Shown here: one piece after another, positions 1 to 46,032 of the stretch
How the letters are laid out: each line of letters begins with the position of its first letter
Position numbering within the stretch: the first letter of the stretch is position 1
Assembly: GCA_003251535.1 (NCBI GenBank)
Contig: QKFD01000110.1
Location: 1-46,032, forward strand
Direction: 5' to 3'
Length of the DNA: 46,032 nucleotides
Source: Chromatiales bacterium
Lineage (GTDB): Bacteria; Pseudomonadota; Gammaproteobacteria; Thiohalomonadales; Thiohalomonadaceae
Notes under the pieces: model-generated
Databases searched by the model: none
Told to the model about the DNA's origin: nothing
What the model saw: only the letters and a program-made list of their open reading frames with translations
Position numbers and translations under genes: made by a program

Positions 1-1
1 G

Positions 2-499
2 GCGCCAGCGCAGGCAAAACCCAAACCGAAACCTAAGTCCAAGCCACAACCGAGCCCCAGAGAGAGGGCCACTCAGGTGGCTAAGGAGCCGCCGGTGGCG
101 ACCCCAGTCACCGTGGCCGCACGGCCGGCCGCGCCGCCACAACCCGCCGTAGTGACAACGCCGGCCCCGGCCCCTCCGGCGACCCCCGATCCCGCTGAGG
201 TGGAACGCTTTCTGGCGGCCCTGCGGGGCGCGATTGAGGCCAATAAACACTACCCTCGGCCGGCTCGCCGCCTAGGGATTGAGGGGAGTTGTCGGGTGAG
301 TTTTGTGCTGGCCTTGGATGGATCTATCACAGATGTGCAGGTCACCACCTCCTCGGGTAGTCGCTATCTCGATGGCGCGGCGCAAGAGGCGGTGGCGGAG
401 CTGGGGCGCTATCGGCCTATTCCGCCTGCACTCCGCAGCAAGGCGTGGCCGCTCTCGGTGGAGCTGGTCTTCTCCCTGCACCGGGGTGGTGGGCACTGA
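2..499 (+). CDS. TonB-family protein, C-terminal part (5' end outside window)
   Basis: The reading frame is open from the first bases of the window, so the start lies upstream; a GTG at 77 is in frame but is not needed. The visible part begins with a Pro/Lys/Ala-rich stretch (AKPKPKPKSKPQPSP), which in TonB proteins spans the periplasm. It ends in a TonB C-terminal domain of about 90 residues, with the usual HYPRPARRLGIEG core (cf. YP..A...G.EG) followed by V.F.L..DG. TonB carries energy from the ExbB/ExbD proton channel to outer-membrane receptors. No exbB or exbD is seen downstream; they may lie to the left. The gene converges with a minus-strand lipoprotein gene 30 bp away. The TonB-domain call is firm; which transport system it serves is unknown. 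Confidence 0.85.
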   Translation, partial: APAQAKPKPKPKSKPQPSPRERATQVAKEPPVATPVTVAARPAAPPQPAVVTTPAPAPPATPDPAEVERFLAALRGAIEANKHYPRPARRLGIEGSCRVSFVLALDGSITDVQVTTSSGSRYLDGAAQEAVAELGRYRPIPPALRSKAWPLSVELVFSLHRGGGH

Positions 500-529
500 G
501 GTGCCCTGGGCCATCGCCGGAGAGGGGGG

Positions 530-808
530 CTAAGGGATCTCCTCGATATAGGTGCGGTCGATGGGGGTCTGGACATAGACGTTTTCGCCCTGCACCTGTG
601 CCCAGAAGTAGTAGTAGCCCTTCTCCGGTTCAGAGGTGACCTTACCGCCACGCACCTCCCACACCTTGAGGTGGTTACCTTCGGCGAAGGTGACGCGATA
701 GTCCCCCTCTAACCAGGTCACCCCTAACCGCGATAGCCGATTACTCTGCTCCTCTGAGCAGCCGGTGAGCAGTAGGGATAGCAACAGTGCTGCGGCCCAG
801 CGGTTCAT
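530..808 (-). CDS. Small lipoprotein of unknown function
   Basis: 92 residues. The chosen ATG (806-808) is preceded on the minus strand by GGAGGAGAGGCGAG, a good ribosome binding site, and gives a proper lipoprotein signal: positive residue, hydrophobic core LLLSLLL, then lipobox LTGC with Cys at about residue 17. A longer frame to 1006 has no such signal and is rejected. The mature part is small and rich in Tyr/Trp (GYYYFWAQVQGENVYVQ) and looks beta-rich. I do not recognise the family. It should be membrane-anchored by lipid; inner or outer membrane cannot be decided with certainty (Ser follows the Cys, which would favour outer membrane sorting). Confidence 0.75.
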   Translation of the reverse strand: MNRWAAALLLSLLLTGCSEEQSNRLSRLGVTWLEGDYRVTFAEGNHLKVWEVRGGKVTSEPEKGYYYFWAQVQGENVYVQTPIDRTYIEEIP

Positions 809-1142
809 CTCGCCTCTCCTCCAAGCATGACGCCGGCACCATACCCGCGCTGGGGCGCCAAGAAAAGGGGTTGTCTCGCCTCCCACTGCTGGGGTGGGAG
901 AGGCTCGCCATGGGATGCCGCGCCTCCGCCTTTTGCTCCGATGCGCCGTGGGTGCGCACGCCTTAGTCAGGGTGGTTCTCTGCCAGGAGGCGGGGGGGGA
1001 TGGCAACTGTGCCGAAATTCGCTGCTAAAGGAGGCGTATGGCATGGCTACGTTGTAACGATCTTTTAGATCTCCGTAGCGGTGCGGGTCAGGCTGGAATT
1101 CGTTAGAGGTGGACCACCCAGGGCGGGTGGGGCAGGGGTCCA
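809..1142. other. Intergenic stretch with a small stem-loop
   Basis: No convincing gene. A two-part stem-loop can be drawn: outer GCTACG (1046-1051) with CGTAGC (1074-1079), inner GATCT (1059-1063) with AGATC (1067-1071). Just before it, AAAGGAGG (1027-1034) lies next to ATGs at 1038 and 1043. The first would give a 22-residue peptide with four Leu codons (1038-1106), but no plus-strand gene follows that it could control. Nothing else is seen. Confidence 0.35.
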
Positions 1143-1319
1143 TCAGCGGTGGGTTCTATCCATGGTGAGGTAGATGTGCCGGCGGATCCCGGCCACCATG
1201 GAGCGATCGAGGATGAAGCGGTGGCCACAGGTGCAGTCGATCTCGGTCAACTCGGCCAAGATCTCCAGCGGAGTGACAATTTTTGCCTTACAGCGTGGAC
1301 AGCGCAGTGTCACCGGCAT
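1143..1319 (-). CDS. Small zinc-ribbon protein
   Basis: 58 residues from the ATG at 1319, which has GAGG about 8 bases upstream; an upstream TTG at 1355 is possible but less likely. The sequence starts MPVTLRCPRCKAKIVTPLEI and continues to ID-CTCGHRF, i.e. CxxC...CxCGH, the pattern of a small zinc ribbon in which two knuckles bind one Zn2+. The C-terminal part (AGIRRHIYLTMDRTHR) is basic. No precise function can be given; similar proteins act as small nucleic-acid or protein adaptors. Confidence 0.6.
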   Translation of the reverse strand: MPVTLRCPRCKAKIVTPLEILAELTEIDCTCGHRFILDRSMVAGIRRHIYLTMDRTHR

Positions 1320-1460
1320 CCGTTCCGCCTCAGGCAGACGGTGTTTTCTGGACAAGTGGGTGCCCTCTCTCTAGCGTCTATACGAATGGGCGCCAGTTTA
1401 TCACGCTACCCTAATGTGCTCACCGCACAATTCGCAGTGAGTCAATGGTGGGTCAGAGGG

Positions 1461-4400
1461 TCACCGGGGGGCGCGTAAGAGTAGCTCCAGCATGGCCTCG
1501 CTGCTGATGGGCCGTGACCAGAGAAAGCCCTGTCCGGCGTGACACCCCTGCATCCGCAGGAAATCGAGCTGCGCCTGGGTCTCCACCCCTTCGGCCAACA
1601 CCTTGAGGCCGAGGTTGCGGCCCATGGCGATGATGGTGGCGGCGATCTCCATGTCACTGAGGTCGTCAGGGATCTCCTGGACGAAGCTACGGTCGATCTT
1701 GAGTTTATCGACCGTGAGGGTTTTGAGTGCCGCGAGGGAGGAGTAGCCGGTGCCAAAATCGTCGATGGCGAGCTGCACTCCCAATCCCTTGATGGCCTCC
1801 AGGTTGCTGGCCACCTCGTCGCACTGCTCCATCATTGTGCTCTCGGTGATCTCGATCTCCAGGAGTGCGGGTGGGAGCGCCGTGCCCTGGAGGGCGCCGC
1901 GCAGCACCTGCCGGAGTTGGGGATCGCGGAACTGGCGGCTGGAGAGATTGACCGCCGTCACGATGGGGTGGGCACCGGCCAGCTGCCAGGCGCGTGCCGC
2001 TCGGCACGCCTCCCGCAACACCCACTCACCCAGCGGGATGATGAGGCCGGTCTCCTCGGCAATGGAGACAAAACGCCCCGGTAACACCAACCCCTCATCC
2101 GGTGACCGCCAGCGCACCAGCGCCTCGGTGCCGATGATCTGACCACTGGCGAGGTCCACTTGGGGCTGGTAGAGCAGCTCCAGCTCCTCCCGCTCAATGG
2201 CGCGTCGCAGGCGGGTCTCCAGTGATAACCGCTCCCGCGCCGCTTGGGTCAGGGCGCCGGTGTAGAAGTGGTAGCTGTTGCCCCCTTGGTTCTTGGCCTG
2301 GTACATCGCCGCATCGGCGTTGCGGACCAGGCGGTTGGGGTCGTCCCCATCGTCGGGGTAGAGGCTGATGCCGATGCTGGCGCTGGCGAACACCTCGTGG
2401 CCCCCGCTGAGGATAAACGGCTCGCGCAGCGTGCGCAGTAGGGTGTCGGCCACCGTGGCCACCTCGTCGGGGCGGGCCACCGACTCGATCAACACCACGA
2501 ACTCATCGCCCCCATGGCGGGAGAGGGTGTTCTCTGCCCCTAGCACCTCCCGCAGACGGTGGGCGAGGTTGACCAGCAGCTCGTCGCCGGCGGGGTGGCC
2601 CAGGCTGTCATTGAGGTTTTTGAAGCGATCGAGGTCCAGAAACAGTACCGCCATGCGGTGCTGTTGGCGACGCGCCTGCTCCAACGCATGGCCGAGGCGG
2701 GAGTTGAGCAGGAGACGGTTGGGTAGCGCTGTCAGCGGGTCGTAGTGGGCCAGCTCATTGAGCTGCGCTTCGGAGTGTTTGATGAGGGTGAGATCGGAGA
2801 AGACCCCAACATAGTGGGTGAGCTGGCCGCTGTCGTTGCGGACGCCGCGGATGGTGAGCCACTCTGGGAACACCTCGCCATTCTTGCGCCGGTTCCAGAT
2901 CTCACCGCGCCAGCTCCCCAGCTCCTGGAGATCGCGCCAGAGGCGGCGGAAAAAGCTGGCGTCATGGCGGCCGGAGTTGAGCAGGGTAGGGGTGCGGCCC
3001 ACGACTTCGTGCTGCTGGTAGCCGGTGATGGTGGTAAAGGCGTCGTTGACCGCCACGATGCGGGTATCGCGGTCGGTGATCACCACCCCCTCTGAGGTAC
3101 AGGCGTAGACCGCCGCCGCCTGGCGCAGATAGGCATCGGCGCGGTGGCGCTCACTGACGTCGCGGGAGACGGCAATGATGACCCGTTGGCCAAAGTAGTG
3201 GGCGGCACTCAGGCTCATCTCTTTGGGGAAGATCTCGCCATTGCGGCGGCGCCCCCAGAAGCTGATCTGTTGTGGTTCGCCAGCGAAGGCGCGATCCAGG
3301 GCCGCGGCCACCGCCTCTAGGTCATTCATCTCCGGGGCAGCGAGAAATTCTGGGGTCTGGCCTCGAAAGTGCTCTCGGGGGTAGCCATACATCGCCTCGG
3401 CAGCGCTGTTGACATCAATGAAGCGGCCGTTCGGCTCCTGGATGTAGATCGCCTCGGTAACGCTATCGAACAGGCCGCGATAGCTCGTCTCTGAGGCGCG
3501 CAGACGCTCTTCGGCCGCCCGTTGATCGGTGACGTCACGCCCAACCACCACCAGCGCCTTGCGGCTCCCGTCGGGGTAGAACAGCGGGACCTTGACCACA
3601 TCCATGATCCGGATGGCCCCATCCTCTCCCGTCACCCGCTCCTCGCTGGGGGTGGCCTTTGCTGCGGCCCAAGCGGCCTCATCGCTGGCGATACAGGCGG
3701 CAAATGCGCCGGACAGGTGGGGATTCTGCTCCGCCAGCTCGTGGTCGCTGCGACCTTGCCAGGGGTGATCGGTGAGGTGAAAGAGGGCCAGGCCGCGGGC
3801 ATTGACCACCTGCCACGCGCCGCGGCCATCTTTGAAATAGATCGCCTCCGGGAGGGCCTCGATGAGGGTATTCAGGTGTAGTTCGCGCTCGCGTAGCGCC
3901 TGTTCGGCGCGGCGTCGTTCGGTGATATCCCGCACCACCGCCAATAGCAGATCGCGGCCATTGCTGCGGATGTGGCGCACACTCACCTCCACCGGCTGGA
4001 GGCTGCCATCCTTACGTCGGTGCTCGGTTTCAAAAACGGCGTTGCCACGCTCCACCAGGCTGCGGGAGAGATCGACCCATGCCCCTGCGTCGCTGATCAG
4101 CTCCGATAGCTGCCACACCCCCATGCCGATGAGTTCAGCCCGGTTGTAGCCACTGGCGAGACAGGCCGACTCATTGACCTCTAGCAGGGTACCGTCCGCC
4201 ACCTCTACCAGGAGAATGGCATCGGTCATCTGATCCATGACGCTGCGATAGAGCAGTTGGCGCTCGGCGGCCTGGAGGCGATCCCGCGTGGCCTCCAGGG
4301 CGCTGCGCTGGGCCTCTATGGTCTCTTGGAGTAGGCCGATGTATCGCCCCTCTAGCGCCTGTACCACGTCGTGGCGGGTGACCATGCCCAGCAACTGCTG

Positions 4401-5159
4401 CGCCTCGTCTACCACCACCAGACGCCGGATCCCGGCCTGACGCATCAGACGGGCCGCCTCCTGTAGCGAGCGGCCGGCGATAATAGTGCGCACGGGGCGG
4501 GACATACACTCGCTCAGGGGCAAGCTAGAGAACTGGGGATGGGTATCGGCGAGGGTCACGGCGTCCCGTTCGGTGAGGATCCCCACCGGATAGGTATCTT
4601 GGGTGACCAAGACGCACCCGACGCCCCGTTGTGCCATGGCGTGTAGCGCCTCCGCCACACTGGCATGGGTGGTGGCGGTCAGCAGTTCTCGACTCATCAC
4701 CGAGGCGACGGTGCGGTTCTCCAACAGCATGTTGGTGCTGAGGAACTGGAGAAAGTCCCCCTCGGTGACAATCCCCTCCAGTTGACCCTGTTCGTCCACC
4801 ACCACCAAGTGGCGGAAGTGGCCTTCGATGAGTACATGGAACGCCTGGTGGAAGTCGAGGTCCGCCAGCACGGTGACCACAGGGCGGCTCATCACTTCGG
4901 CGATAGGGCGATGGATAGGGTCGTCATACCCGGCCGCCAACTGACGCACGGCATCCCGCTCCGTGAATATCCCCACCGGCTGCCCCGCCTCCACGATCAC
5001 GACGCAGCTGATGCGACGGCTCTGCATCTGGTGTAGCACTTCGCCGGTGGGGGTCGTGGGGTGGGCAGTAACCACATCCCGTACCAGCAGCTCCAGGAGC
5101 GGGATAGCACCGGTGGCGGCAGAAGAGGGGAGCTGGGCAACGGTGGCGACGTGGGGCAT
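1461..5159 (-). CDS. CBS x4 - PAS x4 - GGDEF - EAL cyclic-di-GMP protein
   Basis: A 1232-residue multi-domain protein from the ATG at 5159 (an in-frame GTG at 5246 would add 29 residues). Two CBS pairs come first (about residues 15-270), seen as repeated GI(F/L)TERDAV and GIVTEGDF motifs; such pairs often sense adenine nucleotides. Four PAS segments follow, around 330, 443, 568 and 690, each closed by a V.RD(V/I)(T/S) PAC-like end. The GGDEF domain has an intact RHGGDEF active site near residue 883; the EAL domain has EALVRW (about 1011), EITES and DDFGTGYSSL, the metal/catalytic motifs of c-di-GMP phosphodiesterases. The RxxD inhibitory site normally just before GGDEF is missing (GAEN instead). 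No transmembrane segment is evident, so it should be cytosolic. Both activities look possible; net direction is unknown. Confidence 0.92.
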   Translation of the reverse strand: MPHVATVAQLPSSAATGAIPLLELLVRDVVTAHPTTPTGEVLHQMQSRRISCVVIVEAGQPVGIFTERDAVRQLAAGYDDPIHRPIAEVMSRPVVTVLADLDFHQAFHVLIEGHFRHLVVVDEQGQLEGIVTEGDFLQFLSTNMLLENRTVASVMSRELLTATTHASVAEALHAMAQRGVGCVLVTQDTYPVGILTERDAVTLADTHPQFSSLPLSECMSRPVRTIIAGRSLQEAARLMRQAGIRRLVVVDEAQQLLGMVTRHDVVQALEGRYIGLLQETIEAQRSALEATRDRLQAAERQLLYRSVMDQMTDAILLVEVADGTLLEVNESACLASGYNRAELIGMGVWQLSELISDAGAWVDLSRSLVERGNAVFETEHRRKDGSLQPVEVSVRHIRSNGRDLLLAVVRDITERRRAEQALRERELHLNTLIEALPEAIYFKDGRGAWQVVNARGLALFHLTDHPWQGRSDHELAEQNPHLSGAFAACIASDEAAWAAAKATPSEERVTGEDGAIRIMDVVKVPLFYPDGSRKALVVVGRDVTDQRAAEERLRASETSYRGLFDSVTEAIYIQEPNGRFIDVNSAAEAMYGYPREHFRGQTPEFLAAPEMNDLEAVAAALDRAFAGEPQQISFWGRRRNGEIFPKEMSLSAAHYFGQRVIIAVSRDVSERHRADAYLRQAAAVYACTSEGVVITDRDTRIVAVNDAFTTITGYQQHEVVGRTPTLLNSGRHDASFFRRLWRDLQELGSWRGEIWNRRKNGEVFPEWLTIRGVRNDSGQLTHYVGVFSDLTLIKHSEAQLNELAHYDPLTALPNRLLLNSRLGHALEQARRQQHRMAVLFLDLDRFKNLNDSLGHPAGDELLVNLAHRLREVLGAENTLSRHGGDEFVVLIESVARPDEVATVADTLLRTLREPFILSGGHEVFASASIGISLYPDDGDDPNRLVRNADAAMYQAKNQGGNSYHFYTGALTQAARERLSLETRLRRAIEREELELLYQPQVDLASGQIIGTEALVRWRSPDEGLVLPGRFVSIAEETGLIIPLGEWVLREACRAARAWQLAGAHPIVTAVNLSSRQFRDPQLRQVLRGALQGTALPPALLEIEITESTMMEQCDEVASNLEAIKGLGVQLAIDDFGTGYSSLAALKTLTVDKLKIDRSFVQEIPDDLSDMEIAATIIAMGRNLGLKVLAEGVETQAQLDFLRMQGCHAGQGFLWSRPISSEAMLELLLRAPR

Positions 5160-5687
5160 GGGGGCTCGGATAGGTGACCGAAAGACGGTGTGGTGGGCTG
5201 GAAAGTACCGGCTCCATGGTGGTGGGCGCAACCGCCAAACAGTCACATAGGCATAAATGGGGACATTACACTGAGATTGGGTCTCAATTCACTATATCTC
5301 AGTGGTTATGGAAGGTTGGCGCACCAAAAACACGGCCCCGCTCCGCACGGCAGGCCCCCCCTAGGCGGACTGGGTACTTGAGTGCTTTTGAGGCAGGGAT
5401 CTGCGATCAATGAGGGTCGGGATAGCGTGGGTGGGCCGGTGTTGGCACGGCGCCTGTGGCTGGGGAGCCCCTGCCAAGGGTGAGCCTCGCTGCCATTGAT
5501 CCCATGCAAGGGAACCAAGTGCCGTTGCGGCCCTCTTAGGGGGAGGTCCAGCCTCTACCCCGAACACCTGGAGTTGGGGTGGCAGCGACCTGTAGCCGTC
5601 TTGTGGGGAGGCGGGATTCGATGTCAATATCGCCGGCCCACAGACCCCACCCCCCAATAAGATAGATTCGCTGGAGAGGTAGCCCCC
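5160..5687. other. Intergenic stretch, divergent promoter region
   Basis: About 530 bp between divergently transcribed genes. Small frames on both strands lack coding character. A possible -10 (TAAGAT, 5658-5663) lies just before the lipoprotein gene at 5688, but no matching -35 is seen. Nothing else is recognised. Confidence 0.3.
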
Positions 5688-6230
5688 ATGAGTCACCTGT
5701 CATGCCGTAGCGCGGTTACTGCTGCGCTCTTGCCGCTCCTTTTGCTGGTCGGTTGTGGCGATTCACCGCAGACCCAGACGGCAGTACCGCCACCGCCTCC
5801 CGCCCAGGCTGCGGCTGCACCGGTGAGTGAGGTTGCCGCTGCCGCTGCGCCACGGCCCAGTGAGCTGCCGATCTCCAGTCGGGCATCGGCCACCGATGAT
5901 CCTGAAAATCAATTGACTGCGGCCGATGTTGAGGCCTTTCAGAAGGGGCTCGCCGCTGAGAATGACTTGCTTCGCTCCGCTGGCGGTGCTGGTGATGCCC
6001 AACTCCAGGCCGGGGCCGAGGCCGCTGGGATGAGTGTGGAGCGCTACCGCCAGGTAAAGCGGCTGATGGGGCGCGTGCTCGGCTCCATGATCAATGCCGG
6101 CAGCCATTCGAAGGGGCTCTCTCTTCAGTGGGTGACACCCGAGGTTGAGACGCTGCTGATGCAGCGCGAGGCGGAGCTTATGGCGTTGCGCGATGAGAAC
6201 CGCACCCTCTCCTATGGGCAGAAGCACTAG
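5688..6230 (+). CDS. Lipoprotein upstream of the sodium channel
   Basis: 180 residues; ATG with GGAGAGG upstream. A lipoprotein signal is clear: hydrophobic ALLPLLLLVGC with Cys23. A low-complexity Pro/Ala linker (residues 33-65) follows, then a helical domain (about 75-175) with a heptad-like C-terminus (VETLLMQREAELMALRDENRTL). The family is not recognised. The mature domain should be periplasmic, tethered by lipid. The stop codon is 3 bp before the first ATG of the voltage-gated channel, so both are probably made from one transcript; a functional link to the channel is inference. Confidence 0.75.
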   Translation: MSHLSCRSAVTAALLPLLLLVGCGDSPQTQTAVPPPPPAQAAAAPVSEVAAAAAPRPSELPISSRASATDDPENQLTAADVEAFQKGLAAENDLLRSAGGAGDAQLQAGAEAAGMSVERYRQVKRLMGRVLGSMINAGSHSKGLSLQWVTPEVETLLMQREAELMALRDENRTLSYGQKH

Positions 6231-6233
6231 TCA

Positions 6234-7091
6234 ATGGGTGGCGCGATGGCTGAGAGTGCCGATTCACCGTTGGTGGGCACACGGGCCCAGGTAGCGGCGT
6301 GGGTGGAGGGGCGTCGAGTCCAGGCGGTGGTGATGTTGCTCATTGTCATCAACGCGGCCCTCTTGGGGATGGAGACCTCCAGCACTGTGATGGCGCAGGC
6401 CGGTCCGCTCATCTACCGGCTGGATGCGATGATCTTGGCGCTGTTTGTGCTGGAGATTGGTCTGCGGATCTTCGCCCATCGTGGGCGCTTCTTCCGGGAC
6501 CCCTGGAGCCTGTTCGATTTTGCCGTGGTCGCCATCGCCTTGGTACCGGCTACGGGTGAATTTGCCGTATTGCGGGCCTTGCGGGTGTTGCGGGTGCTGC
6601 GGCTATTCGCCATGGTTAAGTCGATGCGACGGGTGGTAGGGGCGCTGCTTGGCGCCATCCCTGGGCTCTCCTCCATCGTGCTGGTCCTGCTGCTGCTCTA
6701 TTACGTCTTTGCTGTCATTGCTACCCATCTATTTGGCGCCACCTTTCCGGAGTGGTTTGGTGGCCTCGATCGCTCCATGTACACCCTCTTCCAGGTGATG
6801 ACCCTGGAGAGCTGGTCCATGGGGATCGTGCGGCCGGTGATGGAGATCCACCCCTACGCCTGGACCTTCTTCATCCCCTTTATCCTCATCGCCACCTTCA
6901 CCATGCTCAATCTCTTCATCGCCATTATCGTCAACGCCATGCAGGGGCAGGCAGAGGCGGAGGCGCGGGAGACCATCGCGGCGGTGGAGCAGGCCCGGGA
7001 TGAGATAGAGATGGACCTCCATGCAGAGGTGCGGGCGCTGCGTCAGGAGTTGGTGGAGCTGAAAGAGGTACTGCTGGAGCGCAGCAAATAG
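6234..7091 (+). CDS. Bacterial voltage-gated sodium channel (BacNav family)
   Basis: 285 residues (283-290 is usual for this family). Six membrane helices: S1 at about 31-46, S2 62-80, S3 93-106, S4 111-128, S5 143-168 and S6 209-236. S4 has arginines every third position (R114, R117, R120, R123), the voltage-sensing charges; acidic partners E74 (S2) and D95 (S3) are present. The pore loop has TLESWSM (190-196), the Na+-selectivity filter known from NavAb/NaChBac. After S6 comes a charged helical tail (240-285), matching the C-terminal four-helix coiled coil of homotetrameric channels. The ATG at 6246 is an alternative start and would remove 4 residues. It sits in the inner membrane as a tetramer and probably shares a transcript with the preceding lipoprotein gene. 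Confidence 0.93.
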   Translation: MGGAMAESADSPLVGTRAQVAAWVEGRRVQAVVMLLIVINAALLGMETSSTVMAQAGPLIYRLDAMILALFVLEIGLRIFAHRGRFFRDPWSLFDFAVVAIALVPATGEFAVLRALRVLRVLRLFAMVKSMRRVVGALLGAIPGLSSIVLVLLLLYYVFAVIATHLFGATFPEWFGGLDRSMYTLFQVMTLESWSMGIVRPVMEIHPYAWTFFIPFILIATFTMLNLFIAIIVNAMQGQAEAEARETIAAVEQARDEIEMDLHAEVRALRQELVELKEVLLERSK

Positions 7092-7095
7092 AGCC

Positions 7096-7121
7096 GCACG
7101 CGCCGGGATGGCGCGTGCTTT
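7096..7121 (+). terminator. Stem-loop after the channel gene
   Basis: GCACGCGCC (7096-7104) and GGCGCGTGC (7110-7118) form a perfect 9-bp stem with loop GGGAT, followed by a short TTTC. It lies 5 bp after the channel stop and in the gap to the convergent hemerythrin gene; a plausible Rho-independent terminator with a weak U tract. Confidence 0.6.
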
Positions 7122-7151
7122 CTAGAGAGGGGCCCGGCTAGGTCTAGCGAC

Positions 7152-7616
7152 TTAGCCGAAGAAGCGAGAGAGGGTGCGTCCGAGCCAACCGCTCTCTTTG
7201 GCGTGGCCCCCCTTCTCCAGGTCGGCCTTGACCACCGGGGCGTAGTCGGCATCGTCATGGCTGATGTGGTTCAACAGCCAGGTCTGGAGCAGGCTACGCA
7301 GCTCATCGGCGACCTCATCACCCAGTCGGAAACGGGTCTGGTACTCACCGATGCGTCGGGTAAAGAGCTGATGCACCTTGCGGTGGGCGCGCACTAAGGG
7401 ATAGTCCGCCTCCTCCATCATGCTCTCCTCAAAGGCGAAGTGGGAGAGGGTGTAGTCGACCATTTGGTCGAGGATCTGGCCTATGCTCTCCCGGTCCGCA
7501 CTGCCATCAGTGATGGCATCGTCGATCTGGTTGAGGTACTCGACAATGCGGCGGTGCTGGCGGTCGATGACAGCGATGCCAGTGTTGAGGTTATCGGTCC
7601 ACTCGATCTTAGGCAT
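7152..7616 (-). CDS. Bacteriohemerythrin
   Basis: 154 residues. All seven expected ligands of the non-heme di-iron O2-binding site are present in order: H21, H59, E63, H78, H82, H117 and D122, in the motifs DRQHRRIVEYLNQ, SHFAFEE, HRKVH and HISHDD. The start MPKIEWTDNLNTGIAVIDRQH is the classic hemerythrin N-terminus. A 25-residue basic, amphipathic C-terminal tail (from about 130) goes beyond the four-helix bundle. It should be a cytosolic O2 store, carrier or sensor, as in microaerophilic or redox-gradient bacteria. It stands alone, convergent with the channel gene. Confidence 0.93.
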   Translation of the reverse strand: MPKIEWTDNLNTGIAVIDRQHRRIVEYLNQIDDAITDGSADRESIGQILDQMVDYTLSHFAFEESMMEEADYPLVRAHRKVHQLFTRRIGEYQTRFRLGDEVADELRSLLQTWLLNHISHDDADYAPVVKADLEKGGHAKESGWLGRTLSRFFG

Positions 7617-7783
7617 GGGGGCGATTGACTCCTCTTGCTGGCAGCAGTAATGCCAGACTGCCAGGCTCGATCATGACAGTTGCTCGTCTTGGTTGGGCAG
7701 AATGGCGATGGTTATCGTCCACGTCAAGCGTTGCCTCAAACCGGAACTTATGATAACCCACAAACAGTAGGGGAAAAGGGGGA

Positions 7784-8821
7784 ATGCGAGGATATCGGGT
7801 GGTGCTGTTGGGACCACCGGCAAAGGGGGCGCGGGTATTGGCGGCGCTGGCGCGCAGCATCGGTTGTCCCGTGGCGGTGTTGGCAGAGCGGCTGGCTCAT
7901 CCCCCATTCACCCTGGAGGGGCAGTTTGACCGGGTAGCTGCGCTGCGGATCCAGGCGCAGCTGGAGGCGGCGGGGGTGCCCTGTCTGGTGGAGCCACTGC
8001 CTGATGAGTCGCCTGCTGTGGCAACAGCAGGTAGGGCGGCGCTGGAGATCCGTTCCCCACCTCTCTCTCCGCCACCTCCGCTCGGGCCGCTAGGGGTGCG
8101 GCTTGTGCTGGGGGTGGCCCTCTCCCTGTTCGTTGTCGGTGGGAGTCTGCGTGATCGGTTACCGCCGCAGACGGCGCTATTGCCGGTGTTGGCAGAGGAG
8201 CCGGAGCAGCAAGCCGTAGATTTACCCCCTTTCGAGACAGAGGTGGGTGGGGTGCTCTACACCATCGAACCCCTCTATCGCTACCGCATCCAGGGATTGG
8301 TGGTCACGCGGCACGATAGCAGTCACTGGATGGACTACGTTCACGCCCGCTGGAACGATCATCTCAACGTGGTAGACCTCTGCGTGGTGTGGGGAGTGAA
8401 CGCCGATAGGACCTTGTTGGATGAGATAGAGTTCAGCAGCGGCCAGTTCACCTGCTACTTCCAAACCGACTCCAGAGCGGTCTACCAACGCTTTGACCAG
8501 AGCCGCATCTCCAACAATCACCTGTTGACCGATGACGCAAAGATTGCCGATACCTTGCGCCAGGTTCGCGTGGGTGATCAGCTACAGATCGACGGCTATC
8601 TGGTCAAATACCGCCACAATCACGACGGGCAGCCCTTTGAACGGGGTACCAGTATCCGGCGGGACGATACCGGCAATGGGGCCTGCGAAACCCTCTTCGT
8701 CACGGAATTGACCCCGTTGCGGTACGGTAGCCGTTTTTGGCGCCTCCTCATGGGGTTAGGCTGGTTGCTGCTGGGGGTTGGTGGCTGGCTCTGGTGGCGC
8801 TTGCCACCGCGCCTCCACTGA
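7784..8821 (+). CDS. Membrane protein with an L7/L12-CTD-like N-terminal domain
   Basis: 345 residues; ATG with AAGGGGGA directly upstream. Residues 4-72 (RVVLLGPPAKGARVLAALAR ... IQAQLEAAGVPCLVEP) follow the pattern of a ribosomal L7/L12 C-terminal-like fold: a strand, a helix, a short helix, then the KLEEAGAxVEL-type end. A Pro-rich linker and a membrane helix (about 103-120) follow, then a roughly 190-residue domain with conserved-looking blocks (LYRYRIQGLVV, VWGVNADRTL, RVGDQLQIDGYLVKY) and a second membrane helix near the C-terminus (about 318-338). The middle domain should be periplasmic if both helices cross once. I cannot name the family; the L7/L12 resemblance is from pattern only. 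Confidence 0.7.
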   Translation: MRGYRVVLLGPPAKGARVLAALARSIGCPVAVLAERLAHPPFTLEGQFDRVAALRIQAQLEAAGVPCLVEPLPDESPAVATAGRAALEIRSPPLSPPPPLGPLGVRLVLGVALSLFVVGGSLRDRLPPQTALLPVLAEEPEQQAVDLPPFETEVGGVLYTIEPLYRYRIQGLVVTRHDSSHWMDYVHARWNDHLNVVDLCVVWGVNADRTLLDEIEFSSGQFTCYFQTDSRAVYQRFDQSRISNNHLLTDDAKIADTLRQVRVGDQLQIDGYLVKYRHNHDGQPFERGTSIRRDDTGNGACETLFVTELTPLRYGSRFWRLLMGLGWLLLGVGGWLWWRLPPRLH

Positions 8822-8914
8822 GTCTCAACGGGGCGCAGTGTGGTCCGTGGGTGAGCTGGCAGGAAATGGGCGGTATAGTGCCGCAACCCTTCCCCAGCCC
8901 GAGTTGCCGGTCCG

Positions 8915-9838
8915 ATGAGCGAACCCACTACCCAGCTCTTCCATCGCCTCACCTTCAGCAACCGTATGGCGACCATCTTTGCCGCCACCCGTCCCGCCTT
9001 TCTCACCGCCTCCCTGTTGCCGGTACTGGTGGGGTTGGCGCTGGCGTGGGGCGAGAGCGGGCGTTTGGATGTGGTGTTGGGGGTGGCGACGCTGCTCAAC
9101 ATCGCCCTCATCCACTCCGGCGCCAATGTATTGAACGACTATTTTGACGCCCGCAATGGCACGGATGGCGCCAATCGGGCCCGCATCTTCCCCTTCTCCG
9201 GTGGCAGCCGCTTCATTCAAAACGGGGTATTGAGTGAGGCAGAGACCGTTCGATTGGGTGGATTCCTCATGGCGGCAGGGGCCGCCCTGGGGCTACTGCT
9301 GGCCTGGATTGGCGGGCCGCCGCTGTTGCTCATCGGGGTGGCCGGTGGTTTGATGGCCATCTTCTACTCGGCGCCGCCCTGTCTCGCCTGTCGTGGTCTG
9401 GGGGATGGGGTGATAGCGCTCTGCTTTGGGGTGCTGCCGGTGGTTGGGACGGTATGGCTCCAGCGCGGCGAGTTTGAGGTAGATGCCCTCTGGGCAGGGG
9501 CGGTGGTGGGCTGTTTCGTGGCGGCCATCCTCTGGATCAACTCCATCCCCGATATTGCCGCCGATCAGGCGGCGGGTAAGCGCACCCTCCCGGTGCGGCT
9601 TGGGCCCGAGCTGGCGCGCTGGGGGTTACCGACCCTGTTCGGCCTCGGTTTTCTGCTGCTGCTCATCTCACCCCTGCCAGGGGCAACCCGCCTTGCCCTG
9701 CTGGCGATCGCCCCAGCCCTATGGGCGACCCAAACCTTGTTACGGGGTGAACTCATTCCCGCTATCCCTTTGACCCTGGCGACCCACGCCAGCTGCTGCA
9801 TCCTGTTGGCGGCCGGTTTCCTCTGGGCTGGGGGTTAG
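8915..9838 (+). CDS. UbiA-family prenyltransferase (MenA-like)
   Basis: 307 residues with about eight or nine hydrophobic helices. The first Asp-rich motif is NDYFDARNGTD (residues 74-84) and the second DIAADQAAGKRTLPVRLG (from about 212); in UbiA-superfamily enzymes these bind Mg2+ and the prenyl diphosphate. The pattern NDYFD..NGTD is closest to MenA, which prenylates 1,4-dihydroxy-2-naphthoate in menaquinone synthesis, but other aromatic acceptors cannot be excluded and no other men gene is in the window. It is an inner-membrane enzyme. A stem-loop terminator overlaps its stop codon, and the next transcript starts directly behind it. Confidence 0.85.
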   Translation: MSEPTTQLFHRLTFSNRMATIFAATRPAFLTASLLPVLVGLALAWGESGRLDVVLGVATLLNIALIHSGANVLNDYFDARNGTDGANRARIFPFSGGSRFIQNGVLSEAETVRLGGFLMAAGAALGLLLAWIGGPPLLLIGVAGGLMAIFYSAPPCLACRGLGDGVIALCFGVLPVVGTVWLQRGEFEVDALWAGAVVGCFVAAILWINSIPDIAADQAAGKRTLPVRLGPELARWGLPTLFGLGFLLLLISPLPGATRLALLAIAPALWATQTLLRGELIPAIPLTLATHASCCILLAAGFLWAGG

Positions 9839-9861
9839 CGGCGGTGATCTCCGCCGCTTTT
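9837..9861 (+). terminator. Rho-independent terminator of the prenyltransferase gene
   Basis: AGCGGCGG (9837-9844, overlapping the stop codon) pairs with CCGCCGCT (9851-9858) around loop TGATCT, and the T run 9858-9861 follows. The last T bases are also the start of the -35 box of the next promoter. Confidence 0.75.
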
Positions 9862-9889
9862 GACAGCTTTTAAGCAAGACGGTTATGAT
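9860..9889 (+). promoter_or_regulatory. Strong sigma-70 promoter of the thrS operon
   Basis: TTGACA (9860-9865, perfect -35), an 18-bp spacer, and TATGAT (9884-9889, 5 of 6 to TATAAT). Transcription should start near 9896, giving a leader of about 190 nt before thrS. This is the best match to a sigma-70 promoter that I found in the window. Confidence 0.85.
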
Positions 9890-9935
9890 TGGCGGAACTG
9901 TTACTAGCCACTCGGCTAGGTCTCGGATCCTGCTC

Positions 9936-9974
9936 ATGAGTCTACGAACTACCACGGCGATTCCTCCTCGATGA
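9936..9974 (+). CDS. Threonine leader peptide MSLRTTTAIPPR (attenuation)
   Basis: A 12-codon ORF: ATG AGT CTA CGA ACT ACC ACG GCG ATT CCT CCT CGA TGA. Three Thr codons in a row (9948-9956) sit about 40 nt after the predicted transcription start and just upstream of a terminator and thrS. The ribosome binding site is weak (GGATCC region). Such control codons let a ribosome stall when charged tRNA-Thr is scarce, as in the E. coli thr operon leader; pheM is the comparable leader for pheST. The stop codon lies in the loop of the stem formed by 9955-9963 and 9978-9986, the position needed for attenuation. Too short for ordinary gene finding, so it would be missed by automatic annotation. Confidence 0.75.
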   Translation: MSLRTTTAIPPR

Positions 9975-10051
9975 CGTGAGTCGCCGGCGCGCGCCCGCTA
10001 TTCGGGTGCCCATAATCCTGAAAAGTGCGGCTCTGACCGCACTTTTTTTTT
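9955..10051 (+). promoter_or_regulatory. Transcription attenuator for thrS (alternative stems 1:2, 2:3, 3:4)
   Basis: Stem 1:2 (pause): CGGCGATTC (9955-9963) with GAGTCGCCG (9978-9986), 9 bp with one G-T. Stem 2:3 (antiterminator): GAGTCGC (9978-9984) with GCGGCTC (10027-10033), 7 bp with one wobble. Stem 3:4 (terminator): AAAGTGCGG (10022-10030) with CCGCACTTT (10037-10045). 1:2 and 2:3 exclude each other, as do 2:3 and 3:4. A ribosome stalled on the Thr codons covers segment 1 and frees 2 to pair with 3, so thrS is transcribed; a ribosome reaching the stop codon covers segment 2, so the terminator forms. A further hairpin (9991-9997 with 10003-10009) lies between. The pairing is seen in the sequence; the mechanism is inferred. 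Confidence 0.72.
10022..10051 (+). terminator. Intrinsic terminator ahead of thrS (attenuator stem 3:4)
   Basis: AAAGTGCGG (10022-10030), loop CTCTGA, CCGCACTTT (10037-10045), with an uninterrupted T run from 10043 to 10051. A near-ideal Rho-independent terminator, but placed about 125 nt downstream of the promoter and 35 bp before the thrS start, where it would block the whole translation operon unless read through is controlled. Confidence 0.9.
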
Positions 10052-10085
10052 GCATCGAATTCAACTGAACCCATTGGAGCGAGTC

Positions 10086-12014
10086 ATGCCCGATATCACC
10101 CTTCCAGACGGCTCGGTGCGCAGCTTCGCCCAGCCGGTGACGGTGGCCGAAGTCGCCGCCTCCATCGGCGCCGGTCTGGCCCGCGCCGCCATTGCCGGTA
10201 AGGTGGATGGTCAACTGGTGGATACCAGCGAGACCATCGCCAGCGATGCCCAGCTCGCCATCATCACTGACAAGGACCCCGAGGGGGTGGAGGTGATCCG
10301 CCACTCCACGGCCCATCTCCTTGCCTATGCGGTCAAGGGGCTGTTCCCGGAGGCGCAGGTGACCATCGGGCCGGTGATTGAAAACGGCTTTTTCTACGAT
10401 TTTGCCTACTCTCGCCCCTTTACCACCGAGGATCTGGAGGCGATCGAGAAGCGCATGGGAGAGCTGGCGCGCCAAGATATCCCTGTGCAGCGCGAGGTGT
10501 GGGATCGGGACGAGGCCGTGCGCTTCTTTGAGGGGCTGGGAGAGCGCTATAAGGCGGAGATCATCGGCGAAATCCCGGCAGGGGAGCAGATCTCCCTCTA
10601 CCGTGAAGGGGAGTTCATCGACCTCTGCCGTGGTCCTCATGTCCCCTCCACCGGCCGCCTGAAGGTGTTCAAACTGATGAAGGTGGCGGGTGCCTATTGG
10701 CGCGGTGATGCCCGCAACGAGCAGCTCCAGCGTATTTATGGCACCGCCTGGGCCAAGAAGGATCAGCTGGATGCCTATCTCAAGATGTTGGAGGAGGCCG
10801 AGAAGCGCGATCACCGCAAGCTGGGGGCGCAGCTCGACCTGTTCCACTTCCAGGAGGAGGCCCCCGGTTCGGTCTTCTGGCACCCCAGGGGGTGGACCCT
10901 GTTCCAGCAGCTTATCGGGTACATGCGTAAGCGGCAGGAGGAGGCCGGGTATGTGGAGGTGAACACGCCGGATGTGATGGACCGTAGCCTGTGGGAGATC
11001 TCCGGCCATTGGCAGAACTATCGGGCCAACATGTTTACCACCCAGACCGAGGATGAGCGGGTCTTCGCCCTCAAGCCGATGAACTGCCCTGGGGCGGTCT
11101 CACTGTTCAAGCTCGGCATCAAGAGCTACCGCGATCTCCCCATTCGGATGGCGGAGTTTGGCAAGGTGCATCGCTATGAGCCTTCAGGGGCGCTCCACGG
11201 CCTGATGCGGGTGCGCCACTTTACCCAGGACGATGCCCATATCTTCTGCACAGAGGAGCAGATGGAGCAGGAGTGCATCGATACGGTGCGGCTCATCCTG
11301 GATATCTACCGGGACTTTGGCTTCGAGGATGTCGCCATCAAGCTCTCTACCCGGCCGGATAACCGTATCGGCTCGGATGAGGTGTGGGACAAGCTGGAGT
11401 CCTCCCTCTCCGGTGCCCTTGACCACATGGGGATCGGCTATACGGTCAACCCAGGGGAGGGGGCCTTCTATGGGCCCAAGCTGGAGTTTGTCTTGCGGGA
11501 TGCCATTGGTCGTGATTGGCAGTGCGGTACGGTGCAGGTTGACCTCAACCTCCCCAACCGCTTTGACATCGAGTTTGTCGATGCCCACAACGGCCGTTCT
11601 CGGCCGGTGATGCTCCACCGCGCCCTCTTTGGCTCGCTGGAGCGTTTCATCGGTATTCTTCTGGAACACTATGCTGGGGCACTGCCGGCCTGGCTGGCGC
11701 CGCAGCAGGCGGTGGTGCTCAATATCACCGAGCGGCAGGAGCCCTTTGTCGCTGAAGTAGCAAAAACCTTGAGTCAACGCGGTATTCGTGCACGCGCCGA
11801 CTTGAGAAACGAAAAGATCGGCTTTAAAATCCGCGAGCACACTTTACAGCGTGTTCCCTATCTTTTAGTGGTAGGGGATCGCGAAGTCGAGAGCCAGACT
11901 GTGGCCGTACGTACGCGCAGCGGCGAAGACCTCGGCAGTATGCCCGTGGAGGCATTTATCGAGCGTCTTGCCACTGAGATCGCGTGCTACGGCCGCACTC
12001 ATTTGGAGGACTAG
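10086..12014 (+). CDS. thrS: Threonyl-tRNA synthetase
   Basis: 642 residues from the ATG at 10086 (SD TTGGAGCGAG), the same length as E. coli ThrS; a TTG at 10050 inside the terminator T run is rejected. The N-terminal TGS domain ([14 protein letters not shown]) is followed by the editing domain with [12 protein letters not shown], whose HxxxH motif hydrolyses Ser-tRNA(Thr). The class II catalytic core has MNCPGA (zinc-binding Cys), the [24 protein letters not shown] region (motif 2) and the C-terminal motif 3 [21 protein letters not shown]. The anticodon-binding domain ends the protein. First gene of the translation operon and the likely target of the attenuator just upstream. infC begins 3 bp after its stop. 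Confidence 0.98.
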
Positions 12015-12017
12015 AGC

Positions 12018-12575
12018 ATCACCGTCAAAGCAAGACCGCAGCAGCAGCAGTCCAGGGGCGAAGATAAGGCTGCTCGCATCAACGAGGAGATCACTGCTCG
12101 GGAGGTGCGCCTTATCGACGCCGAAGGGGAACAGGTAGGTGTGGTTACCCTAGATCGGGCGCTGAGCATTGCTTTCGAGGCAGACATGGATCTCGTGGAA
12201 GTAGCCCCCGAGGCTAAGCCGCCTGTCTGCCGGATCATGGACTATGGCAAGTTCGTCTTCGAGACCAATAAGAAGAAACAGGCCGCGAAGAAGAAACAGA
12301 AGCAGGTCCAGGTCAAGGAGATCAAATTTCGCCCAGGGACGGAGGAGGGGGACTACCAGGTCAAACTGCGCAACCTGGTGCGTTTCCTGGAAGATGGGGA
12401 CAGGGTCAAGATCACACTACGCTTCCGGGGCCGCGAGATGGCCCATCAGGAGCTGGGCCTGAAGTTGCTCAAGCGGGTCGAAGCTGACCTCGCGGAGCTG
12501 GGGGGCGTTGAGCAGTTCCCCAAGCTCGAAGGGCGGCAGATGGTCATGATGATCGTCCCCAAAAAGAAGAAGTGA
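12018..12575 (+). CDS. infC: Translation initiation factor IF-3, ATC start codon
   Basis: 185 residues if started at ATC 12018, three bases after the thrS stop. There is no ATG, GTG or TTG in a useful place: the first GTG (12105) would cut into the conserved [20 protein letters not shown] block. GGAGGA (12005-12010, within the thrS end) lies 7 bases before the ATC. E. coli infC uses AUU, and IF-3 represses its own mRNA by rejecting such rare starts, so AUC here fits the same autoregulation. The N-domain, the lysine-rich linker ([13 protein letters not shown]) and the C-domain ([20 protein letters not shown]) are complete. IF-3 binds the 30S subunit and checks initiator tRNA and start codon. 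Confidence 0.95.
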
Positions 12576-12686
12576 TCCCTGCGGGGGTCCTCTTCCGAGC
12601 ACGCTACTGTCCGCCTTAGCCGGTTGCCAGTGATAAATGCGTGCGGAAAAACCGTGACAATGCGCAGGCGTAATGGGTAAAAAACG
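12576..12686 (+). promoter_or_regulatory. infC-rpmI leader, possible L20 control region
   Basis: 111 nt between infC and rpmI with no clear Shine-Dalgarno before the rpmI ATG (GTAATGGGTAAAAAACG). In E. coli, ribosomal protein L20 represses rpmI-rplT translation by binding a folded operator in this part of the mRNA. The gap length and weak ribosome binding site would fit, but I could not identify the pseudoknot. Confidence 0.3.
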
Positions 12687-12884
12687 ATGCCTAAGATGAA
12701 GAGCAACCGAGGCGCTGCCAAGCGCTTCAAAAAGACCGGTGGCGGTGGCTTCAAACGCGCCCAGTCTTTCAAGCGCCATATCCTCACCAAGAAGCCGACC
12801 AAGCGTAAGCGTCAGCTGCGCGGCAATACCCAGGTGGCCCATGTGGATACTCCCATGGTCGCCCGCATGTTGCCGTATCTATAA
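12687..12884 (+). CDS. rpmI: 50S ribosomal protein L35
   Basis: 65 residues, the standard length, with the standard sequence start [20 protein letters not shown] and the typical [24 protein letters not shown] end. Very basic, binds 23S rRNA in the large subunit. It is the third gene of the thrS operon, 14 bp before rplT, with which it is translated in E. coli under L20 repression. Confidence 0.98.
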
Positions 12885-12898
12885 GGGGGGAATGAAAG

Positions 12899-13258
12899 AT
12901 GGCACGAGTTAAACGTGGTGTAATCGCGCGCGCCCGGCACAAGAAGGTCATGGCCCTGGCCAAGGGCTACTACGGTCGCCGCAAGAATGTGTTCCGCGTT
13001 GCCAACCAGGCGGTCATCAAGGCGGGGCAGTATGCCTTCCGCGACCGTCGGCAGAAAAAGCGCCAGTTCCGCGCCCTCTGGATCGCCCGTATCAACGCGG
13101 CGGCCAAGGAGTGTGGCATCAACTATAGCCGCTTCATGAACGGCCTCAAGCGGGCCGGTATTGAGGTGGATCGCAAGGTATTGGCCGACATCGCTGTGTT
13201 TGACAAGCAGGGCTTTAGCGCCCTGGTCGAGCAGGCGAAGGCCAACCTCGCAAGCTGA
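12899..13258 (+). CDS. rplT: 50S ribosomal protein L20
   Basis: 119 residues, the standard length. It starts [33 protein letters not shown], the basic N-terminal extension that threads into 23S rRNA, and ends in a globular domain that in E. coli also binds the rpmI leader as a translational repressor. An early-assembly protein of the 50S subunit. A 12-bp terminator stem follows 42 bp after the stop. Confidence 0.98.
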
Positions 13259-13299
13259 CAGGTACCCGATCCCAAGCGATCGGCGCCCAGTCGGAACCA

Positions 13300-13334
13300 G
13301 AAGGGGGAAGGCTACTCGCCTTCCCCCTTTTTTT
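13300..13334 (+). terminator. Strong terminator or attenuator between rplT and pheS
   Basis: AAGGGGGAAGGC (13301-13312) pairs perfectly with GCCTTCCCCCTT (13318-13329) around loop TACTC; the T run is 13328-13334. A smaller stem CCGATC/GATCGG (13266-13283) precedes it. In E. coli this gap holds the pheM leader peptide and attenuator, but no Phe-rich reading frame precedes this stem, so it may simply end the thrS transcript. Confidence 0.88.
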
Positions 13335-13471
13335 GTTGTGCAAAAAGGCGGTACCCATGGTTTGTTGGAGCCCAAGCTGCGTGCTGGGGCAGGCTATGGG
13401 TCCTATGTCGCCCGGGCAGCGTCCATGGCGCTCTCGGCGACCGACCGGCGGTTCACTCCCAGAGGAATTGA

Positions 13472-14494
<1,023 letters not shown>

Positions 14495-14526
14495 TCCCCG
14501 CCCGGTCGAAAAGAAGGATTGCTGCA

Positions 14527-16905
14527 ATGAGATTCAATGAACAGTGGTTGCGGGAGTGGGTCAATCCCGAGATCTCCACCGATGTACTGGCCCATCAGCT
14601 CACTATGGCGGGCCTAGAGGTCGATGCGGTAGAACCGGTTGCTGGCACCTTTAGTCAGGTGGTGGTGGGGGAGGTGCTGGCGGTCGTGGCCCACCCCGAT
14701 GCCGATAAACTCCGGGTCTGCCAGGTCGAGGTGGGGCAGGGAGAGCCGCTTGGCATCGTCTGCGGCGCGGCCAATGTGCGCGTCGGGCTGCGGGTGGCGG
14801 CTGCCCTGATAGGGGCGGAACTCCCGGGTGGGATCAAGATTAAGGCGGCCAAGCTGCGGGGTGTCCCTTCAGCGGGGATGCTCTGCTCGGCCAAGGAGCT
14901 GGGGTTAGCCGAGGCATCGCAAGGGCTGTTGGAGCTGCCGGCGGATGCGCCGGTGGGGCAGTCGCTGCGGGACTATCTGCTGCTTGATGACGTGGCCATC
15001 GAGCTGGGTCTGACCCCTAATCGGGGCGACTGCCTGAGTGTCGCGGGTATTGCCCGCGAGGTGGCGGCCATCACCGGTGCCCCGCTGACCCCACCGGCCA
15101 TCGCCGCCGTCGCCGCAACCTGTAGCGACACCTTTCCTGTCACGGTGGCGGCGAGCGCCGCCTGCCCGCGCTATGTCGGGCGGGTGGTGCGCAATCTCAA
15201 CCCCGCTGCGCCGACCCCGCTATGGATGCAGGAGCGGTTGCGCCGGGCGGGGCTACGCTCCCTGGGGGCGCTGGTAGATGTCACCAACTACCTCCTGCTG
15301 GAGTTGGGGCAGCCGATGCATGCCTTCGATCTCCAGCGCTTGCAGGGGGGGATTGAGGTGCGCCTCGCCCAGGCGGGAGAGCAGCTGGCGCTGCTCAACG
15401 AGACCACTATCACGCTGGAGCCCGGCTCGCTGGTCATCGCTGACGCCAGTGGTCCGGTGGCGTTGGCCGGGATCATGGGGGGGGCGTCCACCGCTGTGGG
15501 GGATGGGACCCGCGACATCTTCCTTGAGAGCGCCTTCTTCTCTCCAGAGCAGTTGGCGGGGCGGGCACGCCGCTATGGCCTGCACACCGACTCATCGCAC
15601 CGATTCGAGCGAGGGGTCTCACCAGCACTGCAACGTGAGGCGTTGGAGCGGGCAACCGCGCTGCTGGTGGCGATCGCCGGGGGCGAGGTGGGGCCGGTAG
15701 TGGAGGTGGTGAGTGCCGCCGATCTCCCGCAGAGGGGGGCGATCCGGCTGCGCCATCCGCGACTCTGCCAGGTCCTGGGGGCAGAGGTGCCCGCAGAGAC
15801 CGCTGGCGTGCTGCTGGCGCGGTTGGGTTTGGCCGTGCAAGCGGTGGAGGGGGGATGGTCGGTAGAGGCACCTCCCTGGCGTTTCGACCTCGCTACTGAG
15901 GAGGATCTGATCGAGGAGGTGGCGCGGCTCTATGGCTACGATCAGCTGCCAGCCGCCTATCTCAGCGTCCCTCTTGAGCTGGCGCCGCGTAGTGAGGGGA
16001 AGATCTCCCTGCGTTTACTGCGGCAGATCCTGGTTGACCACGGTTTCCAAGAGGCGATTACCTACAGCTTCGTTGACCCTAAATATCAGCGCCTACTGGA
16101 CCCCCAACGGGTACCAGTGCCGGTGGCCAACCCCATCTCGACCGAACTTTCGGTGATGCGGACCACTCTCTTGACGGGGTTGGTGCAGACGCTCATCTAC
16201 AACGCCAATCGGCAACAGTCACAGGTGCGGATCTTCGAATCTGGACTCCGCTTTCTTGGCACGGAAGGGGCGGTGGAGCAGGAGCCGATGCTGGCCGCCT
16301 TAGCGTGGGGCCCCTTGCTGCCGGAGCAGTGGGGTGAGCGGGAGCGGAAGAGTGATCTCTTCGACTTGAAGGGTGATCTGGAGTCCCTAATCGCCGCGGG
16401 TGGCAGTCAGGCGGAGTGGCAGTTTGTGGCCGCGCCCCACCCCGCACTCCACCCTGGTCAGTGCGCCTCTATCCTGCGCAATGGCCAGGCAGTGGGTTGG
16501 ATCGGTGCGCTCCACCCTCAACTGATGAGAGAGCTGGATCTGCCTGGCCAGGTGCTGGTGTTCGAGGTGACCTTGGCCGCGCTTACTGCGGCGCGGGTAC
16601 CAGGTTTCCAGGAACTGTCAAAATTCCCCGCAAACCGGCGGGATATTGCTATTGTAGTGGACCAGCAGCTCAGTGTAGCGGAACTCATCGCCTGTGCCCG
16701 ACGGGCAGCACCGGCGCAGCTAAGGGACCTCAAGCTCTTTGACGTTTATCAAGGCAAAGGTCTTGATTCCGGTAAAAAATCTGTCGCTTTGGGCTTGACC
16801 TTACAGGACGATTCACGCACCCTTACGGACGCGGAGGTCGATGCCGCTGTGGCCCAGGTAGTCACGGCCCTGCGCACCGAACTCGGGGGGACACTCAGAG
16901 AGTAG
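14527..16905 (+). CDS. pheT: Phenylalanyl-tRNA synthetase beta subunit
   Basis: 792 residues, close to E. coli PheT (795). SD AAGGA lies 10 bases before the ATG. In order: an EMAP/tRNA-binding domain (VVVGEVLAVVAHPDADKLRVCQVEVG), B1/B5 domains, the B3/B4 editing module that hydrolyses Tyr-tRNA(Phe), the catalytic-like core and a C-terminal anticodon-binding ferredoxin-fold domain (FPANRRDIAIVVDQQLSV ... KSVALGLTLQDDSRTLTD). Expressed together with pheS; ihfA follows after 27 bp, the usual gammaproteobacterial order. Confidence 0.98.
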   Translation: MRFNEQWLREWVNPEISTDVLAHQLTMAGLEVDAVEPVAGTFSQVVVGEVLAVVAHPDADKLRVCQVEVGQGEPLGIVCGAANVRVGLRVAAALIGAELPGGIKIKAAKLRGVPSAGMLCSAKELGLAEASQGLLELPADAPVGQSLRDYLLLDDVAIELGLTPNRGDCLSVAGIAREVAAITGAPLTPPAIAAVAATCSDTFPVTVAASAACPRYVGRVVRNLNPAAPTPLWMQERLRRAGLRSLGALVDVTNYLLLELGQPMHAFDLQRLQGGIEVRLAQAGEQLALLNETTITLEPGSLVIADASGPVALAGIMGGASTAVGDGTRDIFLESAFFSPEQLAGRARRYGLHTDSSHRFERGVSPALQREALERATALLVAIAGGEVGPVVEVVSAADLPQRGAIRLRHPRLCQVLGAEVPAETAGVLLARLGLAVQAVEGGWSVEAPPWRFDLATEEDLIEEVARLYGYDQLPAAYLSVPLELAPRSEGKISLRLLRQILVDHGFQEAITYSFVDPKYQRLLDPQRVPVPVANPISTELSVMRTTLLTGLVQTLIYNANRQQSQVRIFESGLRFLGTEGAVEQEPMLAALAWGPLLPEQWGERERKSDLFDLKGDLESLIAAGGSQAEWQFVAAPHPALHPGQCASILRNGQAVGWIGALHPQLMRELDLPGQVLVFEVTLAALTAARVPGFQELSKFPANRRDIAIVVDQQLSVAELIACARRAAPAQLRDLKLFDVYQGKGLDSGKKSVALGLTLQDDSRTLTDAEVDAAVAQVVTALRTELGGTLRE

Positions 16906-16932
16906 TCATCACGAGATCATAGATACCTAGAT

Positions 16933-17235
16933 ATGGCCCTGACCAAGGCGGAAATGGCCGAGCGTCTTTACGAAGAGCTCGGTTTGAACAAACGAGAAGC
17001 CAAGGAGTTGGTGGAGATGTTCTTTGAAGAGATCCGCTCAGCTCTAGAGCGGGGACATCAGGTCAAACTTTCGGGCTTCGGCAACTTCGATTTGCGGGAC
17101 AAGAACCAACGGCCGGGCCGCAACCCCAAGACCGGGGAGGAGATCCCTATTACGGCTCGGCGGGTAGTTACCTTCCGTCCCGGACAGAAGTTGAAGGCGA
17201 GAGTAGAGGCCTATGCTGGAACCCAGCCAGAATAA
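16933..17235 (+). CDS. ihfA: Integration host factor alpha subunit
   Basis: 100 residues (E. coli 99). Starts [34 protein letters not shown]; the DNA-bending arm carries the conserved [27 protein letters not shown], with the Pro that intercalates in DNA. It forms a heterodimer with IHF-beta and bends DNA sharply in recombination, replication and promoter control. It overlaps the following MerR-type gene by 23 bp, the same arrangement as in pseudomonads and other Gammaproteobacteria. Confidence 0.98.
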
Positions 17236-17569
17236 CGAACTACCGCCGATACCAGGCAAACGCTACTTCACCATCGGTGAGGTGAGTGAGCTTTGTAATG
17301 TGAAGCCCCACGTACTGCGGTACTGGGAGCAGGAGTTCCCGCAGCTACAGCCGGTGAAGCGACGGGGTAACCGTCGCTACTACCAGCGCCATGACGTGCT
17401 GCTCATCCGCCAGATCCGGGCCCTGCTCTACGAGCAAGGGTTCACTATTGGTGGGGCGCGGCAACGGCTTGAGAGTAGCTCCGGGCAGGAGGATGCCACC
17501 CAGAGCCGGCAGATTATCCGCCAGATCCGGGCAGAGCTTGAGGATGTGCTGGCCATCCTCAAGCAGTAG
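17213..17569 (+). CDS. MerR-family transcriptional regulator (ihfA-linked)
   Basis: 118 residues. The MerR winged helix-turn-helix is clear: [47 protein letters not shown] (residues about 16-62). A short coiled coil follows ([24 protein letters not shown]) and a second repeat of [14 protein letters not shown]. It has no Cys-rich metal site at the C-terminus, so it belongs to the short orphan MerR group commonly found after ihfA; the effector is unknown. The start overlaps ihfA by 23 bp, so translation is probably coupled. Confidence 0.92.
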
Positions 17570-17591
17570 GCAAAATCTTCCGGTTTAGTGC

Positions 17592-17619
17592 TTGTATCTG
17601 CGCTCAACTCGTGTAAGAT
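17592..17619 (+). promoter_or_regulatory. Likely promoter of tRNA-Pro
   Basis: TTGTAT (17592-17597), a 16-bp spacer, and TAAGAT (17614-17619), followed by the GC-rich discriminator ACGCGCC typical of stringently controlled stable-RNA promoters. The tRNA begins 55 bp downstream. Confidence 0.6.
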
Positions 17620-17671
17620 ACGCGCCTTCGTCGCACCCCACGGGGAGAGACGATAGCAGTAGACCGCAGAT

Positions 17672-17753
<82 letters not shown>

Positions 17754-17758
17754 TCCCC

Positions 17759-17792
17759 AAAAGGCCTGACTCTCTTGAGTCGGGCCTTTTTT
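17759..17792 (+). terminator. Terminator after tRNA-Pro (possibly bidirectional)
   Basis: AAAAGGCCTGACTC (17759-17772) pairs with GAGTCGGGCCTTTT (17777-17790) with one G-T, loop TCTT, followed by TTTTTT. The A run on the left side gives a T run on the minus strand, so it could also end the convergent kdpE transcript. Confidence 0.9.
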
Positions 17793-17863
17793 GTTTGTGC
17801 TGTCCTATCGCCCCAGGGGTTGGGGCCTATGCCCCGTCCCCCTCCGCAAGTCGTTTAGGCCAT

Positions 17864-18556
17864 TCAGCTTTCGGCACGCAGCCGGTAGCCGACACCCTGT
17901 TCGGTGACGATGTAACGGGGACGGGCGGGGTCATCCTTGAGCTTGGCCCGTAGATGGCCAATAAACACCCGTAGATAGTGTGTCTCCTCGACGTGGGCTG
18001 CCCCCCATACTTCGCGTAACAGGTGTTGGTGGGTGAGCACCTGGCCGGCGTGGAGGATTAGCAGTTTCAAGATTGCATACTCCTTGCGGGAGAGTTTTAT
18101 CAGCTCGCCACTCACCCACACCTCGCGGCGAGCGAGATCCACCTTGAGTTCGCCAGCGTGAAATACCGGTTCGCACTGCCCCTCGGTACGGTTGCGTAGC
18201 AGTGCCCGGATCCGCGCTACCAGTTCGGCTATCCCGAACGGCTTGGTGACGTAGTCGTTGGCCCCGCCATCTAAGGCGCGCACCTTCTCCTGCTCATCGG
18301 CTCGAACTGAGAGCACGATGACTGGACCGTGGTACCAGTCGCGTAATTGGCTGATGACCTCCTGGCCATCGATATCGGGGAGGCCGAGATCGAGCACCAC
18401 GAGATCGGGGCGATGGGTGGTGGCCTGGCGCAGTGCCTCGACACCACCGCTTGCCTCTCGCACCCGATAGCCTTGGGCATCCAAACTGATCCGCAAAAAT
18501 TTGCGGATGGAGGGGTCGTCATCGACGATGAGAATGGTCCACGCCGGTTCGTTCAC
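17864..18556 (-). CDS. kdpE: KdpE-like response regulator
   Basis: 230 residues. Receiver domain with acidic pocket VDDD (11-14), phospho-acceptor D56 in LVVLDLGLP, and the conserved Lys in VTKPF near 105. The OmpR/PhoB-type winged-helix domain follows (LIKLSRKEYAILKLLILHAGQVLTHQHLLREVWG ... YLRVFIGHLRAKLKDDPARPRYIVTEQGVGYRL), which is very close to KdpE. In E. coli KdpE activates kdpFABC at low K+; no kdpFABC genes are seen here. The start overlaps the stop of the sensor gene (ATGA), so the two are coupled. The adjacent divergent TrkH gene is the obvious candidate target (inference). Confidence 0.93.
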   Translation of the reverse strand: MNEPAWTILIVDDDPSIRKFLRISLDAQGYRVREASGGVEALRQATTHRPDLVVLDLGLPDIDGQEVISQLRDWYHGPVIVLSVRADEQEKVRALDGGANDYVTKPFGIAELVARIRALLRNRTEGQCEPVFHAGELKVDLARREVWVSGELIKLSRKEYAILKLLILHAGQVLTHQHLLREVWGAAHVEETHYLRVFIGHLRAKLKDDPARPRYIVTEQGVGYRLRAES

Positions 18557-20064
18557 GGCTGCTCTCCACTATCTGAGGTAGGTTGTTCATGGGCCGGGAT
18601 TGGCAAGGTAATGCGCATGGTCGTGCCGCGGCCATCAGGGCCTGCTAGGGCCTCGATGTGGCCACCGTGGGCGGTCACTAATCCCCGGCAGATGGCAAGG
18701 CCGAGGCCCGTGCCACCGTGGGGACGGCGATCGCCGCGATGGGCGCTATAAAACATGTCGAACACCCGCTCCCGATCGGCCTCAGGGATCCCGGGGCCAC
18801 GGTCCAGCACGGCGATCTCCACCCCGTTGGTGCTAGGTTCGGCGCGAATCGTGATGGTCTCCCCTGGTGCTGAGTGGCAGGCGGCGTTATCTAGCAGGTT
18901 GACTAGCACCTGCTCCAACAGCACCCCCTGCACATAGAGCAGGGGGATCGCCGGGTGAATGGCCACCTCTACCTGAAAGCAGGCCAGCGGTGAGCGGAGG
19001 CGCTCCACTGCCGTGGCTACGATGTCGTGGAGATCGCTCCAGTCGCGCTGGAGCTTCAACACCCCATGGCCAAGGCGGGTCATATCCAGGAGGTTTTGGA
19101 TGTAGCGGTTTAAGCGCTCCGCCTCATCCAATACCGTCTGTAGTAGCTCCCTGCGATCGGTGGCAGCAAAGCTATCGCCATAGGCCAGCAGACTACCGGT
19201 AGAGCCGATGATCGACGCTAAGGGGGTGCGTAGGTCGTGGGAGAGGGAGGAGAGGAGGGCGGAGCGTAGCTGTTCCGTCTCCGTGAGTAGGCGTGCTTGG
19301 GCGAGATCTGTGGCCAGCAGTGTCCGCTCTAGGGCCAGGGCGGCCTGATCCCGGATGGCCTCCACCAGTTGGCGCTGCTCTGGGTCCAGCGGCCGTGGTA
19401 GCCTCAAGACGATGAGGGCCATACGGCCACGGGCGGCATCCAGAGGCAGGAGGTGCCATAGGGGCGGTGCCTTGGGTTCACTCTCCAGCCAAGCGGTCGT
19501 GGCGAGTTGGAGGAGTTGACCATCGGCTGTTAGCCGAGTGGTTGCGGCCGCGGAGAGGGTGCCATGGAGATCGGCGGTGAGCGCCAGGGCCTTACCATCC
19601 AAGGTCGCCGCGAGGTGATCGACGACGGCGGCCAGTACCGCATCGGGGCTACCGGCAGTGGCCAGGCGGCGGCTCACGGCATAGAGGTTCTCTGTCTTGT
19701 GGGCCGCACTACGGGCGACCTCAGCCTCACTCCGTAGGCGCGATGCCATGTGGGCAGTGAGGAGGATCACTGCGCCAAACAGGGTGAGCGTTGGGAGATC
19801 GGCATCTCCCTCCATGGGTAGTGACCCAAATGGGGGCATGAAAAAGAGGGTAAAGGCGAGCAGGCTCAGTGCACTGGCCGCCAGGGCGGGTCCTAGCCCG
19901 TTCAGGCTGGCAACGAGTAGCACCGCGGCGACAAATACCAGGCGAACCGGCGGCGCGGGGGTCAACGCGGCCAGCCCCCAGGCAACTAGCAGGGCGGTGA
20001 GTACAGCGGTGACAGCAGAGAGGTAGGAGGCGATGGGGCCGTGACGGCTGGAGAGGAGTCCCAT
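18553..20064 (-). CDS. KdpD-like sensor histidine kinase lacking the N-terminal domains
   Basis: 503 residues from the ATG at 20064 (a TTG at 20172 would add 36 unconserved residues); E. coli KdpD has 894. The cytosolic KdpD and Usp-like N-terminal domains are absent. It begins with the DUF4118 four-helix membrane segment (about 10-110), then a GAF-like region (about 125-260), HisKA with H276 in SLSHDLRTPLAS, and HATPase_c with N (NLLDNAACHS), G1 (DRGPGIPEADRERVFDMF) and G2 (GGTGLGLAICRG) boxes. All catalytic parts are intact, so this is a shortened but probably active kinase for KdpE. The loss of the nucleotide-binding N-terminus, which tunes K+ signalling in E. coli, means the input signal may differ. 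Confidence 0.9.
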   Translation of the reverse strand: MGLLSSRHGPIASYLSAVTAVLTALLVAWGLAALTPAPPVRLVFVAAVLLVASLNGLGPALAASALSLLAFTLFFMPPFGSLPMEGDADLPTLTLFGAVILLTAHMASRLRSEAEVARSAAHKTENLYAVSRRLATAGSPDAVLAAVVDHLAATLDGKALALTADLHGTLSAAATTRLTADGQLLQLATTAWLESEPKAPPLWHLLPLDAARGRMALIVLRLPRPLDPEQRQLVEAIRDQAALALERTLLATDLAQARLLTETEQLRSALLSSLSHDLRTPLASIIGSTGSLLAYGDSFAATDRRELLQTVLDEAERLNRYIQNLLDMTRLGHGVLKLQRDWSDLHDIVATAVERLRSPLACFQVEVAIHPAIPLLYVQGVLLEQVLVNLLDNAACHSAPGETITIRAEPSTNGVEIAVLDRGPGIPEADRERVFDMFYSAHRGDRRPHGGTGLGLAICRGLVTAHGGHIEALAGPDGRGTTMRITLPIPAHEQPTSDSGEQP

Positions 20065-20317
20065 TGCGGCGAAGGGCAGGTAAGTGGGCGCCAGCCTAGC
20101 ATGGTGTGAAGGGGGAGAGACGCTGTTTATCAAATTTTTATCGCCCTCACGAGACCCCCTTCGCCATGGCAATAAATCGCTGGTGGAAGAGGTGGGGCCA
20201 AGGTCTATCGACGGATGGCCGATCTAGTGCCTCGCCTCCAAATGGCTGCCCTACCGGAGGTGGGCTGGTAGAATCCGCCTCCCATTTCATCAGAACCAAC
20301 CGACGGTCCCGCTTTCC
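20065..20317. other. Divergent regulatory region between kdpD-like gene and trkH
   Basis: About 250 bp between divergent starts. Both genes presumably have promoters here and a KdpE site would be expected, but I see no clear -35/-10 pair and no obvious direct repeat. The trkH ATG has no strong Shine-Dalgarno. Confidence 0.3.
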
Positions 20318-21763
20318 ATGCAGTTGATGCTGGTGATCCGCACGCTGGGGGTGCTGTTGATGCTCTTCAGCCTCAGTTTGGCGCCGACCTTGGTGGTGTC
20401 TGCCATCTACCAAGATGGGAAGGTGTTTCACTTCTCTTCCACCATGGGATTGAGCCTGGTGGCCGGTTGGCTGCTCTGGGCGCCCCTGCGACGGCTCCAC
20501 CTACCCCTACGGGCCCGCGATGGCTTCGTGGTGGTGACGATGTTTTGGGTGGTGATGAGTTTGCTCTCCGCCTTGCCGTTCATGTTCGGTCTGGAGATGG
20601 GGGCCGCGGATGCCGTGTTTGAGTCGGTCTCTGGATTCACCACCACCGGGGCAACGGTAATTGTCGGGCTGGATCGATTGCCCCCCTCCATCCTCTTTTT
20701 CCGCCAGATATTGCAGTGGTTTGGGGGAATTGGAGTGATTGTTTCAGCGGTGGCGCTGCTGCCGATGATGGGGGTGGGGGGGATGCAGCTGTTTCGAGCC
20801 GAGACGCCGGGGCCGATGAAGGACGAGAAGCTCACCCCTCGCATCGCCCACACTGCCCGTACCCTGTGGCAGATCTATGCCCTGTTCACGGTGATCTGTG
20901 CCGCGGGGTTCTGGCTCGGCGGTATGAGTGTGTTCGATGCCATCGGCCACGCCTTCTCCACGGTCTCCACCGGCGGCTTCTCTACCCATGATGCCTCCAT
21001 GGCCTACTTCAATAGCCCCTTCATTGAGGCGGTGGCGGTGGTCTTCATGACGCTCGGGGGGATCAATTTTGGTATTCACTACCTTGCGATGCGCGGTGTT
21101 GACCCGGCCCTCTACTGGCGGAGTCCAGAGACACGCGCCTATCTACTGCTCTTGGCGGCGCTCACGCTGCTGGTGGGGGTCCTGTTAACCGTTAGTGGCG
21201 CCTATTCCGACGTCGTCAGCAGCCTGCGCTACGCCGTTTTTGAGGTGGTCTCAGTGGTAACCGGAACCGGGTTTGGGGTCGCTGACTTCAGCGCCTGGCC
21301 GTTGGCCCTGCCGGTTATTCTGATTTTCTCCAGTTTCACCGGAGGGTGCGCCGGTTCTACGACCGGTGGCATGAAGGTGGTGCGCTTGCTGCTGCTATGG
21401 AAGCAGGGGTGGCTGGAGATCCAGCGCTTGGTTCACCCACGCATGGTGCGGCCGCTCAAGCTGGGTGAGCGCACCGTTTCGTCACGGGTGGCGGAGTCGG
21501 TGTGGGCCTTTTTTGCGGTCTATATCGCCTCATTTGCCGTCATCATGATCCTGCTGATGTTTACTGGGCTAGATCAGGTTACCGCCTTCTCCGCGGTGGC
21601 CGCTTGTATGAATAATCTAGGGCCAGGGCTTGGGCAGGTGGCGGTTAATTTCACCGCCGTGAATGACTTTGGACTCTGGCTGCTCTCCTTTGCCATGATG
21701 CTGGGGCGGCTGGAGATCTTCACAATCTTGGTACTCCTCACCCCTGCATTTTGGCGCCAGTAG
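20318..21763 (+). CDS. trkH: TrkH/KtrB-family potassium uptake channel subunit
   Basis: 481 residues, typical for TrkH (483 in E. coli). Four imperfect M1-P-M2 repeats with K+ filter loops: SGFTTTGATV (about 104), TVSTGGFST (about 218), VTGTGFGV (about 314) and NNLGPGLG (about 432). TGGCAGSTTGGMKV, before the last repeat, is the conserved intramembrane-loop region. It imports K+ through the inner membrane and normally needs a cytosolic TrkA/KtrA gating subunit, which is not in the window. It is divergent from the Kdp-type two-component pair. Confidence 0.95.
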   Translation: MQLMLVIRTLGVLLMLFSLSLAPTLVVSAIYQDGKVFHFSSTMGLSLVAGWLLWAPLRRLHLPLRARDGFVVVTMFWVVMSLLSALPFMFGLEMGAADAVFESVSGFTTTGATVIVGLDRLPPSILFFRQILQWFGGIGVIVSAVALLPMMGVGGMQLFRAETPGPMKDEKLTPRIAHTARTLWQIYALFTVICAAGFWLGGMSVFDAIGHAFSTVSTGGFSTHDASMAYFNSPFIEAVAVVFMTLGGINFGIHYLAMRGVDPALYWRSPETRAYLLLLAALTLLVGVLLTVSGAYSDVVSSLRYAVFEVVSVVTGTGFGVADFSAWPLALPVILIFSSFTGGCAGSTTGGMKVVRLLLLWKQGWLEIQRLVHPRMVRPLKLGERTVSSRVAESVWAFFAVYIASFAVIMILLMFTGLDQVTAFSAVAACMNNLGPGLGQVAVNFTAVNDFGLWLLSFAMMLGRLEIFTILVLLTPAFWRQ

Positions 21764-21891
21764 ACGGCGTATGGGGCCATCTTGTGCGTGTGCCTGGGCA
21801 GGTGCACGAAGGGAGACTGGCCTCGTTCCGGTGGGGAACAAGCACCACTCTACCGATTCGTGCGCTGCTACCCCGCCCTAGTGGTGGCCTG

Positions 21892-22446
21892 TTACTCCTC
21901 GTCTGGATGGGTCGAGACGCGACGGAAGTGGGTGCCATGGCACTTGGGGCAGGGGGGGATACGGCCTGGTTCGGTGAAGTGGATCTGTTCACCACACCCT
22001 TTGCACTCTAAGGTCCCCAGTGCGGTTACCTCTCCTGTGCGCCACTCTCCCATGGTTTCGGCCCGCCGCTGGAGTTCTGCTAGATCAATGCGGGTGCGAT
22101 CGACCACCTGGGCAAAGAGATCGGCCAGGCCGCGTTTGACCAGCTTCAGATCGAAATTGAGCCAGTCGCGCAGCTCTTGGCCTGACTGCGAGACAAACTC
22201 AGCGGCATCTTGGAGATCGCGCTTGAGGTAATCACCGATGCGATCGGCCTCCTCGCGGGAGAGCTCACCTAGCTCCGTCGCGGTCTCCTTGGCACGTGCT
22301 AGGGCGCGCTCCAGGGCCGGGAGGGCATCTTCTTCAACCTCGCCGCGGACCTCATCTACCCCTTTGCGCACTCGCTCCAGCATACGGTTATAGGCCTCGG
22401 CCAGCTGGTCGCCCAAGCCGTGGCGTTCCGGATCATTTTCGCTCAT
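21892..22446 (-). CDS. Zinc-ribbon protein of the DUF1451/YbeL type
   Basis: 184 residues; AGGAG lies 7 bases before the ATG. The first 120 residues are a long charged helical region (RVRKGVDEVRGEVEEDALPALERALARAKE) likely to form coiled coils. The C-terminus is a zinc ribbon, LECKGCGEQIHF ... IPPCPKCHGTHFRRVS, with two CxxC knuckles. This layout matches the YbeL/DUF1451 family of Gammaproteobacteria, whose function is not established. It is convergent with trkH and stands alone. Confidence 0.85.
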   Translation of the reverse strand: MSENDPERHGLGDQLAEAYNRMLERVRKGVDEVRGEVEEDALPALERALARAKETATELGELSREEADRIGDYLKRDLQDAAEFVSQSGQELRDWLNFDLKLVKRGLADLFAQVVDRTRIDLAELQRRAETMGEWRTGEVTALGTLECKGCGEQIHFTEPGRIPPCPKCHGTHFRRVSTHPDEE

Positions 22447-23005
22447 GGGGATACTCCTAATGGAATCGAAGGGGAGAGGCTACTGTGCATCGCAGGTTGG
22501 TGGCGTGACCGAACGCGCGGGCGGTGGTTGAACGGAATGCTACTCGAATCGCGGTATCACCGTGGGGCTACTGTGGGCGAAGGGTGCATCCAGCGGCGTT
22601 CATCTACCTATGCACGGCTGTTATTTTGAACCCATCCCCTAGGGCTGCCAACTGCTTCAGTAGGGTGGGGCGATGGCGGAGGGGGGACCCAGTGGACGGA
22701 GACGCTGCTCTGGTGGGGGGACCGTATTGGGCGCTCTCCAAGTTCTACTCGCCTTGGAGCTAGTGGCCGATCATGGGGGGGAGGGTCTGCGGAATGTTTT
22801 AAGAGGTTAAGGCTATCTGAGACCGGGAAGGCAAAAAAAACGCCGTAGCGGGGAACCCGCTACGGCGGTCGTTGGTTGTGGATGATTGGCCATTTGGACC
22901 CTCTTAACGGAGCTCCCTTCCTATCGTCGCTTCTTTCCCAGTGGAGGGGTAGTTGATTGGACAGTGTGTTCCCGATCAGCAGCCGTTAGGCAGTGTCGGG
23001 GTGTG
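22447..23005. other. Intergenic stretch
   Basis: About 560 bp without a convincing gene; frames found here have no codon-use or family support. It contains the upstream region of the DUF1451 gene and, at 22833-22867, the terminator for the luxR-type gene on the minus strand. Confidence 0.4.
22833..22867 (-). terminator. Terminator of the LuxR-type gene
   Basis: Read on the minus strand, CGCCGTAGCGGG (22867-22856) pairs with CCCGCTACGGCG (22852-22841), a perfect 12-bp stem with a 3-nt loop, followed by eight T (22840-22833). It lies about 140 bp after the regulator's stop. Confidence 0.92.
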
Positions 23006-23800
23006 TCACAGTTCAATTAGGCCGGTGCGTACTGCCCGTACCACCATGTCCACACGGCCGCTGGCGTCCAGCTTGCGACGTGCGTTTTCCAGATGGTAGT
23101 GGACCGTGCGACTGCTGATCTCCAGATCATCTGCTATCTGGGCATTGGTCAAGCCACCGGCCAGGAGGCGCAGGCAGTCCCGTTCCCGTGGCGTGAGCTT
23201 GACTTCGGCAAGGTTGGTGCAGAGTTCCGGCATCAGCTCCAGCAGCCGCTCGCGCGTCGTCCAGGCAAGCATTCGCAACAGCCCTGCATAGCGGATCAGC
23301 TCTCGGTCTACCTCCCCGCTGGAGCGCTTGGCACCTGCGACAAAGAGCCCAAATCCACCCGGCGGTCCATGCAGAGGGATGCAGATCCCCTCGGCGAGGC
23401 CGTGGGCTGCCGCATCACGCATCATTCGCGCTGATTCTCCGCTGCCCCCAGTGAGGGCCCGTCCCCAGCGGAACGGCAAGGCTCGGTTACGGGCCTGGCG
23501 TAAAACAGGATCGATGCGATAATAATTAGCCTCACGGTAGCGCTGTTCCCATTCGGCCATCCGCGAGAGCAGTAGGGGCTCCCCCGTGGTGGTTTGGTAG
23601 ATGAGCCTGGATTGAAAGCCCACCGCGGTGGCGATGGCCGCCATGTGTTCGCTTAGGGCCTCCAGGGTATCGGCCTTCATCAGGCGGGCAAACAGTGCCT
23701 CTGTGCGCTCGAAGATATCCGGCATCACCGGCGCCTCTGCCATTACATTGGGCAGCGGCGTCTGGGGGCCACGAGGAGGGGTGTTGAGTGCACCAGTCAT
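23006..23800 (-). CDS. LuxR-family quorum-sensing type regulator
   Basis: 264 residues from the ATG at 23800, which has AGGAGGGAG upstream; a GTG at 23809 abuts the Shine-Dalgarno and is rejected. The N-terminal domain has all six residues that line or support the acyl-homoserine-lactone pocket in TraR-type proteins (TraR W57, Y61, D70, P71, W85, G113), here W84, Y88, D97, P98, W112 and G138, with TraR spacing for the first five. The C-terminal GerE-type helix-turn-helix is complete (LTPRERDCLRLLAGGLTNAQIADDLEISSRTVHYHLENARRKL). No luxI is in the window, so it may be a solo receptor. It is divergent from two ferredoxin genes. Confidence 0.93.
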   Translation of the reverse strand: MTGALNTPPRGPQTPLPNVMAEAPVMPDIFERTEALFARLMKADTLEALSEHMAAIATAVGFQSRLIYQTTTGEPLLLSRMAEWEQRYREANYYRIDPVLRQARNRALPFRWGRALTGGSGESARMMRDAAAHGLAEGICIPLHGPPGGFGLFVAGAKRSSGEVDRELIRYAGLLRMLAWTTRERLLELMPELCTNLAEVKLTPRERDCLRLLAGGLTNAQIADDLEISSRTVHYHLENARRKLDASGRVDMVVRAVRTGLIEL

Positions 23801-24599
<799 letters not shown>

Positions 24600-24615
24600 T
24601 AAGGAGACATGTGTA

Positions 24616-24972
24616 ATGGCGACCATCACTTTTTCTAACCCTGAATACAAAGACAAGACGGTCTATGCCGTCGCCGGTAGTCACACCGAAACCATCCTCA
24701 AGCTGGCCAAACAGAACAAGATCCCCATCGCGTTCAACTGCGAGGATGGCAACTGCGGTACCTGTCTTATCAAGGTGACCCACCTCACCAAGAATGGTCC
24801 CAAGGGCGGGCCGCTCACCGACAAAGAGCAGAGCGTCCTTAAGGAGCTGGGCAAGTTGAGCGGTGATGAGGCGGAGCAGATGGCGGTGGACGATATTCCC
24901 ACCCGCTGGCGTCTCGCCTGCCAGATGATCGTGCGTGACGAAGATCTGGTTGTGGAGTACGGGCTCACCTGA
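24616..24972 (+). CDS. [2Fe-2S] ferredoxin with an insertion (second of a pair)
   Basis: 118 residues; ATG with AAGGAG upstream. Cluster motif CEDGNCGTC (C-x4-C-x2-C) and a fourth Cys in WRLACQ. Compared with the first ferredoxin it has an extra charged helical segment (about residues 60-90, LTDKEQSVLKELGKLSGDEAEQMAVDD) between the third and fourth Cys. That spacing is unlike classic plant ferredoxins and may shape partner binding. Shares the operon with the preceding gene; a GC-rich stem-loop follows. Confidence 0.92.
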   Translation: MATITFSNPEYKDKTVYAVAGSHTETILKLAKQNKIPIAFNCEDGNCGTCLIKVTHLTKNGPKGGPLTDKEQSVLKELGKLSGDEAEQMAVDDIPTRWRLACQMIVRDEDLVVEYGLT

Positions 24973-24979
24973 GTTCCGG

Positions 24980-25004
24980 GCCCGGGGCAACTGCCCCGGG
25001 CTTT
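24980..25004 (+). terminator. Stem-loop after the ferredoxin pair
   Basis: GCCCGGGGC (24980-24988) pairs with GCCCCGGGC (24993-25001) around AACT, followed by TTT. A strong stem with a short U tract, 8 bp after the second ferredoxin stop. Confidence 0.65.
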
Positions 25005-25064
25005 GTCGAGGGACGGCCCTAACCACCTCTACGGCCAACCGTTCCCCCATCCCCTTTCTCGCTC

Positions 25065-26510
25065 TCATCCAAATAGCCCTACCCCCTGCGCTGGGCCTTG
25101 GTCCGGCTGATATATCCAGCCGTGGATACCATTGGTAGTGGCCACTACCCGCCACTCGCCACGCTGCTCGTCGCCATCCCACCAGCCACTCTCTATCCGC
25201 TCCGGTGGCTGTAACAACGCCACATTAGCGAGCCCTATCCCCTGCTCCAGAGGCGGGCTTGGGGTATTGGGGCGCAGTAGCCATACCGGGCGATGTCCTG
25301 TCGGGAGGGCAGCCGGTGGCGTGGTAGCGGTGGGATTGGGGGGGAGCGGGCACCAGGCCCGCAGCGGCCGGTGATCGGCCACTAGGGCTGGCGAGTAGAC
25401 CGCTTGGCAACCCAGGTGGGCCGTAAGCCGCTCTAGCCAGCGTTGCCAACCCGGAGTCTCTGTTTCCACTGTCTGGAATAGCGCTTGATCTTGCTGTGAT
25501 AGTGGCGCTATCTGCTCCGCCAGCAGGGTTAACCCCTCCACTGCCGCCGCCAAGGTGTGGTGCTCAAGCCGCTCCTTGAGCAGCGTCAAGAGGTGGGCTT
25601 GATCGCGGCTAGGGGCCACTAGGGTGAGTTGTAGCGTCTCTTGAGAGGCGCGGGCGTGGTGCAGGTGTAGGGTGATAGCCGTTACCCCAGCGCCGCGGCC
25701 GCGTAGAAAGCCAGTAAGCTCCAGGAGTAGCCGTTGGGCAGCAAACTGGAGCGCCGTGGCTGCTGTAGCTGCTGATGGCAGCCAGAGGGTGTGTTCAAAG
25801 CGTGCCGGTGGTACATGGCGGGGGCGTGGGTCATCAATGTGTCCAAAGGCGCGATCCAGGATGAGTAGCAGCTCGGTGCCAAAACGACGGGTCAGGCCAT
25901 TGCGAGGCAAGCGCAGACAATCGCCAAGATTGACCAGCCCCAGGGCTGCCAGCCGCTCCAGGGCGAGGGGAGCCAAGGGGAGTGTCGTGAGGGGTAAAGG
26001 GTGGAGTAGGCGGGTGAGCTGGATGCGGTCAAAGGCGGTGGCGGGCTTACCTGCCCAGGCCAGTAGTTCTGCCCCGAGTGGGGTAGGGGCGGTGGCGAGG
26101 TGGCTGCGGTAGCCAAGTTCCGACATACCGTTGGCAACTGCTGCACAGAGGCGGCTATGACCACCGAAGAGACGCAGGCTGCCCCCGATCTCCAACAGTA
26201 CGGTGTGGGGAGGGGAGAGGGCGATTCGATCACTGAATTGGAACGACCAGTCCGCAATACCCGCCAGTGCAGCCCTCTCCCGCACCGGCTCCCGTGGAAG
26301 CAGCTCAAGTTCATGGCACACACCCAAGGCGGCCGTGACCCGCATACCAGGTTCAATAGCCACATGCCGCGCCGCGGGGTTGGCACTATGGATCCACTGC
26401 TGGGGACCTTGATGGTCATAGATGGCCAGTGGTCCATGGTGATGGCGGCCACGCATGAGGCTATCGAGAGGGAGCTGAGGCAGATGCACAGCGAGCCAAA
26501 GGTCGGACAT
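25065..26510 (-). CDS. imuB: ImuB-like protein (inactive Y-family polymerase)
   Basis: 481 residues, usual for ImuB. It begins MSDLWLAVHLPQLPLDSLMR, where an active Y-family polymerase would have a catalytic Asp motif; FSDRIALSPPHTVLLEIGGSLRLFGG and LARL-type thumb helices (LERLAALGLVNLGDCLRLPRNGLTRRFG) are typical of ImuB. It ends GWIYQ ... GVGLFG, as family members do (WYLHGLF-like). In known cases ImuB links ImuA and DnaE2 to the beta clamp in SOS-induced mutagenesis. Here neither imuA nor dnaE2 is adjacent. A LexA-type box sits 28 bp upstream. Confidence 0.88.
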   Translation of the reverse strand: MSDLWLAVHLPQLPLDSLMRGRHHHGPLAIYDHQGPQQWIHSANPAARHVAIEPGMRVTAALGVCHELELLPREPVRERAALAGIADWSFQFSDRIALSPPHTVLLEIGGSLRLFGGHSRLCAAVANGMSELGYRSHLATAPTPLGAELLAWAGKPATAFDRIQLTRLLHPLPLTTLPLAPLALERLAALGLVNLGDCLRLPRNGLTRRFGTELLLILDRAFGHIDDPRPRHVPPARFEHTLWLPSAATAATALQFAAQRLLLELTGFLRGRGAGVTAITLHLHHARASQETLQLTLVAPSRDQAHLLTLLKERLEHHTLAAAVEGLTLLAEQIAPLSQQDQALFQTVETETPGWQRWLERLTAHLGCQAVYSPALVADHRPLRAWCPLPPNPTATTPPAALPTGHRPVWLLRPNTPSPPLEQGIGLANVALLQPPERIESGWWDGDEQRGEWRVVATTNGIHGWIYQPDQGPAQGVGLFG

Positions 26511-26535
26511 GGCACGGGCCGATAGTTCGGTTGGG

Positions 26536-26555
26536 AGCTGTATTTTAATACAGCT
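26536..26555 (-). promoter_or_regulatory. LexA (SOS) box in front of imuB
   Basis: AGCTGTATTTTAATACAGCT; the core CTGT-N8-ACAG (26538-26553) matches the gammaproteobacterial LexA consensus and extends to a nearly perfect 20-bp palindrome. Read toward imuB, CTGACA-N18-TAAAAT forms a possible promoter whose -10 is inside the box, so LexA would block it. SOS induction of imuB is the expected result. Confidence 0.85.
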
Positions 26556-26798
26556 ATCGTGCTGTTGTCAGTCCATTGTTCTCTGTTGGTTCTGTCTTCC
26601 GCTTTGCTCCCTCTCACCGGTCTCATGGGGGGAGCGGAGGGTCGAATGTTGGGGGTGGGTGCGAGAGTGGGGTGGTGGGCCCTAACGGGGCTAGATCTTT
26701 ACGGGATTTTTCACCCGAATGCTGTCTGCGTCATTTTCTCCCCACCCCGCTTTCGAGGAGAATGCAACATTCATGACCCGTTGATAACTGGGGAGCAT

Positions 26799-28580
26799 AT
26801 GGTCGAAACGCAGATTAAGAGGGTGGCTAAGCGCTTGGAACTAGGCTTCGTGCTGGATCTTCTGGCGGAGTCAGGGCTGCTTGACTCAGAGCGGGCCGAG
26901 CTGCTCAAAGAGCGGATCGCGGAGCGAGAGCGGCGTGAAAAACATCCTCTGACGCTGGTGGCAGATCGCAATTTTGTGAGTGCCCGTCCCCCTCACCGAC
27001 CATTGACACTGGAGTTTTTGACCGAGTGGTTGGCGAGTCAGGTGGGGCTAGCCTATCATCGTATCGATCCGCTCAAGGTTGACGTGCCCGCGGTCACCGC
27101 GGTGATGTCCTACGCCTATGCCCGCCGATACAACATATTGGTGGTCGATGTGCAGAGCGACCATGTTGTCGTCGCCACGGCTGATCCCTTTGATCGGAGT
27201 TGGGAGCAGGAGATCTCCCATATCGTTAAGCGCAGTATCCATCGGGTACTGGCCAACCCAGAGGAGATCAACCGCTACCTGGTGGAGTTTTATACCCTGG
27301 CCAAGTCGGTGCGCTCTGCCTCCGCTGACTACCAGGCCCCCAGCATGGTCCAGAACCTGGAGCAGCTGGTGGAGCTCTCCCGGGCGGGCAAGCTGGATGC
27401 CAATGACCAGCACGTGGTCAACATCGTGGACTGGTTGCTGCAATACGCCTTTGACCAACGCGCCTCAGATATCCATGTGGAGCCGCGACGGGAGATGGGG
27501 AATATCCGCTTCCGTATCGATGGCGTGATGCATCTGGTCTATCAGGTTCCGGTCCAGGTCATGGCTGCTGTCACCAGCCGCATCAAGATCTTGGGGCGCA
27601 TGGATGTGGCTGAGAAGCGCCGGCCGCAGGATGGTCGCATCAAGACCCGTACCCCCCATGGAGATGAGATCGAGCTACGCCTCTCCACGATGCCCACCGC
27701 CTTTGGTGAAAAGCTGGTGATGCGAATCTTTGATCCCACGGTGTTGGTGCGGGATTTCAGTGAGCTGGGGTTCTCTACCCAGGAGATGGATCTGTGGGAG
27801 CGGCTCATCAAGCAGCCCCACGGCATTATTTTGGTCACCGGGCCCACCGGTTCTGGTAAGACCACTACCCTCTACTCCACCCTAAAGCAGCTGGCGCGAC
27901 CAGAGGTGAATGTCTGCACCGTGGAGGACCCGATCGAGATGGTCGAGTCCAGCTTTAACCAGATGCAGGTGCAGCACAACATCAACCTCGATTTCGCTGC
28001 CGGTGTGCGTACCCTGCTGCGGCAAGACCCAGACATCATCATGGTGGGTGAGATCCGCGACTATGAGACCGCAGAGATGGCCATTCAGGCCGCCCTCACC
28101 GGTCACCTGGTCTTCTCTACCCTCCACACCAACGATGCCCCCTCCGCCATCACCCGCCTCATGGAGATCGGCGTCCCGCCCTATCTCATCACCGGTACGG
28201 TGCTGGGGGTGATGGCACAGCGTCTGGTGCGTACCCTCTGTCCTCACTGCAAGGCGCCTACCACCGTCGATGCGGACCTCTGGCGTTCACTGCTCCACCC
28301 CTTTCGTGCCCCTGAGCCAAAAAGTGCCTACAAGCCGGTGGGGTGTCTGGAGTGCCGGCAAACGGGTTACCTTGGGCGCATCGGCATCTACGAGATGATG
28401 GAGCTGACAGACAGCCTCAAGCACCTCACCAAGGCCGATCTGGATACCGATAGGTTACGTGCTGAAGCGGTGAAGGAGGGGATGCGGCCGCTGCGTCTGA
28501 ACGGGGCGCAGAAGATTAGCAACGGTCTTACCACCGTGGAGGAGGTACTTAAGGTGGTGCCATTCAGCAGCTTTGGCTGA
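26799..28580 (+). CDS. GspE/PilB-type secretion ATPase
   Basis: 593 residues from the ATG at 26799 (SD GGGGAG); the frame continues upstream to 26559 without family support. An MshEN/GspE N-terminal region comes first (about 60-190), then the ATPase core: GPTGSGKTTT Walker A (about 348), RQDPDIIMVGEIRD Walker B and Asp box, and FSTLHTNDA. A tetracysteine zinc module is present, LCPHC (about 480) and GCLEC (about 515). These hexameric ATPases power type II secretion or type IV pilus assembly. No other gsp or pil gene is adjacent, so the partner machine is elsewhere. A large imperfect stem-loop follows the stop. Confidence 0.93.
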   Translation: MVETQIKRVAKRLELGFVLDLLAESGLLDSERAELLKERIAERERREKHPLTLVADRNFVSARPPHRPLTLEFLTEWLASQVGLAYHRIDPLKVDVPAVTAVMSYAYARRYNILVVDVQSDHVVVATADPFDRSWEQEISHIVKRSIHRVLANPEEINRYLVEFYTLAKSVRSASADYQAPSMVQNLEQLVELSRAGKLDANDQHVVNIVDWLLQYAFDQRASDIHVEPRREMGNIRFRIDGVMHLVYQVPVQVMAAVTSRIKILGRMDVAEKRRPQDGRIKTRTPHGDEIELRLSTMPTAFGEKLVMRIFDPTVLVRDFSELGFSTQEMDLWERLIKQPHGIILVTGPTGSGKTTTLYSTLKQLARPEVNVCTVEDPIEMVESSFNQMQVQHNINLDFAAGVRTLLRQDPDIIMVGEIRDYETAEMAIQAALTGHLVFSTLHTNDAPSAITRLMEIGVPPYLITGTVLGVMAQRLVRTLCPHCKAPTTVDADLWRSLLHPFRAPEPKSAYKPVGCLECRQTGYLGRIGIYEMMELTDSLKHLTKADLDTDRLRAEAVKEGMRPLRLNGAQKISNGLTTVEEVLKVVPFSSFG

Positions 28581-28612
28581 GCTGGGAAAGGGGAGACCTA
28601 GCTGAAGGAGAG

Positions 28613-28672
28613 ACAAGGGGCCCAGGAGAGAGGGGGGGATTTATACAATTTTCCCTCCATCTGGCCCCTTGT
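28613..28672 (+). repeat. Long imperfect inverted repeat between gspE-like and pqqD-like genes
   Basis: ACAAGGGGCCCAG (28613-28625) pairs with CTGGCCCCTTGT (28661-28672) with a single bulged C, and the interior purine run AGGGGGGGA can continue against TTCCCTCC. No U tract follows, so it is not a standard terminator. Its role is unknown; a transcript end or a regulatory leader of the operon that begins at 28782 are both possible. Confidence 0.6.
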
Positions 28673-28781
28673 ATCATAAGATATGTGACCCATAGCACAG
28701 AACCTGTGACTTTCAACCATTGCGTATCCAGTTGTATGATGGGGCGTCTCTGGCTGACCAATACCGTGGTTTCTCATTTCA

Positions 28782-29189
28782 ATGTCTCTCTCCTCCGCAC
28801 TTTCTACCTCTACTGTCTTCATCCTGCGCCCTGATGTGGTGGTGACCCTCCTCGATGAAGGGGCTGTACTGCTGGATCTCGACACCAAGTTCTTCTACTC
28901 CGCCAACGGTGGGGCGTGGGGCATTGTGCAGCTGTTTGAGGCGGGCGCGACTATCGATCAGGTCCAGGCCCAGTGCCGGGCGTGGGGGGCCGATGAGGGG
29001 GCCATGGAGGCCGTGGAGAGGGTGATTGCCACCCTGCTGGCGGACGCTCTGCTGAGTGAGGCTACAACCCCGGCCGAGACCACCGTCCCAGGTTGCCAGT
29101 GGAGTGTGCCGCAGCTGGAGAAACATAAGGAGCCGCTCCAAAAGATCATGGTGAGCGCCTTCGATCCCTCCATTCCACTCGCTGAATAA
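28782..29189 (+). CDS. PqqD-family peptide chaperone with a C-terminal tail
   Basis: 135 residues. Residues 15-92 have the PqqD/RRE fold pattern, LRPDVVVTLLDEGAVLLDL (beta strands), then ANGGAWGIVQLFEAGATIDQVQAQ (winged-helix part). PqqD-like domains bind RiPP precursor peptides and present them to modifying enzymes. After a Thr/Ala-rich linker (93-105), a tail of about 29 residues follows with W107, VPQLEKHKEPLQKIM and FDPSIPLAE, which is not part of the PqqD fold. NCBI names related proteins as HPr-rel-A system PqqD family chaperones. It is the first gene of the operon; the ATG lacks a good Shine-Dalgarno, and a leader of 200 bp precedes it. Confidence 0.82.
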   Translation: MSLSSALSTSTVFILRPDVVVTLLDEGAVLLDLDTKFFYSANGGAWGIVQLFEAGATIDQVQAQCRAWGADEGAMEAVERVIATLLADALLSEATTPAETTVPGCQWSVPQLEKHKEPLQKIMVSAFDPSIPLAE

Positions 29190-29208
29190 CCCAGATATAC
29201 CGCGCCTG

Positions 29209-30195
29209 ATGGCCTCCTCCCCGTATCTCTGCGGGCCGGTGCGGGTACAGATCGACCAAGACCCCCTCGGTTTTGTATCCAGGCTAGAGCCCGCTCTGGA
29301 TCTATACACCGCCCCCTGGGAGGGGCCGCGTGTCGATCTCTCGCTCGTCTTGGCACCGGCTGACAGCGTATCGCCAGCGATGGTCGCGCCCTACCTCGAT
29401 GCCGCCCGAATGGTGGTATTTCGTACCGCTGGCGGCCTCGCCGCCCGCTGCGACTCCGGCGCGACCGTGCGCTGGGAATCCCAGACGGGGCAGTGGCAGG
29501 TGGGGGTGCCACCCCCGCCCGCTGATATCTGGTCAACCACCGATCTAGAGAATCTGGTTAGCCTAATCCTGACCACCGCCTGGCGTGGTCTCGGCTGGAC
29601 CCCATTCCATGCCGGTCTTGTGGCACGGGGAGAGGCGGGACCGGCGGCGATGCTCTGCGCCCCCTCTGGGGGTGGCAAAACCACGCTCACCCTTGCCCTC
29701 ATCCGCCGTGGCTGGCACACCTTGGGTGATGACAAGCTGCTGCTGCGCCCCCAGGCTGGGGGAGGGGTGGAGGCGCGGGCACTGGTCCATAGCTTCAACC
29801 TCTATCCCCATACCCGTCGCTGGTTTGATGAGGTGGGCGATCTGGCGGCCCTACCCAACTACTCGGTGTGGACCGATAAGCGGCGGGTCCCCATTGCCCG
29901 TTTGGCGCCTGACGCGGCGATCGAGCGGGCCTGCCCGACCCACGCCCTACAGGTCACCCAGAGCGAGGCCCATAGCCGAGTTGTGGTGACGCCGCTCCCG
30001 GCGGGAGAGTTGCTGTCCCTCCTACTGCGTCAGACGGTGATCCCCCGTGACCCCGCCACTGCCCGCTCGATTATGGCCACTGTGGCGGCGTTGGCGGCCA
30101 CAGTGGTGGGACTTCGGGTAGAGATAGGCCGCGATGCCTATCTTGACCCCACCTGTCTCGAACCACTGGAACAGGCACTGGGGGTGGTGACGTGA
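29209..30195 (+). CDS. HprK-related kinase
   Basis: 328 residues. The C-terminal half resembles HPr kinase/phosphorylase: FHAGLV, P-loop APSGGGKTTLT (about 151-161), then RRGWHTLGDDKLLLRP. The N-terminal half is not the HprK N-domain and is unrecognised. Family members occur next to PqqD-like and nucleotidyltransferase genes, and in lasso-peptide loci similar kinases phosphorylate the peptide. The substrate here is unknown. It starts 19 bp after the pqqD-like gene, and its stop overlaps the next start (GTGA). Confidence 0.85.
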   Translation: MASSPYLCGPVRVQIDQDPLGFVSRLEPALDLYTAPWEGPRVDLSLVLAPADSVSPAMVAPYLDAARMVVFRTAGGLAARCDSGATVRWESQTGQWQVGVPPPPADIWSTTDLENLVSLILTTAWRGLGWTPFHAGLVARGEAGPAAMLCAPSGGGKTTLTLALIRRGWHTLGDDKLLLRPQAGGGVEARALVHSFNLYPHTRRWFDEVGDLAALPNYSVWTDKRRVPIARLAPDAAIERACPTHALQVTQSEAHSRVVVTPLPAGELLSLLLRQTVIPRDPATARSIMATVAALAATVVGLRVEIGRDAYLDPTCLEPLEQALGVVT

Positions 30196-31079
30196 CCGTT
30201 GTGAGTGTGGTCATCCCGGTATTGAACGGTGCCGAGATGATTGGCGACACCCTGCGAGCGGTGCTGGGCCAGGCCAGGGCAGGGGCGGAGTTGGAGGTGA
30301 TTGTGGTGGATAACGGTTCCACCGACGCCACCTGTGAGGTGGTGAGTCACTTCCCCGTGACGCTGCTCCATGCGGCGGTGCCGGGGGTCAGCGCCGGCCG
30401 CAATGTGGGGCTGGCGGCCTGCCGCGGGGATATCTATATCAATGTTGATGCCGATACCCTGCCGAGCCGCACCTGGTTGCGAGAGCTGCTACGCCCGTTT
30501 GATGATCCGGCGGTGGTACTGGTCGGGGGGCGGACCATCTCCTTTCGGCCCGAGAGCGGGGCCGAGCGTTATATCGAGCGCGCCGGGCTATTTCGGCCGG
30601 AAAATAGCGTACATAACCCCGATCTACCGTTTGTCATCGGCTGTAACTTAGCGGTGCGCACCACCGCCGCCCGCGCCATCGGGGGGTGGGATGAGGGGAT
30701 GGTACGGGGCGAGGATATCGACTTCTCCGTGCGGCTGCGGCGCGCCTTTCCGGCCCCCATCCACTACCGCGAAGAGGCGGTACTGTTTCACCGCAATCGT
30801 AGTGATGAGCGGGCCTTAGCGGCCCAAGCCCATGGATATGGCTACGGCATGGCGCTCATCTATCGCCGCTACCCTGAGCAACTGCATTTCAATGCCGGGC
30901 GCCAGCTGCGCGCCCTGCGCCTGGTGGTTGAGCGGACGGTGTGGCCACCATTACTGTGGATCGGTCATCGGTGGGGGCGGGTGAGCGGCGAAGAGCTGGA
31001 GTTCGCCCGTTTCCATCGCCTCTGGACCAACGCCTTCTGGCGTGGTTTTTTCAGTACTTGGTATGGTCGGAGAGAGTGA
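30192..31079 (+). CDS. GT2 family glycosyltransferase (first)
   Basis: 295 residues with a GTG start overlapping the previous stop. The GT-A fold is plain: SVVIPVLNGAEMIGDTLRAV, IVVDNGSTDAT, NVDADTLPS (metal-binding DxD), and RGEDIDFSVRLRRA. It ends in a helical region with HGYGYGMALIYRRYP. GT2 enzymes transfer a sugar from a nucleotide sugar with inversion. No membrane anchor is clear. The next gene is a second enzyme of the same family with the same GYGYG element, so the pair probably act in sequence on one glycan or peptide. Confidence 0.93.
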   Translation: MTVVSVVIPVLNGAEMIGDTLRAVLGQARAGAELEVIVVDNGSTDATCEVVSHFPVTLLHAAVPGVSAGRNVGLAACRGDIYINVDADTLPSRTWLRELLRPFDDPAVVLVGGRTISFRPESGAERYIERAGLFRPENSVHNPDLPFVIGCNLAVRTTAARAIGGWDEGMVRGEDIDFSVRLRRAFPAPIHYREEAVLFHRNRSDERALAAQAHGYGYGMALIYRRYPEQLHFNAGRQLRALRLVVERTVWPPLLWIGHRWGRVSGEELEFARFHRLWTNAFWRGFFSTWYGRRE

Positions 31080-31080
31080 C

Positions 31081-31959
31081 ATGCGTGTCTCCGTGGTCAT
31101 TCCCGCCTATAACGCCAGCGCCACCCTCGGTGAGTGTCTGCGCGCCCTCGCCAACCAGCGGTTGGCGCAGGCGGAGTATGAGGTGATTGTGGTGGACGAT
31201 GGCTCCCGTGATACCACCGCCGCCATTGCCCGCACCTTCCATCCCGTGCGCCTCATCCGTCAGCCCAACCAGGGGGCTCCCGCCGCCCGTAATTGCGGCA
31301 TTGCCGCCGCCCGCGCACCTTGGATCGCCTTTACGGATGCCGACTGCATCCCCTCCCGCGGGTGGCTGGCCGCCCTCTTGGCAGCGGTGGAGGGGCAGGT
31401 AGATAGGCCCATGGGGGTCGCGGGGCGCACCGTGGGCCACCAATCTCTCTCCCCTGCCGCTCACTATGTCGATCTGGCGGGGGGGCTCGATGCCGAGCGC
31501 CACCTCGCCCACCCCACCTTCCCCTTCGCCCCGAGCGGTAATGTGCTCTACCGGCGCGATCTATTGGAGCGGGTGGGGGGCTTCGATGAGCGCTTCCACA
31601 CCTACGATGCCTGCGACCTCCATACCCGTCTGTGCCGCCTGGACTCAGGTCCCATGCTCTTTGCCGCACGGGCCGTGGTATTACATCGACACCGTGACAG
31701 CTGGCCTGCCTACTTCCGCCAACAACGGGGCTATGGCTACGGTTATGGCCAGTTTGCTTGGCACTACCGCTCCGCCATGACCTGGGGGATTGGCCGTGAG
31801 CTGGCTGCCTGGTGGCAGCTGGTCCGGCTGGGCGGAGGGGCGTTGCTGCCCGGAGGGGCGGCGGCATTGGTGCGGCGGGGTCACTTTGTGAAGGCGCTGG
31901 CACAACGGATCGGCTTTCTGGACGCCTACTACAGTCCACGCGAACGGGAACGGTGGTGA
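31081..31959 (+). CDS. GT2 family glycosyltransferase (second)
   Basis: 292 residues from the ATG at 31081, with GGAGAG 7 bases upstream; a longer start at 31042 is inside the previous gene and rejected. Motifs: SVVIPAYNASATLGECLRAL, IVVDDGSRDTTAA, AFTDADCIPS (DxD), FAPSGNVLYRRDLLERVGGFDERF. The usual GEDxDLxxRL motif is changed to YDACDLHTRL. It shares the RQQRGYGYGYGQ segment with the first enzyme, suggesting duplication. The stop overlaps the next GTG. Confidence 0.92.
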   Translation: MRVSVVIPAYNASATLGECLRALANQRLAQAEYEVIVVDDGSRDTTAAIARTFHPVRLIRQPNQGAPAARNCGIAAARAPWIAFTDADCIPSRGWLAALLAAVEGQVDRPMGVAGRTVGHQSLSPAAHYVDLAGGLDAERHLAHPTFPFAPSGNVLYRRDLLERVGGFDERFHTYDACDLHTRLCRLDSGPMLFAARAVVLHRHRDSWPAYFRQQRGYGYGYGQFAWHYRSAMTWGIGRELAAWWQLVRLGGGALLPGGAAALVRRGHFVKALAQRIGFLDAYYSPRERERW

Positions 31960-32444
31960 GTAGACCCCCACCGCGCTGGAGCCTGGCCGGAGTGCTGTGG
32001 CGCGTGCGCAACACCTTCCATAGCCCGGCAGATCTCTGGCTGGCGCTGCGTATCGGCCGCTTTATCCACACCCTACCGGAGCAGCTGGACCAGGCGGCGC
32101 TCCCTGCCATGTTGGCGCAGATCGCGGCAGCCCCCCGGCCCCCGGCGCCCGATCTCGCCGCAGGTGTGGCGCGTATCGCCCGTCTCCGGGGTCTCTGGCT
32201 GCGGCGGCGGCGTTATCGGGGGCGCGACACCTGCTATCTCCGCGCCTTGACCCTATTCCGTTTCCTCGATACCGGGGGGCGCCCAATGCACATCCACTTT
32301 GGAGTGGAGCCGGACCCGGCGGCGGGGCGCCACCGGGGACACGCCTGGATCACCGTCGATGGGATAGCCTGGGAGCCGCCGGAGGCGGTGGTGGCGGAGC
32401 GGACTCGGGAGCTGTTTGTCTACCCCAGCCGAGAGCGGCCATGA
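31956..32444 (+). CDS. Lasso-peptide B2-type transglutaminase-like protease
   Basis: 162 residues from the GTG at 31956 (GTGA overlap); the frame extends upstream inside the previous gene without sense. The catalytic triad of the B2 family (transglut_core3) is visible: C93 in GRDTCYLRALTLFRFL, H129 in RGHAWITVDG and D135. In lasso-peptide biosynthesis B2 is the Cys protease that removes the leader peptide, guided by a separate B1/PqqD-like RRE. Here the PqqD-like protein at the operon start could play that part. No lasso cyclase is in the window, so the product is not simply a lasso peptide. Confidence 0.88.
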   Translation: MSRPPPRWSLAGVLWRVRNTFHSPADLWLALRIGRFIHTLPEQLDQAALPAMLAQIAAAPRPPAPDLAAGVARIARLRGLWLRRRRYRGRDTCYLRALTLFRFLDTGGRPMHIHFGVEPDPAAGRHRGHAWITVDGIAWEPPEAVVAERTRELFVYPSRERP

Positions 32445-33673
32445 GTAGTGCCCTCCCGCTGTTTGAACTAATCCACGGTGCCGATGCGCGGGCCGCGGCG
32501 GCGGCTACGGCCATCACCCAGGCCGGGGAGTGGGACTGGACCCTCCAGTTGGCACAGGCGTGGCGTGTGTTGCCGCAATTGGGGCAGCGGCTACGGCAGC
32601 TGGGGGTAGCTCTGCCGGTGGCGTTGGCCCAACGGCTCGCTGCGGCGGCGACGGAGAGCGCCATGCGCAGCGGGTATGCCGCCCGCCGAGCCGGAGCCCT
32701 GGCCCAACAGTTGGCAGCCGCCGGCATCCCGGCGGCTGCCTTCAAGGGGATCGCCGCCCTGGCCTATCTCCACCGCTCACCGGCGGAGCGGATGTTGGGG
32801 GATATCGATCTCCTGATTCGAGAGCAGGACCTCGCGGCCATCGTGGCGGCCCTGGCCGCTATCGGTTTCCTCCCAACGGTGGGGAGTGCGGCAGCAGACG
32901 CAGTGCAGTCGCACATCAGCGCCCGGCAAGATAACCACGGCGCTACCCTGGCCGATGGTGAGGGGCTGGAGGTGGATCTCCACTGGCGACTGCGGGGAGG
33001 AGCCCAGCAGCTGTTGGAGGGGGCACTCTGGCAACGGGTGGCACCGCAGCCGCTGCTGCGTCAACCGGTGCCCATGGTCGCCCCCATCGATGCCTTGCTG
33101 CTGAGTACCCACCACGCCCTGCGTAACGATCTATCCCCTTTTCCCACGGTGCGGGACCTGAGCGACCTGCACGGCTATTGGCGCCGCGTCGGCTGCGACT
33201 ACTCGGTGGCAGAACTCGCCAGCCTGGCCAGCCTGACGGGTCTAGCGGCACCGCTCCTGGGGCTACTACAGGCACTGGAGGCGGTGGCGGCGATCCCGGC
33301 CGCCGATCCCGCCTTGGCCCAACTGCGAGAGCAGTGTGGCAGGCGCGTGGTGGTCGAGGGGGATCGGCTGTATGACTGGTTCCGCGGGCGCCTGGAGCGG
33401 CCGGTGCGGACCGGTTATGGGGTACAGGATCTACTGCTGCTACTGGCCGATCCCCCGGCTGTAGGGCGGTTGTTGCGGGACCGGCTGCGAGAGCGGCTGC
33501 GGGCAGGGCCAACCTCCCAGCGGCAGCGGCGGGAGGCGGTGTTGGGGAGTGACGGTAACCGTTTGCGGGCCATCGCTGCGGTGGCGCTGGGGATGGACCT
33601 TCGCCAGTGGCGTCGTGCTTGGGCGGTGGCGCGTGCCCAGCGGCGCGCCTTTAAAGGCGGCGGCGACCGGTGA
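32441..33673 (+). CDS. NTP_transf_5 family nucleotidyltransferase
   Basis: 410 residues, ATGA overlap with the previous gene. The diagnostic stretch is AAFKGIAALAYLHRSPAERMLGDIDLLIRE (about 101-130), with GDIDLL the metal-binding Asp motif of the pol-beta nucleotidyltransferase fold, followed by LEVDLHWRL. This is the uncharacterised nucleotidyltransferase family that recurs in RiPP-type and HprK/PqqD loci. Transfer of a nucleotide to a sugar, peptide or small molecule is possible; the substrate is unknown. Very high Ala and Arg content is in keeping with the GC of this operon. Confidence 0.85.
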   Translation: MSSALPLFELIHGADARAAAAATAITQAGEWDWTLQLAQAWRVLPQLGQRLRQLGVALPVALAQRLAAAATESAMRSGYAARRAGALAQQLAAAGIPAAAFKGIAALAYLHRSPAERMLGDIDLLIREQDLAAIVAALAAIGFLPTVGSAAADAVQSHISARQDNHGATLADGEGLEVDLHWRLRGGAQQLLEGALWQRVAPQPLLRQPVPMVAPIDALLLSTHHALRNDLSPFPTVRDLSDLHGYWRRVGCDYSVAELASLASLTGLAAPLLGLLQALEAVAAIPAADPALAQLREQCGRRVVVEGDRLYDWFRGRLERPVRTGYGVQDLLLLLADPPAVGRLLRDRLRERLRAGPTSQRQRREAVLGSDGNRLRAIAAVALGMDLRQWRRAWAVARAQRRAFKGGGDR

Positions 33674-35136
33674 GCAAGGGCACTCCCTCGCCGGCGGTTG
33701 GAGTGCCACAGGGTGGATTGCGGCGGCTGATGGTGGCCTCGATGTTACTGCTCTCTGGCCGCCAGCTGATCGGCATGATGCTCTCCTTTGGTCGGCTAGC
33801 CCTTATCGTGACGCTGCTGGCCCCAGCCGATTATGGGCTCTATGCCGTCGCAGCGGGTCTCATGACCTATATCACTGCCGTTGGCAGCCTGGGGATCGGT
33901 ACTTACTTGATCCGTGCCACGGAGATGGACCCTGTGCGCATTGGGACGGCGCGGGCGTTGCTCCTGGCGGTGGGGGGCAGCACCACTCTCCTGGTGTGGT
34001 TGCTGGCACCGGCCTTGGGGCGGTGGTATGAGGCCCACGCACTGGTGCCACTCCTCATGCTCCAGGCGCTGACCGTCCCCGTCGAGCTACTCAAGATCAT
34101 TCCCCTCGGCCTGGCAGAGCGGGAGCTGGCCTACCGGCGGATTGCCACCATCGATCTGGGGGCCGAGCTATTCGGCTTTCTCTTCGCCTTCGCCGTGGTT
34201 GCCACCACCCGCTCACCCATCGGGCTGGCCCTGGCGGCCCTGCTGCAACAGGCGCTGGCCCTGATCCTGTATAGCCGGGTAACGGGGGAGTGGCGGACCG
34301 TGGCATGGGCGCGAGAGGAGGTGAGGGCACAGCTCCGTTTTGGTTTGGGATTGGGGCTGGTGGACTGGGTATGGCAGCTGCGTCTGTTGGTCAACCCCCT
34401 TTTGGTGGCCAAATTGCTGGGGGCTGAGGCGGCGGGGCTTGTGGCCGTGGCGGTGCGGCTGGCGGATGTGGGGGGGGTATTGCGCCATATCATCTGGCGG
34501 ATCTACCTCGCCGGTGCTGCCAAGTTGCGGCGCGACGGCCGGGCCCTAGGCGAGGCGTTGGCGGAGGTGCAGAGCGGGCAGCCGCTGGCGGTGGGGGCCT
34601 GTCTTGTGCTGCTGGTGGCGTTGGCACCGGAGCTGGTGGCGTGGATGCCCCATGAGGCGGGTTGGCACCAGCTCATGTCGTTGCTGCCACTGCTGGTGGC
34701 GGCGGTAGCGGTCAATGCCGGCTTCAATCTCTACGGCGGGACCTTGGTACTCTTGGGGGCGCTACGCCCCATGGTGATCTTTAATTCCATTCTGGTTCTG
34801 CTGTTCTACCTCAGTGCCCTGGTGATGTTGCACCTGGATGCCAGTATCCGTAGCTACGGCATTGCCGAGCTGTGTGCCGCCTGTGGCTATCCCCTGGTAC
34901 TCATCCCGCTCAAGCGCCGGCTAAGCAGCGTGCGGAGCTGGCCCGCTCACATCAATCTGGTGCTGGTGCTCCTGCTGTTGGCACTGGTCACCCAGCTGCT
35001 GGCAACGCCGCTCTGGCTACGGCTGCTGGTGGTGGTGGGCGGTATTGCGGCCATTGTCGGGACGCTGCCCAGTAATCGGCGGCTAGTGGGCCAGCTGCTG
35101 GCCCTACGGCGACAGCGGGCCATGGCCATCGCCTAG
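33670..35136 (+). CDS. Wzx-type oligosaccharide/polysaccharide flippase
   Basis: 488 residues, GTG start with a 4-bp overlap. About 12-14 hydrophobic helices; the N-terminus (MLLLSGRQLIGMMLSFGRLALIVTLLAPADYGLYAVAAGLMTYI) and the pattern of glycines and small residues are those of the PST/MOP flippase family, which moves lipid-linked glycans across the inner membrane. Last gene of the operon, with the two glycosyltransferases it implies that a sugar-bearing product is exported. No polymerase or initiating sugar-phosphate transferase is in the window. Confidence 0.9.
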   Translation: MSKGTPSPAVGVPQGGLRRLMVASMLLLSGRQLIGMMLSFGRLALIVTLLAPADYGLYAVAAGLMTYITAVGSLGIGTYLIRATEMDPVRIGTARALLLAVGGSTTLLVWLLAPALGRWYEAHALVPLLMLQALTVPVELLKIIPLGLAERELAYRRIATIDLGAELFGFLFAFAVVATTRSPIGLALAALLQQALALILYSRVTGEWRTVAWAREEVRAQLRFGLGLGLVDWVWQLRLLVNPLLVAKLLGAEAAGLVAVAVRLADVGGVLRHIIWRIYLAGAAKLRRDGRALGEALAEVQSGQPLAVGACLVLLVALAPELVAWMPHEAGWHQLMSLLPLLVAAVAVNAGFNLYGGTLVLLGALRPMVIFNSILVLLFYLSALVMLHLDASIRSYGIAELCAACGYPLVLIPLKRRLSSVRSWPAHINLVLVLLLLALVTQLLATPLWLRLLVVVGGIAAIVGTLPSNRRLVGQLLALRRQRAMAIA

Positions 35137-35203
35137 TCTGTTTGGGCGCGTAGCCCTCCCTTGGCATCCCACTCGGCAATCAAGCGTGTTAGCCGGCGGA
35201 TGG

Positions 35204-36067
35204 TCACTGCGGGCGCCGGAGTAACAGGCGGAGGCGCACATCGACCGTCACCGCTAGTTGGTCGAGGGCGGCGGCGGCCAGTTTGCCGGCGTGGGGGGCG
35301 CGGTAGAGGTGGGGGGTCATGGTGAGTAGATCGGTCAGTTGTTGCCGATCCAAGGGGGCTGTGCGGTAGTGCAGGGCACGCTCGGTGAGGAGTTCAAAGC
35401 CGCAGGCCAGCGCTTCGGTCAGTGACGGTGGCGGCCGGCGGCGTACCTCTGGATAGATCACCTCCCGCAGCTCCAGCAGATGCTCCTCCGCACCATCCAC
35501 CAGCAGCAGGTGGCCACCCAGGCGTAACATCTCGGCGAAGGGGGTAAAGGTGGGGAAACCAAACATGCAGAAGAGCAGATCTAATGATGCACTCTGTAGG
35601 CAGGGGGTGCGATGGGTGGCCACCAACCAGGTGATGTCGCGCCGGCGCCTGCTCGCCGCCTGTACCGCCGGTTTGGCAATATCCCAGCCGATGAGCTGGG
35701 CCGCCTCGGGGCGCCCCTGGGCGGCTAGGGTGTGGGCGAGTCGTGCCAGATAGTACCCCTCACCGCAGCCGGCGTCGGCGATACGCGGTATCCCCTCCGT
35801 TGGCAGATAGGCCACTATTAGCTCATTGAGCAGATCCGAAATGGGGCGATAGAGCCCACTATCGAGTAGGCGACGGCGTGCCTCCACCATCCCCTTGCTG
35901 TCTCCCGGTTCCCGCGAACGTTTGGCCTGGACCGGCAGCAGGTGAAAATAGCCCTGCCGTGCCTGATCGAAGCGGTGGCCGTGGGGGCAGGCCAGGCCAC
36001 CCGGGAGGCTGGTCAGGGGGGTGCTGTCGAGGGGGCAGATCAGATTATCGGCGGGGAGCAGTTGCAT
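35204..36067 (-). CDS. rlmA: 23S rRNA (guanine-N1)-methyltransferase RlmA-like
   Basis: 287 residues (E. coli RlmA 269). The N-terminal zinc-finger region ICPLDSTPLTS ... LACPHGHRFDQARQGYFHLLPVQAKRS is almost that of RlmA, and the GDSKGMVEARRRLLDSGLY segment is diagnostic. SAM binding: IADAGCGEGYYLARL. It methylates G745 of 23S rRNA (hairpin 35) in E. coli. The second zinc ligand, Cys in E. coli (CPLC), is Asp here (CPLD, D14), leaving C11, C27 and H31. Convergent with the flippase operon. The catalytic part looks intact. Confidence 0.92.
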   Translation of the reverse strand: MQLLPADNLICPLDSTPLTSLPGGLACPHGHRFDQARQGYFHLLPVQAKRSREPGDSKGMVEARRRLLDSGLYRPISDLLNELIVAYLPTEGIPRIADAGCGEGYYLARLAHTLAAQGRPEAAQLIGWDIAKPAVQAASRRRRDITWLVATHRTPCLQSASLDLLFCMFGFPTFTPFAEMLRLGGHLLLVDGAEEHLLELREVIYPEVRRRPPPSLTEALACGFELLTERALHYRTAPLDRQQLTDLLTMTPHLYRAPHAGKLAAAALDQLAVTVDVRLRLLLRRPQ

Positions 36068-36549
36068 GGCACAGGTTCGCTTCAGATTGGGCAGGCATAC
36101 TACCCCAGTCGGGTCTGGGCGATCTGACCCTGCGGCAGGTGGCTTCCCCTCCTGGTGGTGATATCATCCACCGCCTTAAGATATCAGGTGTCGGGATCGT
36201 GAGCAGAACCATTATCAGCCTGGCCCAGGAGGAGAGACGCCGGTTGGCGCAGGGGGTTGGGCGAATGGCGACAGTGAGGGGTTGCGATCCCTATACCCGG
36301 CAGGTGGACGGTAACCGGATGTAGCGCGTTGAAGCGACTCATCGACTCTGTGATTTTAATGGACCACCTTACTGGCCTCCCTGGTGCCACCCATGCCATG
36401 CGGCGGGTGGTGCGGGCTGCGGCGGTCCGCGCGGCCGAGCGGGCCGCGGTGCGGTGCCATGGCGATGGCATCAAACTGGCTGCTGCCTGGCCAGCGGCCA
36501 CCGCATGTCGCCACGCTTGGCTGCTCTCCCGCTGCTGGAAGGGGGGGCT
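36068..36549. other. Intergenic stretch before the HDOD gene
   Basis: About 480 bp without a supported gene. Directly before the HDOD gene, an open frame (36278-36553) reads LKRLIDSVILMDHLTGLPG, which is like the entry to a GGDEF domain; see findings. No promoter is clear. Two GATATC words (36160s and 36180s) flank the sequence ATCCACCGCCTTAA. Confidence 0.35.
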
Positions 36550-36553
36550 GTGA
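36278..36553 (+). pseudogene. Possible remnant of a GGDEF-domain gene
   Basis: Open frame from 36278 to the stop at 36551-36553, overlapping the HDOD start by 4 bp. LIDSVILMDHLTGLPGATHAMRRV resembles the start of GGDEF domains (DPLTGLPNR), but the rest is Ala/Arg-rich and no GGDEF motif follows. It could be a decayed domain or chance. A TTG at 36329 or the ATG at 36359 could start a short peptide. Confidence 0.2.
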
Positions 36554-37401
36554 GCACTAGTCAGGCCCGCCTCATTGCCATGGTGGACCGGATGCCGGCC
36601 TTCCCGCAGACCGTGGGGCGCATCCTTGAGATGACCGCTCGCCCCGACTGCTCCCCCAAGGACCTGGTCAAGGTGGTGGAGCACGATCCGGTCATGACCA
36701 TGAAGATCCTGCGCTTGGTCAACTCCGCCTACTTCGGCCTGACCCGCACCATCCGCTCCATCAACCACGGGGTGGTGATGGTGGGGATCAACACGGTGAA
36801 GAACGTAGCGCTCTCGGTGGCCGCCATGGGGATGCTACCGCGCAAGAACCAGGCCGGTTTCGACACCAACGAGTTCCTGCTCCACTCGTTGGGGGTGGCT
36901 ACGGTGGCTAGGCTGTTGGCCGGCCGTATCGGGGTGGGGGAGAAGTCGGCCCCAGACTACTTTGTGGCGGGCCTGCTGCACGACTTCGGTAAGGTGGTGC
37001 TGGCGCAGTTCATGCCGGAGGAGCTACGCCGGGCGCTAGAGCTGGCGATGGATGGCAGCCAGTCGCTGCATCTGGCGGAGCGGACGGTGATCGCCTCCGA
37101 TCACGCCGAGATCGGCGGATTGCTGGCGGCCAGCTGGCAGCTATCGCCGGAGTTGGTGGGCTGTATCCGTCACCACCACGACCTCAGCGTGAACGGGGAT
37201 TGGGGCATCATGCGAGATTGTGTCTTCGCCGCCAACCAGATCGTCCGTAGCCTCGGCTTTGGTGATTCCGGCAATCGGGTCATCGAGTCGTTCCCTCCGG
37301 CCCTGGAGGAGCGCTTTGGCCATGACCTCCCAGAGCTGATCGAGACCATTGGCGATATCACCCAAGAGCTGGAGAAGGCGAAGATATTCTTGAAGTTGTA
37401 G
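36550..37401 (+). CDS. HDOD-domain signalling protein
   Basis: 283 residues from the GTG at 36550, with GGAAGGGGGG upstream. The HDOD pattern is clear: MPAFPQTVGRILEMTARPDCSPKDLVKVVEHDPVMTMKILRLVNSAYFG, SINHGVVMVGINTVKNVALS, and LLHDFGKVVLAQFMPEE. The HD pair and later His residues (SDHAEIGGLLAASW, CIRHHHD) are kept. HDOD proteins usually act as output or adaptor modules in c-di-GMP and chemotaxis signalling; catalysis is unproven. 62 bp upstream of a metallo-hydrolase gene, possibly one transcript. Confidence 0.92.
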   Translation: MSTSQARLIAMVDRMPAFPQTVGRILEMTARPDCSPKDLVKVVEHDPVMTMKILRLVNSAYFGLTRTIRSINHGVVMVGINTVKNVALSVAAMGMLPRKNQAGFDTNEFLLHSLGVATVARLLAGRIGVGEKSAPDYFVAGLLHDFGKVVLAQFMPEELRRALELAMDGSQSLHLAERTVIASDHAEIGGLLAASWQLSPELVGCIRHHHDLSVNGDWGIMRDCVFAANQIVRSLGFGDSGNRVIESFPPALEERFGHDLPELIETIGDITQELEKAKIFLKL

Positions 37402-37463
37402 CCGCCCTCGCCTACAGTCGGCAACCGCTGACCGTTTCATAGACCATCGGGAGGGCAGTGCCC

Positions 37464-38351
37464 ATGCGATTTACCCTCTGGGGCGTGCGTGGCTCCATCC
37501 CTGTCCCCGGGCCGCATACCCTGCGCTACGGGGGCAACACCACCTGCATCGAAGTGCGTACCGATGATAATGATCTCATCATCTTCGATGCCGGTACTGG
37601 CATTTTCCAGCTCTCCCAGACCCTATTTAAGGAGATGCCGCTCAAGGCCCATCTCTTTATTACCCATACCCACTGGGACCATATCCAGGGGCTCCCCTTC
37701 TTTATCCCCATCTTTATCCCAGGCAACTCCATTCGCATCCACGGCGCCGCCGATCCAGTGACCCAGCGTGGCATCAGCGATGTGTTGGCCCGGCAGATGG
37801 AGTACGCCTACTTCCCGGTGCGAGAGGCGGAGCTGAATGCCCGCATCGAGTACGTCAACCTCCATGAGCGGCAGGAGGTGCAGGTGGGGTGCGCCAAGAT
37901 CACCAACCTGCTACTCAACCATCCGGTGCTCAACTACGGCTATCGCGTGGAGTGCAACGGCAAGAGTCTGGTGTTTACCGGCGACCACGAGTGGCCCTAC
38001 AACATCTATACGCCGGAGGATGACTACTTCGAAGAGTTCGAGGAGATGGTGGCGGAGAAGCGGGCGGGGATCATGGAGTTCTTCCGTGGTGTTGACGCCC
38101 TGATTATCGACACGGCCTACACCATCGAGGAGTATCCGAGCAAACTCGGTTGGGGCCACGGCACCTTTGATGCCAGTATCGCCGCCGCCCGTGAGGCGGG
38201 GGTCAAGCGGGTCTATCTCACCCACCATGAGCCCAACCGTAGCGATGACCGGCTGGAGCAGGTGTTCCAGGAGGCGGTGGCCCGGGCCGCCCTCGGTCCA
38301 GGAGATCCCGAGGTGGTGCTGGCCCGCGAGGGGCTGACCATCGAGTTGTGA
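37464..38351 (+). CDS. Metallo-beta-lactamase-fold hydrolase
   Basis: 295 residues from the ATG at 37464, with GGGAGGG about 9 bases upstream; the GTG at 37458 is too close to it. Starts MRFTLWGVRGSIPVPGPHTLRYGGNTTCIEV, the typical beginning of this subgroup. Metal site: H68, H70, D72, H73 in THTHWDH, then a later His (LNHPV), the Asp of FTGDHE and the His pair of LTHHEPNRSDD. The fold suggests hydrolysis of a phosphodiester or cyclic nucleotide (RNase Z/PhnP-like), but the substrate is unknown. Lies behind the HDOD gene in the same direction, consistent with a signalling role (inference). Confidence 0.9.
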   Translation: MRFTLWGVRGSIPVPGPHTLRYGGNTTCIEVRTDDNDLIIFDAGTGIFQLSQTLFKEMPLKAHLFITHTHWDHIQGLPFFIPIFIPGNSIRIHGAADPVTQRGISDVLARQMEYAYFPVREAELNARIEYVNLHERQEVQVGCAKITNLLLNHPVLNYGYRVECNGKSLVFTGDHEWPYNIYTPEDDYFEEFEEMVAEKRAGIMEFFRGVDALIIDTAYTIEEYPSKLGWGHGTFDASIAAAREAGVKRVYLTHHEPNRSDDRLEQVFQEAVARAALGPGDPEVVLAREGLTIEL

Positions 38352-38704
38352 GGGTTCTGGATCCCACCCTCCTGACGAGGGTGGCGCCTGGGTGCATCGC
38401 CCCTAGCGGGGGCGCCGCGGCCGAGAGGCCGATTCTGCGGCGCGAACGGGGCGGTGCATCCCCTCCATAGAGCGCGCTGGGTCACTGCGGGGCAATGTTG
38501 GTGGTCGGCGCTGGGGCGGCTACCTGGCGCGCTGTTGTCTCCTAGCGGTGAACTCTCGCCGCGATAGCCGGCTTCTCGCCCCTAGCGGGATTGCCTCCTC
38601 CATATTGGCAAGGGAGAATCCCCCCGGCCGCCCAGGCGCCATTTTGCCCCTCAGCCTCCCGCCGTGGGGCCTACCCCAATTTCCCCCTCCCTGGAGAAGA
38701 ACCC
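38352..38704. repeat. Structured intergenic region with TAGCGG repeats
   Basis: About 350 bp. Successive stem-loops: CCACCCTC/GAGGGTGG (38364-38384), CGCCCC/GGGGCG (38398-38414), and a nested GCGCCGC...GCGGCGC with inner GGCC-GAGA-GGCC (38412-38443). The 13-mer CGCCCCTAGCGGG occurs twice exactly (38398-38410, 38577-38589), with a third partial copy TCCTAGCGG (38540-38548). The first stem could terminate the upstream gene but has no U tract. A promoter for the five-gene operon at 38705 should lie here but is not clear. Confidence 0.55.
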
Positions 38705-39616
38705 ATGGCAGTGAGCGAGTATCTGGATACCTTCTTTGGTCGGCCGGTGCTGGATTTCACCAGCGGAGATACGGTGACCGATCAGAGCGCAGTCTATCGG
38801 TTGCGGCAGGAGTATGACGCCGAGCAGAGCCAGGCCGAGCTATTGACGGAGTTCCTGGGCCAGGTGGTGCCGGAGGAGCTGGAGGCGCTGATGCTCGGTG
38901 CGTGGTCCGATATGTCGGATAACTCCTGCGATGATTTCTTGGAGGCGCTGGTGGCGCGGGCGGCGCAGCTGCCGCAGCTGCGGGCCCTGTTTATCGGCGA
39001 CCTCACCTATGAAGATAGTGAGATCTCCTGGATCATCCAGGGGAACTACGCCACCCTGCTGGCCGCCTTCCCCGCCTTGGAGGTGCTGCGCATTCGAGGC
39101 GGTGAGTCGCTCTTCTTCCCGGCGGTTGAACACCCAGCGCTACGGGAGCTGGTCATCGAGACGGGGGGGCTGCCGAGCCGGGTGGTGAACGCCATCGCTG
39201 AGAGTACCTTGCCGGCACTGCGCCACCTGGAGCTGTGGTTAGGTGACGAGAACTACGGCTTTGATGGCGACATCGATACCTATCGCCAGCTCTTGGAGCG
39301 GATCCGGCCGGAGCGGCTCCACTACCTCGGCCTGCGCAACGCCACCATCAGTGATGAGCTGGCCATCTATCTCGCCACCCAGCCGTGGTTGGGCAAGCTC
39401 CACACCCTGGACCTCTCCATGGGCACCCTGGGGGATGATGGCGCCCGCGCCCTGCTGGCCTCCCCCTATCTGGAGGGGCTACAGGTGCTGGATCTGGAGT
39501 ACCACTACATCAGTGATGAGCTGGTGGCGCAGTTGCAGCGGCTCCCCTGCGAGGTGCGTATTGGCGAGGCGGAGGAGGAGTACGACGGCGACCGCTATGT
39601 GCAGGTCGGCGAGTAG
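38705..39616 (+). CDS. STM4015-family LRR-like protein
   Basis: 303 residues from the ATG at 38705, with GGAGAAG upstream; a longer frame to 38591 is unlikely. From about residue 90 it consists of leucine-rich repeat-like units (LPQLRALFIGDL, FPALEVLRIRGG, HPALRELVIETGG, LPALRHLELWLG, LHYLGLRNATIS, LHTLDLSMGTLGDDGARALL, LQVLDLEYHYIS), i.e. a likely curved protein-binding surface. Such a protein next to the four enzymes listed below identifies it as the STM4015 member of a locus first seen in Salmonella. It has no catalytic motif and no signal peptide; probably an adaptor or substrate-holding protein. The next gene starts directly at its stop. Confidence 0.85.
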   Translation: MAVSEYLDTFFGRPVLDFTSGDTVTDQSAVYRLRQEYDAEQSQAELLTEFLGQVVPEELEALMLGAWSDMSDNSCDDFLEALVARAAQLPQLRALFIGDLTYEDSEISWIIQGNYATLLAAFPALEVLRIRGGESLFFPAVEHPALRELVIETGGLPSRVVNAIAESTLPALRHLELWLGDENYGFDGDIDTYRQLLERIRPERLHYLGLRNATISDELAIYLATQPWLGKLHTLDLSMGTLGDDGARALLASPYLEGLQVLDLEYHYISDELVAQLQRLPCEVRIGEAEEEYDGDRYVQVGE

Positions 39617-40714
39617 GTGCTACTCATCGGTCAGCGCCACTGTCGGCGTAGCGCGCTGCTAGAGGAGGCGTTGCAGCGTCGCGGCGGGCGCCTGCGGCTG
39701 ATTGAGTGGCGGGAGTTACTGGCGCGGGGCGAGCTGCCGGCCGATCTGGCCGGCGAGCACCACCGCTGGTGCAAGATAGATCCACCCGCCGAGGAGGCCG
39801 CGTTGACCGATCGCCTCATTGCCGACGGCTGGCGGGCCCTGGGAGGAGAGGGGCCCGCCCCGCAGCCACTGCGCTTCGGCGAGTTGGCCCACGGCGCGGC
39901 CTGGTTTGCCGGCCTGACCCACTGGCTCACCCAGATCGCCGCCCAACTGGCCGTACTAGCCCCCGGGCTACGACTGTTTAACCCGGTGGATGAGATCCTC
40001 AACATGGGCGACAAGTGGCGCTGTCAGCAGCGCTTGCAGGCCCATGCGGTCTCGGTGCCCCAACTGTTGGGGCCGTTAGCGGGGCTGACCGAGCTAGAGG
40101 CGAGCTGGCCCGTTGCCGACCATCCGCGGCTGTTTCTCAAGGCGCGTTACGGCTCCTCCGCTGCGGGGGTGGTGGCCCTGCAACGCCACCGCGATGGGCG
40201 TTTGAGCGCCACCAGCCCCACCCGGCTGGCGGCGGATGGGGCGCTATTCAACCACCTGCGCCCCACCACCTTACGCGAGCGGCCAGCGGTGGCGGCGCTG
40301 GTGGATGCCCTGGCCGCCCAGGGGGCCTATGTCGAACGCTGGGTCACCAAGCCCCGCACCCCCGGCCAGCGTCAGGCCAGCCACGACTTCCGGGTGGTCT
40401 GCTTTGCCGGCCGTGCGCGGCAGCGCATCGCCCGCAGCTCCACCGCCCCCATGACCAATCTGCACCTCGGGAATCGCCGCGCCACGCCGCATTGGTTGAC
40501 TGGGACCGAGTTGGCGGCCCTGGCGGCGACCGCCGAGGCGGCGGCCAGCGCCTTCCCCAACAGTAAGGTGATCGGCCTTGACATCATTCAGCGCGGTGGC
40601 TGCGGTACCGTGCTGGAGGCCAACGCCTTTGGCGATCTGCTGCCCGATCTCTACTACGACGGCGCCACCACCTTTGACGATCAGGCCGCCCAGGTGTGGG
40701 CCGATGAGGGGTGA
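39617..40714 (+). CDS. STM4014-family ATP-grasp protein
   Basis: 365 residues with a GTG start placed right after the previous stop. ATP-grasp features: FLKARYGSSAAGVVALQ (ATP-binding Lys and Gly-rich loop), SHDFRVVCFAGRARQRIARSS followed by TNLHLGNRR (RimK-like), and GLDIIQRGGCGTVLEANAFGDLL (Mg2+-binding Glu/Asn). RimK-type enzymes join a carboxylate, activated as acyl-phosphate, to an amine, so a peptide or amide bond is the likely product. The N-terminal 120 residues are specific to the family. Part of a five-gene operon. Confidence 0.87.
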   Translation: MLLIGQRHCRRSALLEEALQRRGGRLRLIEWRELLARGELPADLAGEHHRWCKIDPPAEEAALTDRLIADGWRALGGEGPAPQPLRFGELAHGAAWFAGLTHWLTQIAAQLAVLAPGLRLFNPVDEILNMGDKWRCQQRLQAHAVSVPQLLGPLAGLTELEASWPVADHPRLFLKARYGSSAAGVVALQRHRDGRLSATSPTRLAADGALFNHLRPTTLRERPAVAALVDALAAQGAYVERWVTKPRTPGQRQASHDFRVVCFAGRARQRIARSSTAPMTNLHLGNRRATPHWLTGTELAALAATAEAAASAFPNSKVIGLDIIQRGGCGTVLEANAFGDLLPDLYYDGATTFDDQAAQVWADEG

Positions 40715-40715
40715 G

Positions 40716-41528
40716 ATGACCATCCCCGATATGCGCCGCATCGTGGGTCAACACGACCTGCTGCTCATCACCCTGGATACCCTGCGCTACGACGTGGCCC
40801 AGGCGCAGCTCCAGGCCGGCCAGCTGCCCCATCTGACCCCCCTGTTGCCGCCCACCGGTTGGGAGCGGCGCCACACCCCGGGCAGTTTCACCTTGGCCGC
40901 CCACGCCGCCTTCTTTGCCGGTTTTCTGCCCACCCCGGCGACACCCGGCCCCCATCCGCGTCTCCTGGCGTTGCCATTCCCCGGTAGCGAGACCATCCAC
41001 CCCCACACCTGTGTGTTTGAGGGGGCCGATACCATTGTCGGCGGGCTGGCGGGGCGGGGCTACCACACCCTCTGCATCGGTGGCGTGGGGTTCTTTAACC
41101 TACGCAATCCACTCGGCTCCGCCCTGGCCGCGCCGTTTCAGGAGCGCCATTGGCGGCCCGAATTTGGGGTCACCGCCCGCGACTCCACGGCGGCCCAAGT
41201 GGCCCTTGCCTGTCAGCGCCTGGCCGCCCCGGAGCTGCGTGAACGGCGCCTGTTCCTGTTTCTCAACGTCTCGGCCCTACACCAGCCCAACTGCCACTAC
41301 CTGCCGGGGGCGGAGCACGACACGCCGGCCAGTCAGGGGGCCGCATTGGCCTATGTCGATGGGGCCCTCGCCCCCCTCTGGGCGGCGCTGCGCCGGCGCG
41401 CCCCGGCCTTTGTCATCCTCTGTGCCGATCACGGTACTGCCTATGGCGAGGGGGGCTACCACGGCCACCGCCACCCCCACCCAGTGGTGATGGAGGTCCC
41501 TTATGCCCACTTCGAGGTGCTGCCATGA
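40716..41528 (+). CDS. STM4013-family alkaline-phosphatase/sulfatase-fold hydrolase
   Basis: 270 residues from the ATG at 40716. Fold markers: LLLITLDTLRYDVA (metal Asp residues), TPGSFTLAAHAAFFAGFLP, where a Thr or Ser would be the nucleophile in place of the formylglycine Cys of true sulfatases, and VILCADHGTAYGEGGYHGHRHPHP (metal Asp-His). Family annotation as a sulfatase-like hydrolase is known from Salmonella STM4013; likely phosphate, phosphonate or sulfate ester chemistry, substrate unknown. Starts 1 bp after the ATP-grasp gene stop and overlaps the next gene by 4 bp. Confidence 0.87.
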   Translation: MTIPDMRRIVGQHDLLLITLDTLRYDVAQAQLQAGQLPHLTPLLPPTGWERRHTPGSFTLAAHAAFFAGFLPTPATPGPHPRLLALPFPGSETIHPHTCVFEGADTIVGGLAGRGYHTLCIGGVGFFNLRNPLGSALAAPFQERHWRPEFGVTARDSTAAQVALACQRLAAPELRERRLFLFLNVSALHQPNCHYLPGAEHDTPASQGAALAYVDGALAPLWAALRRRAPAFVILCADHGTAYGEGGYHGHRHPHPVVMEVPYAHFEVLP

Positions 41529-42856
41529 CCCTGCGGGAGCAGCTCCAGCGCGGCCCCTACCAGGCCTACGCCTACTCCTATCCGCATAAAAGCGCCTATC
41601 GACCACTGACACCGCCGGTGGCACTGGCAGATCTCTGGGCCCAGGAGGCGCGGGGTGCGCTGTTTGGCTATCTCCATGTACCGTTCTGCGGGTATCGCTG
41701 CGGCTTTTGCAATCTATTCGCCTTAGGACGCCCTGAACCGGCCCTGGTGGCGCGCTACGTGGATCAGCTGTGTCGCCAGATGGAGGTGGTCGGGGGGGCG
41801 TTGGGTGACCACCGCTTCGCCCGTTTCGCCCTGGGTGGCGGCACGCCGAGCCACCTCTCGGCGTCGCAGCTGGAGCAGCTGCTGCTGGGGATCAACCGCT
41901 GGTTGGCGGCGGACCTACAACAGATCCCGGCGGGGATCGAACTGAGCCCGGAGAGTACACAGGCGGAGCAACTGCGGCTCTGCCGATCGGCCGGTTTCGA
42001 CCGCGCCAGCCTCGGGGTACAGAGCCTCCACCAGCAGGAGTTGCAGGCGTTGGCCCGCCCCACGTCGGTCAAGGAGATCGTGACCGCCATCGAGCGGATC
42101 CGCGCCCACGACTTCCCCATCCTCAATCTCGATCTCATCTACGGGATCCCTGGCCAGACGGTGAGCAGCTTTTTGGCGTCGCTGGAGCAGGTGCTGCGCT
42201 TCGCCCCGGAGGAGATCTACCTCTATCCGCTCTACGTGCGCCCGGAGACCGGCCTCGGCCTGCGGCAGGTGCGGCGGGGGGAGGTGGGGCCGGATGAGCG
42301 GCGCCCACTGCTCTATCGAGCCGGGCGTGAGCGGCTGTTGGCGGCCGGTTACCGTCAGGTATCGATGCGCATGTTCCGCGCCGCCCACGCACCAGCGGAA
42401 GAGGGGCCGGTCTACCGTTGCCAAGAGGATGGCATGGTGGGGTTGGGCTGCGGGGCGCGCTCCTACACCCAGACCCTGCACTACTCGGATCGCTACGGTG
42501 TGGCCCGTGCCAGCGTGGCGGAGATCCTGGCGGCCTGGGTGGCGGCGCCGGTCCACCACTTTGGCCAGGCCCACCACGGCTTCTGGCTGGATGGCGAGGA
42601 GCAGCGGCGGCGCTATCTCATCCAGTCGCTGCTGGTGTGGCCGGGGTTGGAGGAGGCGGCCTATCTGCGCCGTTTTGGCAGCGCACCGCTCATTGACCTG
42701 CCGCAGCTGGGGGAGCTGCTGGAGTTGGGACTGGCGCGCTATGGTGAGGGGTGGCTGACCCTCACCGAGGCCGGCATGGCCCAGGCCGATATCATCGGGC
42801 CGTGGCTCGCCTCGGCGGCGGTGGTGGCCCGGATGGGCGCCGATGCGGCCGGTTGA
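41525..42856 (+). CDS. STM4012-family radical SAM protein (HemW-like)
   Basis: 443 residues, ATGA overlap. The [4Fe-4S]/SAM motif is C55-x3-C59-x2-C62 in VPFCGYRCGFCNLF, with the HemW-like pattern GYLHVPFC, GGGTPSHL and LIYGIPGQTVSSFLASLEQVL. HemW relatives insert heme or, in CPO-III-type enzymes, decarboxylate porphyrinogens; others methylate or cyclopropanate. In this locus the real substrate is unknown. No signal peptide. The stop lies 14 bp inside the next radical SAM gene. Confidence 0.92.
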   Translation: MTLREQLQRGPYQAYAYSYPHKSAYRPLTPPVALADLWAQEARGALFGYLHVPFCGYRCGFCNLFALGRPEPALVARYVDQLCRQMEVVGGALGDHRFARFALGGGTPSHLSASQLEQLLLGINRWLAADLQQIPAGIELSPESTQAEQLRLCRSAGFDRASLGVQSLHQQELQALARPTSVKEIVTAIERIRAHDFPILNLDLIYGIPGQTVSSFLASLEQVLRFAPEEIYLYPLYVRPETGLGLRQVRRGEVGPDERRPLLYRAGRERLLAAGYRQVSMRMFRAAHAPAEEGPVYRCQEDGMVGLGCGARSYTQTLHYSDRYGVARASVAEILAAWVAAPVHHFGQAHHGFWLDGEEQRRRYLIQSLLVWPGLEEAAYLRRFGSAPLIDLPQLGELLELGLARYGEGWLTLTEAGMAQADIIGPWLASAAVVARMGADAAG

Positions 42857-43703
42857 CGCCGCCACTCTACGCCTGCACTACCGTGGGCGGTTGGCCAGTT
42901 GCAACTTCAGCTGCGGCTACTGCCCATTTGCCAAACGGCGCGACTCCGCTGCCACGCTCCGACGGGATGCCGCCGAGCTGGCGCGCTTCGTTGACTGGGC
43001 GTTGGCGGCCGAACGGCCCCTGGCGATCCTCTTTACCCCCTGGGGCGAGGGGCTGATCCGGCGCCACTATGGGGAGGCACTGGTGGCCCTCAGCCACGCC
43101 CCCCATGTGCGCCGGGTGGCCATCCAGACCAATCTGAGTGCCCCCCTGCGCTGGTTGCCGAGGGCGGAGCGGGAGAGCCTCGCGCTCTGGTGCAGTTACC
43201 ACCCGGAGCAGCTCTCCCGGCGCCGTCTGCAGCGGCGCCTTGCCGAGCTGCGCGCCGCCGGGGTGCGTTTCAGCCTTGGGATGGTGGGGGCGCCCGATCA
43301 GCTGGCGGAGATCGAGGCGGTACATGCCCTGTTGCAACCGGGGGAGTACCTCTGGATCAACGCCCTCGATCCGCGCCCAGCGGGCGGCTATGGGACAGAG
43401 CTGATCGCCCGCTTCAGCGCCATCGATCCCCACTTTCCCATCAACTTGGACCCCCCTAGTAGTCAAGGGGCGGCCTGTCGGGCGGGATCGGCGCTGCTGG
43501 CGGTGGATGGGGAGGGCACGCTGCGCCCCTGCCTATTTGTGGATCGGCCGCTGGGCAATCTCTATGACGGCAGTTGGCAAGCGCAGCATGTGCGCTGCCC
43601 CAATCCCCGTTGCGACTGTTTTATCGGCTATGTCCACCGCCGCGATCTGCCGCTAGGGGCACCCTTTGGCGAGGGGGTGATGGAGCGGATGTGGGCGGGT
43701 TGA
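42843..43703 (+). CDS. STM4011-family radical SAM protein
   Basis: 286 residues, overlapping the previous gene by 14 bp. The radical SAM motif is C20-x3-C24-x2-C27 (CNFSCGYC). A second Cys set near the C-terminus (GAACRAGS, RPCLFV, CPNPRCDCF) resembles a SPASM/twitch auxiliary cluster, which in other systems is linked to peptide modification. Last gene of the STM4015-to-4011 operon. The two radical SAM enzymes, ATP-grasp and hydrolase suggest that a peptide-like small molecule is built or a protein is modified. Confidence 0.92.
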   Translation: MRPVDAATLRLHYRGRLASCNFSCGYCPFAKRRDSAATLRRDAAELARFVDWALAAERPLAILFTPWGEGLIRRHYGEALVALSHAPHVRRVAIQTNLSAPLRWLPRAERESLALWCSYHPEQLSRRRLQRRLAELRAAGVRFSLGMVGAPDQLAEIEAVHALLQPGEYLWINALDPRPAGGYGTELIARFSAIDPHFPINLDPPSSQGAACRAGSALLAVDGEGTLRPCLFVDRPLGNLYDGSWQAQHVRCPNPRCDCFIGYVHRRDLPLGAPFGEGVMERMWAG

Positions 43704-43728
43704 GATCGCCCCTGTTGATCGCTTGGGG

Positions 43729-44889
43729 CTACGGTTGGGCCACCAGGGCGAGCTGCTCTAACAGTAGCTGTGCCACGGCCGCTGAGGCGCCGTGTCCGCC
43801 CAGACGCTCCCGGATCTCGGCCAGGGCGGAGCGCATTGCCTGGGCGCGTGCGGGCTCGGTCAGGAGGGCAGAGAGCTCCGCACTGATCCGCTCCGGGGTG
43901 GCGTCGTCTTGGATCAGCTCCGGCGCGATGCGGCGGTCGGCGACGATATTACACAGGGCGATGTGATCCACCTTGATGAGGCGGCGCATGATGCGGTAGG
44001 AGAGGGCGGCGACCCGGTAGACCACCACCAACGGGGTGCCGAGGAGGCCGATCTCCAGCGTGACGGTACCGGAGGCGGCGGCGATGGCGTCACAGGCACG
44101 GATCGCCTCATAGGGGTGGCCGCTGACCACCTGGATCGGTACGCTGGTGGTGGCCAGATAGGGGGCGAGATCGGCCTCCTCCAGGGAGGAGGCGCGGGGT
44201 AGCAGAAATTGGTAGCGGAGATCCTGGGCGTGGAGCTGGGCCGCGCTGGCTAGCAGGGTGGGCAGCAGGCGCTTCAGCTCACTGCGGCGGCTACCGGGGA
44301 AGAGCCCCACCACTGGACGCCCAGGATCGAGGTCGAAACGCTGCTTGGCCTCGGCCGCGCTGAGTGAGCAGTACACCTCCTCCGCCAGCGGGTGGCCGAC
44401 AAAGCGTACTGGCACCCCGGCTTGCTGGTAGAACGGCTCCTCAAATGGGAACACCACCGCCATCATGTCCACCAGCTTTTTGATCTTGTAGACCCGATGT
44501 TGGCGCCAGGCCCAGATCTGCGGACTGATGTAGTAGAGCACCTTGATGCCGAGACGTTTGGCGGTCTTGGCCAAGCGCAGATTGAAGTCGGGGTAGTCCA
44601 CTAGCACCAGCAGGTCGGGTCGATCCTCCGCCAGTCTGCGCTGCATCAGCTTGAGGGCTGCGCGCAGGGTGGGGTAGTGGCCCAGTACCTCCACCAGCCC
44701 CATCACTGCCATCACCTTGGCATCCACCAGTGTCTCCACTCCCGCTGCCCGCATCCGCGGGCCGCCGATACCGTAGAAGTGGAGATCGGGGGCCATGCGC
44801 TTCGCCTCCTCCACTAGGGCGCCGGCACGACCATCGCCAGAGGCCTCGCCAGCGACGATAAGGATTTTGCGGTGGGGGGATTGGCTCAC
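43729..44889 (-). CDS. lpxB: Lipid-A-disaccharide synthase
   Basis: 386 residues (E. coli 382). Starts KILIVAGEASGDGRAGALVEEAKR, with YGIGGPRMRAAGVETLVD and the CDAIAAASGTVTLEIGLLGTPLVVVYR region, all diagnostic for LpxB. It joins UDP-2,3-diacyl-glucosamine and lipid X into the lipid A disaccharide at the inner membrane. In most Gammaproteobacteria lpxB follows lpxA and rnhB; here it follows a DegT-family aminotransferase 72 bp upstream on the same strand. Converges with the STM4011 gene (25 bp gap). Confidence 0.97.
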   Translation of the reverse strand: MSQSPHRKILIVAGEASGDGRAGALVEEAKRMAPDLHFYGIGGPRMRAAGVETLVDAKVMAVMGLVEVLGHYPTLRAALKLMQRRLAEDRPDLLVLVDYPDFNLRLAKTAKRLGIKVLYYISPQIWAWRQHRVYKIKKLVDMMAVVFPFEEPFYQQAGVPVRFVGHPLAEEVYCSLSAAEAKQRFDLDPGRPVVGLFPGSRRSELKRLLPTLLASAAQLHAQDLRYQFLLPRASSLEEADLAPYLATTSVPIQVVSGHPYEAIRACDAIAAASGTVTLEIGLLGTPLVVVYRVAALSYRIMRRLIKVDHIALCNIVADRRIAPELIQDDATPERISAELSALLTEPARAQAMRSALAEIRERLGGHGASAAVAQLLLEQLALVAQP

Positions 44890-44926
44890 GGCAGGGTTAC
44901 CGAGATTAGAGCAGGGGAAGGGCGTG

Positions 44927-44950
44927 CAGCCCCCGTCTGTGCGGGGGCTG
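44927..44950 (-). terminator. GC-rich stem-loop between aminotransferase and lpxB
   Basis: CAGCCCCCG (44927-44935) and CGGGGGCTG (44942-44950) form a 9-bp stem with loop TCTGTG in the 71-bp gap. No T run follows on the minus strand, so it is probably a processing or partial-termination stem rather than a full terminator. Confidence 0.4.
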
Positions 44951-44960
44951 TGAGGGGGGG

Positions 44961-46032
44961 TTAGCGCCCCTGGATGACCGCCACCACGCTATCCACCTGC
45001 TCGTCGGTCAGCTCAGGGAAGATAGGTAGTGATAGGCAGCGGCGCGCCACCGCCTCGGCCACCGGCAGGGTGAGGTCGGCGCACTGTTCGGCAAACACCT
45101 CCTGCTGGTGGAGCGGGATCGGGTAGTAGACGGCGCAGCCGATCTCGGCCGCCTTGAGCGCCGCCATGATCTCGTCACGGTCGTCACTCAGCAGGGTGTA
45201 CTGGTGATAGACATGGCGCCCCAGGCCATCCTCCCGCGGCGGGGTGATGCCGGGGATCCGGGCCAGCGCCTCGCTGTAGCGGTGAGCGGCGCGGCGGCGG
45301 CCGGTGTTGAACTCATCGATGTGGCGCAGTTTGACCCGCAGGATGGCCGCCTGCATCTCATCCAGGCGGCTATTGAAGCCCAGCTCTGAGTGGTGGTACT
45401 GCTTCCAGCTGCCGTGGTTGCGTAGGACCCGCAGGTGGGTGGCGATATCATCGGCGTCGGTGGTGATGAGACCACCATCGCCATAGCAGCCGAGGTTCTT
45501 GCTGGGGAAGAAGCTGTGGCAACCGGCGGCGCCGAAACTGCCGGTCATGCGCTCACCGATGGCGGCACCGAACGACTGGGCACAATCCTCCACCACCTGG
45601 AGATCGTAACGCTCGGCGATGGCCAGTAGACGCGGCATGTTGGCCGGTTGACCGAAGAGGTGGACCGGGATGATGGCGCGGGTGTTGGAGGTGACGGCCG
45701 CCTCGACCAGCTGGGGATCGAGGTTGAAGGTGTGGGGATCGATGTCGACAAACACCGGTGTTGCACCCACGTAGAGGATTGCCTCGGCGGTGGCGATGAA
45801 GGTGAAGGGGGAGGTGATCACCTCATCCCCCGGTCCCACCCCGGCGGCGAGGAGCGCCAGGTGGAGGGCATCGGTACCGGAGGCGCAGCCGATGGCGTGC
45901 TTCACCCCAAGATAGTTGGCCGCCTCCTGCTCGAACGCCTGTACGTTGGGGCCGAGGATGAAACGGGTGCTATCTAACACCTCCTCCAGGGCGCGATCGA
46001 TCTCGCGCTTGAGGCGCTGGTACTGCCCCTTC
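44961..46032 (-). CDS. DegT/DnrJ/EryC1 aminotransferase, 5' end outside window (GnnB candidate)
   Basis: At least 356 residues visible; the frame continues to the window edge with KGQYQRLKREIDRALEEVLDSTRFILGPNV, the normal start of this family, so the GTG at 45980 is not the true start. PLP lysine lies in HSFFPSKNLGCYGDGG; VVEDCAQSFGA carries the PLP-binding Asp. These enzymes aminate keto-sugar nucleotides. The place just upstream of lpxB recalls Acidithiobacillus, where gnnA and gnnB lie between lpxA and lpxB and make UDP-GlcNAc3N for amide-linked lipid A. That identity is inference; WbpE/WlbC-type O-antigen enzymes have similar sequences. Confidence 0.88.
   Translation of the reverse strand, partial: KGQYQRLKREIDRALEEVLDSTRFILGPNVQAFEQEAANYLGVKHAIGCASGTDALHLALLAAGVGPGDEVITSPFTFIATAEAILYVGATPVFVDIDPHTFNLDPQLVEAAVTSNTRAIIPVHLFGQPANMPRLLAIAERYDLQVVEDCAQSFGAAIGERMTGSFGAAGCHSFFPSKNLGCYGDGGLITTDADDIATHLRVLRNHGSWKQYHHSELGFNSRLDEMQAAILRVKLRHIDEFNTGRRRAAHRYSEALARIPGITPPREDGLGRHVYHQYTLLSDDRDEIMAALKAAEIGCAVYYPIPLHQQEVFAEQCADLTLPVAEAVARRCLSLPIFPELTDEQVDSVVAVIQGR

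Follow-up and report, generated by a model that had tools for sequence, protein, structure and literature searches.

A candidate RiPP precursor in the C-terminal tail of a PqqD-type protein encoded in an operon with glycan genes

In borosins the modifying enzyme and the core peptide form one chain, in which the catalytic methyltransferase carries the core, and the core of mycofactocin is near-invariant, as for a cofactor-like product. According to the respective papers, mycofactocin is a cofactor of RiPP origin that receives its sugars from the GT2 enzyme MftF (PMC7491314), a Ser near the core start of the lasso peptide Bsf is phosphorylated (PMC9266682, PMC10368454), and PsmN, an annotated NTP-transferase, adds hexoses to phosphoserine (PMC9266682); the chemistry of PsmN (PMC9266682) and LppN (PMC13381572) is itself uncertain there. 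Popov et al. describe RiPPs of the phosphopeptide kind as linked to capsule loci and call the role of this link unknown (PMC13381572).

RiPP mining relies on finding a short precursor gene next to that of an RRE and therefore overlooks any precursor that forms one chain with the RRE. The operon described here, located in a 46,032-nucleotide stretch of contig QKFD01000110.1 of a Chromatiales bacterium (the window), had been read as precursor-less. Its most plausible product is a peptide carrying both phosphate and sugars, with chemistry and export being predicted.

The operon and its gene products

All seven ORFs were confirmed on the + strand at positions 28782-35136, in the order RRE/PqqD, HprK-like kinase, GT2a, GT2b, lasso-B2-type protease, NTP_transf_5 and MOP flippase, and they constitute one operon. 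Four of the six junctions (hprK/GT2a, GT2b/B2, B2/NTP5, NTP5/flippase) are 4-bp overlaps, in agreement with the first-pass annotation, which had listed seven genes with mostly 4-bp overlaps; the spacing is 19 bp between pqqD and hprK and 1 bp between GT2a and GT2b. The start codons of GT2b (ATG, 31081) and B2 (GTG, 31956) were read from the sequence. The features are as follows:

28782..29189, + strand: pqqD, RRE protein with a precursor-like C-terminal tail, 135 aa (ORF; predicted RRE fold)
28812..29069, + strand: RRE (PqqD-fold) domain, approximately residues 11-96 (AF2 and VIA-align to 5v1v_A)
29100..29186, + strand: 29-residue tail W107-E135, leader-like WSVPQLE...EPL, then SAFDPSIPLAE (conservation)
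29151..29186, + strand: predicted core VSAFDPSIPLAE, residues 124-135 (from a putative B2 cut in lasso register)
within the predicted core, + strand: candidate phosphoserines Ser125 (29154-29156) and Ser130 (from register)
29209..30195, + strand: HprK-like kinase, 328 aa (His134, Lys157, Asp174, Asp175)
30192..31079, + strand: GT2a glycosyltransferase, 295 aa (PF00535)
31081..31959, + strand: GT2b glycosyltransferase, 292 aa (PF00535)
31956..32444, + strand: lasso-B2-type (Transglut_core3) cysteine protease, 162 aa (NF033537 above cut-off)
32441..33673, + strand: NTP_transf_5 nucleotidyltransferase-like protein, 410 aa (PF14907 above cut-off)
33670..35136, + strand: MOP (Wzx-like) flippase, 488 aa (PF13440 above cut-off)

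A search with Rfam at gathering cut-offs yielded nothing but one tRNA. GC content was considered as a sign of transfer and rejected: the operon has values of 0.62-0.69, but the 40-44 kb region is equally high and some upstream segments reach 0.66.

The PqqD protein scored weakly in family scans (PF05402, 16.2 bits, cut-off 23.4; NF033530, 27.4 bits, cut-off 70). VIA-align placed structure 5v1v_A on the AF2 models of two homologues over 85 residues, with Z scores of 10.9 (model residues 11-95) and 10.8; the nearest solved structures among the matches listed (VIA-align, Foldseek) were lasso B1/RRE-leader complexes. The models thus suggest that PqqD carries an RRE fold, although sequence models stay below cut-off. 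The kinase was also weak in such scans (TIGR04352, 28.2 bits, cut-off 200; PF07475, 11.8 bits, cut-off 33.3), and its His134, Lys157, Asp174 and Asp175 are kept in all 12 alignment rows covering them. The HPr-rel-A label proposed for this pair in the first-pass annotation has to be abandoned, given the kinase score, the absence of PqqD from the TIGR04353 matches listed at E 1, and no match in G000 at 0.01.

The naming of a lasso B2 protein, in turn, proved correct (NF033537, 38.7 bits, cut-off 33; PF13471, 41.6 bits, cut-off 26). Its Cys and the His of GHAW are kept in 10/10 rows, and all ten loci that reach this gene have retained a leader peptidase of B2 type. Both GT2a and GT2b are clear PF00535 matches, whose best NCBIfam match is MftF TIGR03965 (142.4 and 150.2 bits, below the cut-off of 280); between GT2b and its counterparts in the nine other loci reaching the gene in full, tblastn identity is 53-60%. 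NTP_transf_5 matched PF14907 with 117.7 bits (cut-off 31.2), and this model exceeded its cut-off in 8/8 other loci scanned.

The exporters are more diverse. The window flippase (PF13440, 104.1 bits, cut-off 23) has no kinship to the flippases of other loci detectable by tblastn at 1e-6. On the basis of tblastn identities of 42-51% to L054, the exporters of L049, L050 (partial), L051, L052 and L056 were taken as Wzx; only L052 and L054 reached the flippase Pfam cut-off, L051 stayed below it, and L049, L050 and L056 matched no flippase family. In L046-L048 the exporter is an ABC-2 ATPase plus permease, not MsbA-like. MOP and ABC-2 exporters normally carry lipid-linked glycans, not peptides.

The C-terminal tail of PqqD

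An ungapped 29-residue tail, WxxPx(L/I/V/M)...EPL...SAFDPS(I/V)PL(A/V)E, ends all 11 PqqD proteins, preceded by a variable linker; 14 of its 29 positions are invariant in 11/11 proteins, which correspond to about nine independent tails, since L013, L049 and L051 are near-identical. Conservation within the protein is highest in the segment after the leader motif, and the tail is near-invariant up to its final residue, with synonymous change in its codons. The end motif was found once per genome in 11/11 genomes, always at the operon (reversed-pattern control, 0). In contrast, the tail was absent from 30/30 PF05402 and 30/30 TIGR04353 proteins from the phylum to which the window belongs (best-scoring matches with loci, drawn from 150 and 378 genomes, respectively), and viral contigs gave 0 matches to the tail pattern.

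The leader motif of the tail is (Y/W)xxPx(L/V/I), with I/L/V at the lasso -2 place. In both motif and register the tail agrees with the leaders of phosphorylated lasso peptides and of linear polyphosphorylated peptides (LPP), and its Ser stands at the distance of LPP Ser3 (PMC13381572, PMC10368454); leader positions 7-15 do not fit the LPP consensus. In the AF2 models of two homologues the WxxPxLE segment forms a confident strand and the end of the tail is disordered. Docking of the tail in the RRE groove is suggested by this strand, its confidence and the alignment range. Taken from sequences and models, the evidence places the proposed precursor in the last 29 residues of PqqD, fused to the RRE. 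The predicted core, VSAFDPSIPLAE, was obtained by applying the register of PMC10368454 and PMC13381572 to the tails.

A search for a separate precursor covered ORFs of 25-130 aa with (Y/W)xxPx(L/I/V/M/F/A) in window positions 22001-42000 and in 12 loci, one of which (L055) had none. Leaving aside L013, L049 and L051, which are near-identical and match one another, the 80 motif-bearing ORFs gave no cross-locus match at E 1e-3, the best value being 0.007. In the seven distant-kinase loci scanned (L015, L018, L019, L021 and L023 were left out), two small ORFs had a loosely defined aromatic-xxP motif close to their end, one of 151 aa, glycine-rich, in L017 and one of 71 aa in L022, neither PqqD-like. 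The statement in the first-pass annotation that there is no obvious precursor therefore stands for a separate gene, but not for the tail of PqqD, which is itself precursor-like.

The core is near-invariant, unlike most RiPP cores, and would be compatible with a tail that serves for docking or regulation as well. The tail might be a built-in pseudo-leader, i.e. a groove auto-inhibitor or a docking clip for the kinase or B2, with the true substrate encoded elsewhere. Near-invariance to the last residue is expected of a binding motif, and the precursor scan was limited to motif-bearing ORFs of 25-130 aa in the fetched loci. We nevertheless regard this as unlikely: no conserved candidate substrate is found among the ORFs scanned in the loci, the 11 genomes hold no further copy of the end motif, conservation peaks in the segment after the leader motif, with which a clip could dispense, and a leader peptidase is present in 10/10 loci reaching its gene.

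The B2 and RRE of lasso type could also indicate a lasso peptide locus with its cyclase elsewhere in the genome, and G000 and G424 do match the cyclase model below cut-off (best 212 bits versus 525). However, NF033535 exceeded its cut-off in 0/11 genomes and gave no match in nine of them; the operon itself holds no lasso cyclase, as already stated in the first-pass annotation. Lasso rings comprise 7-9 residues, and such a ring is impossible here because the acidic residues of the predicted core are at positions 5 and 12. Of all the readings considered, this one is the least credible.

Occurrence in other genomes

The operon order, or versions of it cut by contig ends, recurs in ten genomes of another phylum (149 examined), and the gene linkage is therefore not due to chance. 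GT2a is missing in genome G432 (locus L047), and G440 carries a rearranged version of the gene order. In every locus long enough to show it, pqqD, kinase, B2 and NTP5 keep at least one GT2. The RiPP-type module is thus physically and evolutionarily linked to glycan genes, as the first-pass annotation had supposed, and its small proteins were not found unlinked elsewhere. GT2s and a flippase by themselves are ordinary glycan genes, and the operon could be read as one for surface polysaccharide with the small proteins as chance neighbours; this is highly improbable, since in both phyla the four genes remain accompanied by a GT2 though the exporter type changes.

Relatives were sought on contigs with exact 8-mers of one kinase, so other phyla may carry the system unseen. 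In plasmids, PqqD was unmatched at E 1 and GT2b at 1e-60, and there was one weak kinase match. The concatenated GT2b, B2 and NTP5 tree grouped the window with L046-L048, whereas the GT2b tree alone did not. RpoB, considered as a distance measure, had no match in G000, G424 and G432 and was set aside. The kinase matches of G387 and G432 each contain one TGA, and L013 and L049 adjoin further glycan genes.

Proposed pathway and comparison with known systems

We consider that the operon probably makes a linear phospho-glycopeptide RiPP from the C-terminal tail of the RRE protein that it encodes, without a lasso cyclase and near the LPP family. The WxxPx(L/I/V/M)E segment would dock in the RRE groove, in cis or on a neighbouring copy, and so expose the final dozen residues. 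The HprK-like kinase would phosphorylate an invariant serine, most likely Ser125, on which NTP_transf_5 and the two GT2s may assemble a glycan. The B2-type protease would then cut near Met123/Val124, freeing about VSAFDPSIPLAE with its decoration, and the product, or a glycan primed by it, would exit via the glycan-type exporter (the MOP flippase in the window, the ABC-2 pair in some relatives). Phosphorylation, glycosylation, cleavage, export, cut site, order of steps and exported species are all predicted.

PqqD might instead stay whole as a protein carrier, with a glycan built on the tail phosphoserine and later transferred or released, so that no peptide is the product. Two GT2s (GT2a missing in L047) and a polysaccharide-type exporter in each locus with enough flank would suit such a carrier, as would the further glycan genes beside L013 and L049. 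Against it, and making it rather improbable, are the B2-type leader peptidase kept in 10/10 loci and a tail in lasso register for a B2 cut.

The phospho-glycopeptide reading, if extended, could define a self-substrate RiPP class in two phyla, with recognition element and precursor in one chain and a near-invariant peptide of approximately 12 residues that is both phosphorylated and glycosylated, cofactor-like or a glycan primer or anchor; we put this forward tentatively. A near-invariant core in two phyla suggests that the peptide serves as a structural element or in the manner of a cofactor, not as an antibiotic, and the connection of phosphopeptide RiPPs with capsule is approachable here through the last codons of one gene.

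The LPP systems described by Popov et al. (2026, PMC13381572) share with this locus (i) RRE, HprK-like kinase and NTP transferase without lasso cyclase, (ii) an aromatic-xxP leader motif with Ser 18 residues past the aromatic, and (iii) association with capsule or exopolysaccharide genes. However, the LPP precursor is a separate gene (YxxPxVLxHQxIxFETxxS), whereas a WxxP tail is fused to the RRE here; the peptidase is SipW-like SpI rather than B2-type (no SpI is among the seven operon proteins); the transporter is MsbA-like rather than MOP or ABC-2; and the cores are variable rather than near-invariant, with two GT2s in the present operon.

The phosphorylated lasso peptides (paeninodin, pseudomycoidin, Bsf; PMC9266682, PMC10368454) share RRE, B2, NTP transferase and an HprK-like kinase with His-Lys-Asp-Asp, and Bsf-type precursors share Ile/Val at leader -2; unlike them, the present operon has glycosyltransferases, no cyclase, no separate precursor gene and no residue for a 7-9 ring. 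The HPr-rel-A cassette (TIGR04352 kinase, TIGR04353 PqqD) likewise places a PqqD-fold protein beside an HprK-related kinase, but both proteins here fall below its models, and the tail is lacking in the 30 top-scoring TIGR04353 proteins from the phylum of the window. With mycofactocin the locus shares MftF as the best NCBIfam match of both GT2s and a near-invariant core, although the GT2s are below the MftF cut-off and the operon has no radical SAM enzyme. Borosins share the self-substrate principle; here it is a non-catalytic recognition domain that would carry the core.

Composition, distribution and gene order of the operon

ORF reading confirmed the seven genes of the operon at the positions proposed in the first-pass annotation (GT2b starts at 31081 and B2 at 31956). 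Domain scans gave weak matches for PqqD and the HprK-like kinase, and revealed two GT2 glycosyltransferases, a lasso-B2-type protease, an NTP_transf_5 protein and a MOP flippase. The operon is bordered by genes for a GspE/PilB-type ATPase on one side and an RlmA-type methyltransferase on the other (domain scan), and no further polysaccharide gene adjoining it was detected among the window ORFs scanned.

28782-35136 (+): pqqD, HprK-like kinase, GT2a, GT2b, B2, NTP_transf_5 (NTP5), MOP flippase
38591-43703 (+): cassette encoding an STM4015-like LRR protein, an STM4014 family ATP-grasp protein, a sulfatase-like protein and two radical SAM proteins
44961-45980: DegT/DnrJ/EryC1 aminotransferase gene

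The cassette at 38591-43703, which we take to be the STM4011-STM4015 set, is possibly a second modification cassette near the operon. Its ATP-grasp protein matched NF038074 with 274 bits (cut-off 175), while the sulfatase-like protein scored slightly below its cut-off, as did one of the radical SAM proteins relative to its own.

A contig scan with exact 8-mers of one kinase identified locus L013 (MAG contig, bacterium isolate YF1.bin76; genome G385), which carries pqqD, kinase and GT2a in the window order up to the contig end; upstream of pqqD are sugar-transferase-, glycosyltransferase- and UDP-sugar-dehydrogenase-like genes (assigned by eye). Kinase matches with E <1e-50 were obtained in 10 of 98 relatives of G385 (15 at E 0.001); among 149 genomes of its phylum these ten matched again, joined by a single remote match. 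The window's genome is missing from the latter matches even though its kinase should rank high there, which suggests that it comes from a different phylum. No further true kinase orthologue was found in the window's own group: the matches in 3/56, 11/369 and 3/398 genomes (overlapping samples) each include the window's genome, and all others are short or weak P-loop hits.

The gene order of the window operon recurs, with some variation, in the loci of these relatives, some of which are cut by contig ends.

Gene order in the relatives' loci
L049, L051, L052: pqqD, kinase, GT2a, GT2b, B2, NTP5, Wzx-like
L053+L054: the same, kinase split across two contigs
L050: the same, Wzx-like gene cut at contig end
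L046, L048: ABC ATPase, ABC-2 permease, pqqD, kinase, GT2a, GT2b, B2, NTP5
L047: as L046/L048, without GT2a
L055 (G440): pqqD, NAD epimerase, kinase, contig end
L056 (G440): GT2a, kinase, GT2b, B2, NTP5, Wzx-like
L013: contig ends in GT2a

Genome G440 has two kinase copies, one (L055) after a tailed pqqD and the other in a rearranged operon (L056) that the contig truncates at its pqqD end. In L055 (1278-2054) the gene separating pqqD from the kinase encodes an NAD-dependent epimerase; at L049 8403-11135 such an epimerase shares one reading frame with the flippase, and likewise in L051 and L052.

A polysaccharide-type exporter was present in every locus with enough flank. Since some loci encode ABC-2 and others Wzx-like exporters, and no relationship between the window flippase and the other loci's Wzx-like proteins was detectable by tblastn, the exporter is exchangeable. 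Among the relatives, NTP_transf_5 forms two well-separated groups that match exporter type (ABC-2 or Wzx-like); the window protein groups with the ABC-2 loci L046-L048 despite the window's flippase.

The conserved C-terminal tail of PqqD

An ungapped tail of 29 residues (W107-E135 in the window, W taken as position 1) ends all 11 PqqD proteins, the window's own and those of the ten other carriers. W1, P4, E11, P12, L13, S19, A20, F21, D22, P23, S24, P26, L27 and E29 are invariant, position 6 is I in eight proteins (L, V and M in one each), and position 16 is V in five, L in four and I in two. Invariant columns make up 14/29 of the tail, 15/~92 of the RRE part and none of the linker (Fisher p 0.0009, a rough guide only, because the rows are related and three are nearly identical). 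The stretch preceding the tail is variable and spans 16 to 26 residues when measured with a fixed offset.

Constraint on DNA or gene overlap does not account for this conservation, since the tail codons differ synonymously (window Ser24 is TCC, not AGC) and the PqqD of L055 retains the tail although its downstream gene differs. A DNA pattern for FDPS(I/V)PL occurred once per genome in 11/11, at the pqqD tail, and the reversed control pattern gave zero matches in the same genomes. No similar tail was present in PqqD controls from the window's phylum (0/30 best PF05402 and 0/30 best TIGR04353 proteins with loci).

AF2 modelling of the window PqqD (11-row alignment, pLDDT 80.7) gave an RRE fold and placed a strand (112-114) in the WSVPQLEK segment; mean values per block were 77 and 78 over residues 101-120, and 52 and 49 beyond. 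The L050 homologue repeated this result (strand 111-113; linker 91-100, 51; 101-120, 81 and 79; end, 55 and 53). The nearest solved structures were the lasso B1-leader complexes 5v1v, 5v1u and 6jx3 (best Foldseek E-value 1.5e-3, which is weak; VIA Z 10.9 and 10.8). The NisB-NisA leader complex 4wd9 aligned out to residues 121 and 120 of the two models. Because its chain numbers reach 1020, presumably past the end of NisB, we read the modelled tail strand as sitting where the NisA leader sits; the tail is likely to dock in the RRE groove.

Catalytic residues and the missing cyclase

Kinase His134, Lys157, Asp174 and Asp175 are kept in all 12 rows covering them (row L054 spans the C-terminal part only) and match the His-Lys-Asp-Asp motif of lasso kinases (PMC9266682). 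The B2 Cys and GHAW His are kept in 10/10 rows. NTP_transf_5 scored above cut-off in all eight other loci scanned, and tblastn found a copy in L047 as well. According to PMC9266682, the NTP-transferase-annotated protein PsmN adds hexoses to the phosphoserine of pseudomycoidin, with a host enzyme as a possible alternative; LppN, its counterpart for linear polyphosphorylated peptides (LPPs), was inactive in its test host (PMC13381572). For both GT2s the best NCBIfam match was MftF, under cut-off.

The first-pass annotation saw no lasso cyclase in the locus, and in the whole set none scored above the model cut-off (0/11 genomes). Three asparagine-synthase-like places in G000, apparently the window's genome (C106, C90, C82), gave sub-cut-off matches to this model (best 212 bits vs 525).

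One TGA occurs inside the kinase match in G387 (L030/L049) and G432 (L028/L047), possibly reflecting an upstream extension, error or decay. PF00562 (RpoB) had no match in G000 (95.56% complete), G424 and G432.

Comparison with known peptide pathways

According to PMC10368454, the leader of the phosphorylated lasso peptide Bsf carries YxxPxL at -17 to -12 and Ile (Val in relatives too) as its penultimate residue, and the kinase, aided by the RRE, phosphorylates core Ser3. For LPPs, PMC13381572 gives a leader Tyr-16, cleavage after Thr-1 and a phosphorylated Ser3. By analogy, tail W1 may represent the leader aromatic residue, and the I/L/V at position 16 may correspond to residue -2 of Bsf. The distance from Ser19 to the aromatic residue equals that of LPP Ser3 and is one residue shorter than that of Bsf Ser3. 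If cleavage of the lasso type took place after position 17, the window protein would release VSAFDPSIPLAE; against this putative register, positions 7-15 depart from the LPP leader consensus.

No description of an RRE-precursor fusion was found in the open-access literature searched on RRE, PqqD, lasso, capsule and linear peptides; RRE-Finder and its 2025 successor report RREs fused to enzymes, glycosyltransferases among them. The fusion is likely, not proven, to be new.

The operon would work much as LPP pathways do, but without a separate precursor and SpI peptidase, and as phosphorylated lasso pathways do, but without a cyclase. Since these components were looked for and were absent, it belongs to neither group. 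The evidence best supports reading the operon as a pathway to a linear phospho-glycopeptide RiPP, with the precursor fused to the RRE.
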